Below are positions 1 through 64,000 of a stretch of DNA of 64,000 nt, piece by piece. Every line of letters begins with the position of its first letter. The first letter of the stretch is position 1. A program made the position numbers and the translations under genes. This DNA comes from Eurosta solidaginis (taxonomy: Eukaryota > Arthropoda > Insecta > Diptera > Tephritidae). Below the pieces are notes generated by a model that worked only from the letters and a program-made list of their open reading frames with translations, ran no database searches and was not told the origin of the DNA. The stretch spans positions 52,667,346 to 52,731,345 of the forward strand of contig NC_090324.1 in the NCBI RefSeq assembly GCF_040869045.1. Direction: 5' to 3'.

Positions 1-990
1 TTGTTCTTGGTCTATATTAATTCAATATTTAAGCTTCCATTGAGAGGCAAGGCCACTGCCTTTGCAGACGATCTTGCAATTGCGTACAGTACACCGAATT
101 ACTTTGAATTAATATGTGACATTAACCATGATATACATTCGTTACGAACCTGGTTCGCTTCACACAAACTGATTGTAAGTAGTAAAACTAGACTTATGTA
201 TTTCAGTCATGTTCTCAAAGAACAACCAAGTTATGATGTCATATTTCACTCCGCAGTGTGCTCTCGCTTTAACATGCACCATATAGCGTGCACTCAAAGT
301 GACGCGATGAGATCTTTTGATTGTAATAGAAACTGTAGTGAGAGCTGCTTCAGGGTTGAAGTTGTTGAGAATTTCAAGTACCTAGGAATTATAATTGACA
401 ACCGCTTGAGTTGGTCTGAGCACATTAATGCTCTAAAAAAATACTTTCTATATACCACTCGTCACTTTTATCGTCTGAAAAAGTTATGTTCAATATCCAC
501 TTTAAAAACAGTTTACTACGGAATATTTCAATCTAAACTGCAATATGGTATCACATGCTGGGGCGGCGCTTCGGCTAATAAGCTGTCAGCAGTGGTAACA
601 ATTCAAAAGGGGGTTATAAGGCGAATCTGTAGTGCAAACTATAGGTCTCACTCTATGCTATATTTTAGGAAACTAGATATATTTCCGTGTCGACATCTCT
701 ATCTTTACAAAGTTTTAAAAACATTCTTTATACGGTGTGGCTACCTGGAAAGCTTTCCTTCGGAAGTCTACAACTTACGAAGAAATCTACTTCCGATGGT
801 ACAAATTCCGCATACTAGGACGTCGCACTTTAGAAGTTTTTACACATACACGTCGTGCAAATTTTTCAACTCCCTTCCTCCCACTGTACAGGTAATAAGA
901 AATGTCAACTTATTTAAAAAAGAAGTTAAGCTGTATCTTTTTGGTTATAATCACTTTGAATTAGAAACGATGCTGAGGATGACCCTATAA
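1..990 (+). CDS. LINE reverse transcriptase, C-terminal part (cut by window edge)
   Basis: The open frame of 329 codons enters from the left edge, so the true start lies outside the window. Near residue 22 it has the reverse-transcriptase catalytic box FADDLAIAY. Near residue 125 comes the LINE post-catalytic block FKYLGIIIDNRLSW, followed by the thumb/C-terminal pattern (LQYGITCWGG, then an IQK..IRRI stretch). This is the 3' end of a non-LTR ORF2, which nicks target DNA and copies its RNA into it. No stop interrupts it before TAA at about 988. The clade is not fixed; a Jockey/CR1-like group is likely. Confidence 0.8.
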   Translation: MFLVYINSIFKLPLRGKATAFADDLAIAYSTPNYFELICDINHDIHSLRTWFASHKLIVSSKTRLMYFSHVLKEQPSYDVIFHSAVCSRFNMHHIACTQSDAMRSFDCNRNCSESCFRVEVVENFKYLGIIIDNRLSWSEHINALKKYFLYTTRHFYRLKKLCSISTLKTVYYGIFQSKLQYGITCWGGASANKLSAVVTIQKGVIRRICSANYRSHSMLYFRKLDIFPCRHLYLYKVLKTFFIRCGYLESFPSEVYNLRRNLLPMVQIPHTRTSHFRSFYTYTSCKFFNSLPPTVQVIRNVNLFKKEVKLYLFGYNHFELETMLRMTL

Positions 991-1295
991 ACCGTACATA
1001 CCTTAGGAAGCTGCAAATATTTAGTATTGATTCTCTTTCATATCTTTGATGATTTAATTTAATGTATAACTTAAACTCTTTATGAAATTTTTATTTTTGT
1101 ACACCCCACACAAAACAATATACCAAAGCTAGGACTGGCATTTAGAACTATGTTAAACTTTAATATAAAAAATGCCATATACTTTTCCTATGCTGCATAG
1201 TAATTTGAAATTATTTAATGTAATATTGTAATCTTAGGTTAATAAGTATGCATCTGGAAAATGTTTAATAAAATACAATACAAAAATACAATACA
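991..1295 (+). repeat. LINE 3' UTR and A-rich tail
   Basis: This AT-rich non-coding stretch follows the LINE stop. It ends in a simple AATACAA-type tail (about 1268-1294). Directly after it, an unrelated antisense gag frame begins, so the LINE 3' end sits inside the BEL-O gag. Confidence 0.6.
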
Positions 1296-2524
1296 TCTTA
1301 CACGTATGTTTGGCTGCACTAGCTTGATACGACCCCAATCGTTTCGACGATGTATCTGCCGAGGAACGAGAAGCTTGTGACTTAGAGGGTTTTGAAACCG
1401 TATCCCCTCTTATATCTACGACAGTTTCCAACGTTTGGAGTCTGCTGGATAAGAATTTATCCATGTCTGCCCATTTTGAAATTTCTGTTTTATTTTCTAT
1501 GGTTCAACTCCCGGGCAAAGCAACATCAAAATTTTAGAAATAATGTTTTTCAATTATAAGAAAATTTTTCTGCCATGAAAAGCTCTCAGTGAAAACTCAT
1601 CTGCCTTGCAGATGCCGTTCGGAGTCGGCATAAAACATGTAGGTCCCATCCGGCCAATTTGTAGGGAAAATCAAGAGGAGCACGACGCAAATTGGAAGAG
1701 AAGCTCGGCCTTAGATCTCTTCGGAGGTTATTGCGCCTTAAATTTTTTTTTTTTATTCCCATAGAGCCAGTGTGGTTTCTGGCAGTTTTGTGGAGCACAA
1801 ATACGTTAGAATTTCATCCCAGTTTGATATGTCAATCTTGTGACATTGAAGCGCTGAGATACAATTGTTTATTTCACGTTGCAGTTTTTAATGGAGCTAC
1901 CGCATTCACTCTCAACTGCTTTTAAACTAAAAATAATTTTTAATTGGGCATTGACCAAGATACGTTTGTTTTCGTATCGGTCACATAAATTTTTCTACGC
2001 TGTATCGAAACCGTCTGTCATTAAGGAACACCATTCCACTATTTCTTTGGCCTCCCCTTGGGTTTTTTGCCTTAAATAGTATAGCTTTTGTACTGCATGG
2101 AGTTTACTATTATTAATATATATGGCAGTGAACATGTCCCTAAAGGACGGCCATGAAATATAGTCTCCCTTGAAAATATCCGTATCACACGCTGGCAGGC
2201 GCACATGATATTCCATATTATCTGAGACTCCTACCATTTTCTCTTTCTTTTCAAATTCTTCCAAAAGCTCAGCTATTGCCGCCTGACATTTTAGGAAGCC
2301 GAAATAGCCCATTTTATGCTTCTTTTTGGTAGCTGATAGGTGCTTTGACTCAAGCTCTGATGAACCTACGAGCTTTTCGTATGTCACCTTCGTAGCTCCC
2401 ACAGAGTTTTTACCTCATCCCTTTGGTATATTAGGGCGTGTTTACTGTGTTGTGAAGGTGACATATCGTGGAAGTCATTTTCATACTCGGTCACTGCATC
2501 TGCTTGGCGTGTATAGGTCTCCAT
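1296..2524 (-). pseudogene. BEL/Pao gag of the older antisense element BEL-O, broken
   Basis: Read on the minus strand, the frame begins at an ATG at 2524 (METYTRQADAVTEYEN) and shifts near 2400. It then gives the BEL/Pao gag hallmark RLPACDTDIFKGDYISWPSF and QKTQGEAKEIVE, the same region as in BEL-1 and BEL-2 gag. A SINE interrupts it at 1501-1757. The frame resumes to a Ser/Lys-rich linker and stops at HTCKM, exactly where the first zinc-knuckle Cys pair begins, because the LINE tail abuts it. It is diverged from BEL-1 and BEL-2. Its leader continues upstream to 2720 and, across the BEL-1 insertion, at 15187. Confidence 0.85.
1501..1757 (+). repeat. tRNA-derived SINE, copy 1 (5'-truncated)
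   Basis: The copy starts inside the pol III B-box (GGTTCAACTCC) and carries the body seen complete at 54985-55346 and inverted at 27745-28080, ending in a T-rich tail. It lacks the A-box half, and about 50 bp of the body (the GGGGTCGCCCC...CCGGGTG segment) are missing near 1571. It lies inside the BEL-O gag. Confidence 0.8.
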
Positions 2525-2720
2525 TGTGGATAAAAATAAAAACCCAAAAGTTTATACAAAAATTAAAAGGAAATTGCCTTTGCAGAGAGTAGTGAGTGAA
2601 AGTGTCGCCAAAGGACAGAACTTGGAAGTGATAATCTGACCAGTGAAAAGATTTGGTGTATGCGTATGTATATATTTGCCAATAAGCAAGAAGAACAGTG
2701 AATATTCTAATTATATAAAC
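2525..2720 (-). other. BEL-O leader, gag-proximal part
   Basis: This is non-coding sequence upstream of the BEL-O gag start, on the minus strand. It ends at the BEL-1 left LTR. The missing remainder of the leader is recognisable on the other side of BEL-1 at 15187. Confidence 0.6.
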
Positions 2721-3222
2721 TGTTTAGACAGGATGCCTAACTTCTCCGCATCTGATTGCGATCCCCCCAATGCAACTCTGCAAATCGATACTCGATACTC
2801 GACTTAATTTATAACCACCCACACCATCACTGCCACATGCATGTACATGCATGTACATGCACGTGTATATGTGCTTTTTGTCAGCACTCATGCATATGCA
2901 TGTCGGGGTTGATGTGTGGGTGCCTTTCCCCTCCAGAATGGAGGATTTTGCGGGTCAACGGTTCTCGCTTGCTATACAACCGCTCTCTTGGATTTCAATA
3001 GCCGTACAAAATGCATCTGCCGCCAGCGATCTCTGCCGTTTTTCAACAATACGTTCAGGTAATATTGTAACCAACCAATTTATATAGTTATCCAATAAAC
3101 CACATATATTATAACGAGAAATTTCGTCTATTTGCTTATTTTCTATTCCATACACATATTCCCACTGAGATCGACCCCGGTGCGCCCACCTACCTCTCGA
3201 GCAGACGCACCCCGGCCGAACA
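2721..3222 (+). repeat. BEL-1 5' LTR
   Basis: The LTR begins TGTTTAGACAGGATGCC and ends GGCCGAACA. It contains an alternating TGCATGTACATG tract and a polyadenylation-type AATAAA near 3094. The twin is at 14685. Related LTRs start at 47026 and lie in part at 57293 and 33975. Confidence 0.9.
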
Positions 3223-4058
3223 TTTAGTCCATCTTCAACAGGAATTTGGAATGCAGTACTTATTACAGTCCAGAAATCACATAACAACCACAAAAATTAT
3301 CGGAAAAGTATTTTGCCCACCAACAAAAAGTCTATTAGTACATACCATCGTGCAAAAACACCGAAAAAGTTACAGCCAGCTGAAGCAACTGCAACATCGC
3401 AAGCCAACTTGCCACATCAACGCCACGCCAAACCAGCACATCACCAAAAAGTTCAAAGTAAGTGCACTATTTCTTGCCACATTTTTTTTGGTTAAAATAA
3501 TAAATAAAAAGTGCGAAAAATCGATTTGAAGTGCCATACGTGATTGTAGTTAACCGCGAAAAGTGTGAAAAAACTGTGTAGTGCTAAGAAGAAAATAAGT
3601 GCAAACGCGGATCATTAACGTTGTTAAGAGTCCTTGTGACTGGCCTGTCCCCCCACCAGCGGTAAGGCTCTCCGGACACAGCACAAGGAAGAGGTACACA
3701 TAACCTGACCCTCAAATAAAATTTCACGCCATTCGATTGTGGCAATTTTAAATTTTCTTTTTGCATCACGTTAATTTCACTAGTTTCCTAATAAATTTTT
3801 GTTACACAGTTTCCTCGTTTTTCGCACAATATTTATTGAAGTGGCGAGTGACCCCCCTTTACTTCGCACAATACACATTGGTGTTGATTCCCCCTGCTCC
3901 CTGTTTTAAGGCACAAATAATCTGCAAAGTCAGACAATAAGAAACAAACTAAGAGTAATAAATCAATTTTGCGTAATTTTAATAGTTGCTGGTTGGGTGA
4001 TTCGCTCAGGCTTTCAAAGTTTATATCCTTTGGTTAATTTGCTCTCCACCTTTCAACC
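3223..4058 (+). promoter_or_regulatory. BEL-1 leader with conserved GGTAAG block
   Basis: This is the untranslated leader between LTR and gag. I could not assign a primer-binding site confidently. At 3640-3700 a block (CCAGCGGTAAGGCTCTCC then GGACACAGCACAAGG) recurs in BEL-2 at 47975 and, diverged and inverted, in BEL-O at 15840-15910. It contains a good splice-donor word (GGTAAG at 3661). No confident ORF is present. Confidence 0.55.
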
Positions 4059-4880
4059 ATGAACATGGATTCTTACATTAGATTAGCCGATCGAATAATC
4101 GAATTCGAGGCCGATTTTAATGATATCAATGCGGATCTGCACACTGTACACACTCTTGCAATACAGCAAAAAGAGTTGCAAGCTAAGTGGGAAAAAGCAG
4201 AGAACGCCCTAGAAGAGTTGCTTGGTTCTGACACGCTCGACGCAAAGAAAGTTGCAGCGGTAAAGCATAGAGCGGCATATGCCGTATTCTTGCGATACAT
4301 GTCGAACATGGCTGAACTTCAAGACCTTGAAGCAGGAAAGAGATAGTCAGGTTCGACCTGAAGGAGAGCGTGCGCGTGAACACAGTATCCGCCTGCCAGC
4401 TTGCGATACTGAGGTATTCAGGGGCGACTACCTATCTTGGCCAACGTTTCGTTACCTGTTCACGGCCATCTATAAGAATAACAGTCGCTTAAGCCCGGTA
4501 GAAAAGTTGTTCCACCTTAACCAAAAAACTCAAGGTGAGGCAAAGGACATTGTCAAGAAATGTGCTTTGACAAATGAAGGCTTCGAAACAGCCTGGAAAA
4601 ACCTATGTGAGAGATACGAGAATAAACGGATTCTCATAAACTCACAACTACAAATTTTGTTTAATCTAAAAAAGATAGATAGCGAGTGCGGCAGCTCAAT
4701 CAAAACCTTATAGCGCGACATAAATAATTGTTTAGCATCCTTAAAAACACATCAGATTGACGTTTCAAATTGGAATGCGATTGTTACTTATTTATGTTCG
4801 AAAAAATTACCTGAAAATACGTTGGCTCTATGGGAGCAGAGCATTGACCACAAAAAAAATCCAAGTGGAAAGATATAGAT
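4059..4880 (+). pseudogene. BEL-1 gag, N-terminal half, frameshifted
   Basis: The frame starts MNMDSYIRLADRIIEFEADF, an amphipathic helical N-terminus shared with BEL-2. A frameshift near 4345 moves to the frame carrying RLPACDTEVFRGDYLSWPTF, the DUF1759-type BEL/Pao gag core, with QKTQGEAKDIVKK after it. An in-frame TAG at about 4711 interrupts SIKTL|RDINNCLASL; the same position in BEL-2 reads through. A second shift occurs near 4830. Gag normally forms the particle and binds element RNA; this copy cannot do so intact. Confidence 0.85.
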
Positions 4881-4916
4881 AAATTCTTATCAATTCGTTC
4901 TCAGACACTTGAAACC

Positions 4917-6833
4917 GTGTCTGGTTTTACAGGGAATGCCACGTCTAAAGTGCAAAAGTCAAACGCGTCGCGCCAATCGACGGAAACCCCTACAAAAGGA
5001 CTTGGTGCTTTTCAAACAAAAGTATCCAAGCAACCAACAAAATCAATGTGTAAAATGTGCAAATCTACGGAGCACAGATTACGCAACTGTTCACGTTTTT
5101 GCGATTTAACCCTGGTAGAAAGGATGAAATTCGTTAAATCCACAAATGGCTGCCTGAACTGTTTATCCTCAGGACACACAGTGACGAGGTGCACCAGTTC
5201 GTACAACTGTTCCAAATGCCACTCTCGTCACCACACGCTCCTGCATGCGGACACACTTCAGCAACCGGCGGTGAGCAACCCTTTCAAAGATGCGGATAAT
5301 ACCCCATCAACTTCGGCACAGGCACGGAAAAGACAGGAATCGGGACAACCACCTTCCTCAACGAATCAGAATGTCAAATCCTGCCATGCCAATTCCAGCA
5401 CAGGCTTGCTATTAGGAACTGCTCGCGTACACATCCACCATAATGGTACCGACTTCTCCGCGCGGGCACTAATTGATTCAGGCTCTGAATGTTCTTTTAT
5501 TACTGAGAGACTAAAACGTAGAATCAAATTACCAGCGAGGAAAATACATTCAGGCATCACAAATGCGGTGTCAGCGCAGGTAAAAGAGGCATCCAAAATC
5601 GCATTACGTTCACCAGTGGATGCCTGCTTCAGCCTGACTACACCCGTTCTCGTCCTAGCTAAATTCACTGGGAATCTTCCATCCTGCCATATCAACGCAA
5701 TGACTATGCAGGCATTCCCAGACTTGGTTTTGGCAAACAAGAGGTTCTACGTTAAAGAAGACGTAGACCTCATACTTGGCGGAGACATATATCCCCAAAT
5801 TATAATGAACGGTATAAAAAAGAATGTACTAAACACACTCTGGTGTGTTCGGTTGGATACTAACCGGTCGAATAGAAGCACCGAATCCAAAGAAGAGCAT
5901 CATGTCTTCCTACAACGAAGTTGCGTAAATGCTTTCTGGGAGGTAGAAAATCTACCCAAAAATAAAATATTAAATGAAGAGGAAAGGTACTGCGAACAAT
6001 TATTTAACGAAACAACGAAACGAAATGAAGATGGAAGATACACCGTATCATTACCATTCAGGCAGTATTACCCTAATAATATTAATTTAGGACCGTCACT
6101 GAAACGCGCATGCTCTCAATTCTTCCGGAATGAGGGGCGGCTACTAAGAAACCCAGATTTAGGTAAAGAATATGTTCGAGTGTTGTCAGAATATGATACG
6201 CTCGGACATATGAGGAAATTAAAAAAGAATATCCCATCCGCCGATTCGGATCTTTACTTCCTGTCCCACCGTGCCGTTATTAAAGCAGAAAGTACCACTA
6301 CAAAGGTACGGGTAGTATTTAATGCCTCGAGCCCTACGGCCAACGGTAATGGTTTAAGCGATATTCTCCTGCCAGGCCCAGTTCTACAAGCCGATTTACC
6401 CATCCTTATCTTACGATGGAGACTATATCGCTTCGTATTCAATAGCGACATCGAAAAGATGTATCGGCATATTTGGGTGAAAGAAAATCACAACAAATTT
6501 CAAGGTATTGTACACCACACTTCCCCGAATGACCCTATTGGTCTTTACGAATTAAAGACGGTTACCTTCGGAGTGAATTGTGCTCCATATCTCGCGACAA
6601 GAACGCTCCTACAACTAGCTGACGGCGTAGTAAATTCACACCCTACAGCGGCTAGCATACTAAGAGAGCGTATGTACGTAGATGATCTTTTATCTGGAGG
6701 ACACACAATGGCGTCAACCATCAAAGCAAGAAACGAGATTCGCGAAGCTTTACACTCAGCTGGCTTCCCATTACGCAAGTGGGACATTCCCAAAATGGAT
6801 TTGCGAGGATTTCTTAGCGTTCGAAGAAGCTAG
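4917..6833 (+). CDS. BEL-1 gag C-terminus, protease and reverse transcriptase (long open segment)
   Basis: This is a 638-codon open stretch. Residues 45-105 hold the Cys/His cluster of BEL nucleocapsid (CKMCKSTEHRLRNC, CLNCLSSGH, CSKCHSRHH). Around residue 187 is the aspartic-protease active site LIDSGSECSFI. RT follows from about residue 390 (VRVVFNASSP, then FNSDIEKMYRHI) with the catalytic box MYVDDLLSGG near residue 585 (DNA about 6672). The frame ends in RKWDIPK-type sequence and shifts, so RT is not joined to its RNase H. The ATG used is simply the first in frame; the real polyprotein starts at the gag ATG near 4059. Confidence 0.85.
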   Translation: MSGFTGNATSKVQKSNASRQSTETPTKGLGAFQTKVSKQPTKSMCKMCKSTEHRLRNCSRFCDLTLVERMKFVKSTNGCLNCLSSGHTVTRCTSSYNCSKCHSRHHTLLHADTLQQPAVSNPFKDADNTPSTSAQARKRQESGQPPSSTNQNVKSCHANSSTGLLLGTARVHIHHNGTDFSARALIDSGSECSFITERLKRRIKLPARKIHSGITNAVSAQVKEASKIALRSPVDACFSLTTPVLVLAKFTGNLPSCHINAMTMQAFPDLVLANKRFYVKEDVDLILGGDIYPQIIMNGIKKNVLNTLWCVRLDTNRSNRSTESKEEHHVFLQRSCVNAFWEVENLPKNKILNEEERYCEQLFNETTKRNEDGRYTVSLPFRQYYPNNINLGPSLKRACSQFFRNEGRLLRNPDLGKEYVRVLSEYDTLGHMRKLKKNIPSADSDLYFLSHRAVIKAESTTTKVRVVFNASSPTANGNGLSDILLPGPVLQADLPILILRWRLYRFVFNSDIEKMYRHIWVKENHNKFQGIVHHTSPNDPIGLYELKTVTFGVNCAPYLATRTLLQLADGVVNSHPTAASILRERMYVDDLLSGGHTMASTIKARNEIREALHSAGFPLRKWDIPKMDLRGFLSVRRS

Positions 6834-7661
6834 TTCGGTAAAAGCCCGGGAATACGATGGAACGCTCACTCAGACGTATTTTATTTCAAAGCAGGAACCC
6901 TAGAAAATGGCGAAGACAACACCAAACGAGCAGTACTATTCGCTATAGCCAAACTTTTCGACCCTTTAGGCTGGCTTTCGCTAATGGTCATTGTGGCAAA
7001 AAGACTCATGCAGAGTATTTGGTTAGAAGGCATCGCTTGGGACGACCCAGTATCGACCAGTACGCTGGAAAAATGGAAAACTTTCACCAACCAATACCAT
7101 GAGATCGATGAAATAAGGATACCTAGCTGGGTCAACTTTTCTCCAGGAACCGACATCGAGATCCATGGATTTTGTGACAAATCCTAGAAGGTTTACGCAG
7201 CAATCGTCTACATGAGCGTGAAAACGGATAATGACATCTGGACAAACTTGCTGCTAGCAAAAACCCGACTAGCCCCAGTGAAAACCCTGTCTCTTCCACG
7301 ATTGGAACTTTGCGGAGCCGTGCTGTTAGCGGAAATCGCCGAACCAATTTTCAGGAACCTTAAATTGGGACCAGTGAGAGTTCACCTGTGGACGGATTCA
7401 ACGATCGTCCTCGCATGGATAAGGAAACCGCCTTGTTCCTGGTCCACTTTCGTCGCACATCGGATCACCAAGATCATCGACATGGTCGGAAATAAGAACC
7501 GGTTGCACGTAAATTCAGAATCGAACCCAGCAGATTTAGGTAGCAGAGGATTACCTGCGTCTGAGTTGGTCAACAGTTCGTTGTGGTGGCAGGACTTTCT
7601 TGGCTGCAAGAAGACACTTCCCAAAGGCCAGCACAAGAAAGTGACTACATCACCTCCGTAG
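6834..7661 (+). pseudogene. BEL-1 RT connection and RNase H region, broken
   Basis: Pieces in changing frames give FDPLGWLSLMVIVAKRLMQ (BEL RT thumb/connection), then the RNase H region IEIHGFCDKS with an in-frame TAG near 7185, where BEL-2 reads GFCDASEKAYAAAVYM. After it come LPRLELCGAVLLAEI and VHLWTDSTIVLAWI, which carry the RNase H acidic residues. The order matches other BEL/Pao elements. Confidence 0.8.
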
Positions 7662-9052
7662 AGGAAAAGAGGGCGAAGACCTGCGCAACAACAAAAGTAA
7701 ATACTACCGATGTTCTCCAACGCTTTTCAGACCTACCTAGGGCTTTACGGGTGCTCTCATACGTTATAAGGTTCTACCGAAGAACTCACCCCGAAACAAA
7801 AAATTCATTCCATGTCATGCCGCACCTAATCTCCCCTGACTAATTCAAGGCCACTACACGGCTTTTAATTAAAATCTATCAGAAACAACATTATAGTTCC
7901 GAATATAATGATCTAAAGGCCAGAAAACCAATTGCAGGGAAAAGTGCAATACTCCCACTTAATCCCTACCTAGACCAACATGGCATCATTCGGGTAGGAG
8001 GGTGACTCGGGGCGAAAGAGGGGTTAGCTTTTAATGAACGCCACCCATTCCTCCTCCCATACAACTGCGGGTTATCCCGTCTGACAGTCCTAATGTTTCA
8101 TCAACAAAGTCTGCATGGGGAAACCCAACTCATGTTTCGTCTGATACGCACCCAATATTGGATACCTAACATCAAAACCATGTTTTGGGCAACAATTCAC
8201 AATTGCAAAGTTTGCACTATACACTGAAAGCGTGCGCAGACCCAACTTATGGGTATTCTCCCTCGCGAACGCACGACATTCAGCCGTGCATTCACGAATA
8301 CTGGAGTGGTCTTCGCCGGACCCTTCGACATTAAAAGTTATCGGGGCAGAGGGTGTCGACTATCCAAAGGCTATGTTTGCCTGTTCGTGTATTTTTCCAC
8401 ACGAGCAATTCATCTGGAGGCCAGCACACCATCATTTCTAGCGGTATTTGCCCGTTTCATATCTAGGCGCGGATGCCCGAAAAATATGTATGTACTCCGA
8501 CAATGGTACGAAAAACCCAAAACGACAAAAGCCATTTCAAAAAGATAGCCTCACCACACAAATTCATCTTCGAGGAATTCCATACCCTCTTGTGCCGCAT
8601 CGAGGCATGCCTGAACTCGCGGCCGCTCAGCGCGGCATCCAATGACCCAACGGACCTAGAGCCACTTACCCCAGGTCATTTCCTCACTGGCAGCCATCTA
8701 CTGGCTCAGCCAGAGCCGGATGATAGTGAGAGCCCTGCCTCGATGATCAATCGGTGGCAGAAACACAAAGCCCTCCATCACACTTTCTGCCAGCGATGGA
8801 AAACCGAATATATCACCGAGATCCAGAAACGATAAAAGTGGAAACATCCACAATCTAATCTAAAACCCGTAGACCTAGTTGTTATCAAAGAGGACAACCT
8901 CCAACCCAACGAGTGGAGAATGGGGAGAATCGTCAACACACACCCAGGCTCTGATAACCGTGTGCGTGTTGTTGACGTTCATGCAACCAAGAGACAAATA
9001 ACTAGACCAATTACGAAATTGGTACTCCTTCCGTCCCACGACAAGGAGGATT
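7662..9052 (+). pseudogene. BEL-1 integrase, broken
   Basis: The N-terminal zinc-binding part is seen as CKVCTIH near 8210, with a stop. The core follows in the frame near 8249 (FTNTGVVFAGPFDIKSYRG). BEL-2 reads GVDFARPFDIK here, so the first catalytic Asp is Val in BEL-1. The second Asp motif SDNGT (near 8500) is in a different frame, and the third acidic motif is lost in a deletion. The C-terminal part (NSRPLSAASNDPTDLEPLTP, then IKEDNLQPNEWRMGRI) runs to about 9050. No functional enzyme is possible. Confidence 0.8.
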
Positions 9053-9900
9053 AAATATATGGCCAAATTCCGCCTTACAAAACCCCAAAAACCAAAATTC
9101 TATTTCCCCCGACTACCTAAAATCAGAAGCCCATTGTTGGTGATAGCATGGAAAGCATATTAAGGAATCCGCGTCTTCGTGTCTCTCTATCCCTAAGCCT
9201 GCGTTTCTCCCGAGCCATATATTATAATCAACCCCGCGGTCTCGTGATGGTGCGAGTCTACCGGAGGAGAATCCTAAAACGTACTACGCGATGGCAATGG
9301 GGAAAGGGAGCGCGGGACATAAAGACGCGTTCAACCACGCGCCGTGATGCCCCGCTATCCCTAAGCTTGTGTCTCTCCCGAGGCTCTAATTATAATCAAC
9401 CCCCCGGTCTCATGATGGTGCGAGTCTACCGGAGGGCGACCCTACATCTTCTTTTTTTTGTTCACTACCCCCGGTCTCGTGTCGAGTCTACCGAAGGGAA
9501 TCCTAAACCTGACTACTGGTGGGCAATGGGGAAATGGAGCGAGATGCACCAGGACGCGGGAGAGCTTACCAAAAGCTCGCAAACAAAAAGCATTTTTTCT
9601 ATTTTTCTTTAACAATATTAACCGGGGGCCCCTAAACAGAAAATCCCACACTTCACTCGCTCACCCAGAGCGAGGACAACAGACAATCCCAACTCACTCG
9701 TTATCCCATAACGAGGACACCAGAAAAGCCTACCGCAGAAGGGCGAACCGATCTGCTGCAGAATCTAAGGGCCTTCAGCCTTTTTATATTTTCAAACCAC
9801 CAAATCAACCCAAATTCCCTCGCTCCCCCGAGAGAACCACCAGAACCCTAATGCCACAGAACGTAAACGTCCTCGGCCCATAGAATTTAGTTTCCAAAAA
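9053..9900 (+). repeat. BEL-1 post-pol non-coding region with ~190-bp tandem repeat
   Basis: From about 9165 to 9590, a unit holding CTATCCCTAAGC, TCTCCCGAG, TATAATCAACCCC and GTGCGAGTCTACCGGAG recurs about two and a half times. BEL-2 lacks the array. From 9610 both elements share CACTCGCTCACCC, GCGAGGACA and CTCACTCGTTAT blocks (compare 51560-51700), themselves repeated two to three times. Confidence 0.65.
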
Positions 9901-9959
9901 GCTGATAAGTACTGAACTGTGTAATCGCTTAGAACATTTTTTGCCTTTATTATGAATTT

Positions 9960-10285
9960 ACTAACTATGCCATGATCTATAAGAGTGGATGGGCATAAGT
10001 AATTTTATGAAAAGTACAGACACCTATACCATCCGAAACCTAATTTAACATTCATCACTCCACGTCAAAATTCGCCTAGTCGATCGATTCGCGTAAAAAT
10101 GTCGTTAAAACCAATGGAGATACCATAACGAAATGTACTCATTGAGTACGTTAAGTTATTCACTCCGTATGCTCGGAACCTACGTCTCTATTTAAGAATG
10201 TGTGGAATCGTTTTATATTTGAAATATTTTGGACCTCACGAGGTAGTATCAGGTTAACGGGTTCCAAATATTCTAAATTAAAGTT
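9960..10285. other. Segment shared by BEL-1 and BEL-2 left of the cargo slot
   Basis: This aligns with 51800-52017 by shared words such as GGAGATACCATAACGAAATG, ACTCATTGAG and TCCGTATG-TCGGAAC. No clear coding pattern is visible. It marks the left boundary of the region that differs between the two elements. Confidence 0.6.
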
Positions 10286-10474
10286 TTATTCGCAACACTT
10301 CAATGGATATTTAAACGGGAATGAGCCTTCCGAAATATCAGAATAAAAGGGTAAATACTCCCTGTGTAGCAGGCCCGCACAAAAGCTCAACTCTTCTGCC
10401 AAAGTCAGTAGTGACTCAGTAGCACCGTCCGTCGTCAGAAATATAGCCGACGTGCCAAGAATTTCTGGAGCCAT
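10286..10474 (-). CDS. Short antisense ORF conserved in both BEL elements
   Basis: This is a 62-codon minus-strand ORF. Its second half has a counterpart in BEL-2 on the same strand (52018-52140). Both read EE-two variable residues-FCA-x-LL-two-EY-x-PFYS-[DE]-I-x-E and a later PFK. Most differences are conservative amino-acid changes, which points to selection on an antisense protein rather than on DNA. It may be a last exon of an antisense transcript. I do not recognise a family. It stops 25 bp before the end of the CMTR2 copy. Confidence 0.45.
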   Translation of the reverse strand: MAPEILGTSAIFLTTDGATESLLTLAEELSFCAGLLHREYLPFYSDISEGSFPFKYPLKCCE

Positions 10475-10499
10475 GTATCACAGTACCTACACGTAAAGA

Positions 10500-12589
10500 C
10501 TAAGGTGATATCAATATCTGTTTGTATGTACATAAATACTCAAAAGACATAGATTTACTTAACTTAAAATTATTCATAAGCAGTTGATTATTATAATTAT
10601 GAAGTGCTTTTGCAAATTCGTTACGATGCAAATTTTCAATAGGAATGGCGTATAACACATTTGGATCATCGCCGAGCAAAGTTTGTAACCTTTTCAATGT
10701 ATCCATTTGCTCTGGTGTATACTTAGAACTCTTGGTGTGCAGCTTAATTTGGAAATGAGGTTCACCACACAGCGTTAAACGCTCGAAAATGTATGTGGAC
10801 AAATAACGTGATATAGATACTGAAAGGTGTGCTAAAAATGCAGTGTTAGTAAAAACTAGTTGACTCGGTGGCTTTTCGCAAATAGCATCGAAAAGTGTTA
10901 AAAATAATTCTTGTTGATGGCGGGAAGAGCTTGGAACGTGGTTATCGTTTAGTGAAATTTCCTTCCCACCCACAACACATATATATTTGATAATGGATAT
11001 GGGATCACACCCAAAGATATCTTTCAATTTCTGATGCATTTGCATTATATAAGGATGAGCAAACATGCTGCTATGTAATTCTGCAAATGGATCGCCACGA
11101 TAGATACGTAGTACATCAAGAGTATCCGTTGCAATTTTGGCTGACACTTCTTCATACACAAAATCATGCGTATTATCTAATGATTTTTCTATAAAAATTT
11201 TATGCACAATGTAATTCAAATATGCGTTGTTCCAGAGAAGTAATCTTTGCCCTTTCACGCTCGGAGTATGAGCCTCGGCAGAAAGGCGTAGATTTATAGA
11301 GTTCATCAGTTTTGGGGTAGCCATATAAAATCTTATCTTCTTCTGGAATGTTGCAGACCTTATAACGTTTGTAGAATTCATTTGCTATAGCAGTACGTAA
11401 TTGTTGTTTATATGTAATTTGATGTTGTGTAGGTTTAATCTCATATGCCTGAATATTTGATTCCATAGATTGAATTTGTAAATTCATAAAGAGACGCGCA
11501 CATGCCTCATGCTGCAGCAGAAAATCCGTTGGTAAGGAAGATTTGGGAAATAGTGGTAGTATATTAGCACATCCTACATTTTTCAGCGTAAATTGTAAAG
11601 TCTCGCTCTAGTGAGGTGTTTGCTTACGATAACCAATACATATGACATACACCTCTGAATTGCCACGCTTCGAAGTAGCAGCCTTATAGACATACACTGC
11701 ATCAAAGGCGCAATTAAGCAAGAAGAGTTTACAAACATTTGTCGATTCAAAAAGCGTAAACATTTTCACTACAAAGCAGCCACCTTCCGCCAATATAATT
11801 AAAGCAGCTGTGATATCGGCAAAATGTAGCGTTGCCACAACTTCCTCTTGACAATCTGGGGTATCAGCGCAGTCTATAGAACCATCCGCAGTAATTAGGT
11901 TAACATCGTTGCCTAAACGTTCTTTGCATTTCGCCTGCATTTGCTCAATATGTCCACGATCAATAATATTGCCAGTAAAATCATCATGCATTAGCCAATT
12001 ATTAAAAGTGTGAAACATAAAGCGATCATTTGTAATCATGCCGCCAGTAGGATTGCCTTCATAATACGGATTGAACGCAGTGGAAAGCCAACGCCACTGA
12101 ACCTCTTGCCGCTTATACGTTGAATACAAAAAATGATTTAAAGCCACAATAAAAGCTCCCGGCAATTCGTATAAATGCATTGACCCTTTACAAGCGGAAA
12201 GGCATGCAGGCATTCAAAGAATTTACACCAAGCTACAGTAACAAATTCAGCTTTGGCTTCATTTTTAAGTCGCCATGGAATTTCATGTGTGGGGTCTTGT
12301 CGTCCCGTATGTTGGCTCCATTCTTAAAGTGCATAGTCATTCAATTTACACTTGATATCATTCAATTTGATTTTCAGCCCCTGCAGTTATTCAAACTGAT
12401 AAAATTCACCAAGCAAGTCTCTCGGTGGTGGTAATGTCCAACTGTTCTCATCTTCTGATAGTGAAATTTTTTTTCGAATACGCGATTTATTTCCTGTTGC
12501 TATTTAGTAATATGGGAATCCACACCGGGACTTGCAGCAGTTTGGTACAAAGGCCTACGCGGCACCAAACGTTCCATTGAGTAATCCAT
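10500..12589 (-). pseudogene. CMTR2: CMTR2 (Drosophila adrift) full-length pseudogene inside BEL-1
   Basis: The minus strand reads from an ATG at 12589 (MDYSMERLVPRRPLYQ) to a stop at 10500, about 2.1 kb, close to the ~700-770 codons of metazoan cap-specific mRNA 2'-O-methyltransferase 2. Recognisable parts, in order: N-terminal QQEINRVFEKKF and WTLPPPRDL; AWCKFFECLHAFPLVK; the SAM-binding entry LYELPGAFIVALNHFL (normally CEAPGAF); VNLITADGSIDC with following QEE; GGCFVVKMFTLFE; RGNSEVYVICIGY; then the long degenerate C-terminal methyltransferase-like domain. CMTR2 methylates the second transcribed nucleotide of capped mRNA. Stops at about 12500, 12387, 12324 and 11608 and shifts near 12465, 12185 and 11275 kill it. 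No intron is evident, suggesting an mRNA-derived or naturally intronless source. Confidence 0.85.
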
Positions 12590-13354
12590 AACTGAGAGTT
12601 GGTGATTTGGTTCGATGTTTAAATTATAAGATTATTTAGTTAAATCTATTTTTTCTAAACAATTATATTGCTTCGAAAATCCGCTACGAACAATTAGGAA
12701 AAAGTTACGAAGTTATGTTTGGGAAACAAAAGTATTACGCTAGTTATTTTGTTGCACGACGGCGGCGACGCAATTATGTTTAATAGTTATCTGAAATGAA
12801 ACAAAGAATAAGAAATTAGAATATTCATAAAATTATAAAAAAGGAACGATACGGGCATACTTATACTTACCCATCATGCGTTTTTCTTCATAATGAAAAT
12901 TCATTCAAAATGTCTGTATACTCATTTCTATGAATGAATGACATTTTTGAATGAACGAAACAAGGTTTCCACTCGTCTGACTTTGCCCTTTTTGTATCTT
13001 AAGCGGTGAACACATTGTAGGCGTTACCATGGGACCATATTTCGGATCCGTGAGATCCGACAGCACGACAAGTCATACGACAAGTCATACGCGAGCTAGG
13101 TAGATGCACAACGCTCCCTACCAACAGCTATGGTTCGGACACAAAAAAAAAAAAAAAACAAACAACCAAAGGAGAAAAGAGGGAGGAAGGACAAAATAAA
13201 AGACACAAAAAAAAGCTTTGTCCATTCACCGTCCAAGGAAAAATATATTTTACAAAAGAGAAACGCACATTTTTACATTTTTAATTACAATTTATTTATT
13301 AAAAAAAATATATATATTTACACACTGAAAAAGCAGAGACCGACGTAATCCCGC
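12590..13354. other. Gap between CMTR2 copy and zinc-finger ORF
   Basis: AT-rich sequence with a short direct repeat (GACAAGTCATACG twice, 13068-13091) and an A-rich run near 13143. I see no ORF worth calling. It would hold the promoter side of the antisense CMTR2 copy. Confidence 0.4.
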
Positions 13355-13657
13355 TTAATGCGAGCTATGCTTTCGCTGGCGATGCAACCCCAGCGAGAAA
13401 GCCGAGGGATATCGCTTCCCGCAGCTGCACTTATAGGGTGCGAAACCCAGGTGGAGATTGAGGTGGGCCTTCAATGTGGTAAAGCAGCTGAGCGTGTGCC
13501 CAAACACTCGACACACAAATTCCTGGCCGCCCGCGGAGTCTGTGCGCACCCAAAGAACCCCCTCATAACCCCGATAAAAACGAGTGTACATCGAGTGTCC
13601 CTCGTCATAATACCGCACCGTCAATCTTATGCGATTGTAGTTCCGCGGCATATTCAA
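13355..13657 (-). CDS. Antisense C2H2 zinc-finger ORF of BEL-1
   Basis: This is a 100-codon minus-strand ORF. Its C-terminus holds two zinc-finger-like units. The first (FVCRVFGHTLSCF, then LKAHLNLH) has lost its second Cys. The second (YKCSCGKRYPSAF, then LGLHRQRKH) keeps Cys and His pairs with one residue missing between the cysteines. The frame stays open upstream of the ATG to a splice-acceptor-like TTTTCGCTTCAG at about 13698. BEL-2 has a homologue at 55889-56276. Position and strand are conserved in both elements. The function is unknown; DNA or RNA binding is an inference from the fingers. Confidence 0.65.
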   Translation of the reverse strand: MNMPRNYNRIRLTVRYYDEGHSMYTRFYRGYEGVLWVRTDSAGGQEFVCRVFGHTLSCFTTLKAHLNLHLGFAPYKCSCGKRYPSAFSLGLHRQRKHSSH

Positions 13658-14189
13658 GAAAGTAATGCGCAGATTGGGACGAAGTTCGAACGATGCCCTG
13701 AAGCGAAAAGGAAAGAAAGTGGTATCATTATATTATGGAAGATGATCCCATAACCAAAAAAAAAGGCTTCCAAATTGGCAGCACCGCACAACTGTCTCAC
13801 TCCAATGAGTTGAAGAGTTATCAGCTGACAGCTCTACAAATTGCCACACTCGATAGTATAGGCTATTCCCGCCAAGGTTCTGTTGAAATCAACAAACACC
13901 CCACAATTTGAGTTTTTCACACAACATGGGCCAAATCAACACAAAGAATGTTCCACGGCAGCGAATAAAGGCCTCTTTACATTCATCGCACCAAATTAAA
14001 TGCATAACTTCGTCGGTCTCTACGCTCCGCTTAAACTCGCTTTATTCATCTATTTTAACATACTTTTTGTAATAAAACACCTCCGTTTCACCCAACCAAC
14101 CTCACGGTCACTCGCTCTGGCACTTCAAAAGATGCCACACCTACTCCAACAAAAAAGGCAGTCGCCCCGAGAGCGACACGACACATTAG

Positions 14190-14395
14190 ACGCTGGAACA
14201 GAGACCTCGGCCTCTTCGTCCGCCCAGAAAAACCTAAACAAAAAAATGCGAGTTTGGAACAGAGACTTCGACCTCTTCGTCCAACTAAACAAAATAATGC
14301 GAATCTGGAATGGAGACCTCGGCCTCTCTGTCCAGCAAAAGGAGAAAAAAAATTTTTCCAGTCTGGAACGGAGACCTCGGCCTCTTCGTCCAGCA
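14190..14395 (+). repeat. Four-unit hairpin array before the BEL-1 3' LTR
   Basis: Units start near 14192, 14252, 14304 and 14362, each about 31 bp (CTGGAACGGAGAC, CTCGGCC, TCTTCGTCCAG) with spacers of 20-30 bp. Each unit is an imperfect inverted repeat (CTGGA arm with TCCAG arm). BEL-2 has the same four units at 56837-57050. Confidence 0.75.
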
Positions 14396-14514
14396 CTATT
14401 GACCTTCTACGTCATATCACTTTATGGATTCTCTATATATCCAAGAATTATGTATAATCAAAGACAAGAAATATTCACTTTCCTCCACTTCTAATGTTTA
14501 TTTTCATCCTAGCT

Positions 14515-14684
14515 TAGGTGGCTTGCTGCGCAAGTCGGGCAGGACTCCCGGACAGCCGCGGCGCTGGCGAAATACGCGATTTAGGTTAAGTTAAGTTTTA
14601 ATGCCAACGTTTTTCTCGTTGCTTTTCAGCTGTCGGAGATCGGTGGGGGTAAAAACGATGTTGCGTATCGCAAGGGGGCCGGCA
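14515..14684 (+). other. LTR-like module and purine tract before the 3' LTR
   Basis: AGGTGGCTTGCTGCGCAAG and CGGGCAGGACTCCCGG recur before the partial BEL-2 LTR (57178) and inside the solo LTR at 33985. CAAGGGGGCCGGCA at 14671 is the likely polypurine tract priming plus-strand synthesis. TTGCTTTTCAG at about 14620 looks like a splice acceptor. Confidence 0.5.
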
Positions 14685-15186
14685 TGTTTAGGCAGGATTC
14701 CTAACTTTTCCGAATCTGATTGCGATCCCCCCAATGCAACTCTGCAAATCGGTACTCGATACTCGACTTAATTTATAACCACCCACACCATCACCGCCAC
14801 ATGCATGTGCATATATGGACATGCACGTGTATGTGTGCTTTTTGTCAGCACTCATGCATATGCATGTCGGGGTTGATGTGTGGGTGCCTTTCCCCTCCAG
14901 AATGGAGGATTTTGCGGGTCAACGGTTGTCGCTTGCTATAAAACCGCTCTCTTGGATTTCAACAGCCGAACAACACGCATCTGCCGCCAGCGATCTCTGC
15001 CGTTTTTCAACAATACTTTCAGGTAATATTGTAACCAACCAATTTATATAGTTATCCAATAAACCACATATATTATAACGAGAAATCTCGTATATTTGCT
15101 TATTTTCTATTCCATACACATATTCCCACTAAGATCGACCCCGATGCACCCACCTACCTCTCGAGCAGACGTACCCCGGCCGAACA
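14685..15186 (+). repeat. BEL-1 3' LTR
   Basis: Same length (502 bp) as the left LTR; the differences seen are substitutions. It begins TGTTTAGGCAGGATTCC and ends GGCCGAACA, followed by TAAGC, which matches TAAAC before the left LTR at four of five positions. Confidence 0.9.
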
Positions 15187-16637
15187 TAAGCCGATAAGTT
15201 ATGGCTAAAGTGGAAAAAAGGACTGTATTGAGGCTTGTATGCTAAGTGGGATAAGTACAATTTCGTGGTGGCAACGGCGCGCACCCACGTAAATGTTAAG
15301 GAATGGCTAATGCAGATTTGCTACTGAATTGTCTAAGCCAATAGGTAATGGCTAGTGCAAAAATGGTGTCAGTGAGAAAAAAAAAATAAAACTATATGTA
15401 CGCTTGTTATGGACTTTTTGGTAATTTAACCAAGGACTGTGAACTTTTGTATCACAAAATTAGATCAGTCAAAACTGATTTGTATATTGCCGCAAGTGAG
15501 AATAATAATTCTTCAATTTTTTAAATATTTGTGCAAGGAATAAGGCTATTGGCCACCCAAACAACAACAACAATATGTGTGTATGAAACTAAGTGCACTT
15601 TGTGCTATAGCAACAAACTAAATTGCGATCGTATTGCCCGTGTAAATAAGCGTGTTTTTTTTTTGTGGAAAAAATCTTTAGTTAACTTGACTTCTGCTCG
15701 TTAATAAAATTGCAGATTTTGCTTCAATACGCTTAACAAATTAAAATTTAATAATGTGAAAAATCTGCAAAAGTGAAAGTTGAAAATTGGGGAAAAGACG
15801 GTGTTTGAGGTTATGTTAACCTTTAGCGCAGTGCTGTGCTACCTTGAGCTGTGTCCGGACAATCTTACCGCGGGTGGAGGATTGTACCAGATAGTCACAA
15901 GGCGTGATACACAAACTTTAAATAACTGCGTTGAGCGCCCCCTTTTTTTCAACTAAATATGAATTTTCCACTTAACAAAAAATCACTTGCACTGTTTAAT
16001 ATAAAGAATCACGTTATATTTTATAATTTTATTTTGAAATTTTATTAAGAGTGAAATTAAAGAAACCCTACCTAGCACGGAATATTTTCAACAACGTACC
16101 TTTATTAATTCGTTGATCCGGAGTAATCGAATGTGATTTAAATTTTGTTGTTGGATGTTTCCAAAAGGTACCACCAAAAGTGTATCAGTTGTTGTATATT
16201 GGCTGTTGTTGTTGTTTTGAATATAAAATCGCTGGTATCACCAAGAAAGTTGTATCACCATTGACAATTGCTGATATTTGATGTTGAAATTATTGGTTTT
16301 TCCTGTGTATTCTCACGAGTTTGGTATGCTTCCTTGCTTTAATGCGTGAACGTGGGATAACGTGTACTTTCGCTGGCTGCTGGTTTCAAAGAGGACGATA
16401 CTCTTTGCTACATGAGCCGATGAACCCACGATACAGCTCCTTCGTTGGGTTTCCCGGCAACAAAGTTCCTGTACCGCGGGTTCACAGCGGTAAAAATCTA
16501 AGATACATACGTACTACCACTCACACAAGCCTGTGTATAGTGATCACAAGAATATGTGGGTGGTAGTAACGAAGGAAAATAACCAAAGAAAGTTATGTTA
16601 CGAGGGGGGAGATATATTTAGGCCTGTGGCCTAAACA
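15187..16637 (-). mobile_element. BEL-O 5' LTR and leader (antisense, split by BEL-1)
   Basis: On the minus strand an LTR starts at 16637 with TGTTTAGGCCACAGGCC, like the BEL-1/BEL-2 LTR start but diverged. AATAAA occurs near 16110. The LTR end is not sharply visible, probably near 16000-16100. The leader follows with the GGTAAG...TCCGGACACAG block (15840-15910) and runs to BEL-1 at 15187; gag resumes beyond BEL-1 at 2524. Confidence 0.7.
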
Positions 16638-17278
16638 GTACCCCTTTGGAGCGTATATCTATTGTAAATATCTAGGTGTTCTTTTTGATCCGAAACTGAG
16701 TTTCAACATGCATATTTCTTCTATTGCCAACAAAGCGTTGGGAGTACTTGGGTTCGTTAAAAGATGGGCTAAAGAGTTCGATGATCCGTATCTCACTAAG
16801 GTTTTTTACACATCGCTGGTCCGTCCAATAATCGAGTATTGCTCATGCGTTGGCGCCCTGTTCCTCAAAATCATATAAAGCGTCTTGAGTCAGTTCAAAA
16901 GCAATTTTTGATATTCGCATTACGTGGCCTTAATTGGGACTCAAGTCTCCACCTTCCACCATACAGAAATAGACTTCTTCTTATTAGCTTACCCACTCTG
17001 GAAAACCGGAGAATATTCCTGGGGGTATTGCTCATCCATAAGCTCATTATTGGAGAAATTGATTCTGCTGACCTTCTCAGCCGATTGCTTTTTGCAGTTC
17101 CTACTAGGGTTTCCAGACACTACGTTCCTTTTTGTTTACCCCTTTGTTGTCCAAACTTTGCTAAAAATAATCCTCTGCTTATCTGGTGCTCGCACTATAA
17201 TGACTTGTATAGCTGTATCAGTCTTGAATGTACTTTTGCCACTATACGTAATGCAATACTCGCCTATCTAAACTAAAA
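16638..17278 (+). pseudogene. LINE ORF2 C-terminal fragment
   Basis: Translation gives CKYLGVLFDPKLSFNMHI, LTKVFYTSLVRPIIEYCS and RLESVQKQFLIFALRGLNW, and ends NDLYSCISLECTF...AILAYLN at a stop near 17274. This is the RT thumb/C-terminal region of a Jockey/CR1-like LINE. One frameshift lies near 16850. The fragment begins exactly at the BEL-O LTR, so BEL-O inserted here or a deletion joined them. Similar C-termini occur at 28081-28617 and 46588-47025. Confidence 0.75.
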
Positions 17279-18880
17279 TATACAAGTTAATTCATTTTTT
17301 AAAAGCTGTAACTATTATTTCTTCCGTAGAAAACAGGGACGATATCGTATAAGGGTGACTTGGATACATCGATACTTCAACCGGTTCGCGCGTTCCCCTT
17401 ACTGGGAATCCGGCTCCTTTATGAACACGTCGCGTCAGCCCCCTTATGGGCACCAAGCTCCTTTCTGAGCACCTCGCATAAGTTCACTTCTGTGCTCCTC
17501 ACGTTGACCCGCCACTGGAGACACTTATATTAATCTTATATATACTATATATATATTATACTTTAAATTTTAAGCAGCCGACCGCTTTGTTTTTGAGTCG
17601 ACTATAATTTTAAATAAATAAAATATACTATATATACCACCGATCCCTATGATTTTTTCAGACAACAATATACGCTATATACGTAAGCATTCATTGAAAT
17701 TTGAAGCCTCTAGCTCTTAAAATGGGGCAGTAATTACGAAAAGTTTCTTATCTGAACAATCGGTTGTGGGGGATAATTACTATATATAGACCGATCTCAT
17801 CCATTTTTTCAGACAAAAATATGTGCAATATACGAAAGCATATGGTGATGTTTGAAGCTTCAATCTGATAAACTGAGGAAGATATGACAAAAACCTCTTT
17901 TTCTGAAAAATCGGTTGTATGGAGGATATATGCTATAGTGGTCCGATCCGGCCAGTTCCTCCAAATGTCTAATCGGACACCTAAATACACCCGCTCACCA
18001 AATTTTATCAAGATATCTCAAAAATTGAGGGACTAGTTTGCATACAAACAGACAGACGGACAGACGGACATGGCTAAATCAACTCAGCTCTTCATCCTGA
18101 TTATTTCGGTATACTTAATGGTAGGTCTATCTATTTGCCTTTAAGGACTTACAATTTTGAGATTCGTGCCAAAATTAATATACCATTTCTTTTACATGAA
18201 AGGTATAAAAAATAGGTAGGTACTTTGGGTGAGGATGCAAAGTTTCACGGTTTTAGTGGTCTGCATGTAAAAAATATGACCTCGAATCATATATTTCAAC
18301 AATATATGACGTAAGCGTTAAGTATTTGATGAAATTTGGTGAAATTTGAAGCTTCTAGCCGTAAAAAGGGGGCTAAAATCACAGTTTATATGGGGTATAT
18401 AATATATATACCACCGATCTCTATAATTTTTTCAGACAACAATATATGCTATATACGTATGCATTTGGTGAAATTTGTAGCTTCTAATTAAAATGAGCAG
18501 AAAGTGTGAAAAGTGTCGTATCTGAACAATCTGTTGTATGAGATATATACTATATATACCTCCGATCTCTATGATTTTTTCAGACAACAATATATGTTTA
18601 TACGTAGGCATTTGGTGAAATTTGAAGCTTCTAGCTGTTAAAATGGGGCTGAAATTACGAAAATATATACATTTACTCTATATATATACTATATATACCA
18701 CCATATACATATATACTATATATACCACCGATCTATATAATTTTTTCAGACAAGAATATATGCTATACACGTAAGAATTTGGTGAAATTTGAAGCCTCTA
18801 ACTGTTAAAATGGGGCTGAAATTGCAAAAAAAAAAATATATATACTATATATTCCATAATATATATATTATACTAGAAGA
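17279..18880. repeat. AT-rich dispersed/tandem repeats
   Basis: At least five degenerate units of about 150-165 bp contain TTTTTTCAGACAACAATATA, ACGTAAGCATTTGGTGAAA, TTTGAAGCTTCTAG and AAAATGGGGCTGAAATTA (starts near 17650, 17804, 18429, 18577, 18742), separated by TATA runs. A CAGACGGACAGACGGACATGG segment at 18051 is of a kind common in fly repeats. No coding content. Confidence 0.65.
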
Positions 18881-19742
18881 CCCGGCAGACGTTGTTCTGC
18901 CCTAAATTTAGCCTATCTACATACATTTTAATAAGCTTTTTCCGTCTAACTCTGCCCTCCCCCCTCTTTACTTTTTCCCAATCCTTTTATTTACTCCTCC
19001 GTCCGTCTTTTTCGCTTCATCTATCTCCATCTTCGTCTCATTCTATCGCTTTCTCAATCTCCTTCTCTCTTTTCTCTTCTCTCAATTTCTTCTCATTATT
19101 CTGCATCCCTTATTGCCTGTCCCAGAGGGTGTGTACTCACGTACATTAGTTCGTATGGGAAAACTCTTAGTCTTCGCAATTTTTTTTTTCTTCGCACCTT
19201 ATAATTTTTTTTTACAAATTTAAAATTTGAGAATTTTTTTTATGGCCATCACTGTCGCTAAAACTCCACTCAAAATAAACACACCTACACGATCTGTTGA
19301 TGGCTGAACATAGCACCATATGATTTTCAATGAATAACCTAAGAGGATATCGATAACTTGCATACGCATGTTCTTGGGTTAATCGCACTTCCGCGAAAAA
19401 TAACTCGTTTTTTCAACCAAGTATCACTATTTAAAGTAAAAAAAAAATCGTCTTTGAGTTCGTTTTATGAATCCTCCTATACTTTCTTATGCAACATCTT
19501 TCGAAAAATTTCCATAATTTTCCAAACGCAAGAAGACGCAGAAAGTGCTGGCTTATTGGTGGGACTACCACGTGGCAGCCACCATTTTCATATGTCCCCT
19601 GACCAATGGATCTGGAAATACAAAGGCAATGAAATGTTGGACCTATAGATCTTCATAAAGATAAGCAAAATTTTAATATTTTATAATAGATTTGCTTAAA
19701 TTTTTTTTTTACTATTGTTCCATTTTCTTGTACCATGAGGTA
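18881..19742. other. Repeat fragment and unclassified sequence
   Basis: Starts with GACCCGGCAGACGTTGTTCT at about 18882, which looks like the edge of a dispersed insect repeat, followed by a pyrimidine-rich tract (18950-19110). A 96-codon ORF at 19358 shows no domain I recognise and is not called as a gene. Confidence 0.35.
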
Positions 19743-19746
19743 AAAG

Positions 19747-20276
19747 TGTAGCATTATACGTCACACCCACTGTATTGTATCATTATACGTCACACCCACT
19801 GTAACATACTTGCGGCATTACGCATAACAAACTCCAAATATATTTTAGTAATAATCATATTACTATATTTTCCAACATAAATTATTGAACTAACCCAGAC
19901 GGCTAACCAACATCAATGGAATGCCGAATATGAGACCCATATACATTCACAGTTAATAAACTATACATACAAACATACAACCCATGGTGGGAAAATATCA
20001 AAACACTCAAATTGATCTGCTGACGCTGCTAAATGTACAAAACTACATGTATGGAGTTATCCATACAAAACTACATGTATACAAAGACTGTATACAAACG
20101 TACATGTATGTATGCATAACCCATTTCCTATGTACTTATTTTTAGTTATTAGTATTAAGATATTGATGAATGTATAGGTTAAGCAAATTACTATAAAAGA
20201 CGAGAAATTAATTAATAAAACAAGATTTAATGTTGGACAACCAAAGTCTTCACTTCTTTTATTTTAGTACCTTTCA
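19747..20276 (+). repeat. Gypsy-A 5' LTR
   Basis: 530 bp, TGTAGCATT...ACCTTTCA. It opens with a 30-bp direct repeat (GCATTATACGTCACACCCAC twice) and contains TATAAAAGACG near 20192 and AATAAAACAAG near 20213, giving a plausible promoter and poly(A) site. Confidence 0.9.
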
Positions 20277-20813
20277 TGGCGATCCTGCCAGTCTAGGTCA
20301 ATAATTAGCACAACTGCTAAAAGATCTAGCTGGCCAGAAGAGCCTTATAGAATCAAATCAACACGAGATCCTGCCTGTTCGCGTTGTATAGTAAATCATT
20401 AACTTTGCTCAAGCAAGACATAAAATTTAAATCTTGAAAAGAAAGAGGATCAATTATTTCCTTGTAACAACGGGTTAACATATTTTGAATCCATCGAAGA
20501 TGATGAACAACTTAATACAGTAATACTTGGAGAATTGGCCATTAATCTCAAGGAACAATAAAAACCATCAAATGACTAGCACACAAAGAGTCAAAATATT
20601 ACACGGTAACCAGCAGCAAAGGAAGCAGAATATAACCCGGAAAGAAGATTTTCATTGACGACATGACCGCATAACAGGGTGGAATATTACATGAAAAGAA
20701 GATATTGATGGCAACATTCTGACGGGCAGTAAGGCGGCGTAAATTTTTAAGTATCATAATTAATTTAAATTCTAGAAAACAAATTGGGCGGCCTTTATGG
20801 ACGCTAAACAATG

Positions 20814-20835
20814 AGCAAAAACGAAAGTTTTTGCT
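20814..20835 (+). promoter_or_regulatory. Perfect GAAA-tetraloop hairpin in gypsy-A leader
   Basis: Arms AGCAAAAAC and GTTTTTGCT are perfectly complementary around a GAAA loop. The same hairpin and its flanks (GGACGCTAAAC before, TTAGG after) lie in gypsy-C at 59994-60015 and in its duplicate at 60599-60620. A dimerisation, packaging or translation-control element is a guess. Confidence 0.7.
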
Positions 20836-21024
20836 TAGGATTTTTTTTTCTCTAAGTAGGAAACAAAATAATAATATGAAGAAAATTAGTTGAAAAATTT
20901 TTTTTTGTATAAAACGTCGAGCAAAAACTTTATTTGTTGAAAAAAAAGGAAAAAAAACGCAGTTATCTCTTTAGTATGCAAGAGATAGAAACGGAAGAAG
21001 AATTTCACAGAATTTTTAAAAAGT

Positions 21025-21324
21025 GTGAAGACACTAAAAGAATTCATTAAAATTTCTGAGAAAGTTCTTGAAAACCGTAATAATACCAAACAAGGTCCGA
21101 CACCAATTACTATAGAAGAGTATCGGCGACGGAACCAGTCGGTAAAAAGGGAAGAAATACCTAAAATACCTACCCCAAAAATCCGAAAAAGAAAACGGGG
21201 AGGTAAGCAATTTAAAATAAGGAAAGATATAGCTGAGAGTTATAAACAACTAAATTTAACAACAAAAACCGAGGATAGATTAAAATTAAAAGACAAGATT
21301 AGAGAATTGAGAAAGAAAAAATAA
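21025..21324 (+). CDS. Small basic ORF in gypsy-A
   Basis: 99 codons, rich in Lys/Arg/Glu (KTEDRLKLKDKIRELRKKK at the end), so probably helical and charged. The context ITIEEYRRRNQSVKREEIPK shows no family I know. No counterpart is evident in gypsy-C, where the region is AT-rich. It lies 20 bp upstream of the next ORF. Confidence 0.45.
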   Translation: MKTLKEFIKISEKVLENRNNTKQGPTPITIEEYRRRNQSVKREEIPKIPTPKIRKRKRGGKQFKIRKDIAESYKQLNLTTKTEDRLKLKDKIRELRKKK

Positions 21325-21344
21325 AAATTTTTGAGTAAATTGGA

Positions 21345-21563
21345 ATGTCATCTAATCACAGGGAACACCCCAGTACATGGGAAGATAAAGATATTAGAAA
21401 TAAAACAGAGGTAGATTATGAAAAACAGCTCCTATGGTTAAAACCATTTTGGAAGAAAATAGGCATGAAAAGGGAACCTACAGTAGAAGATGTAAAAAAC
21501 CCTACAACAACAGAGGAAGAAATAGCTAGGATGATAAGAACGGTCTTCCCAAATGAAAAATAA
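21345..21563 (+). CDS. Small conserved ORF (WLK-FWKKIGM) in gypsy-A
   Basis: 72 codons. A gypsy-C homologue at 59602-59826 shares WEDK, then YEK-x-LxWLKxFWKKIGM, EPTxEDVxNPTTxEEEIARM and a final FP. Differences are scattered substitutions, yet both stay open, unlike gag and pol nearby, so the protein is probably used. The function is unknown. It precedes the membrane-protein ORF in both elements. Confidence 0.65.
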   Translation: MSSNHREHPSTWEDKDIRNKTEVDYEKQLLWLKPFWKKIGMKREPTVEDVKNPTTTEEEIARMIRTVFPNEK

Positions 21564-21976
21564 TTTTTTTTTAGAATTAAAATCTAATACTAAGTCGTAC
21601 ATTAACTGACGAATGAATAAATAAATAAATACAAATTTTCTTAGTAAAAATTTTTTTAAAAATGGCATGGTGGAAAACTATACTAAATGGTATACTAATA
21701 GGTATCGCAGGATACGAAGTTGGTAAGGAAAATACAGAAAAATAGCATAAAAAATTATTTTTAAAATATTGTGTAAAATGAAAAAAAAAAATTTTACATT
21801 AAAATGCTAAAATTAAACAAATTTTTCCAACGAAATCTTTCTTAAACTTTTAGGTCAACTAAATAAGGAAAAATAATAAAAATAAAATGGAATGCATAGG
21901 TTAAAGAATAAAATCAAAAATTTTATTAAAAATTAAAATTTAGTTCATTACTCATAGAAGCAGGAAGATAGCCAAA

Positions 21977-22243
21977 ATGTCTTGGTGGACAAAAATAGCC
22001 CAAGGCATTATGATAGCCATAGCTGGCTATGAATTCGGCAAAGAAACCTCTGAAGAGGAAATAGTTGACAATAAATTGGTAAAATATGAGCCACAAGCCC
22101 AAGTGGACACAAAAACTACAGACATTTGGCTAGGTGCTTTAATATGCACGATAGAGCTATTAATCATAGCGATAGCCGCTATCCTTAAAAACTATATGAA
22201 AATCAAATATAGGCAAACGAATAACGTGCAACAACGCATATAA
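21977..22243 (+). CDS. Small single-pass membrane protein in gypsy-A
   Basis: 88 codons. The N-terminus WWTKIAQGIMIAIAGYEFGK is short and hydrophobic-amphipathic. A transmembrane segment follows at about residues 52-70 (IWLGALICTIELLIIAIAAI), then a basic tail KNYMKIKYRQ. The gypsy-C homologue (59061-59333) keeps all three parts and ends QDRI against QQRI. A degenerate partial duplicate of its N-terminus lies at 21662-21740 (AWWKTILNGILIGIAGYEVGK-like). Membrane anchoring is inferred from sequence; the role is unknown. Confidence 0.65.
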   Translation: MSWWTKIAQGIMIAIAGYEFGKETSEEEIVDNKLVKYEPQAQVDTKTTDIWLGALICTIELLIIAIAAILKNYMKIKYRQTNNVQQRI

Positions 22244-22339
22244 AATTTTTTTTTCTTCTCCTTCTACCCAAATTTCCAAACTCAAAGCTGAGAAGAGCAA
22301 TAAATAATTGAAGTAAAATCTCAGATAGTAAGTCTCAAA

Positions 22340-22480
22340 ATGTCACAATCGACAGTAAAGGTAGCTCTGCCTAATGCGAACAGAAAATCCAAAATTCGCA
22401 TAATTCCTTCGATAGCCCCTGACAAAGATGGCCAGGAAGCAATAGGAAATTCTAGGACAGTGGAAGTAAGCAAGACCTAA
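22340..22480 (+). CDS. 46-codon ORF in gypsy-A
   Basis: A short basic peptide (MSQSTVKVALPNANRKSK start, ending VEVSKT). It begins 97 bp after the membrane ORF. The MSQ start resembles the position where gypsy-B gag begins (MSQTIVEF). It may be the gag N-terminus cut by the internal deletion; this is an inference. Confidence 0.35.
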   Translation: MSQSTVKVALPNANRKSKIRIIPSIAPDKDGQEAIGNSRTVEVSKT

Positions 22481-22729
22481 AAAAAAATATACTAATATTT
22501 TACAACCAGCTCATAACAACAAGCATGAAGAAAAAGTCACAACGAGAACCTATATATATAGATAAATATTAAAGCGCTATATAAATTTGCAAGAAAAGAC
22601 TAGTCGCGCTCGTTTTCATCTTAGGATAGAAAAATGGTAGCGTAGAAAAATTTTCAAGCAACCAGATTGTTGAGGAAGTTATTGGCTTAGGACAATATTC
22701 GACCAGGCATAAAAGAAATGCCGGCAATC

Positions 22730-23000
22730 CAGGACTTGAAATTTATAAGGAAAACACAGTTGTCCTGAGGGACAAATTAGTGAAAATAATTGAATATTTA
22801 CTGCAGTAGGCGAATTTATAAAATAATAAATGGTACCCAAGTTCTCAAAGATCAAATAATTGCACTAACCAAAGAGGTTATGCATGTGACAACCCCGGTA
22901 TAAAAATAAAAATAATTCTTCATAAAAGTCATGACGATTCTGTCTTGGTGGCCGCCGCAGAAATCGCATGACTCATAAGATCAAAAATGATGCTGTAAAA
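22730..23000 (+). pseudogene. Remnant of pol upstream of the integrase in gypsy-A
   Basis: Broken frames read NTVVLRDKLVK, TQVLKDQIIALTKEVMHVT and, after stops, a remnant matching the HDD...GGHPG region of gypsy-B (30338-30598). Gypsy-C has the same block at 58190-58720. This identifies gypsy-A as a deletion derivative of the same family. Confidence 0.6.
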
Positions 23001-23814
23001 TAGGGAAATTATCGAAAATATAAAAATAACATTTAAAAGATACAAAACATTCTTCTTCGCACCCACTGTACCTTCCACTCATCCATTAACAGAACTACTA
23101 TCAATACATAGCTACCCCGCTCTTCCATCAGCAACCCCTCTATTGTATTTACCTTATTATGAATGAAAAAAGGTAAAAAAAATGCCAAGTGAAAAAAAAT
23201 CTTTTTCCTTGAATAATAAACAGAATTAGTTTAATAAAATAAAATAAATACAATCATTTATTGCCTAGGTCTAAGGTCATATTTTTACATATTAGGACAA
23301 TACTTCACTTTAACCCCAATATATAGAATAGGAAAATAGTTTGCATAAGATATGGAATTAATAATCCATAAGAATAGGCTTAAACGCATATAAAATAAGC
23401 ATTCCATGTTACTCATTGCACATTAAATATCGAAAAAAAAAATCGAAAAAACGATTTTTTTTTTCTCTTTCTCAATTACATATTTACATAAATTATTATA
23501 AATACATAAACATTAGGGAATAGATACCGACAAACGGATTTTAATTGGGTGCACACATTTAAAATCCGACTACAAAAATGTATACAATAAATAAAATAAA
23601 TAAAATAAGAATAATAATCATTAAACAAAAAAAAAAAACTTTTTCTTTTTAAAATAATAATAATGTAAACAATAAATATAGCAGTAATAAATATATCAAG
23701 GTCAGCAAATCAAAAACAAAAATCAAAATATCAAAATATTAACAATACGACAAAGAGTCTTATACAATTTATTCACACAACAAATGTATAACTCTCTTTT
23801 TCTAAGGTGGATGG
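23001..23814. other. AT-rich 3' region of gypsy-A
   Basis: About 80% A+T with no ORF. It ends in TCTAAGGTGGATGG directly before the LTR, the probable polypurine tract. Confidence 0.5.
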
Positions 23815-24341
23815 TGTAGCATTATACGTCACACCCACTGTATTGTATCATTATACGTCACACCCACTGTAACATACTTGCGGCATTACGCATAACAAAC
23901 TCCAAATATATTTTAGTAATAATCATATTGCAATATTTTCCAACATAAATTATTGAACTAACCCAGACGGCTAACCAACATCAATGGAATGGCGAATATG
24001 AGACCCATATCCATTCACAGTTAATAAACTATACATAAAAAATATACAACCCATGGTGTGAAAATATCAAAACACTCAAATTGATCTGCTGACGCTGCTA
24101 AATGTACAAAACTACATGTATGGAGTTATGCATACAAAACTACATGTATACAAAGACTGTATACCAACGTACATGTATGCATAACCCATTTCCTATGTAC
24201 TTATTTTTAGTTATTAGTATTAAGATATTTATGAATGTATAGGTTAAGCAAATTACTATAAAAGACGAGAAATTAATTAATAAAACAAGATTTAATGTTG
24301 GACAACCAAATTCTTCACTTCTTTTATTTTAGTACCTTTCA
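23815..24341 (+). repeat. Gypsy-A 3' LTR
   Basis: 527 bp, matching 19747-20276 with a few substitutions and a short deletion in the TGTATG run. Followed by the AAAG target copy. Confidence 0.9.
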
Positions 24342-24361
24342 AAAGTACAAAGAAAGGGTTA

Positions 24362-24976
24362 TGTGGCGAACCCGCGTGTTACCAACTCCCCTTAGCCTCC
24401 CTCAACACCAATAGGCCTCTGCTTTCTTACTATTTCCGCGATCAATTATATTCATGCTTGCCTTGTAGTTGCAATAACAAGAACAACAAAAGAAAAAAAA
24501 AAAGATGACAAGCAGAAAGTGAAAGCAGGCATATTGTGAAAGATATTTGAATTTTTTCTTTTCTCATACACGTAATCCGTTGTTGTTGTTGGCTCGTAAG
24601 CCCAGTTTTTTTGTTCCTTTTTATCATCAGGCGTTCGTAAAGCATGAATTGGCATACCTGAGTTTATCATGGCTATACATATATATATAAAAATACATAT
24701 TGTAGGAATACATTATAACATTGTAGGAATACATACTTATGGCATTACGTTATGGCGTAAGGTACACTAAGTTATACATATGTGAACACAGCCTAAGTAC
24801 TGGTTACACCTTATGTTTATGTTTATGAAATAGCGAGTAAGTCGTTTGTAAAGAACTAGAGAATAAGAAAATACGATATACACGCCATTTTGAAGAAATA
24901 AAAAGGAGGTTGATTCGATTTTTGGACACCGACGTGACTGTAAGTGTTTTCTTTATTCCCCGCGGATTCATGTAAT
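24362..24976 (+). repeat. SAP-1 5' LTR
   Basis: Starts TGTGGCGAAC. The right end is estimated, because the 3' copy is truncated; the border is placed just before ATTGCATCAGAAGTGG. It contains TTGTTGTTGTTGGCTCG and a ~22-bp direct repeat (ATTGTAGGAATACAT, near 24700). Confidence 0.65.
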
Positions 24977-25050
24977 ATTGCATCAGAAGTGGTGCGCGAA
25001 ACCACCCTGTCATTGAAAAAGCAAAGGCTAAGTAAAAATTAATTTTAACG

Positions 25051-25674
25051 ATGAACAAAACCAGTGAAATAATAAATGCTGAGAAATATACGCTGTTGCA
25101 ACTAAAAGCGTGGTGCACAGCAGAGGGCGTAAATGCGAGCGGCGCTAAAGCTTCTTTAGCGGCACGGCTGAGTGAGCTCTCTGCAGAAGCGCGTGGACTT
25201 TGTCCTGGGGATGGCGTTCCCGAAGGAAGATTTCCAAGGAGACAGCATGTAACTGCCGATAGCGACGATGAAACTTTATCTTCAGATAACAGCTCAGTCA
25301 ACGGTGCACATAACGGAGCGAGCAATGATGCGAATAAAAGTACAGTAAATCACGGTGCGGAAAATGTAGCGTTAAACGAGTCCAACAACGATAATGGTGT
25401 GGCTGGTGATCCCAATAACGACAATGGTGCGGCTAACAATCATAATGACGACAATGGTGCGGCCAATGATATCAACGACGACAATGTTATCCTAAATTTG
25501 AGGAATGGTCGATTTGGCACACATTCAATACACAATGACGAAGCCGAATACCAGCAGGGCAACGACGATGACATAGCTTGCGTTTCAGCCGCCAACAAAA
25601 GTGACGAAAAAAACAAAATTCTACTGCTAGAATTACTAGTACTACAATTAGCACTAGAGAAGGAAAAAAAGTAG
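25051..25674 (+). CDS. SAP-domain gag N-terminal part (SAP-1)
   Basis: 207 codons. Residues 13-43 (YTLLQLKAWCTAEGVNASG, then KASLAARLSEL) fit the SAP fold: helix, glycine turn with a polar G, then KxxLxxRL. SAP domains bind AT-rich DNA or chromatin. A long Asn/Asp-rich low-complexity region follows, with repeats of NNDNGAAN type. A one-base shift at the run of A's near 25670 separates it from the gag core in the next frame. A second, unrelated element here (39174) has the same N-terminal domain. Confidence 0.7.
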   Translation: MNKTSEIINAEKYTLLQLKAWCTAEGVNASGAKASLAARLSELSAEARGLCPGDGVPEGRFPRRQHVTADSDDETLSSDNSSVNGAHNGASNDANKSTVNHGAENVALNESNNDNGVAGDPNNDNGAANNHNDDNGAANDINDDNVILNLRNGRFGTHSIHNDEAEYQQGNDDDIACVSAANKSDEKNKILLLELLVLQLALEKEKK

Positions 25675-26818
25675 TGAATAATGTGACGAACAATGGCGAT
25701 TTGCCATTGGAAACACTAAAACAATTATTTTCGACGTATGATGGAAGTGATGGTTTTGAGCTGTGGCAGTCACAGTTACTACACCTCAAAAATACATTAA
25801 AAATTGATAGCGAGAAACTTAGTTTGGTCGTTCGCTTGAAATTAAAGGGTATTGCTTTGTCATGGTATAACACAAATAATATGCATCTATACAGTCTTGA
25901 CGATATGCTGAAGGAAATGGCAATGGTTTTTACGCAGAAAGACAACACGTTAACCATACGTCGTCGTTTCGTAAAGCGCGTCTGGAGTGCAGATTAATCG
26001 TTTGGCAACTACTACTATGATAAATGTCTACTGAGCAGCGGCCTTAAAACTAGTGATATGGAACTAGTGGAATACCTCATTGACGGTATTCCCAACAAAC
26101 AGCTGCAAATCCAAGCAAAACTACAAAATTTTAACAATGCAAATAATTTAATGAGATAATTTCGCACCATTGAGCTGCCGCAAAGCTCAAATGCTCGAGT
26201 TAGTACAAACAGGTTGAGATGCTACAACTGTAACGCTTCAGGCCATATATCCAAGGACTGCAATAAACCAAAGCGCGAAATGGGGGCATGTTTCGCATGT
26301 GGCGAAAAAGGGCATTTCGCGACCAGCTGTAAACAGTACAAGAAGTCAGCAAACAATAAAAACAACAACTTTGTAAGTTATTTTAGCATATGTATTTTAG
26401 CTAACCCTAATATTAATATGGTTGTAGAAGGCCTAATCGATTCAGAGAGTCCCATAAGCTTGCTTAAGCAATGTCTAGTTCCAGGAGGAGTGCTGTTACA
26501 AGAAATCAAAGAAAATTACTATGGAATAAATAATTCAAAATTAATAACTTTCGGAAAATTACTCTGTTATGTGAATATATGAATAAAGACGTTTTAATTG
26601 AAATCGTAGTGGTTCCCAATGAATCGATTAGACACAATGTTATACTAGGTAGAAATTTTATTGAGGCAAGTGAAGCCAAACTCAAAATAAGCGAAGTAGA
26701 GCTGATAGGTGAGGTAGAGGTTGTCGGGTTAAATAAAAATGTAAACTTTAAAAATTCGGAAGTTGGTCAGGAACAAAGTGTTACAAAATATATATATGAA
26801 AAAAAGGTGACGTTATAA
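25675..26818 (+). pseudogene. SAP-1 gag core, zinc knuckles and protease, broken
   Basis: The gag core is FSTYDGSDGFELWQSQLLHL with LKGIALSWY, typical of Ty3/gypsy gag. Stops at 25996 and near 26157 interrupt it. Two CCHC knuckles follow: CYNCNASGHISKDC and CFACGEKGHFATSC. The protease has LIDSESPISLL, where DSG became DSE, so the catalytic Gly is lost. HNVILGRNFI is the protease C-terminal block. Confidence 0.75.
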
Positions 26819-26826
26819 GAGAATTA

Positions 26827-27306
26827 TTGGCAATTAATATAGATAGTTCTAACGATGTTGAATATACAGTAGGAAATAAAGTTAGTGATATCGATAAGAA
26901 AAGTTTTCACAAACTATATTCGAGTGAATACTTGCACGCGGAGCGGCCACTCGAACCTAGAGTTAAACAAGAATTAAATTTAACGTTAGAGAACAAAAAG
27001 CCTTTCAGCTGCGCCCCTAGAAGGTGTTCATACAGCGAAAAGATAGAACTACAAAAGATCATAGACGATTATTTAGCAAAGGGGTATATACGGCTTAGTG
27101 ATTCCGAATTCGTTTCACCAATAGTGTTGGTAAAAAAGAAAACCGGTGATTTGCGTATGTGCATAGATTATAGAAAATTAAATAAGGTTACGTCGAAGGA
27201 TAGATATCCAATACCTCTGGTAGATGACTTGTTAGACAAGTTGGTGAACAAAAAATGGTTCACAAAGCTAGACCTAAAAAATGGGTTCTTACTATGCGCT
27301 GAATAA
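26827..27306 (+). pseudogene. SAP-1 reverse transcriptase, N-terminal third
   Basis: Contains YLAKGYIRLSDSEFVSPIVL, VKKKTGDLRMCIDYRKLN and YPIPLVDDLLDKL, then FTKLDLKNGF, the Ty3/gypsy RT block with the first catalytic Asp. The frame ends at a stop after LLCAE, and the YVDD box, RNase H and integrase are absent before the 3' LTR. Confidence 0.8.
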
Positions 27307-27638
27307 TGAATTCCATTATGCTTCCTTAAATTGTAACAAATCTCTTCGTTATAACCCGAAGAAAAAGAGCACACAAATACAAAAAAAGAAAATGGATCAA
27401 GAATAAGAATGTAAAATAGTAGCAAACCTAAATTATAAATTAGAATAGAAACAAAAATTCAAAAGGATTAATTACTCCCGTCTATAATTCAAGACAAAGA
27501 ACCACAAAGATTGAGCTTTTAAAGTTAACTTAATTATAGTATCATACTAATAAGTATAGTTGAAGTGCCTATATACATATTTACATAAATGTAACATTCA
27601 GAGCAGGAATAGTTTCATTCATTCGTACTTTTGGGCCA
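27307..27638. other. Post-deletion remnant before SAP-1 3' LTR
   Basis: Non-coding, AT-rich; ends ACTTTTGGGCCA before the LTR. No other content seen. Confidence 0.4.
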
Positions 27639-27710
27639 TGTGGCGAACCCACGTGTTACCAACTCCCCTTAGGCTCCCTCAACACCTATAGGCCTGAGCT
27701 TTCTTACTAT
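27639..27710 (+). repeat. SAP-1 3' LTR, left piece
   Basis: Matches 24362-24433 and is broken at TTCTTACTATTT by the LINE/SINE insertion. Confidence 0.8.
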
Positions 27711-27744
27711 TTTTTTATTTATTTATTTAAATAAAAATAAATGT

Positions 27745-28080
27745 AAGGCGCGATAACCTACGAAGAGATCTAAGGCCGAGCTTCTCTTCCAACTTGCGTC
27801 GTGCTCCTATTGATTTTCCCTACAAATTGGCCGGACCGGGCCTACATGTTTCATGCCGACTCCGAACGGCAAGGCAGATGAGTTTTCACTGAGAGCTTTT
27901 CATGGCAGAAATACACCCGGAGCGCTTGCCAAACACTGCCGAGGGGCGACCCCGCTTAGAAAAATTTTCTTCTAATTGAAAAACCTTATTTCTAAAATTT
28001 TGATGTTGTTTTGCCCGGGGTGTGAACCCCATACGGTGTGGTAGGCGGAGCACGCTACCATCACACCACGGTGGCCGCCA
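27745..28080 (-). repeat. tRNA-derived SINE, copy 2
   Basis: A complete head on the minus strand: GGCCACCGTGGTGTGATGG (A-box side) and GGTTCACACCCC (B-box side), then the ~270-bp body and an (AAAT)n tail at 27709-27744. It sits in the AAAT tail of the LINE at 28081. Confidence 0.85.
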
Positions 28081-28617
28081 TTTATTTATTTATTTATCTC
28101 GTATTAATCTAGAAAATGTGAACATTTTCATACAGATTACAAGAAAAAAAAAAAAGACACACAGTTATTTAATCGTAAAAACTAAAAGTTACATAAAAGT
28201 TTACGTATATAAGTCACTTAATACCGATTCAAACATATGTTTTGTGGAGAAAAAGTCCAGACCCACAGCATTTGAAAGCATATTAAACTCTTTTAAAACT
28301 CTTTAAATTGGAGCATTATACGCGTAATTTGTTCTAACCGTGTCCAGCCAGAAAGTATCGTGATTGCGTAGACTCCTCTGTGGGATGTTGAAACAAATTC
28401 TGGCCAGCAGAAATGGGCAGTCAATCGCTCCACTTATCAAGTCGAAAACAAAGTTGAGAGACATAATAGAACGTCTGCTGTTTAACGATTTTAAGCTTAT
28501 AAGCAAACAGCGACTACTGTAAGAAGGAATCGGGTCATTGAAATGCAAAGACTGTAGGGCAAAGCGCACAAAAACTTTTTGCATACGTTCAAGCCTGGTA
28601 ATGTGACAATTATAGAA
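28081..28617 (-). pseudogene. LINE ORF2 C-terminal fragment inside SAP-1 LTR
   Basis: The minus frame reads LERMQKVFVRFALQSLHF, SRCLLISLKSLNSRRS and, near its end, RNHDTFWLDTVRTNYAYNAPI. It is the same type of LINE C-terminus as at 16638 and 46588. 5'-truncated, with an (AAAT)n-like tail at 28081-28097. Confidence 0.7.
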
Positions 28618-28812
28618 TGGCCTCCGCGATCAACTATACTCACGCTTGACTTGTAGTTGCAATAACAAGAACAACAAAAGAAAAAAAAAAGATGACAAGC
28701 AGAAAGTTAAAGCAGGCATTTTGTGAAAGAAATTTGAATTTTTATCTTTTCTCATACACGTAATCCGTTGTTGTTGTGGGCTCGTAAGCCCAGTTTTTTT
28801 GTTCTTTTTTAA
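28618..28812 (+). repeat. SAP-1 3' LTR, right piece (truncated)
   Basis: Resumes at CCGCGATCAACTATA (matching 24437) and continues to TTTTTTGTTCTTTTTT, then breaks off into satellite sequence. Confidence 0.8.
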
Positions 28813-28859
28813 CACGCTTTTATTAGCTTGTCCTGTATGTAGCGGAATCTTTGAGCTTA

Positions 28860-30126
28860 ATTTTCACCGGTTTCTAGAAGTCTGATTAATTTGAAACTTT
28901 GCATACGTATCAGCGACCGATGAAAATGCATTAATGTGATGGTGTAGTGACATAAGGTCAACGGTCATAATTTCAATTGGCCTTATCACCACTTTGAATG
29001 GCGATAAGTTTGATTGCAACTTTGCACACATATCAAGGCTCGATGGCAATGTATTAGTGTGATGGTGTGGTGACATAAGGTCAACGGCCATAAGGTCAAT
29101 TGGCCTTATTACCACTTTGAATGGCCACAAGTTTGATTAGAACTTTGCACACGTATCAAGGCTCGATTACAATGCATTAATGTGATGGTGTGGTGACATA
29201 AGGTCAACGGCCATCAGGTCAATTGGCCTTATTACCACTTTGAATTGCCATAAGTTTGATTGAAACTTTGCACACGTATCAAGGCTCGATGACAATGCAA
29301 TAACGTGATGGTGGGGTCACATAAGGTTAACGGACATAAGGTCAATTGAAGTTGTGACCACCCCAAATGGCCATAGATTTGAAACCTTGCACATAATGCG
29401 AAAAACGCATTCCTTTATTAATAATAGAAGTGGATGTGTGGCACATCTACGAAATAGCATACTGGTGCCCTTTTTGACACGCTTTTATTAGCTTGGCCTG
29501 AATATAACGGAATCTTTGAGTTTAATTTTCATCGGTTTCTAGAAGTCTGATTAATTTGAAACTTTGCATACGTATCAAGGACCGATGACAATGCATTTAC
29601 GTGATGGTGCGGTGACATAAGATCAACGGCCATAAGGTCAATTCGCCTTATTACCACTTTGAATGGCGATAAGTTTGGTTGAAACTTTGCACTCATATCA
29701 AGGCTCGATGAAAATGCATTAATGTGATGGTGTGGTTAGCTTGGCCTGTATGTAACGGAATCTTTGAGTTTAATTTTCACCGGTTTTTGGAAGTCTGATT
29801 AATTTGAAACTTTGCATACGTATCAAGGACCGATGACAATGCATTAATGTGATGATGTGGTGACATAAGATCAACGGCCATAAGGTCAATTGGCCTTATT
29901 ACCACTTTGTATGGCCATAAGTTTGGTTGAAACTTTGCACTCATATCAAGGCTCGATGAAAATGCATTAATGTGATGGTGTGGTGACATAAGGTCAACGG
30001 CCATAAGGTCAGTTGGCCTTGTTACCTCTTTGAGTGGCCATAAGTTTGATTGAAACTTTGCACATGTATCAAGGCTCGATGACAATGCAATAATGTGATG
30101 GTGGGGTCATATGAGGTTAACGGACA
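28860..30126. repeat. ~123-bp satellite array
   Basis: About ten units with AACTTTGCACACGTATCAAG, GCTCGATGACAATGC, GTGATGGTGTGGTGACATAAG and TCAATTGGCCTTATTACC; early starts 28895, 29018, 29141 and 29264 give a 123-bp period. A longer segment (GCCTGTATGTAACGGAATC plus CACCGGTTT) recurs near 28830, 29490 and 29740, so the array has a second-order structure. Confidence 0.85.
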
Positions 30127-30337
30127 TGCAACCATAAACTAGGATAAAATTTTCGAATATCGCTTTGGCTATTGTTTTTGCTGGATATTGGTATTGCAAC
30201 CTATCGTATCTATTTGTACTGTGTCGAACGCTTTTGTGGGCGTTTCGGTTATAATCATAGGCTATTTCAAATTTTTAATTATTTTATTTTTATTACAATG
30301 AGCGCATTTTTTTATATATTTTTTTTGATAGCATTTT

Positions 30338-30858
30338 TCACTCCTTTTTATTTGTCATGCGATGTATTCCTGGGTGGCCACCAAAAACAACATCGTCATG
30401 AAATTTGTGAAGAATTTCTTTAATTTTTCCATTATTTGTCACATGCATAACTTCTGGAGTTAATGCTATAATTAAATTTTTGAGAACTTTGGTACCAATT
30501 TCTTTAAATGTGTCTACCCGGGTATAATTATCTTTAAACAATTTGTCGCCTAAGGACAAATGTATTTTTCTAATTCCTAAATTGCCGGCTTCTTTCATAA
30601 GCCTGGCAAAGAATTGACCTAAGAAAATCTTCGCCCCAACAATTAGATTTTTTATATTAATTTCGCTAAAAATTTTCTTTCCTTTTTTGAAACGTAATTT
30701 CGGAGGATCGAAAACGAGCTGGACCAGTCTCTTTACTTCACATTTATTTAGCGCTTCAAATATTATTGGGTTCTCTTTGTGACTTTTTATTTCTTCAAAT
30801 TTACTACTGGACTCATTATTGTTTTGATTTTTGTAAGTTTCCGACCTAGTCGTAACTT
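30338..30858 (-). pseudogene. Gypsy-B pol linker and integrase N-terminus
   Basis: Reads VKRLVQLVFDPPKLRFKKGK, IRKIHLSLGDKLFKDNYTRV and the HHCC-type zinc-binding start ILHKFHDDVVFGGHPGIHRM. It stops there, so the catalytic core is absent. Confidence 0.7.
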
Positions 30859-31176
30859 TTATTTTATTTGTTTTATTTCTTTAATATCTATGCGTGATAA
30901 TGCGTCGGCTACATAGTTTTCTTTACCTACGATATACTCCACCTCGAAATCATATTCTTCCGGATCTAATCTGATTCGATTTAACTTTGATGACGGATTT
31001 TTCATCGAAAATATGAATGTGAAGGTTCTGTGGTCTGTTTTGACCAAAAATTTTCCACCGTAAACGTATGGTCTAAAATATGTTAAGGCCCAATGAATGA
31101 CCGCTAATTTCTTCTCAATTGTTGCTTTATTAATTTCTCCTTTAGTAAATGATCGTGATGCATAGGCAATTGGCAA
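30859..31176 (-). pseudogene. Gypsy-B RNase H fragment
   Basis: PIAYASRSFTKGEINKATIE, FLVKTDHRTFTFIF and the final EYIVGKENYVADALSRI are the standard Ty3/gypsy RNase H blocks, including DHR and the ADALSR end. Its N-terminal half is missing. Confidence 0.85.
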
Positions 31177-31293
31177 TTGTTTTCCTTCATGCTCTTGGCT
31201 TAATACTGCTCCGCAAGCATATCCACTTGCGTCAGTTGTTATACAAAACTGTTTATTGAAATCGGGATAATGTAGGATATTAGGGCTTATTAG

Positions 31294-31906
31294 TTACCTC
31301 AGAAATTGGAATTTTGTTGGCAAATATGTAACATTGAATTTGTATTTCCAGTTGCAACTGTTAGTAAATTTTGATATAGCTTCGTTTATTGTTGTGAACG
31401 TTCCAGCTTGCATAATTGTTTTTACTTTATCGCTGGGGCAGTTTTTACAAATAGCTTTCACAGCTGATTGTGTAGCATACTTGGTTGCTAACTCTGGTGT
31501 TAGTCCGTCAGATATGTATGCTCCTTCCAACGATTTTGTGAGCTTTTCAATTTCGGCAGTGTATTGATTTGCAGTTCTACCGCGCTGTTGGATATTCAGG
31601 AGTTATGCTGCCAAAACTTCAACTGATTCACCCTTAATTGCTGTTTTTAATTTTTTTTATTGCCTCAATTGAGCTTTCAGTGCTTATTAGGTTTCTGGCT
31701 GTTCCTTTCAGCTTGGTTTTTAACATCGAAACCGCTACAGCTTCATGGGTATCCTTAATTTGTTCTAAGATATCCAAAGCATCCAAAAAGCTACTCAAGT
31801 TTTCAGCCTTACCATCGAATTCTGGCAAAACTGATGAAGCAGTCTTTAAAAATTCGACTATTGTTTGTGACATTTTGTTGCTTTCAGTTTGTGAGGTTTT
31901 ATTCAA
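31294..31906 (-). pseudogene. Gypsy-B gag
   Basis: From MNKTSQTESNKMSQTIVEF, with LPEFDGKAENLSSFLDALDI and LKTKLKGTARNLI, then after a frame break YISDGLTPELATKYATQSAV and IMQAGTFTTINEAI. This is the Mdg1/412-type gag pattern. It breaks off where the RT deletion begins. Confidence 0.7.
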
Positions 31907-31974
31907 TTTTCGGGTTTCCCCTAGATTTGGTTGAGTTTCAGGTAATAAGCAGCAAAATCAATTTATATCTCCCC

Positions 31975-32268
31975 TTAAAATGACGTTGGGACTAATGCCT
32001 CAATGTTATATCTACCTAATGAGGATACTAATTTATCTCTAACACCGGAAAAAATTTGTTGTGCTTCTAGTTGATGGCTGGCAGTTAATTTGCTATGTAC
32101 TTCTTGTATAGCTTTGCCTATATTATTCAATGACTATAATATTGTCGTGAGGTGTTTTAAAATGGTTATTTTTTGTGTCCTTATATTTTTATTAATACAC
32201 TTATAAGCTTTTTCTGGTAAAATTTGTTCTTCCACTAGTGTGTTGAGAATAGTTTCCAATTTGCCCAT
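31975..32268 (-). pseudogene. Small ORF between membrane ORF and gag in gypsy-B
   Basis: 97 codons (MGKLETILNTLVEEQIL; end YNIEALVPTSF) with one internal TAG after LKHLTTIL. Helical and charged; no family recognised. It continues the pattern of small genes upstream of gag. Confidence 0.4.
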
Positions 32269-32303
32269 CGAGGTAAAAAATATATATATATTTTTTTTTG
32301 GGT

Positions 32304-32522
32304 TTAGACTTTTTCTAGACCATCTGCTTGGCTCATGTATTTTTTCTTTAAAAATTTATTATGAGTTGAGTATAATTTTAGAAATAAGTTGACGCAAGTG
32401 CAGACTGTTAAAATTATCAACAAGATTTTGATAAAGTCTAATGCCTCACTATGGTCAATGACCTGAATGGAATTAATTACATTCGCATTAGGCTCTTCTA
32501 ATTTTGATTCTTTACCTACCAT
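32304..32522 (-). CDS. Small membrane-protein ORF in gypsy-B
   Basis: 72 codons. One transmembrane segment at about residues 29-49 (DFIKILLIILTVCTCVNLFL), then a basic stretch KFLKKKY. Topology and position upstream of gag parallel the ORFs at 21977 and 59061, but sequence similarity is weak, so homology is only suggested. Confidence 0.5.
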   Translation of the reverse strand: MVGKESKLEEPNANVINSIQVIDHSEALDFIKILLIILTVCTCVNLFLKLYSTHNKFLKKKYMSQADGLEKV

Positions 32523-32530
32523 TTTAAAAC

Positions 32531-33974
32531 AATAATTGTAAAAATTTTATTACTACTTGTTCTAGTTTGCTTTCTATGCATTTTGGGCTTAAAAGGAATT
32601 TTCTGTTTTTGAAAAATTTCAGTAAACATTTCAAAATAATTTTTTTTTCACATTTGAGAAGTTTTATGAATCAAAAAAAAATCTAACATTTTTTTCTTCT
32701 TCTATTAATCTACTATAACGCAAAAATACTGCCTCAAATTCTTCCTTACTACTTATATTGTTCATTTAAAAATTTAAGTGATAAAAAAATTCTTAATTCT
32801 ATTGGCAAAAATCTACTTTTTGCCCATAAACCGGCAGCCGTTAGGTTGCCAAATGCTTCTAAAAATACTAAATAAAAAATAACTTAACTAATTCTGCTTG
32901 GCTGGTCCTCCACGATCTTGTCGTCTTTCTAGCTTGATGGATCCCTTCTTTATTCCACTTCGTTATGCGTTGGTTTTGGTGGCGTTAATGCAATACATTT
33001 CAACTGAAGGTATACCCATTACGTGGACATATGTAGTAGATGCAAATGGTTATCACCCAACTGGTGAGCAGAAACAGGATCTCTTATTTATTCCACTTCG
33101 TTTTGCGTCGGTGGAGGCCTTCTAAGTGGCGGTAGTCCAATACATTTCAATGGAAGGTATACCCATTGCGTGGACAAATGTGGCGGATGCAAACGGTTAT
33201 CATCCAACTGGTTATCCTAAACCCTAGTTACTGGAACAAGTGTTGTTTAATTTGTTAATATGGTGATGAGGCAGCGTGCTAATTTAGTCAGGGTACCAAT
33301 AATGATGTAGGATGCCAGTAATAAGGCAGGATGCCAATTTAAGCAGAATGCCAATAATGAGGCAGGATGCCAATAATAAGGCAGTGGGGTACTAGGGTCG
33401 GCAGTCGGATGCCAATTTAGGCAGGATCGCCATGTAATGATGTTCTAAAAAGTGGGATTTCTGAGCGTATTATTATGTAAAGATGGTGGTGTCCTGCTAA
33501 AGATGTTTAGCAGACTGCATTTTAAAAAGCAGTTTGCTTATTCTTAAGCAGAACTGGCAGGATCGCCAGGTAATGATGGGAATAAAAAGTAATTGGATTT
33601 TGTGTAGTGCCCATTTAGCGGCACCAGACGGAATTGAGTTCTTTATTAAAAAGCTGGTTCTTTTATACAAAATTTCTATAAGCTAAAATACCTACTTACA
33701 CTAATACTTCCAAACTAAGTGTATTACATACATATACATTCAGTTCAGTTCCCTGTGAACTGCATTCTAAGCATAATTTGCATAAATTGGCTGTAGAATG
33801 TGCAACGCAAGCATAAATGAATGAATAGGTCAATAGAATCTCATGCCGTACCAAAGTAAGCCAAAATATACGTATGTACAATTGTATGAATATGTATGTA
33901 AGAGTCAATATATTTTAAGACATTCCAAAATGGGTTGAAATATATGTTTGTACAAATGAATGAACAACATAATG
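32531..33974. repeat. AT-rich leader-side region with short tandem repeats
   Basis: A ~130-bp unit (TTATTCCACTTCGTT, ATACATTTCAA, GGTATACCCATT, GTGGACA) is duplicated at 32948-33215. A shorter unit (AGGCAGGATGCCAATAATG) repeats four to five times at 33308-33430. No gene seen. Confidence 0.6.
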
Positions 33975-34295
33975 AGTGAATGCTGCAAGTGGCATGCTGA
34001 GCAAGTCGGGAAGGATTCCCGGCCCTCCGCGACGCTGGCGAACTCGCCGGCGATACAACCGGCCTCTTGCATTTTAGCAGCCAACCAGCCCACATCTCAC
34101 CAGCGATCTCTGCCGTTTTTCTGCAATACACTCAGGTAATATTGTAACCCAGTTATTTTATATATTTACCCAATAAAGCCTACCAATTATAACGAGGAAT
34201 CACGTCTTCTCTTATTTTGATTCTATCCACAACCCCGTTCATTGAGATCGACCCGGTGCGCCCACCTCTCGCAAGGATCAGACGCACCCCTGCCG
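33975..34295 (+). repeat. Solo or fragment BEL-type LTR
   Basis: CGATACAACCGGCCTCTTG, CAGCGATCTCTGCCGTTTTT, CAGGTAATATTGTAACC and GAGATCGACCCGGTGCGCCC match the BEL-1/BEL-2 LTR body. Its left part is the CGGGAAGGATTCCCG module seen upstream of the BEL-1 and BEL-2 3' LTRs. No internal sequence is attached. The start is uncertain. Confidence 0.75.
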
Positions 34296-34296
34296 A

Positions 34297-35300
34297 TCAA
34301 TATGTGTACACAATTTCTTTACGACATGTTAATTTTTCTTTGAGATATGGCTCCCGAAACATAGAAAATTGCTTAGTCATAAAAGGGCGGTGCCACACCC
34401 ATTTTCAAAAATTTTAGTGTTTTCTAATTTAATGTTATAATTGAATTTAGAAAGTAAAAATTCAATTGATAAAAACTTTTTTCGCTGAGATATAGCTCAT
34501 TATTTTCGTATACAACCCTTTTAAAAATCTTTTATATAAAAGTGGGCGTGGTCTTTAACCGATCTCGTCCATTTTTGTAGAAATGTTTCCTGCTATAGGG
34601 AAAATTTGTGTACCAAATTTTATTACGATCCGTTAATTTTTCTTTGAGTTATGGCTCCCGAAACATAGAGAATTGCTTAGACATAAAAGGGGTGGTGCCA
34701 CGCCCATTTTTTAAAATTTGAAGTTTTTCCTATTTATTATTATAAATACACTTGGAAAATGAAACACCATTGATATAAACCTCTTTTTTGCAAAGATATA
34801 GCTTATTTGTTTCATCCACGACCCTTTTAAAAATCGTTTATATAAAAGTGGGCGTGTTCCTTAACCGATTTCGTTAATTTTTCTTCAAGCATTCCTTATA
34901 GTAAGGGAAACCTCTCTGCCGAATTTTGTTACGATAGGTTTATCGATTTTTGATTTATGATTAATAATATTTTTAAAATTGATTTTATCACAAGTGGGCG
35001 GTGCCACGCCCATTTTAAATTTTTTTTCAAATTTTTATTAAGAGTCTCAATATCAGTCCATATGTTAAATGTCTATATTCTAGGTGTATTATTTACTAAA
35101 TATCAGGTTTTTTGTGTTTTCCAAAATGTTATATATATAAAAAGTGGGCGTGGTTATCATCCGAATACGCTCCTTTTCAACGCAAATATATTCTGGCTCG
35201 TGTACCAAATTCGGTGAATATATATCAATATTTACTCAAGTTATGTTAATGGCAGACGGACGGACTTGGCTCAATCAAATTTTTTTTCGATACTGATGAT
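34297..35300. repeat. Dispersed repeat with GGGCGGTGCCACGCCC-type units
   Basis: Three to four degenerate units hold TTTCTTTGAG-TATGGCTCCCG, GGCGGTGCCACGCCCATTTT and AAAGTGGGCGTGG. It ends with GGCAGACGGACGGACTTGGC and GATATATAGAAGCC. The inverted relative lies at 36480-37140. Non-coding. Confidence 0.7.
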
Positions 35301-36479
35301 TTTGATATATAGAAGCCTATATCTATCTCTATTCCTTTATACCTGTATAACCAACCGTTATTTAATCAAAGTTAATATACTCTGTGTGCAAAGCGTTTTT
35401 TAGTCATGCAAATATGGTGCAGTTTTAGTATCTACAATCCACTTAAATGTCTGATGTTGATAGCACCGTAGCACAGAGTTTGGCGTCTCCGTTATTAAGC
35501 ACAACTCGTTTTGTAGCGGTTTATTGAACCACTTCAATTATTGCCGCTTGATGGGTGGAAACACACCTTTTCGCGCTTAGCCTACAGAGATACCAACAAG
35601 CATACATACAGGTGAAGCGCCTAGCCTAGAGATTTACAAACAAGCATTCATACAAGTGAAGCTAATATAAGCGCGTTAAAAAGAGACTCACCTTTATCGT
35701 TAATATCGTCTCCTTCCCATACGCTGTGATGAAGAACCTTTCATTCCCGTGTTGGTATAAACGGGTGCTGACGCTGGATCATGTTTACTGCGTTCTCCGC
35801 CTTCTTTACTTAGGGTAACCAAACCTTAGCCTTTGGCATTGTGGGAATCAGTGATCAATCCACTACCTTCAACCTTGCGCCTTCATATTTTTGAAGGTGT
35901 GGATGGAGCAACTCTCTGCAGACATTCTAAAGTCGCGTCATTGGTACAGGCTATCGGATTTAGATGGGAGCGGCTTACTTGTTTCATTATGCATAATTTT
36001 ATCATGGTACTTACCAGCACTCCTCCTACGGATCTCCGTCTTTCTGCTCATTGGGTATACTGCAAACTAGTAGCGTTACAGTCAAGGAATGCTTTGCATC
36101 TGCGTTCATCTTTTTCTCCGTGAAATCCGGAGTCTCAGCGTTAGCTCCTTTTAGTATCTCCGACTAACTTGGAGTCTGATCGTTACCTCCCTTTTGATTA
36201 ATAGCATTTACTTCTTTATTTCTTATTTCCTCTTCCTGTGTTACAGCTTTTGACGTACTTGACTCAAAGGGGACAAATCAACAGGAGACATCACTTAACA
36301 TGTTTGCACTACTCGCTGATTTATATTGGGGTTACTGACATTTCTTTTTATAGCAGTTCGCAAAAACACGGCGAAAATCACGGTTGCCACTTCGGACTCT
36401 GTTTGGTGCACTGGTACCTTTTTGTAATTTTGGTGCTTTTTAAGCAAGTAGCCACGATTTTGATATTTTTTATACTCAG
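35301..36479. other. Unclassified stretch
   Basis: Includes a CAAGCATACATACAGGTGAAGC duplication (35598 and 35641). The 96-codon ORF at 35833 has no recognisable motif. I see no supported gene. Confidence 0.4.
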
Positions 36480-37660
36480 CTGAGGAGAGCTCACATATAG
36501 ACTTCTATATATCAAAATGATCTGGGCGAAACAAGAAATTCATTCAGCCATGTCCGTCCGTACGATAACGAACACGATAACTTGAGTAAATTTTTTAGGT
36601 ATCTTAATGAAATTTCGTACGTAGGTTCCTGGGCGCTCGTCTCAGATCGCTAACTAAAATGAACGAAATCGGACCACAACCACGGCCACTTTTCCGATAT
36701 CGAAAATTTCGAAAAACCGAAAAAGTGCGATAATTCATTACCAAAAACTGATAAAGCGATGAAACTTGGTAGGTGCGTTAACTTTATTACGCAAAATAGA
36801 AAATTAGTAAAATTTTTGACAATGGGCGTGGCACCGCCCACTTTTAAAAAAAGATAATTTAAAAGTTTTGCAAGCTGTAATTTGGCAGTCGTTGAAGATA
36901 TCGTAATGAAATTTGGCAGGAATGTTACTCCTATTACTATAAGTGTGCTAAATAAAAATTTGTAAAATCGGATGACGAACACGCTCACTTTAAAAAAAAA
37001 TTTTGTTAAGTTAAATTTTAACAAAAAATTAAATATCGTTACAGTATATAAGTAAATTATGTCAACATTCAACTCCAGTAATGATATGGTGCAACAAAAT
37101 ACAAAAATAAAAGAAAATTTCAAAATGGGCGCGGCTCCGCCATTTTTTCTTTAAATTGTATAGAATACTTTTAATTCCATAAGTCGATATCTCCAAAATG
37201 AGTCCACCTATAGAATTAAGGCATACTCCCTTTTAAAATACTCATTAACACCTTTCATTTGATACCCATATCGTACAAACACATTCTAGAGTAACCCCTG
37301 GTCCACCTTTATGGCGATATCTCGAAAAGGCGTCCACCTATAGAACTAAGGCCCACTCCCTTTTAAAATACTCATTAGCACCTTTCATTTGATACCCATA
37401 TCGTACAAACACATTCTAGAGTCACCTCTGGTCCACCTTTATGGCGATATCCCGAAATGGCGTCCACCTATAGAACTATGGCCCACTCCCTTTTAAAATA
37501 CCTTTTAATACCTTCCATTTGAAACCCATGTCATACAAACACATTCCAGGGTTATCCTATGTTCATTTTGCTGAATATTGATTTTCCCTTATTTTGTCTC
37601 CAAAGCTCTCAGCTGAGTATGTAATGTTCGGTTACACCCGAACTTAGCCTTCATTACTTG
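36480..37660. repeat. Inverted dispersed repeat ending in 130-bp tandem units
   Basis: Opens with TATATATCAAAATGATCTGG and ACTTGAGTAAATTTTTTAGG and includes GGGCGTGGCACCGCCCACTT. Then three units (CACCTATAGAACTAAGGCC at 37205, 37335 and 37465) carry CATTTGATACCCATATCG, ACACATTCTAGAG and TGGTCCACCTTTATGGCG. It closes with AGCTGAGTATGTAATGTTCGG. Such units are, to my knowledge, frequent in tephritid genomes. Confidence 0.75.
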
Positions 37661-38488
37661 ATTTTACATAATTTCATTTTTATATATATATACATATGTA
37701 TATGTATAGCATTCATCCATCTAATCGGACTGAGATCATATAATTTTCTTTTTTTAATATTTGTGTTTTTTTGCGGGTCGTAACCAAGCGGGTCCCCGTT
37801 CAAAGCAGCCACGTATAGTATATGGAGAATTCCAAGAAACGGAGAGCAATACCGAAACGTGGTCTGGACTCTTTACTCGTGAAAGACCGATAACTCGGGA
37901 TTATTCTAGGCAACTACACAATCAGGTGGCTGGATCTTTGTTTCTTTTTCACTACTGCACAAATTCAAAAATTGTTCAATCATATAATTGTAGCAGAACA
38001 AAGGCAATTCCGGCACATAAAGGAGTAATTTCGGATTTAAAAAAAAAAACAAATTTTGGTGATAGTTTATGATAACGGGCTTGTCAGAACGAGATGTCCT
38101 GTTTTGGTGGTTAGATATTTCGATCTATTAACAAACAATTTTCGTCATAGATTTTAGTCACTAGCTCGCAGATTAACGAAAGCGACCATGTTAACTCAAT
38201 TAACAACAATATATGTCTAGGTCTAGTCTAGGATACAAAAAATGCACCCTCAAAATCCGGTGTTGGGGTCCAAAAACCCCTTTTAATAAACGAAGACATT
38301 TACTGACATATATGTAACTTTCTATCTGTTTATTCCTCCATGTATTTTTACGTCATTGAAATGATTAAACTTTTGTGCTTGCTACGATGCACAAATGCAG
38401 GTTTTATTGAGAGAAATATGGGAGAAACAATATAAAATATACCCAAAACTTGAATTTTTGCATTTTGAGTAACCGGTTCCTTTACTGT
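37661..38488. other. Unclassified stretch
   Basis: AT-rich; a 103-codon ORF at 37761 shows no domain. Nothing else supported. Confidence 0.35.
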
Positions 38489-39114
38489 TGTTACGAATAT
38501 TAGCAAAACTAAGGGGTGCTGCTATCTCTAAGACGATGCTAAGCAGTGACGTGAATTCACATCAATAATTCAATCATTATGTATCTACATAAACGAAACA
38601 ATAATTGCGTCTACACATATGTACCATGTACGTATATGAGCAGCGGAGAGTCAATGCACAAACACATGCATATATCTGAAATACTCCTGAAAGTATGCAA
38701 TGAGAGAAGCTATAAAATCGTGCAATTGTAGTTACAGATGAGAAGTTTGAGAGCGAATGGCAACTAGTAGATTCTGGAAGCGCCTAGAAGATGCGAACGT
38801 TGAAATCAAAGAGTATAAAAGGCAGCATATGTAGAGGCACTGGAATTCAGTTTGATTTGAGATATCAAGCATTTTCGATTAAGACGCTATCTAGCGAGCC
38901 ATAGCAGTATTGTTTTGAATAGTAGATGTTCATTTGAGCTATTAATCTGTTTGGTTGTTAAGCAAGCTTATTGCAAAGTATAAGTGTTATTGTGAAGTAC
39001 TTTAATAAAGGCCATTTTTCTATTATTCAATATTGGATTATTTATTCAACAGTTTAGTGATTCGAACTTAGCAGAAGAAGGGCAAATAAGAGGATTTGCA
39101 GTAAATTCGTTACA
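38489..39114 (+). repeat. SAP-2 5' LTR
   Basis: Contains CTATAAAATCGTGCAATTG (38710) and GAGTATAAAAGGCAGC (38812), a likely TATA box, and AATAAAGGCC near 39004. Confidence 0.9.
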
Positions 39115-39173
39115 ATTGGTGTCAGAAGAGGAATTGTTGAATAAATTCCAGAGTTGCAGAGCACAACAAGGAC

Positions 39174-39690
39174 ATGGCGAAGTTAAGTGAATTAAGGATC
39201 CAGCAACTGAAAAAGGAGTTGGAAGCCCGTGGATTGAATACAACCGGCAATAAACTCGAAATTCAGGCAAGACTACGACAGGCAATGGAATTAGCAGGAA
39301 TTGACGTGGAAGAGTATGACTTTCATGTTGATGGCGAGGAAACAACAAAAATGGAAGAGACAGTTACGCAGACAGTTACGAGCACAGACTTGAACATGAT
39401 TTTGGCTGCAATATCTTCTCAAACATCGACAGTGGCGTCTCAACTGGAATCGCAAAAGACAGATATAACATCTCAACTGGCATCCTAACTGGAATCCCAA
39501 GAGACACGAATTACATCAAAGATGGAAACACAACTGAAAGAACAAGAGGCACGAATAACAGTACAACTCGAAGCGCAGGAGGCGGGTATATCGTCAAAAC
39601 TCGAAGCGCGTATGGACGAGAAAATAACGCAGTTTGAGGAAAAAATCGCAGCCGAGGTGGATGCTTTGAGAGGTCTATTCAGGAGTTGCA
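39174..39690 (+). pseudogene. SAP-2 gag N-terminus: SAP domain and coiled coil
   Basis: Starts MAKLSELRIQQLKKELEARG, then NTTGNKLEIQARLRQAMEL, a clear SAP motif at residues 3-37. A heptad-rich, Gln/Glu coiled coil follows (SQLESQKTDITSQLAS and its in-frame continuation), interrupted by a TAA at 39486. The layout, SAP then low-complexity/coiled coil then gag core, parallels SAP-1. Confidence 0.75.
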
Positions 39691-39743
39691 AATGAATCGC
39701 CCAGCTGTTTCAGCGAGTAATCCAAAGGTAAAAACACCATCCT

Positions 39744-39938
39744 TTGACGATTCTTTTCCAGGTGTTTAAGATTCCGTTTGAGAAGACCGCAGCAGTGAAC
39801 AACTGGAGTGCTGAAGATAAAGTTGCGGCACTATTTATGGCGTTGAAAGGGCCTGCAGCTGAGATTTTACAAACCATTCCAGAGGGCGAACGGAACTGTT
39901 ATGAAGCATTGAGCTCTAGAGAGACGATACGGAACTGA
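39744..39938 (+). pseudogene. SAP-2 gag core fragment
   Basis: AAVNNWSAEDKVAALFMALK and GPAAEILQTIPEGERNCYEA are the helical gag core of Ty3/gypsy elements. Shifts on both sides (near 39760 and 39930) separate it from neighbours. Confidence 0.65.
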
Positions 39939-39960
39939 GCATAGGAGACAGATATACCAA

Positions 39961-40806
39961 ATGGAGTTGCTGAACCACTTCCAGAGGCCTGGTGAAACAT
40001 TGCAAGAGTTTGCGTCGGATACTGAAAGGCTAGCACATTTAGCGAATGCGGACGCACCCGTGGAATACACTGAAAGGGTAAAGATTCAGAGCTTTATAAA
40101 TGGCATACGGGACACCGAAACAAATCGAGCTACATACGCAAACCCAAAGCCAACATTCGCAGAAACGGTGTCACAAGCTCTGATTCAGGAAACAGCGCCA
40201 CTTCTGTGTAAGCCAGTTTTCAAAGCACGCCGTGTGGAGGTAGAAAGGCCAGAGTGGGTAGACGCAATATTGGAGGCGCTGAAAGGATCTCCAAAGCGGA
40301 GTGAAAAAGTTATCAAATGCTTCAAATGCGGGAAGTCCGGTCACACTGCCCGTCATTGCGATCTTGGTCCTAATAGTTCCAACAATGTGGGTGGCCGTAA
40401 ACGCAAAGCTGGAGGAGATGAGCAAGAGCGAGTAATAGGTAGAGATCGAGAGCTAGATCCAGCTATTGAATGCCCTGTGATATCCGTGTTGCAAATTGGT
40501 AGAAAATCGAGCAGTCTTACCGTCAGAGGGAATGTGGATGGTAAAGAACGTGTACTGACTGTAGATACGGGCGCATCTCATTCCTTGATCCGATCTGACT
40601 TGGTCAACAGGAGAATAAAACCGTTACCTGGAGCAAGGTTGCGTGCGGTCACTGGCGAGTATAACCAAGTTCAGGGAGAAGTGATATGTGAAGTCCTAAT
40701 TGGGAAGGTCATGGTTTTACACAAATTCGTTGTGGCGGAGATCATTGATGAAGTCATATTGGGAGTGGACTTCATGACATCAAGATCGATATGCAGAAAA
40801 GGGTGA
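39961..40806 (+). CDS. SAP-2 gag C-terminus, zinc knuckle and protease
   Basis: 281 codons. Gag core end (NHFQRPGETLQEFASDTERL, then INGIRDTETNRATYA), one CCHC knuckle CFKCGKSGHTARHC near residue 120, and an aspartic protease with intact LTVDTGASHSLIR near residue 200 and EVILGVDFM near 270. The ATG is not the gag start; it follows a shift. The stop at 40804 lies just before the pol deletion. Confidence 0.8.
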   Translation: MELLNHFQRPGETLQEFASDTERLAHLANADAPVEYTERVKIQSFINGIRDTETNRATYANPKPTFAETVSQALIQETAPLLCKPVFKARRVEVERPEWVDAILEALKGSPKRSEKVIKCFKCGKSGHTARHCDLGPNSSNNVGGRKRKAGGDEQERVIGRDRELDPAIECPVISVLQIGRKSSSLTVRGNVDGKERVLTVDTGASHSLIRSDLVNRRIKPLPGARLRAVTGEYNQVQGEVICEVLIGKVMVLHKFVVAEIIDEVILGVDFMTSRSICRKG

Positions 40807-40981
40807 TGCGTTATAAGAACCAGGATATACCACTTAACTTCAGTTTGCAGAAAGGATTCAGTAGTAATCGAGTACTGGTGGAGAAGACTCAAAAAAACCA
40901 CGGAAGTCAAAGGCAAAAGTTAATAGGTCGAATGGGCCAAATAAAGCAAAATCAAAAGTACCTGCGAGAGAAACACTGGCA

Positions 40982-41470
40982 TTGACAAAACCTAAAAGAC
41001 ACAGAAAAACGAAGCAACGAATTTCCGAGAAAGAATGCGAGGGTAGTTTCAAGCCGGAGCGCGCTACTGTTGTGGGACGTGGGAACGATACTGATTATGC
41101 GAAGCCAATCCGCCAAGCGCAAGCTCTACGAAGTATTTCATTGGCCAAGCAACAGAGTGCGAGAGAACGATCCAGGATAATGAGTAGTAAGATGAAACAC
41201 AGGTACGACAAGGAAAATAATTTGGAAGGTTTCCGGAAGGGAGATTTGGTACTGCAATACAACCCTGACCGGCGGAAAGGTGTTCCATCCAAATATCGGT
41301 GCAGTTGGGAAGGCCCATACAGAGTTGTGAAGACGATCAGTGATGTCATCTACCGCATACAAGCAATTGGGAAATCACGAAATAGAAGAGTGGTACATTT
41401 GGCGATGCTAGCAGCGTTTAGACTTAGGTCCGGATCAGACTTTGGTGGAGGGCAGTGTTACGGATATTAG
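40982..41470 (+). CDS. SAP-2 integrase C-terminal domain
   Basis: 162 codons. A helical region HRYDKENNLEGFRKGDLVLQ leads to the SH3-like/GPY-type fold (CSWEGPYRVVKTISDVIYRI) and VVHLAMLAAFRLR. The catalytic core is missing upstream. It overlaps the 3' LTR start, as is common in gypsy elements. Confidence 0.75.
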   Translation: MTKPKRHRKTKQRISEKECEGSFKPERATVVGRGNDTDYAKPIRQAQALRSISLAKQQSARERSRIMSSKMKHRYDKENNLEGFRKGDLVLQYNPDRRKGVPSKYRCSWEGPYRVVKTISDVIYRIQAIGKSRNRRVVHLAMLAAFRLRSGSDFGGGQCYGY

Positions 41471-42083
41471 CAAAAGTAAGGTGTGCTGCTATCTCTAAGC
41501 CGGTGCTAAGCAGTGACGTGAATTCACATCAATAATTCAATCATTATGTCTCTACATAAACGAAACAATAATTGCGTCCACACATATGTACCATGTACGT
41601 ATACGAGCAGCGGAGAGTCCATGCACAAAACACATGCATATATCTGAAATAATCCTGAAAGTATGCAATGAGAGAACCTATAAAATCGTGCAATTGTAGT
41701 TACAGCTGCGAAGTTTGAGAGCTAATGGCAACTAGTAGATTCTTGAAGCGCCTAGAAGATGCGAACGTTGAAATCAAAGAGTATAAAAGGCAGCAAATGT
41801 AGAGGCACAGGAATTCAGTTTGTTTTGAGCTGTCAAGCATTTTCGATTAAGACGCTATCTAGCGAGCCATAGCAGTACTGTTTTGAATAGTAGAGTTTCA
41901 TTTGAGCTAGTAATCAGTTTGGTTGTTAAGAAAGCTAGTTGCAAAGTATAAGTGTTATTGTGAAGTACTTTAATAAAGGCCATTTTTCCATTATTCAATA
42001 TTTGAGTTATTTATTCAACAGTTTAGTGATTCGAACTAAGCAGAAGAAGGGCAAATAAGAGGAATTTCAGTAAATTCGTTACA
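41456..42083 (+). repeat. SAP-2 3' LTR
   Basis: Matches 38489-39114 with few substitutions and small indels; preceded by the polypurine-like TTTGGTGGAGGGCAG. Confidence 0.9.
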
Positions 42084-43000
42084 CTATTTTGCTTCTCACT
42101 TATCGAAAAATATTTTCACTACATTCATACACTAAATTCAACAGTAAAATGCTAGGTAGTTTGACTGCTTCCTTTTTTTTGTGTATATGTAATCAATTAA
42201 TCTTTAAATCACTCATCTTAGACTAATCGCAATATTTTTCAGAGCTGTTATTATCAAAAAAAATTAGTAAAATGCTTGAAAAGTTGCCCTTAACCTTTAG
42301 GTTTTATTCTAAACTTTGAAAAAATTTGATTTCGCTTCTTTTAGCCTTTAATTTTTGTCCACACAGCCTTTTTCTGCAAAAAAGTTCTGGCAACACTGCT
42401 TCAGTGTTTTTTGACATGCGGCGAAAATTAAAATGAAAAGTGGGAAGCAACTTTCAGAAACCCCAATCTCTTGTAGCGAGTGTTTGATATCAAACATACG
42501 AACTGACGTCTCTTGTTATGTATGCTCTTTTCATGGCTCTCCAGTGGCACTTCCGTCCACTTTGCAGATTTTGACGTCTGGTACCTGTCATTTCAACCAG
42601 TTCACCTCCTGGTTCTAGGACTGGGGCGTTTTCCCTCCCGCTTCTGCCTTGTAAAAGCAGGTTTGTTAGAGTTTGCCGATCGCTGCTTCTTACCTCCCGG
42701 AGCTTCTTGCTCTTCGACGCGGTTGCAAAATTGAGGATTGGTAATGTCAAAGTTTTTTATATGTGAACTGTCTTCGACATTCTTTCAATGTCCCTCTGGC
42801 CTCTGCCAAAGCGTTCGCTCTAGTCGTTTGTAGTGTGTACCGCTATACCAAAGCGCTGCATAATTCTCAATGCTGCCAGGTATTGTTAGACGGCTTTCTT
42901 ACGTATCCATATCGTTGTTCCCGTTCTTACGTTAGTTCCATATCCGGTCTGGTAAACCGCTCCTTTTCAGAGAGCACTGACTGCATAATGTCATAGCTAT
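42084..43000. other. Unclassified stretch
   Basis: AT-rich, then (42430-42750) a denser region whose minus frame reads ENAPVLEPGGELVEM. I do not recognise it. It may belong to the LINE remnant at 43012. Confidence 0.3.
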
Positions 43001-43011
43001 CCGCGTCCGAA

Positions 43012-43205
43012 TCATCGCTGATCACCAACATAATCTGCATAAATACGAACATTACAATATATTAGAGATTGAGGTGTGTCCTTACCATACAACACAAACA
43101 ACAAAGGGCGCAGGTTTGACCCTAGCGGAACACCCCTTAGTACAGGTATGAAATCGGACATCCACATCAAATAAATAAGCAATGCTTCGTTCCATGCAAT
43201 AGGTG
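43012..43205 (-). pseudogene. LINE RT fragment Y
   Basis: The minus frame reads GVPLGSNLRPLLFVLYGKDT and VRIYADYVGDQR, that is RT box 4 (GVPQGS-L-PLLF) and a damaged YADD box with Tyr for the second Asp. Too short to classify. Confidence 0.7.
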
Positions 43206-43209
43206 CGAC

Positions 43210-44260
43210 CAAACACTAATTGTCATCAATATCCTCTACCAAGAATCCGAGGAAAATAACCGTTTCAACAGGGTTGAACCATAGAAATAAGGGCCTTAGA
43301 GGCATTGGTTCAACACTCCAATAGAAAAGATGGTTCGTGGCACTTGGGGACACATTAAAAGCGGGACATTATTGGGTGTTTCGGGTTGATTCTGGATAAG
43401 TGAGGGTTTAACTGATTACAGTATAAAATTCGTAGTTGAGCTAGAGTGACGGGCGTCTCCCTGGAGCTCTTGTTTTCTCAAATTCGAACTTAAGTTATTT
43501 CTGTTTGAGAATTGGGTTTAACTGGCAATCTTTGCAAAATAAGTCCAACGGAAGGCTCTGAAGACCTTTTTATGCTCCTTTCTTCCATAATGCTGAATTC
43601 TTAAGTGCAGGATTTCTTCATAATGCTTACGGAGACAAACTTCATTAGTTCCTGGATGGCGGGATCTTGTGATTTGAGAGTAGTGTTACGGCTTTTCTTT
43701 ATCGAACGACCCAGTATTTTTTGAAGTAAGACAGTTGGTAGCTTATTGTGATTGATGTGGATTTCCGATATGATTTACATTTGCCATGTCCACGTTGTAT
43801 ACAAGGTTGCTGAGGATTTGGTCGGTTAAAATATCAGATTTTGCGAGGTGAACAAACTGGAAAGATTGGGGAGGTAGACGGTCATCAAAAAAAAAAAAGG
43901 GCCGTTACTTTTTGCCATTATCATGCAGCCGTCGGCGTAGGGCAAAATAGTAACTTCTTCTGGTGGGGTAGGGAGCTTCCATATGTAAAAGTTCGACAAA
44001 AGTGGATATAGGTCACCACGCTATGGCACCATGGTTTAATACTTCTGGGGTTTGATGTTAGGTTCCTGAACTGTACCTATGCCTACTGACCATACAAAGA
44101 GTTTGCGGTCCACCTTTTTAGACAGGTAGGAAAGGTGGACCCTTCCTGGTCTTACAGTTACGTGATGTGATTGACTGTATCAAAGGCTTTTGATAAGTCC
44201 AGCGCTACGAGTACTGTCGTGATCGTGCTATGTAATTTTCGGACGCGCGCTAATGAATTG
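43210..44260 (-). pseudogene. Jockey-type LINE ORF2 fragment X
   Basis: Minus frames, many breaks: TVLVALDLSKAFDTVNHIT near 44215; YPLLSNFYIWKLPTPPEEVT with ILPYADGC (damaged YADD) near 43960; and a C-terminus with LAQLR, SRINP and a PT-LTP-SLW-like end near 43260. These are Jockey-clade ORF2 landmarks in correct order. Stops and shifts throughout. Confidence 0.7.
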
Positions 44261-45105
44261 AGAGGGTCTCCTACACCGGCGGTGCATCCCATTTCTCACG
44301 CTTCTGCTTGTCTACAAGCTGTATGTGCAGGTTTATGCCCCTAATTTTAAGGTCAGCAAGGTCACATTCTCTCGCTAAAGAAGCAGCGTCCGTCGGAAAA
44401 TGTGGTCGGATTCCAAAAATGCTTCCAACGTGAATGGAACTAGCCGCCGCGAATTCAACGACCTTGCAGAAAGCACGTTCCCTTGACATACATCATTCGA
44501 GATTGCAAACGCAGTGAAAAGATTATCTGTGTATTCTTTATATTTTCTCCACTTTAATTTTTTAAAATTTTTTAATTTCGGCTGATCGTTCGAGGAAAAA
44601 AAGTATGGGAGGGTGGACAGTGTTACCATTGGCTGGCAGCTGACACAGTCCTCTTGCACGGTCTTTTATGTCGTCGTTATTGTCAGAGCAATTCTGAGCT
44701 TCTGTGATAGCAGCTTAGCGGATGTTGTGCAGATTCATGAAGTCGAATATCTTTTGATCTTCCCAGTTAACCCATTACAGTTTAACTGCATTAGTCTTCA
44801 GTTCATCGGGGAAGATGTCATCGCTCTGGGGGTAAGAGAAGGGTGATTGCGCTGTGTTGGGTGTGCGGCGTGGCAGCAAGGGACGACAAAAGCAACCGTT
44901 GGGGAATCCCTTGCGCTGAGCGCAGAACACCTAGGCAAATGGCATCGCCCAAGGCAGGAACTCTAAGGAGCAGGCCAGGGGTGCCCTGAGGTGTGAACAG
45001 CAAAGAGGTACACAATTTAAAAAAAATTACGCTTTCGAAGAATGTTGGGATCAGCCCAGAACACCCCGTTCGATGCAACCATTCTTTGCACGTAACCCAC
45101 CGACA
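44261..45105. other. Unclassified stretch between LINE and copia remnants
   Basis: No frame longer than about 100 codons shows a known motif. Possibly more LINE debris. Confidence 0.3.
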
Positions 45106-45360
45106 TGAGTAAGAAACTCCCAATCGCGTCATGCGTTATCTAAAAGGCACTACTGAAAAAGGTTGGTGCACACAAATGTGACGACGAAATAACAGGCTAC
45201 TCTGATGCGGATGCGGCCTGGAGGCATTAACAACCGACGTTCTACCAACAGTTATACATTCACATTTCGATTAGCTGCTTTATTCTGGAATACAAAGAGG
45301 CAGAAGATGATTGAACTATCAAGTACAGAAGCGAAGTTCATGTTATGAGGTGGGTTTTGT
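45106..45360 (+). pseudogene. Copia-type RNase H remnant
   Basis: Plus-strand frames give RVMRYLKGTTEKG, then ITGYSDADAAW, RRSTNSYTFTF and KMIELSSTEAKFML. This is the order of the Ty1/copia RNase H end (RYLKGT, GYSDADWAG, RRSTSGY, LSSTEAE). Frameshifted and stopped. Confidence 0.75.
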
Positions 45361-45440
45361 CTAAGGCTGGGGTAACACTCAGTCAATCAAGAGTCGAGTT
45401 AAGGTCCCACAAACCCCTACTGAATAAATACACAATATTT

Positions 45441-46425
45441 ATGTGTTACGAACACACGCACACGCAGCTTGCCTTCGCAAGATGGTGAGGGGCGGAGCGG
45501 CGGCTAACGGTCTTTGGAGCAGAGGAGGTTCGGCAGGATGGTTGAGCGGTCGGGTAACGGACGGATTGATACGGCAGTATGGAAGCAGCGGCGGGATAGA
45601 AGCAGCGGCTTAACGGCGGTAGAGTGGCGGACGGCCAACGGTCGTCGTAGCAGCGGCGGGACGGATGCAGCGGCTTAACGGCGGTAGGATGGCGAATGGT
45701 CAACGGTCGTGGTAGCAGCGGCGGCTGAATGGCGATTGGGCGGCGAACGCAGTGGTTGGTGTGGCAGCGGCGGCACCAGCAAGGCGAGATGGGCACGGCG
45801 GCAGTATGGCGGACAGACAACGGTCGGCGTAGCACCGGCTGGACGGAAGCAGTGACGGTACCAGAGGGGCGACGATGCGAGGGCAGCGGCGGTGGGCTAA
45901 CGAGCGCGTACCAGGGTCGTGGTAAGGGGGGAAGCAGGCTGGCGATGGTGTTTACCTGGACAGCGGCGGCTCGTTCCGGGCGGGGTCGGTTGACGGTTTC
46001 GGCGGGATCGGATTGATCGGTAGTCTTCGGAAGGATCGGTAGTCCGCGGGGTTGGTCATCTGGGGAAGAGACTGCGAGGATTCGGGTTAGTTCTGGTTTC
46101 ACCGCTGGACACACCCGCCACCCTACTTGCATGCTAATAGAAGGTGCGTTAAGGGGCGGGGCTGTACCAGCCGAGACCCCGTGGATCGATCCGTGCGCGG
46201 AGGGGAAGTGCACCTTAACGGCACAGCGGTGGCGCCTTGTGCACACGCCGAAACCAGAACTGTGGAGAGGGGGTTGTGCGGTCGTTCGGGCGGCGAGCCA
46301 TCCCCTGCCTGGCCAGGGCGACGGAGTGAGATAGTCCCAAGGCACCACTCTCGTCGGATTAATACTCTCTCTAATACCCGCCCAACCGCCACGAGGTGCG
46401 CATCCGCATGACGCACGGATTTGTT
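45441..46425. repeat. GC-rich tandem region next to the copia remnant
   Basis: Starts TGTTACGAACACACGC and is unlike its AT-rich surroundings. Units of about 65-70 bp (GCAGCGGCGGGA, GCAGCGGCTTAACGGCGGTAG, GGTCAACGGTCGT) repeat about three times at 45590-45730 and decay beyond. It could be the copia LTR or a satellite; no second copy is present to decide. Confidence 0.5.
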
Positions 46426-46587
46426 TTTGTTTTTGCCGAGTTGTTGATAGGCGGAGGTTTGTTAAGCGTCGAGATCTAAAACTGCTCAGCTACAGAATAA
46501 AAATCATCAGCTGAGTAATATATACATAACAGTAGAAAATTTTACATATAGTAAATTGTTAAGTTAACGATTTAGCATATAAAAATT

Positions 46588-47025
46588 TTTATTTTTTTTT
46601 TATTTTTATTTGGCTACGAGTTAAGGTAGGATACGACAGTTTTCCTTATAGTAAAAGTGAATCCGTTATATCAAATGAATTCGAATGAGAGTTAAAATCA
46701 TGACACAAACTCCGGAAAGGTTCATTTAATTCGAAATTAGTTCTGCACTGCCTCAAAAGAAGATGTTTGTAATGTATTAACGCTCGTTATGGGACATTGA
46801 AGTTTACTTCGTTCAAAAGAAAGGCTAGAAATTAGTCCATTCAGTAGTTTAGCCATAAATAATACGCCCAGCATTTCTCTACGGCTAGCGAGAGTTGGAA
46901 GATAGATAAGCTTTAACCGACTAGTACAAGGTGGAAGATTATATGCAGAATCCCAGCGAAAATTCCTTAAAGAAAACAGTAAAAATTGCTTCTGTATTGA
47001 CTCAAGCCTATCTGCATGAACTTTA
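46588..47025 (-). pseudogene. LINE ORF2 C-terminal fragment at the BEL-2 left border
   Basis: The minus frame reads HADRLESIQKQFLLFSLRNF, RLKLIYLPTLASRREMLGVL and ITSVNTLQTSSFEAV, the same LINE group as at 16638. It ends in an A/T-rich tail on the minus strand near 46590. It is open from the BEL-2 LTR at 47026, so BEL-2 or its ancestor inserted into this LINE. Confidence 0.75.
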
Positions 47026-47514
47026 TGTTTAGGCAGGATGCCTAACTTTTCCGCATCTGAGTGCGAACCCCCTAATGCAACTCTGCAATTCGATACTCGA
47101 GACTCGATTTAATTTATATCCACACACACTATCACCGCCATATGCATGCGCGTGCACGTGTATGTGTGTTTTTCAGCACTTATGCACATGCATGTCGGCG
47201 TTATGTGTGGGTGAATTTCCCCTCCGAAAACGGAAGATTTTGCGGGCCAACGGTTGTCGCCTTCGATACAACCGGCCTCTTGGATTCTAACAGCCAACCT
47301 GCACGCACCTGCCGCCAGCGATCTCCGCCGTTTCATACAACAATTCACAAGGTAATATTGTTAACTTGTATAATATTTATCTTTACCCAATAAATCACAT
47401 ATATTATAACGAGAAATCTCGTCTTCTCTTATTTTATTCCAACCCGCCATATTCCCACTGAGATCGACCCCGGTGCGCCCACCGACTCAGGAGCAGACGC
47501 ATCCCGGCCGAACA
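47026..47514 (+). repeat. BEL-2 5' LTR
   Basis: 489 bp, TGTTTAGGCAGGATGCC...GGCCGAACA. Clearly homologous to the BEL-1 LTRs but more diverged from them than they are from each other, so a sister subfamily. Confidence 0.9.
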
Positions 47515-48459
47515 TTTGTTCCTATCTCACCAGGAATTTGGAAACAGCACCTTAACAATACAGTCCACAACATAATTAGGCCGAAAATTTATACGGAAAA
47601 GGATTTTCCCACCAACAGCTACACAAAACCAAAACTAAAAGGTTATATTTGATATCAAAACGTAAAAAAAGACTGAGCAAGCGACAGCCAGCTTAAGCCA
47701 CGGCAACACTACAAGTCATCTTGCCACATCATCACCACTATACAAATCACCAAAAAAGTCCAGAGTAAGTGCAATATTTCTTGCCACCCTTTTTCGATTA
47801 TAATAAAATAAATAAAAACCGTGTAAAAACATAATTCATATACGGTGTGCCACACGCGTAGTGATTTCTAATTAACCGCGAAAAGTGTAAAAAATTTAAT
47901 GCCGAAAAGAAAAAAGTGCAAACGCGAAAAATTGACGTTGTTTTTAGATTCCTTGTGACCATCTTGTCTGTCCCCCCATCAGCGGTAAGGCTCTCCGGAC
48001 ACAGCACAAGGAAGAGGTGCACATAACCTCACTTTCATATAAAATTTTACACCATTCGATTGCGGCAATTTTTCAATTATCCTTTGTGTCACTCTAATTT
48101 GCACTAATCTAATAAATTTTCGTTACACAGTCTCTTTTTGCACAAGATTTTATTAAATTTTTACACTTTTCGTCGAGTTTTATATCAGCGCGCGAACTTA
48201 TTTTATAATAAAAAAAAAATCGAAAGTGTATTGGCGAGTGGCCCCCACTTTTCTATTTCACACAATACATATTGGCGTTGCTGCCCCCTGCTCCCTGTTT
48301 TACGGCACAAAATAATCTGCAACGTCAGAAAAAATAAACAAATTAAAATAAATAACTAAAGTTTTGCGTAATTTAATAGTTGTTGGTTGGGTGATTCGCA
48401 CAGGTTTATTCAAAGTTATATTCCTCACTTAATTCGCTCACAACTTTTCACCCAGAAAT
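47515..48459 (+). promoter_or_regulatory. BEL-2 leader
   Basis: Shares blocks with 3223-4058, including CAGCGGTAAGGCTCTCC followed by GGACACAGCACAAGG at 47980-48010 and a GGTTGGGTGATTCGC stretch before gag. Confidence 0.55.
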
Positions 48460-49750
48460 ATGGAATCGTACATCAGATTGGCCGATCGAATAATCGAATT
48501 CGAGGCCAACTTTAATGACATAAGTGCGGCTCTGCACACAATACACGCTATTGCAATACAGCAAAAAGATTTGCAAGCTAAGTGGGAAAAAGCAGAGACC
48601 ACCTTAAATGATTTGCTTGACTATGACACGCTTGAAGCAAAAAAGATTTCAGCGGTGAAGTTCATAAGGTGGCATATGCCGTATTCCTGAGATGCATGTC
48701 TAACATGGCTGAACTTCAAGCTAAATTGAAGCAGGAAAAAGATAGAGAGGTTCGTCCTGAAGGAGAACGCGGGCGCGAACATTGTATCCGCCTGCCTGCT
48801 TGCGACACTGAGGTATTCAAGGGCGACTAGCTATCTTGACCAATGTTTGGTGACCTGTTCACGGCCATCTATAAAAAAAACAGTTGCCTAAGCCCGGTAG
48901 AAAAGTTGTTCCACCTTAACCAAAAAACTCAAGGTGAGGCAAAAGACATCGTAAAGAAATCTCCCTTGATAAATGAAGGCTTCGAAATAGCCTGGAAGAA
49001 CCTATGTGGGAGATACGAGAATAAACGGATTCTCGTAAACTCACAACTACAAATTTTATTTAATCTGAAAAAGATAGATAGCGAGTGCGGCAGCTCAATT
49101 AAAACTTTAGAGCACGACATAAATAATTGTTTGGCTTCCTTAAAAACCCATCAGATAGATGTTTCAAACTGGGATGCGATTATCACCTATTTATGCTCCA
49201 CAAAATTACCTGAAAATACGTTGCTCTATGGGAGCAGAGCATTGACCACAAAACGGACATATCCAAGTGGGAGGATATGGACAAGTTCTTTTCAAATCGT
49301 TTTTAGACACTTGAAACCGTGTCTGAGTTCACAGGGAATGCTACTCCTAAAGAGCAAAAAACAAGCGCGTCGCGACAATCGCCGGAAACCCCTACGAAAT
49401 GACTTGGTGCATTTCAAACAAAAGTATCCAAGCAAACAACAAAATCAATGCGTAAAATGTGCAAATCTACGGAGCACAGATTACGCAACTGTTCACGCTT
49501 TTGCGATATAACCCCGGTAGAAAGGATTAAATTCGTTTAATCCACAAAAGGCACCCTGAACTGTTTATCCCCAGGAAACACAGTGACGAGGTGCACCAGT
49601 TCGTACAACAGTTCCAAATGCTACTCTCTTCGTCACACGCTCCTGCATGCGGACACACTTCAGCAACCGGCGGTGCGCAATCTTTTGAAAGATGCGGATA
49701 ATACCCCGTCAACTTCGACACAGGCGCGGAAAAGACAGGAATCGGGACAA
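48460..49750 (+). pseudogene. BEL-2 gag, broken
   Basis: Starts MESYIRLADRIIEFEANF, parallel to BEL-1. A shift near 48665 and two stops near 48828-48838 (at GDY and SWP of the core motif) precede an open stretch at 48843-49511. The zinc-cluster end (TRCTSSYNSSKCYS) has lost some Cys. At about 49752 the sequence jumps from ESGQP to the post-RT region. Relative to BEL-1, about 1.5 kb (5357-6865) holding protease and RT is deleted. Confidence 0.8.
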
Positions 49751-50470
49751 CCACTCACTCAGATATATTTTATTTCAAAGCAGGAACCCTAGAGAATGGC
49801 GAAAACATCAACATACGAGGAATCTTATCAGCTATAGCCAAACTTTTCGACCCTTTGGGCTGGCTTGCGCCAATGTTCGTTGTGGCAAAAATACTCATGC
49901 AGAGTATATGGTTAGAAGGCACCGCTTGGGATGAACCAGTATCGACCACTACGCTAAAACGATGGAAAACCTTCACCGACCAATACCATGAGATTGATGA
50001 AATAAGGATACCTAGATGGGTCAACTTTCCACAAGGAGCCGACATCGAGATCCATGGATTTTGTGACGCATCCGAGAAGGCTTATGCAGCAGCCGTTTAC
50101 ATGCGCGTGAAAACGGATAATGACATCTGGACAAACCTGCTTCTAGCCAAAACCCGAGTAGCCCCGTGAAAACTCTTTCTCTTCCACGATTGGAACTTTG
50201 CTGAGCCGTGCTGGTAGCGGAAATCACAGAATAAATTTTTAGGAACCTCAAATTGGGACCAGTGAAAGTCCGCCTTTAGACGGATTCAACTATCGTCCTC
50301 GCATGGATAAGGAAACCACCCTGTTTTTGGTCCACTTTCGTCGCACATCGGATCACCAAGATCATCGACATGGTCGGAAATAAGGACTGGTTGCAGGTGA
50401 ATTCAGAGTCAAACCCAGCAGAGTTAAGCAGTAGAGGATTACCTGCGTCTGAGTTGGTCAACAATTCGTT
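49751..50470 (+). pseudogene. BEL-2 RT end and RNase H
   Basis: FDPLGWLAPMFVVAKILMQ, then IEIHGFCDASEKAYAAAVYM, which keeps the RNase H Asp that BEL-1 lost to a stop context. A shift near 50165 follows, then RKPPCFWSTFVAHRI-like sequence and NPAELSSRGLPASEL. Confidence 0.75.
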
Positions 50471-50473
50471 GTT

Positions 50474-51408
50474 GTGGCAGGGACCTTCTTGGCTGCAAGA
50501 AGATACTTCCCAATGGTCAGCACAAGAAATAGACTACATCACCTCCGTAGAGGAAAAAAGGCGAAGACCTGCGCAACGACAACCGTACATTCTTCCGATA
50601 TTCTTCAACGCTTTTCCGACCTAACCAGGGCTTTACGGATGTTATCATACGTTATGAGGTTCTACCGAAGAACTCACCATGAAACAAAAAATTCATTCCA
50701 TGTCATGTCGCACTTAATCTCCCCTGATGAACCCACTACACGAATTTTAATTAAAATCTATCAGAAACAATACTACAGTTCAGAATATAATGATTTGAAG
50801 GCCAGAAAACCAATTGAAGGGAAAAGTGTCATACTATCACTTAATCCCTACATAGACCAACACGGCATCATTCGGGTAGGAGGGCGACTCGGGGCGTCAT
50901 GAACGCCACCCAATCCTCCTCCAATAAAACTGCAGGTTATCCCGTCTGACAGTCCTAATGTTTCATCAACAAAGTCTGCATGGGGAAAACCAACTCATGT
51001 TACGTCTGATAGGCACCCATACGGCACGATATTCAGCCGTGCATTCACGAATACTGGAGTCGACTTCGCCCGACCCTTCGACATTAAAAGCACAAACTCA
51101 AAGCCATCCATCACACTTTCTGCAAAGGATGGAATGTGGAATATCTATCCGAACTTTCAAAACGAGTGAAGTGGAAGCATCCCAGACAAAATATAAAAGT
51201 GGGAGATCTCGCTGTCCTCAAAGAGGACAACTTATCTCCCAATGAATGGAGATTAGGTCGAGTTGTCAACGTACACTACGGCGAAGATGACCGAGTACGC
51301 GTAGCCGACCTCAAAACCGAGAAGGGTCCAGTCAGACGACCTTTGGTCAAACTGATCCTTCTTCCAATGGAAGAGACGGATTGCGAGAAGGCTAAGAGCT
51401 CCTCCTAA
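50474..51408 (+). pseudogene. BEL-2 integrase, two deletions
   Basis: The N-terminal part (DILQRFSDLTRALRMLSY and IIRVGGRLGAS) is followed by a deletion of the zinc-finger end near 51025. The first catalytic motif GVDFARPFDIK remains, then a jump near 51090 removes the rest of the core. The C-terminal domain is intact (VKWKHPRQNIKVGDLAVLKE, then RVADLKTEKGPVRRPLVKLI). Confidence 0.8.
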
Positions 51409-52017
51409 CAATACCTCCGTTCTTCCATATCCCTACTTTCAAAAAACTCAAACCCAGCTCTCGTTCACCCGGAACTAGGCCAACCAACAACCCTAATGCA
51501 GATCGCCCATCTGCCACCAAACAATTATTTTTTTAATTTTTTCAAAAACAACCCAAATTCACTCGCTCACCCCAAGCGAGGACACAAGAAACAACCCCAA
51601 CTCACTCGTTATACCAGAACGAGGACACCAGAACCCTGACGCAGATCCACTGTCTGCCAGAGAACATAAATACACTCGGCCAAAAGCACGAGGCCAAGAG
51701 AATTTTACTTAATGAGTAGGGACAGCCATATTCTAAATATGGGTTAAAATCGTTTTACAGAACTTTGCTTAGTGGAGTCCATGATTCGGTCACAAGAGGG
51801 TTTATGAAAAGTAAGGAAACTATGGAATCGTGGACTTTCATTAACCTATGAACATGCGAAACCTAAACCAAATCAAAATTCATCGTTCAAAGTCAAAAAA
51901 CTCGCCTAGTACATGATGCACGTAGAAAAAAAATATCTCATTAGTAAATAATGGAGATACCATAACGAAATGCACTCATTGAGCATGTTAACTGATTCGT
52001 TCCGTATGTTCGGAACA
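51409..52017. other. BEL-2 post-pol segment shared with BEL-1
   Basis: CACTCGCTCACCCCAAGCGAG and CTCACTCGTTAT blocks as at 9650-9720, then the GGAGATACCATAACGAAATG block as at 10110. It lacks the ~190-bp repeat of BEL-1. Confidence 0.6.
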
Positions 52018-52140
52018 TTAATCTCTCGAACACTTCCATGAAGACTTAAACGGACAACAGCTTTCAAAAATTTCTGAATAAAAGGGTGAATACTCACTGT
52101 TTAGCAGGATCGCACAAAACTTGGACTCTTCTATCCAAGT
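52018..52140 (-). CDS. Antisense short ORF of BEL-2
   Basis: The minus frame from 52140 reads TWIEESKFCAILLNSEYSPF then YSEIFE and PFK, ending at a stop at 52018. It corresponds to 10286-10474 of BEL-1. There is no ATG within the matching part, so if expressed it would be a spliced exon. Confidence 0.4.
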   Translation of the reverse strand, partial: TWIEESKFCAILLNSEYSPFYSEIFESCCPFKSSWKCSRD

Positions 52141-53045
52141 TAAGGTAGGAATATAAAGTTCTAAGACAATAATCCATTTTCTCTATTTTTTGTTTTTTGT
52201 CAGTTCATTACAGCTGCTGAGTGGCGTATCACCCCATGTCGCCTGCCTGTTCAAAATCATGCTATCTCAAAATATTTGTCCAAAATTTCCCAATTCAGGA
52301 TTTGTCACAGGGCCGCCCTATATTAGAGTTAGATTGCAGAACGCTTCATCCCAGAATGCTTTTCATTAACTCCCTTTTATGACAAAATGCATTGAACTTA
52401 TGCTCATATAGGGAGTTTTGGTAACAAATTTTGAGATGGTGCAGCATTCTTCAAACATTTCTGAAAGAATGACCAACCAACATGACTTTATCAATTCACG
52501 AAATATTTAGTAGAAAATGAATTATTTCCCCAAAAACTTTTGGCATTTACAAATTTATTATCACTACTAATATACTACCAAAGATACTTGTTCACTCCAA
52601 TTTCACTGAAGGGGATTGAATTATTCCCCGTTTTCCTTACTTCGTAAAAGCAACCCGTCCAGATTTTTCAATTTGGGAGTGTCAAAGATCTGTCTTCATT
52701 GACGAACAAACCTCTAGTAATTGAATCAAATAAATAACATTTCGGAACTTATGTCAAATAGCTTAAGTGTAAAATTATTCAATCAAACTCACCCACTCAC
52801 TGAGACAGGTTAAAGCTGCATCCATCCCTGTTGAAAATGGCCCTTTCTTGCCTTTCGTTCAATTCCATTTGATGGAACTGAATTAAATTTTCTCGGTACT
52901 CATTTGCCTTTTCATTTTTTGTGCTTCTTGTCCAATTTGCACTGAAATCCTCGTTGGTAATCGTTGTGGCTAAAAATAGAACTTTTTGCGTAAATGCGTA
53001 ATATGTTATATTGAAAATGCAATCTGCATTATGTTGATTTTTGTT
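52141..53045. other. Left part of the BEL-2 cargo region
   Basis: No similarity to BEL-1 begins here. AT-rich, no ORF with a motif. It could be 3' flank or intron sequence of the captured Sin3A copy. Confidence 0.35.
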
Positions 53046-54455
53046 TTTTTTTTACTGATCGCAGTAGCAACGTCCTGCTTTTGTATACCAGTCTGACGTC
53101 TTACTTGCTGAATTAAAATTCGCAGCATCCTCAAGTATGGTTTTATCTTTATATAGTAACACGATATGTGGACCAGTTACCGGTTCACCATTCTCATCGT
53201 CTTGATCGTGACGCTCATCATACAACGTTTCATTTTCGTTGAACAGATTTTTGGAACGTAACGCCTTCATATCGTTCGACCTGACATTGATTGCTTGATG
53301 ATCGAGTGACTTGAAATAATACTTATTTTTTCACTCCACACTTCATTGAAGAATTTTGAGCCTCCCGCCATTCCTCTTCTTTAACTTTCAAATGCTTTAG
53401 AACAATTGGCACAACAACGGACGGATTAATTTTTTTAGCCTTGAATTATCTCTCCAGCTTCGTCACCATATATATGATATATGGCTCGTTGGTGTAAAGT
53501 ATGTAAGGGGCCACCCAAGTAATCGTCTAAATCATATCGGCTCACATCTTCTGGCGACTTCGTAGCGCTTTACGAACTTTATCAAAGAGCACAGCATCGA
53601 AGAGCGTACATTTACGCGATGCCTCCGAAAAGGATAGATCCTGGCATATAGGCTTATGCTTTTATCAGGAGGTGGTCCACCCCCACTACCACTCTCGCCA
53701 TCATCGATTGCTGGACAACGTGCGGCTTCAATGGTGATGTGATCTACCAAGCACTTGCTGGGTATAATTCATACTAATACGATCCATTCCGACACTATTC
53801 ATTGTGGTATTGCCACTGCCACCTAAAGCTCCTTTACCTGAACCATACCTGGGCCGTCTCTTCGGGGATTGACCAGGAACGCTGCTAATATTGGAGCTGG
53901 GTTCCTGTTCATATTCCAACCCACTACCCGTTTGATGATTACTGCGACGTAGGTCTTTTTCGTAGTTTCGTACACCCCCTGCCGCATTTGATTTATCATC
54001 GACAGCACCAGAAACCGCATTTTCATGTAATACCTTTAAACACAATGCACTACTGCTAGGATGAAGCGTAACACGATGATGGAAATCTTTATCGTAGACT
54101 TAGCTCTCCACCACGTCTACTACCTGCACTTGCATGGATCACATGATCTTGGGATTGTTGTGTGTTATTGTACGGTTTGAGTCTAACGCTCGTATTCATG
54201 GTAGATAGGTTACCTAATGCAGCGGCGGGTGTACTACCACCGTGGAGACTGTGGAGTTAACGGAGAGCCAGTCGCTGATGGTATTGTAATATGATGACTA
54301 CTGGCACCGCCAGCACTACCGATAGGACCACCACTAGTCGTACCATTCTTTGGACCCACACCCATAGTTCCAGCAGCGTCTGATTTTTGGTAATCATTGT
54401 GCGACTTTGTCATATAAGGCGCGCTTTGATGATTAGCGGGATCTGAACACTCATT
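53046..54455 (-). pseudogene. Sin3A: Sin3A partial pseudogene inside BEL-2
   Basis: Minus-strand pieces in protein order: a Gly/Ser/Thr-rich linker (ASSHHITIPSATGSPLTPQS near 54300; SVPGQSPKRRPRYG near 53870); QDLSFSEASRKCTLFDAVLF and DKVRKALRS near 53600; directly after, YDLDDYLGGPLHTLHQRAIY and [12 protein letters not shown] near 53480; [19 protein letters not shown] near 53370; [24 protein letters not shown] sequence near 53270; [34 protein letters not shown] and [11 protein letters not shown] near 53060. Sin3A is the scaffold of the SIN3/HDAC corepressor. Several hundred codons normally separate DKVRKALRS from DYLGG, so a deletion joins them. At least four shifts or stops are visible. Confidence 0.85.
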
Positions 54456-54984
54456 GCATTAGTTTCACATTAGCATTGCAGTTCTACTGCACAGGAAAAT
54501 TAATGGATTTTTTCCCAGCTTTATATACAAGTAAAGTTAAAACATTAATTGGACGTCAATTTCTCGTTAAAACATTATGGAATAGCTAGTTTCAAAAGGT
54601 TGCATAGGTTTTTTGAAATTGATAAGCGTTGTCATCCACTTATAAAGGTGGGCAAATTGGTGGATCTACCCTCACGCTTAGAAAAAAGTAGATTTTCGTG
54701 AAAATTATAAATTAGTGTGCTAGTTTCGTATCGAAACACTAGCCTTTAAGTGATCAATAACGGCGGCACCATCTTCAACCTGAAAAGAAAAGAAAAGCCA
54801 TTACTAAAAGCATCAATTGGCAACGCGAAAGTGTGACAACTAACGGCGCGGCCGACGCCGCAGTTGGAGCACCCCTTTGCGATGCCGGCACACACAATAA
54901 ATTAAAATCCGATACAAAACCATCTCCTTCGGGATCTCCACGCCAGCAACCTGAAAATCAAAGCAATATTAATTAATAATTAAT
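54456..54984. other. Right part of the cargo region
   Basis: On the minus strand this shows two splice-acceptor-like ends (GATTTTCAG near 54955; CTTTTCTTTTCAG near 54785) before short open segments (VEDGAAVIDHLKA after the second). This hints at introns kept in an antisense genomic copy; unproven. Confidence 0.35.
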
Positions 54985-55346
54985 CGGCCACCGTCGTGTG
55001 ATGGTAGCGGTCTCCGCCTGCCACACCATATGCCCTGGGTTCACACCCAGGGCAAAGCAACATCAAAATTTTAGAAATAAGGTTTTTCAATTACAAGAAA
55101 ATTTTTCTTAACGGGGTCGCCCCTCGGCAGTGTTTGGTAAGCGCTCCGGGTGTATTTCTGCCATGAAAAGCTCTCTGTGAAAACTCATCTGCCTTGCAGA
55201 TGCCGTTCGGAGTCGGCATAAAACATGTAGGTCCCGTCCGGCCAATTTAAGGGAAAAGTCAAGAGTAGCACGACGCAAATTGGAAGAGAAGCTCGGCCTT
55301 AGATCTCTTCGGAGGTTATCGCGCCGTACATTTATTTTTTCTTTAT
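54985..55346 (+). repeat. tRNA-derived SINE, copy 3 (complete)
   Basis: Head with CGTCGTGTGATGGTAGCGG and GGGTTCACACCCAGGGC (pol III box region), body of about 280 bp, and a T-rich tail. Flanked by a perfect 13-bp duplication TTAATTAATAATT (54969-54981, 55347-55359), the mark of LINE-driven insertion. Confidence 0.9.
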
Positions 55347-55359
55347 TTAATTAATAATT

Positions 55360-55888
55360 TAAAAGAAAAGAATATATCAAATGAACAAATCTTAAAACTA
55401 ACTTACCATTTTCTTGCTCAATTATCCTTGCGTCGTACTCCAATCGCCGTAGTAAAAAGAATTAAAAGAAAGAGAAAAAATTATTAGATTTATTTACCGC
55501 TTCTTTCGATTCATTGGAATTCTACATTCTATACACGGGTGTGTATGAATGTTCATTTGTTTTGTCTCTTGCCGTTGGCAGTTTGTAACAAACGTATGTA
55601 CATATGTATGTATGTACCCTTACATACAAGAAAACGAGAAACGGCAGAGTTGCCATGTTACCAAACGCGACCACTAAATGGTCCGTTTCACAACGCCTCT
55701 GTCAGGGTTCAGACACTCACTTTCCCTTTACCCAGGAAGACCACGATCCAAATAAGAAGATCGATCATATTTGTGAACTCTTAAATTTTATTCTACCAAT
55801 AACACAACTTAACCATCCCGTTCATAGATACAAAAAAAGGAAATTCAAATCTTAAAATTTCAATAAAATCAAAATAAGCGTCACCCCG
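55360..55888. other. Spacer before the antisense zinc-finger ORF
   Basis: AT-rich with a TATGTATG microsatellite near 55595. No supported gene. Confidence 0.35.
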
Positions 55889-56276
55889 CTAATGCATCCG
55901 CTTTCGGTGCAGGGACAATGCAGCCGACGATGCATACCTCTTCCGACAGACCCCGCACCGATAGGTGGAAAAGCCCAGATGACTGTTTAAATGGGCAACG
56001 AGACCTGCAAAGCAACTTAGTGCCCGCCGTCCCACGCGGCACTTATACGGCCATGCAACGGCGGATCCTGGGGTGTCCGAAGAATCCACAGCTAACCCTC
56101 ACACCCACGATAAAAGCGCGCTTACCAAGCGTGGCCCTCTCACGTACCCGCACAACAGTGGGCTTCCACTGTGCCCGCAGCACTTCCGGATCAATGGCCA
56201 GCAGCACCCTTTTCACCTCGTGCACCAACGGCTCATCCGGCACATGGCATTCGTATGAACCCTTCCGTCGCTCCAT
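55889..56276 (-). pseudogene. Antisense C2H2 zinc-finger ORF of BEL-2, frameshifted
   Basis: From an ATG at 56276 (MERRKGSYECHVPDEPLVHE) the minus frame runs through RVLLAIDPEVLRAQWKPTVV and GKRAFIVGVRVS. It shifts near 56085 into the frame ending in fingers: YKCRVGRRALSCFAGLVAHL (second Cys lost, as in BEL-1) and YRCGVCRKRYASS, then LSLHRKRMH, a perfect C-x2-C-x12-H-x4-H finger. The homology to 13355-13657 covers about 100 residues. The BEL-1 copy lacks the N-terminal part or is spliced to it. Confidence 0.65.
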
Positions 56277-56280
56277 ATAG

Positions 56281-56830
56281 CGGGGAGGACTTGTTTTTTT
56301 TTTTCAATAACAAAAATCACAAACTGTCATTATTAAGGGTTCGGTACAAAAACAATCCGAGTCCCGAAATAAAAGAGTCCCGAAAAGAATAAGTCCCGAT
56401 ATTGGAAAAAATCAACTGTTTCTACTGGCTTAATGTGCTACTGCCCCAGTGACCTAGTTTTGTTTTTCAAGGAGAAGCAAATACATATATGTATATATAT
56501 ATTCGCATACCACAAACTCACCACACCAGCTATCAGCTAACCAATAAATACACGACAGGGTTGCATGCAACCACAGAATGGTACGTGCAGATAGAACGCG
56601 TCGTGGAGAACGCATCGCCAAACTGCAAATTCATGTCAGGTGAACGTAAATAACGCATATATGCTTGGAAAAAATTGTATTTAATAATATGCTTCGCATA
56701 TGCGCTTTGTTTATCTATCCTAACATACGCTTGTAATAAAACACCTCCGCTTCACCCAACCAACCTCACGGCCGCTCGCCCCGGTACATCCATAAAATGC
56801 CACAGTTGCCTTGAGAGCGATACGACATGT
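56281..56830. other. Segment between zinc-finger ORF and hairpins
   Basis: The last 130 bp (AATAAAACACCTCCGCTTCA at 56735, CACCCAACCAACCTCACGG) match 14070-14190 of BEL-1. The rest shows nothing. Confidence 0.5.
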
Positions 56831-56836
56831 TAGACG

Positions 56837-57050
56837 CTGGAACGCAGACCTCGGCCTCTTCGTCCAGTCCAGAAAAACCTCAAAACCCTGTATTCTGGAA
56901 CGGAGACCTCTGCCTCTCCGTCCAACCAAAAAAAAAAAAAAATCGCAAATCTGGAACGGAGACCTCGGCCTTTCCATCCGGAACAAAAAAAAACAAAGAA
57001 TAACAAAAAATGGTGCCATTCTGGAACGGAGACCTCGGCCTCTTCGTCCA
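56837..57050 (+). repeat. Four-unit hairpin array of BEL-2
   Basis: Units near 56837, 56894, 56950 and 57020; same 31-bp imperfect inverted repeat and similar spacing as BEL-1 14190-14395. Confidence 0.75.
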
Positions 57051-57177
57051 GCCTTACTGGCCATCGACTATACATATATTACGTTATGAATTCCTACATT
57101 TAAGAATCATGTATAATTCAATGGCAAGAAATATTCACTTATCTCTGTTCATAACCGTTACCGTTTCATCCAAGCTT

Positions 57178-57292
57178 AGGTGGCATGCTGAGCAAGTCGG
57201 GAAGGATTCCCGGCCACCCGCGAAGCTGGCGAACTCCTTATCTAGATTAAGTTTAGTGTGTAAGTCTTATATTCATTTTTTTCTCGTTTCAG
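57178..57292 (+). other. LTR-like module before partial LTR
   Basis: AGGTGGCATGCTGAGCAAG and CGGGAAGGATTCCCGG as in the solo LTR (33985), then TTTCTCGTTTCAG, which joins directly to the LTR body. It replaces the first ~130 bp of a normal LTR. Confidence 0.55.
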
Positions 57293-57647
57293 TATGTGTG
57301 CTTTTTGTCAGCACTCATGCATATGCATGTCGGGGTTGATGCGTGGGTGCCTTTCCCCACCAAAACGGAGGATTTTGCGGGTCAACGGTTGTAGCTTGCT
57401 ATACAACCGGCCTCTTGGATTTCAACTGCCTACAGCACGCATCTGCCGCCAACGATCTCCGCCGCTTCATACAACTGTTCAAAAGGTAATCTTGTTAAAT
57501 TGTATAACATTATCTTCATCCAATAAAACATCCAATTATAACGAGAAATCTCGTCTTCTCTTATTTATTTCCAACACGAATATTCCGCTTGAGATCGACC
57601 CCGGTGCGCCGACCTACCTCCAGGAGCACACGCACCCCGGCCGAACA
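57293..57647 (+). repeat. BEL-2 3' LTR, 5'-truncated or chimeric
   Basis: Begins at TATGTGTGCTTTTTGTCAG (internal to other LTRs) and ends GGCCGAACA. It matches BEL-1 and BEL-2 LTR bodies. Confidence 0.8.
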
Positions 57648-57805
57648 GCCATCCTATTGCCATAAAAGTGTACCGTGCTATTTTTCTTTTATGAGTTCCT
57701 TATTTCTACATTTGCTTTAATTTTACGTTGTTATGCTGACTTGGGTTTTTTGGATTCTTGTGTGTATGTTTATAATAGTGAGTAAAGTGGAGTGCTTATT
57801 TTTTT

Positions 57806-58084
57806 TTAAGTATACGTTTTAAGCCTAATTTTATGGACTACTATCTCTTTTATTTTACTTGTCCTATCACTATTTCCTATTCTATTGGGTATTAATGTAT
57901 AATTGTTATTATTATCAATATTTTTTACTTTATAATTTCCTTTATAACTATTATCTAGCTTATGAGCTGCTTCTTCTCTAACTAACACTAAATCTCCTAT
58001 TTTTATGTCCTTACTGCAGCTACTTCTATCAATATTAAATTTCTTTAATTTTTCTTTACTGTTTCTATTAAACGAAATTTTCAT
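57806..58084 (-). CDS. Gypsy-C integrase C-terminal domain
   Basis: 92 codons: IKIGDLVLVREEAAHKLDNS, then YKGNYKVKNI and KIKEIVVHKIRLKTY. This is the SH3-like end of gypsy integrase (GDLVLV, then NYKV). The core is absent. Confidence 0.7.
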   Translation of the reverse strand: MKISFNRNSKEKLKKFNIDRSSCSKDIKIGDLVLVREEAAHKLDNSYKGNYKVKNIDNNNNYTLIPNRIGNSDRTSKIKEIVVHKIRLKTYT

Positions 58085-58189
58085 TGGTATTTTATTTCAT
58101 TTGGGTCATATTAAACTTAGAACCAATAAAAAATTTGTAGCTAATTATTCGGAAAATTTAGTAGCTGTAGTTGATGGAAGAGCAAGGTA

Positions 58190-58720
58190 ATTTATAATAT
58201 TAGTAGTTCAGCAAATGGGTAGACGGAAGGTACAGTGGATACAAAAAATTTCATATCTTTAAATGTTCTTTTCATATTTTCGATATTTTAATATTTTCCA
58301 GCAATTTCTTTGATCTTATTTGTCATGCGATTTCTGCGGCGGCCACCAAGCAGAATCGTCATGATATTAATGAAGAACTATTTTAGTTTTTTACCGGGAT
58401 TGTCACATGCACAACCTCTTTGATTAGTGTGAATATTTGATCTTTGAGAATTTGGGTACCAATTATTATCATATTAAATTTGCCTACTCGAGTAAATATT
58501 CCATTATTTTCCACAAATTTGTCCCTCAGGACAACTGTGTTTTTTATTTTTTACAAGTCCTAGATTGGCGGCATTTGTACAGCACGTGTACAGCCTGATA
58601 AGGAATTGTCCTAAGTCAATTTTATTATCTAGAATCAGGTTGCTTGTAATTCTTTCTAACGCGACATGTCTTATTATTGCAAATTTATATAGCGCTTCAC
58701 ATATATTCTTATAGTTTCTC
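58190..58720 (-). pseudogene. Gypsy-C pol linker and integrase start, decayed
   Basis: NTVVLRDKFVENN, then IGTQILKDQIFTLIKEVVHV; matches gypsy-A 22730-23000 and gypsy-B 30338-30598. Stops break the zinc-binding part. Confidence 0.6.
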
Positions 58721-58740
58721 TTTGTGACTCCTTCTTCATA

Positions 58741-58772
<32 letters not shown>

Positions 58773-59060
58773 GTATGTATTTTTTTTCGTTCTTAGGTTT
58801 AGCTTATTTCCATTGTCCTAGAATGTTTCTATTGCTTCATGACTGTCTTTGTCTTCAAAGATATCAAGAGCGTTCAAAGAAATTATGTACATTTTGATTT
58901 GCTATTGAACTTAGGCATTGTTAACGAAGCTGCTTTTACTGCTGTCTGGGACATTTTAATGTTTAAAAGTTTATTTTCAAAAGTTTGTTACTCTTCCTCA
59001 AATTGGGTTTTAAATTTAAATAAAAGTTTTAAAATAATAAAATCTTGAAAGTGAAATTTC

Positions 59061-59333
59061 TTAGATGCGATCTTGAATGGGTTTTAATTGCCTATATTTA
59101 TGCTTCATGTAGTTTTTGAGCATCATAGCTAATGTGATGACCAATAGCATGAAGGCACAAATTACGACTGCTAACCAAACATCTGGGATGTTTGGAACAT
59201 TTTTCGTATCTGATCCTATTGGTGGTTCATACTTGTCTATCCTATTCTCTGATGTTTCACAATTTCCTTTTCCTACTTTATAGCCAGCTATGGCTATCAT
59301 AATTCCTTGGGGTATTTTTGCCCACCAAGGCAT
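59061..59333 (-). CDS. Small single-pass membrane protein in gypsy-C
   Basis: 90 codons. N-terminal PWWAKIPQGIMIAIAGYKVG matches the gypsy-A protein (WWTKIAQGIMIAIAGY). The middle is divergent and charged, and a transmembrane segment (VWLAVVICAFMLLVITLAMM) precedes the basic tail KNYMKHKYRQ. It is open and intact, while the neighbouring pol is not. Confidence 0.7.
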   Translation of the reverse strand: MPWWAKIPQGIMIAIAGYKVGKGNCETSENRIDKYEPPIGSDTKNVPNIPDVWLAVVICAFMLLVITLAMMLKNYMKHKYRQLKPIQDRI

Positions 59334-59601
59334 TTTGAAACTTCTCTAATTTTAATAAAATGTTAAATATTTTATTTTATTTATAAATTTTTATTTTAAA
59401 AATTGTTAGTCTGAAATATTTCTTAAAATATTTTTATTTAGGTTAAAATTTTTTAACATTTCAAAAATTTTTATGATTTAATAGCTTAGTATATATTTTT
59501 TTTGTTTTAACTAATTTTACAAAAATATCTGAAACTTTATTCCTAGAAAATTTTTTTTCATTTTTATTCACAAATAGAATTTTTTCAAAGATATTATAAT
59601 T

Positions 59602-59826
59602 TTAATATTGATCCCTATCGGGGAAAGTCATCCTGATCATCCTAGCTATTTCCTCTTCTTTGGTCGTAGGGTTTACTACATCCTCTAGGGTTGGCTCGCT
59701 AGCCATACCTATTTTCTTCCAAAAAGACTTTAACCATTGTAATTTTTTTTCATAACCTACTTTTTCTGCATCTAAAATTACTTTATCTTCCCATTTAATG
59801 GGGTGATCCCAATATTTCCCTGGCAT
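59602..59826 (-). CDS. Small conserved ORF (WLK-FWKKIGM) in gypsy-C
   Basis: 74 codons, homologous to 21345-21563: KWEDKVILDAEKVGYEKK, LQWLKSFWKKIGM, EPTLEDVVNPTTKEEEIARM. Upstream of the membrane ORF, as in gypsy-A. Function unknown. Confidence 0.65.
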   Translation of the reverse strand: MPGKYWDHPIKWEDKVILDAEKVGYEKKLQWLKSFWKKIGMASEPTLEDVVNPTTKEEEIARMIRMTFPDRDQY

Positions 59827-59924
59827 ACCAATTTACTTAGTTAAATTTTGAAATTTAAAAAAAAAAATTTGTTTGTAACATTTAATTAATTCTTTTTTTC
59901 AAGATAAAAAAAATCTTTAAATTT

Positions 59925-61135
59925 TAGAAATATAGTTTTTTTTTAATAAAATTTTTCATTTAATTTAGTCCTATTTAAAAAAAAAAATACCTAAGCAAAA
60001 ACTTTCGTTTTTGCTATTGGTTTAGCGTCCTTAACGGCCACTCAATTGATTCTATACTTAAAGACATATGTTATTCTGCTTTCCGCCAATCATGTCCGAA
60101 TTTCAGTGCCATCATGTCCAAATTTCAGTGCAATCATGTCCAAGTTTCAATGCCAAATTATATGCCACTTCTACTTATGCTCGCTGGTCATCAATGCCAA
60201 TATTTAGTGTTCTGTTTTTACCATGAACTATTACCAAATCCATTCCGTTGTATGCATAAAACTGATCTTTTTATTAATTGGTCCTCTGGTGAAAAAGTCC
60301 TAACGAAAAGGCAAGTGGTGCCTTGTTAAAATTCCAATCTCTGTTTGTGTTGTCCTTTATCCGGTTTTTAATAAAGTTTAAAAAACAATGGTCAGGCTCT
60401 CTGGGCAGTCAGATCTTTGTTAGCAGTTGTAATGTATTGAAATTAAACGCTAAGGTTGAGCCTCAAAATATGATTGATTTTAATCATAGCTGGGGAATAA
60501 TGATTAGTAATCCTAATGATTCTTAAAATTTTAGAAATATAGTTTTTTTTTAATAAAATTTTTCATTTAATTTAGTCCTATTTAAAAAAAAATACCTAAG
60601 CAAAAACTTTCGTTTTTGCTAATGGTTTAGCGTCCTTAACGGCCACTCAACTGATTCTATACTTAAAGACTTATGTTATTCTGCTTTCCGCCAATCATGT
60701 CCGAATTTCAGTGCCATCATGTCCAAATTTCAGTGCAATCATGTCCAAGTTTCAATGCCAAATTGTATGCCACTTCTACTTATGCTCGCTGGTCATCAAT
60801 GCCAATATTTAGAGTTCTGTTTTTACCATGAACTATTACCAAATCCATTCCGTTGTATGCATAAAACTGATCTTTTTATTAATTGGTCCTCTGGTCAAAA
60901 AGTCCGAACGAAAAGGCAAGTGGTGCCTTGTTCAAATTCCAATCTCTGTTTGTGTTGCCCTTTATCCGGTTTTTAATAAAGTTTAAAAAAAATGGTCAGG
61001 CTCTCTGGGCAGTCAGATCTTTGTTAGCAGTTGTAATGTATTGAAATTAAACGCTAAGGTTGATCCTCAAAATATGATTGATTTTAACCATAGCTGGGGA
61101 ATAATGATTAGTAATCCTAATGATTAGTAATCGGA
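59925..61135. repeat. 605-bp direct duplication
   Basis: 59925-60527 and 60531-61130 are nearly identical (e.g. GCAAAAACTTTCG at 59995 and 60600; TTATTCTGCTTTCCGCCAATC in both). Each unit includes the gypsy-C hairpin and about 500 bp of its leader side. The unit could be LTR-derived or a local tandem duplication. It also holds an ATCATGTCC-AATTTCAGTGC short repeat. Confidence 0.8.
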
Positions 61136-61439
61136 TTAGAAACTTTTATTTTGCAGAATAATTGATTATTTACGATTAGTTGACTATACTAATCTATTAC
61201 TTATTGATTAGATTAGAACTAATCAAAAATCTAATCAAGATTAGTAACGATTAGCACATCTAATCAAAATCAATCAAAAGCAATCAAAAAAAAAAAAACG
61301 ATTAGATTTCTCATTTAGTTTTGATTATATTTGATTAGATCAACTATTTTGAAATATTTTTGTAAAAAAAATTTATTTATTTTTGTATATACTCTCGTTA
61401 TTTTTTGTTAAATATTCAGAACAGAACATTTTTGGGTTT
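61136..61439. repeat. GATTAG/CTAATC-rich simple sequence
   Basis: Dense GATTAG, ATTAGT and CTAATC words in both orientations (61105-61340), able to fold back. Not coding. Confidence 0.6.
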
Positions 61440-64000
61440 TTTTTTTTGTTTTTTGCGGGGAGGCTGAAAAATGCCTAATGCACCATAATTGCTGCCGTCG
61501 CAGCAACCGTGTGTCCGTAGACTAAAAAACAGCCCCGTTCTGGAACCGTCGCCCACCCCGGCACCACTTTCGTATTACTTCAGGGTGGTGTTCCATATTT
61601 CTCATTTTTTAAGAGCCTACTGTTGTCCCTGCGTCCAGGTTCCCGCCATTTGCTCTGAGTGTCCATTTAATCGCCACTGCATCGCATGCGCATTTCTCTG
61701 CGCTCCCTCTCAGCATCCATCAGGCGTGTCATTACTATAAATGCCATTTTGCTCACTGCAGTCCAGCACTCTTTCCTGTTGCAAATATGTGATACTAAAG
61801 TTCTCGTGGTAGGTTCCTCCCCAAAGACTCCATGCAAGGTGAGTCTTTCTTCGTGGAAACGGGGGCAGTGGAACATGACGTGTTCTGCGTTTTCTAACTC
61901 CGTGGTACACATTGGGCAATGAGGATCTTCCTCTATCCTACGCTTCCATAAATACTCTTTGAAACCGCCATGTCCACTCATTATCTGCGTGAGATGGTAG
62001 TTCAGTTCGCCGTGATTTCACTCATTCCATTGAGCTACGTTCCAAACTAGTGTGAAAGTCAAACGCCCTTTTCTCGAGGCCTCCCACCGTTCTTGCCACT
62101 TAGCTATTGTTTGTGTCCTTGCTCTTTTCTTGCCTTCTTCAGATGGTCGCTCGATATTAATGTTATACATATCGGCCATTTCGCTTGCCAGTAAGTCCAC
62201 TGGGGTTTTCCGGGTTAGAAATAAGATCGCGTCGTCGGACACCGTCCGATAAGCACTTGCTATTCTTAAAGAAGCAAGTCGGTACGCTGCTAATATATAT
62301 TTTTTATGGGTCTGTTTAGATCCATACCACACTGGTGCTGCGTATAGTATTATTGAGCTGGTTACTGTGGACAATAGCTGACGTGTAGCTTCGCTCGGAC
62401 CACCAATGTTAGGCATTATTCGCATAAGTGATCCATTAACTTTGGTAATTTTCTCCCCCACCGCTCTGAAGTGCTCTTTGAAAGTTAACTTACAGTCAAT
62501 GTGCACTCCCAAGTATTTTAAGGAATCTTTTGAGGTGATTTGATGATCCCCGACAGTTAAGCCTAACTCGTTCGCCGAACGTTTGGAGCTTACTAATACC
62601 ACTTCCGTCTTTTGGCTAGCCAACTCCAGTCCCGTATTGGCCAGTCATTCCTTTATTCTTGCTACGGCGTCATTACATAATGCTTGAAGCAGGTCCAGTT
62701 TCTTGGCCACTACTACCACCGCAATATCATCAGCATATCCCACAATTTGCGTGTTTTCTGGTAGATCAATCTTTAGCACCCCGTCATACATTACATTCTA
62801 AAGCGTTGGACCGAGAACAGATCCCTGTGGGACGCCTCCTGTGATTTTGTACTCTTTTGCTCCTTGATCCGTGTCAAAAAGAAGTACTCTGTCTTTAAGA
62901 TAGCTACCTATAGTTCTGCGTCAGTAAGCTGGAGTGCCGAAGCTTTGCAGCGCTGCCATTATCTGCGTCCAGTTTGCAGTGTTAAAAGCATTCTTGATGT
63001 CCAACATAATCAGTGCACAGAACTTCCTTTTATTTTGCCCTCCAGAGATAGCTTCTCTAGCTATATTGACGACTGTTTGTATTGCATCTACGGTGGATCT
63101 TGATTTGCGAAATCCATATTGATTATTCGATAAGCCACCTGGTCTTTCTAGAGTCAGCTGTAGGCGCTCACTAATTATACGCTCGAAAATCTTCCCTAGG
63201 TAATCCAGCATACAAAGTGGCCTATATGAGGATGGTTGGTCCGGCTGTTTACCACGTTTCAGCAATAGGACAAGTGTTTGTCGTTTTCACGGGCGAGGGA
63301 ACACGCCTTCTTGCATACAGGCATTAAAAAGATCAGTAAATAATGTAGCCCTAGTTGTGATCGCGGCTTTAAGGGCTATGTTTGGTACTTCGTTGGGTCC
63401 TGGGGATTTGTTATCAGCAACTCTTTTTGCAGCGTCCACCACCTCTTGCTCTGTAATTTGCGGAATTGCCGTACTTTCTAGATCCTCGCTTGGATAAGTC
63501 CAGCGATCTTGCGCCGGGAAAAGTGTTTCAACAATAATAATATTTATTTTAATATTTAACTTTGGCCATCACAGTTCTGTAGGCTGATCCCCAAGGATGT
63601 AGGTCGACATTATCCAGCAGTTCCCTAAAGGATAACTTTTTGCTCTTTTTTATGGCATTTTTAAGTGCCTTTCTTTGTGCGACATAGGTGCTGTGTAGAT
63701 CTGCATATCGTAGTGATGAGCGTGCCCTCTGCGCTATTCTTCGTGCTTTGTGACATTTTCTACGCTCTTCCGCAATTTCGTCATTCCACCAATATACCGG
63801 AGTGCGCTGTGCTTTTCCGCGACTTCCGGGCATGGCAGCATCACATGCCATACATAGCAACTTAGTGATTTTAACCAACTGGTCTTCCGCATGCGATTCT
63901 CGTACTATGGCATCCTTCCAGATAATGTCAAATATTTGTGGGTCGAAAAGGTGCTGTTTCCATTTCCTACTTTGTCGATGTCTTGCTGCTACCGTTCGTG
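61440..64000 (-). mobile_element. R1/LOA-like LINE, antisense, runs off the window
   Basis: The 3' end on the minus strand is a poly(A)-like tail (T-rich run at 61438-61456). ORF2 is readable from about 63880 to 61667 in the order linker, RT, C-terminal Cys/His domain. The endonuclease part lies beyond 64000. Confidence 0.8.
61667..63878 (-). pseudogene. LINE ORF2: RT and C-terminal domain, broken
   Basis: In order: PVYWWNDEIAEERRKCHKA (linker of R1/LOA-type ORF2, 63800); SSYRPLCMLDYLGKIFERI and NQYGFRKSRSTVDAIQTVVN (63220-63080); ALIMLDIKNAFNTANW with the first catalytic Asp; GGVPQGSVLGP (62840); GYADDIAVVVVAK (62730); SLKYLGVHIDCKLTFKEHF (62540); and a Cys/His C-terminus SGHGGFKEYLWKRR, CPMC, then HVMFHCPRF (61960-61870). 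In-frame stops near 62645 (at a Trp codon position), 62798 and 62018 and at least one shift near 63300-63540 disable it. The YADD residues are intact. The clade is inferred from the linker and box 4. Confidence 0.8.

Follow-up and report, generated by a model that had tools for sequence, protein, structure and literature searches.

In metazoans, spliced host mRNAs are reported, in work attributed to Tan et al. 2016, to enter LTR elements through template switching at microhomology (LTR-mediated retroposition). The copies analysed here likewise include spliced host mRNA within an LTR element and, in one HMGS cargo, microhomology at the junctions, but the reported cases are individual chimeric retrocopies, whereas here a common slot holds many genes in several BEL lineages, with repeated cargo and an antisense intron-like edge. 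LTR-mediated retroposition in metazoans is covered in part of a review (PMC5408686), and passages of that review and of a second source (PMC5408686, PMC13317346) describe Bs1, a maize LTR element with copies of several host genes. Bs1 resembles the present elements in carrying several host-gene copies in an LTR element, but it is a plant element with one known gene set, as against many genes in the BEL slot. We know of no comparable antisense slot in Bs1. In Plutella xylostella, passages of PMC9674220 describe Pxyfem as an antisense spliced retrocopy, LTR-linked and multicopy as BEL cargo is, but arranged in W-linked tandem arrays for which small RNAs have been demonstrated, whereas the BEL slot is mobile and swappable. 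The Anakin BEL-Pao elements of mosquitoes also captured an extra gene, but this encodes a viral glycoprotein and does not derive from host mRNAs, and the word 'antisense' is absent from the main text of that report (PMC7642597). Rotifer LTR elements with ORF3 similarly carry varied extra ORFs, some of which the authors judge, in the relevant passages, likelier to be exchanges between retroelements than host captures (PMC5408684), whereas the BEL cargo here consists of host genes. A slot combined with antisense host-gene capture in BEL/Pao was not found in a listing-level literature search; each ingredient is already known.

The window analysed here, a 64,000-nucleotide stretch of the Eurosta solidaginis genome (NC_090324.1, positions 52,667,346 to 52,731,345), contains two elements, BEL-1 and BEL-2, which we take to be BEL/Pao, as did the sequence-only reading that preceded this analysis. 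BEL-1 lies between LTRs at 2721-3223 and 14685-15187 (plus strand; 95.2% identity), which begin with TGTTTAG, and its gag-pol region (4038-9054, plus strand), delineated from ORFs in several broken frames, gave an RVT_1 match (E=2.7e-6, slightly short of the Pfam cut-off) and is partly 87% identical to BEL-2. The BEL-2 LTRs lie at 47026-47515 and, in part, 57292-57647 (plus strand). The two elements align as blocks of 70-94% identity across the 5' part and pol and at 74-78% in 10022-10405 / 51844-52140, in agreement with the homology up to about 10405/52142 that had been proposed. Homology had also been proposed to resume at an antisense zinc-finger ORF (13355/55889); this held for the proteins (~52-54% identity over short stretches) but the nucleotide match, at the sensitivity used, resumes only at 14038 / 56703. 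The 125-residue zinc-finger-like ORF of BEL-1 (13355-13732, minus strand) shows a third-position excess and no Pfam match, the ORF of BEL-2 (55889-56139, minus strand) is broken but matches zf-C2H2_4 (E=1.9e-6), and the ORF recurs in other copies, several of them broken. A search for target-site duplications found no clean one for BEL-1 or BEL-2; loss is possible, since both have broken frames.

The shared left end of the interval, which had been read as a BEL border, turned out to be a piece of a numerous repeat, TE-X, some copies of which lie outside any BEL element. Standalone TE-X copies have a common end point, ...AATTGAATCA, and share upstream sequence absent from BEL-1, where an embedded, truncated 3' piece is found (9903-10459, start approximate, plus strand); the piece in BEL-2 (51712-52728, start approximate, plus strand) is complete to the 3' end. 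TE-X gave 2293 first-look candidates in the genome, 40 of which were scored, and the resulting left-border set comprised 40 places (listed in 43 rows, of which 3 are second pieces); 26 of these places were read downstream and a further 5 at their ends only. The right border gave 550 first-look candidates, with 40 places scored. A 717-residue open frame of Fermitin (kindlin) beside TE-X copy L023 was considered as intact cargo and dropped as flanking sequence, because L023 is a standalone copy; L022, L025, L026 and L027 were likewise standalone and were removed from the cargo set.

Collecting copies by these borders, as had been suggested, yielded further antisense host genes, and the proposal of one slot downstream of pol filled by varied, mostly antisense host genes was borne out in several BEL lineages. 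Among 21 left-border BEL copies, 17 contained a named host gene (one via sub-threshold matches), three an unnamed ORF and one a fragment only, while host-gene-like pieces were found at all 12 right-border-only places, 11 of them confidently named. Empty slots, which together with target duplications or poly(A) tails had been expected of independent retropseudogenes, did not occur among these 21 copies and 12 places, and neither poly(A) nor poly(T) was seen at the edges of the CMTR2 cargo, the sole one examined for this. Cargo was antisense for 18 of the 21 named genes (p=0.0007), or 16 of 20 when counted more strictly (p=0.006), three named cargoes being in sense orientation. It lies within both LTRs in BEL-1 and BEL-2, L045 retains remnants of both, and in L009, L012, L014, L015, L017, L018 and L024, read on the 3' side, the cargo region extends to the 3' LTR. 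On the downstream side, flanks differ among L012, L014, L015, L017, L018 and L024, and some cargo occurs at several insertion sites. L009 was rejected as a separate insertion: the sequence downstream of it matches 1446 bp of the window at 94%, which makes L009 a duplicated BEL-1 locus; it is still counted within the 21, and 2.5 kb from C6:197.49 Mb, compared for a longer collinear duplication past the BEL-1 flank, matched just a 132-bp repeat. Slots also contain ABCB6, DHX15, Psq and CUB/LDLa sequences, as well as cargoes that we take to be S6K, nardilysin, kraken/SERHL and Klp10A; Pfam supports a KIF2A-like protein and an alpha/beta hydrolase among these, with only a weak M16 match for nardilysin. 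A cargo read as LRR (L021) and a serine-rich ORF had no Pfam match, and an NCBIfam search of cargo returned weak matches only.

The cargo of BEL-1 (10560-12711, minus strand) is a copy of CMTR2, and that of BEL-2 (53062-54445, minus strand) a copy of Sin3A, both antisense to the element, as the sequence-only reading had stated. CMTR2 was identified by FtsJ (E=1.3e-14), PDB matches including CMTR1, and an intact parental gene of 687 residues that matches the cargo in two pieces at 95% and 90%. The cargo takes in sequence upstream of the ATG, breaks off a few codons short of the stop, lacks the parental 65-nt GT..AG intron, as in a spliced cDNA copy, and has 5 stops and frameshifts in its frame. 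Its left edge shows ~2 nt of microhomology, as judged by eye, and abuts remnants of earlier captures (10460-10559, minus strand), namely a kinase bit that looks S6K-like by eye and a stretch common to the DHX15-bearing L019, which are larger in other copies; on the right, a short leader (12712-12790, minus strand) that varies between lineages adjoins the antisense acceptor. A search for relatives with the C-terminal part of CMTR2 gave one, unnamed. Sin3A was identified by a PDB match to Sin3b (E=1.5e-18) and an intron-bearing parental-type locus, which has an apparent frame break of its own and so may not be a working gene. Three Sin3A introns are missing from L045, L046 and L048; two are absent from BEL-2 by splicing, and the third falls in a stretch of ~606 bp of coding sequence lost at 53558/53559. 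Sin3A is also found in a short derivative without most of gag-pol.

Parental-type introns are missing from five cargoes, the others being TXNL1 and, as judged from exon pieces, UCKL1 and SLC36 (intron edges of TXNL1, UCKL1, SLC36 and HMGS were placed by eye or from match ends). The TXNL1 cargo lacks four parental introns and occurs in 8 copies on 3 large contigs, each a contiguous match of ~0.9-1.08 kb, with 3 seen within BEL; UCKL1 and SLC36 are contiguous as cargo, whereas their likely parents match in 6 pieces (one gap being 19.7 kb) and 4 pieces, respectively. The uridine kinase of L070 has the same parent as the UCKL1 cargo. From the polarity of the introns, the copied RNA was the sense host mRNA. 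The earlier suggestion that antisense orientation spares captured introns is not supported: where cargo was set against parental loci, it holds none to spare, and some cargo is sense. The HMGS cargo of L012 is permuted, consisting of two stretches joined at the microhomologies GTCA and AATAAAG, and has frameshifts or stops; it is uninformative on splicing, because the parental gene is intronless across this stretch. The GTCA junction also fits GT/AG and may reflect a splicing event; a circular-RNA origin was considered and rejected, template switching being simpler because the other junction is not GT/AG.

Comparison with other BEL copies placed the point at which shared element sequence resumes at ~12791 rather than 13340. 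Read on the antisense strand, this right edge resembles a splice acceptor whose donor lies at a distance of 74-81 nt, and in BEL-1 it delimits a putative 80-nt antisense intron (12791-12870, minus strand; GTAAGT...TTTCATTTCAG), beyond which the right flank recovered at the right-border places (12871-13354, minus strand) would contain antisense exon 1. Acceptor-like sequence was present in 24/25 regions, a raw count from regions that are not independent, since 12 of the 25 were picked by right-border similarity and copies share descent; L020 showed no acceptor at the place inspected. Donor-like sequence was present in 11/12; L024 has no donor and L009 has GTAAAT at this position. From sequence, the slot edge looks to lie beside a conserved antisense intron, and an antisense transcript would then have cargo as its last exon, because the edge is acceptor-like on that strand.

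We consider it probable that the cargo was acquired when reverse transcriptase switched template to packaged host mRNAs, and that it forms the last exon in an antisense unit. In this reading, one clade of BEL/Pao elements has a permissive slot between pol and the antisense zinc-finger ORF, and host mRNAs entering particles would be copied into it; antisense cargo would result if the plus strand, while being synthesised, switched to the host mRNA, was extended toward the 5' end of that mRNA and then returned to the element. Retrotransposition of the chimeric element would spread the cargo, with new captures joining or displacing old ones. Independent insertion of LINE-type processed pseudogenes at a tolerated BEL spot, some then amplified, would also give spliced cargo, and L019 contains what we take by eye to be LINE-like reverse transcriptase sequence, with an A-run near its DHX15 piece. 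This origin is nevertheless improbable given the bare CMTR2 edges, the microhomology at chimeric junctions and the single right edge common to lineages; cargo also keeps sequence upstream of the ATG, unlike LINE copies, and in CMTR2 the upstream end is kept and the 3' end missing, the reverse of 5'-truncation. The DHX15 piece (PDB E=1.1e-17) lies in a stretch with an intron-like edge, and an S6K-like fragment has opposite orientations in L009 and L019, which suggests that some pieces derive from pre-mRNA or DNA. These pieces, and the small-piece mosaic by TE-X, would fit gene fragments drawn in by TE-X or gap repair in Pack-type/Helitron fashion, but as a general account this is very improbable in view of large cargoes without parental-type introns, including the 19.7-kb UCKL1 gap, and of multiple CMTR2, Sin3A and TXNL1 copies in BEL context.

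Why cargo is retained is a matter distinct from its capture. TE-X, a LINE-like stretch, a dispersed repeat and nested LTR elements also occupy some slots, and cargo frames decay, the CMTR2 and HMGS copies looking like decaying passengers; a neutral account, in which any sequence, host mRNA and transposons alike, is tolerated downstream of pol, is thus conceivable and is held tentatively, against which stand the host-like sequence in every slot read, the common right edge and the antisense bias. That bias could reflect survival rather than mechanism. It would also be expected if cargo were retained because antisense sequence in element RNA, or its small RNAs, lowers host-gene expression, as with Pxyfem, whose antisense LTR-linked retrocopies act via small RNAs according to passages of PMC9674220, and the antisense intron-like sequence agrees with this. 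We regard such silencing as unlikely, as the genes are unrelated and selection is not apparent; the CMTR2 and HMGS frameshifts and stops count against it too, though a silencer need keep no frame. Beyond template-switch capture itself, the slot might possibly, if rather doubtfully, be a standing capture-and-expression cassette with an antisense promoter, first exon, 74-81-nt intron and acceptor, into which spliced host cDNAs are swapped by template switching. Were this so, its logic would parallel that of a gene cassette platform, in a eukaryote and at the level of RNA, and spliced antisense transcripts with a host gene as last exon would be shuttled round the genome; use of the antisense intron would make the element a route for retrotransposons to express and disperse host genes.

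Descriptions of host-gene capture by LTR elements usually concern single events, whereas this one genome offers a natural series spanning many genes and several lineages, with copies a few percent off their parental genes, in which switch points, strand bias, rate and the fate of captured mRNAs are directly measurable. The dispersed repeat inside BEL-2 (54986-55345, strand not assigned), placed by repeat alignment, recurs in the window inverted at 27.7-28.1 kb and at ~1.5-1.75 kb.

Comparison of the two BEL/Pao-type elements in the window, BEL-1 (LTRs 2721-3223 and 14685-15187) and BEL-2 (LTRs 47026-47515 and 57292-57647), bore out the pattern described in the sequence-only reading: the LTRs, pol and the stretch to 10405/52140 are common to both, the sequences then diverge and they are alike again toward the 3' LTR. 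The CMTR2 (BEL-1) and Sin3A (BEL-2) copies in the divergent stretch are both genuine and both antisense to the element. The interval between pol and the antisense zinc-finger ORF is termed the slot, and a host-gene copy inside it the cargo. The left border proposed for this slot proved not to be BEL sequence, as ~9903-10459 matches a separate high-copy repeat, TE-X (51712-52728 in BEL-2; also in the fetched genomic regions L022-L027 and L029-L043), which ends in ...AATTGAATCA(TG) and is embedded in BEL. This stretch yielded 2293 first-look candidates in the 1.9 Gb genome, of which 40 were scored. Standalone TE-X copies (L022, L023, L025, L026 and L027) have common upstream sequence beyond the BEL-1 piece and one common end point, equivalent to 52728 in BEL-2, followed by unrelated DNA, indicating that a 3' piece of TE-X lies embedded downstream of pol with the cargo after it. 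Beside one standalone copy, L023:3061-5211 holds a 717-aa intronless open frame for kindlin (Fermitin), either host gene or retrogene; separately, 28806-30158 of the window is a local array of ~123 bp tandem repeats.

Slot content was read from both sides. From the left, 26 of the 40 scored TE-X places, window included, were read downstream; 5/26 were standalone TE-X and 21/26 BEL copies, membership being assigned by an adjoining right flank, LTR or pol, or by close likeness to copies showing these. As the sequence-only reading had anticipated, different host genes occupy the slot, with a named host gene in 17/21 BEL copies: CMTR2 (BEL-1, its duplicate L009, L010, L017 and L018); a CMTR2 remnant with HMG-CoA synthase, HMGS (L012-L015; Pfam E=8.2e-95 in L012, DNA matches for L013-L015); TXNL1, with its PITH domain (L024, L028); uridine kinase with an SLC36-type transporter (L057-L059), and ERAL1 too in L057 and L058; ABCB6 (L020); DHX15 with a Psq-domain protein (L019); and a sense CUB/LDLa-like protein (L016), its matches below Pfam cut-offs. 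A sense serine-rich ORF without a gene name was found in L021, L056 and L060, and the L011 slot holds only an early fragment followed by a nested element. A C-terminal-looking coding piece of another gene lies upstream of TXNL1 in L024 and L028.

From the right, a query free of TE-X and cargo (12790-13730) gave 550 first-look candidates, of which 40 places were scored. Twelve places not covered from the left were taken on the right flank alone, their matches extending to its beginning (~12791 onward in BEL-1), and ~1.4 kb to the left was read. Empty slots, which in the sequence-only reading would have counted against the slot had they been the rule, numbered 0/12. The cargoes, with names backed by Pfam, PDB or DNA identity, were DPF (L067), myotubularin (L068; L077 88% alike), sense citrate synthase plus an antisense BTB protein (L069; L078 93% alike), uridine kinase (L070), a KIF2A-type kinesin (L071), a sense RNA polymerase beta-type subunit (L072; L074 97% alike), TRAP-gamma (L075), and an alpha/beta hydrolase with a zf-AD piece below its cut-off (L076). 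The L073 slot has a weakly supported M16-type piece.

With each named gene counted once, 18/21 were antisense (CMTR2, HMGS, Sin3A, TXNL1, UCKL1, SLC36, ERAL1, ABCB6, DHX15, Psq, myotubularin, BTB, KIF2A, M16, DPF, TRAP-gamma, hydrolase and zf-AD) and 3/21 sense (CUB/LDLa, citrate synthase and the polymerase subunit), giving p=0.0007, or p=0.006 in a stricter count (16/20 antisense; two weak antisense names out, the serine-rich ORF in as sense); neither value is a strict probability, since adjoining cargoes within one element may be non-independent. S6K, which occurs in both orientations, was excluded. In the parts of the sources consulted, LTR-mediated retroposition, Bs1, Pxyfem and Anakin all have some ingredient in common with the BEL slot. 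No BEL/Pao lineage with a host-gene slot was found among the literature matches listed, in which subscription journals are thinly covered, and a term search found 'antisense' and 'host gene' absent from the main text of two BEL/Pao papers (PMC3118150 and PMC4580426).

Judged from its sequence, the cargo is a copy of spliced mRNA. For CMTR2, the parental gene (L044) has an intact 687-aa frame and a 65-nt GT..AG intron that is missing from the BEL-1 cargo. The parental-type Sin3A locus L047, which has an apparent frame break and so may not be the working gene, contains three introns; 3/3 are missing from L045, L046 and L048, and two are spliced out in BEL-2, where the site of the third falls within a lost stretch. 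All four coding-region introns of the TXNL1 locus (L061) are missing from the cargo, and the uridine kinase and SLC36 cargoes are contiguous, their likely parents lying, by match pieces, in 6 and 4 pieces respectively. The HMGS cargo is uninformative on splicing. In L012, compared with C3:265130000-265137600, HMGS sequence is joined, in permuted order, to a same-strand stretch that lies 4 kb downstream of parental HMGS, with microhomologies GTCA and AATAAAG at the junctions; one of these could also be a back-splice. The CMTR2 cargo has ~124 nt ahead of the ATG and ends a few codons short of the stop codon. These junctions and ends fit RNA-template jumps better than LINE insertion, and for antisense cargo from a sense mRNA the jump would be expected during plus-strand synthesis, the strand being inferred.

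At the right edge, the slot starts, on the antisense strand, directly after a pyrimidine-rich TTTCAG in 24/25 regions, the sole exception, L020, possibly reflecting the place examined. In 11/12 copies a donor-like site (GTAAGT in 10, GTAAAT in L009) is found 74-81 nt upstream of this acceptor-like sequence; L024 has none. Both are raw counts over copies of shared descent, 12/25 regions having been picked by right-border similarity and L009 duplicating BEL-1. In BEL-1 the putative intron runs from 12870 to 12791 on the antisense strand (-), between donor-like and acceptor-like sequence, and the sequence left of the acceptor varies between lineages. Our reading is of a predicted antisense transcript with the cargo as its last exon. 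TGATGG precedes the donor-like site in 10/11 donor-bearing copies.

Cargoes were compared with their parents by differences at codon positions 1, 2 and 3. For CMTR2 these were 29, 34 and 45 with 5 stops in BEL-1 and 20, 27 and 39 with 3 stops in L009, both with frameshifting deletions; for HMGS they were 4, 8 and 12 in L012, with 0 stops but frameshifting deletions, and 14, 19 and 22 (L013), 18, 24 and 17 (L014) and 18, 25 and 18 (L015), with 2 stops each. The stops and frameshifts indicate that these cargo proteins are not kept intact, and the mild third-position excess in some cargoes is expected if selection acts on the parent alone. The antisense zinc-finger ORF has a larger share of third-position differences (5, 8 and 17 at codon positions 1, 2 and 3 between BEL-1 and L013) but carries a stop in L009, L014 and L015 and is broken in L010, L016 and L024; its constraint appears mild at most.

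By comparison of copies, the cargo is moved around the genome with the element. On the downstream side, which was compared, the flanks of L012, L014, L015, L017, L018 and L024 are unlike one another save for small or dispersed repeats. Contiguous matches to TXNL1 occur in 8 copies (5 cover the whole query, 3 start at ~base 174), and of these L024, L028 and a third (L064, L065) were found within BEL. Long copies of the uridine-kinase cargo number 8 in the genome, 3 of which were read. Sin3A cargo also occurs in a short derivative that retains parts of both LTRs but has lost most of gag-pol. The pol ahead of the L056 and L058 slots is mostly 65-71% identical to that of BEL-1, so distinct lineages have a common slot layout. 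C6:197473582-197480587 (L009) duplicates the BEL-1 locus of the window, and a Sin3A copy (L048, C6:197524100-197526950) lies ~50 kb from it, as in the window; 2.5 kb of the stretch between, from C6:197.49 Mb, matched only a 132-bp repeat. Three tandem Sin3A cargo copies, spaced ~15-22 kb apart, lie at C2:127470587-127509489.
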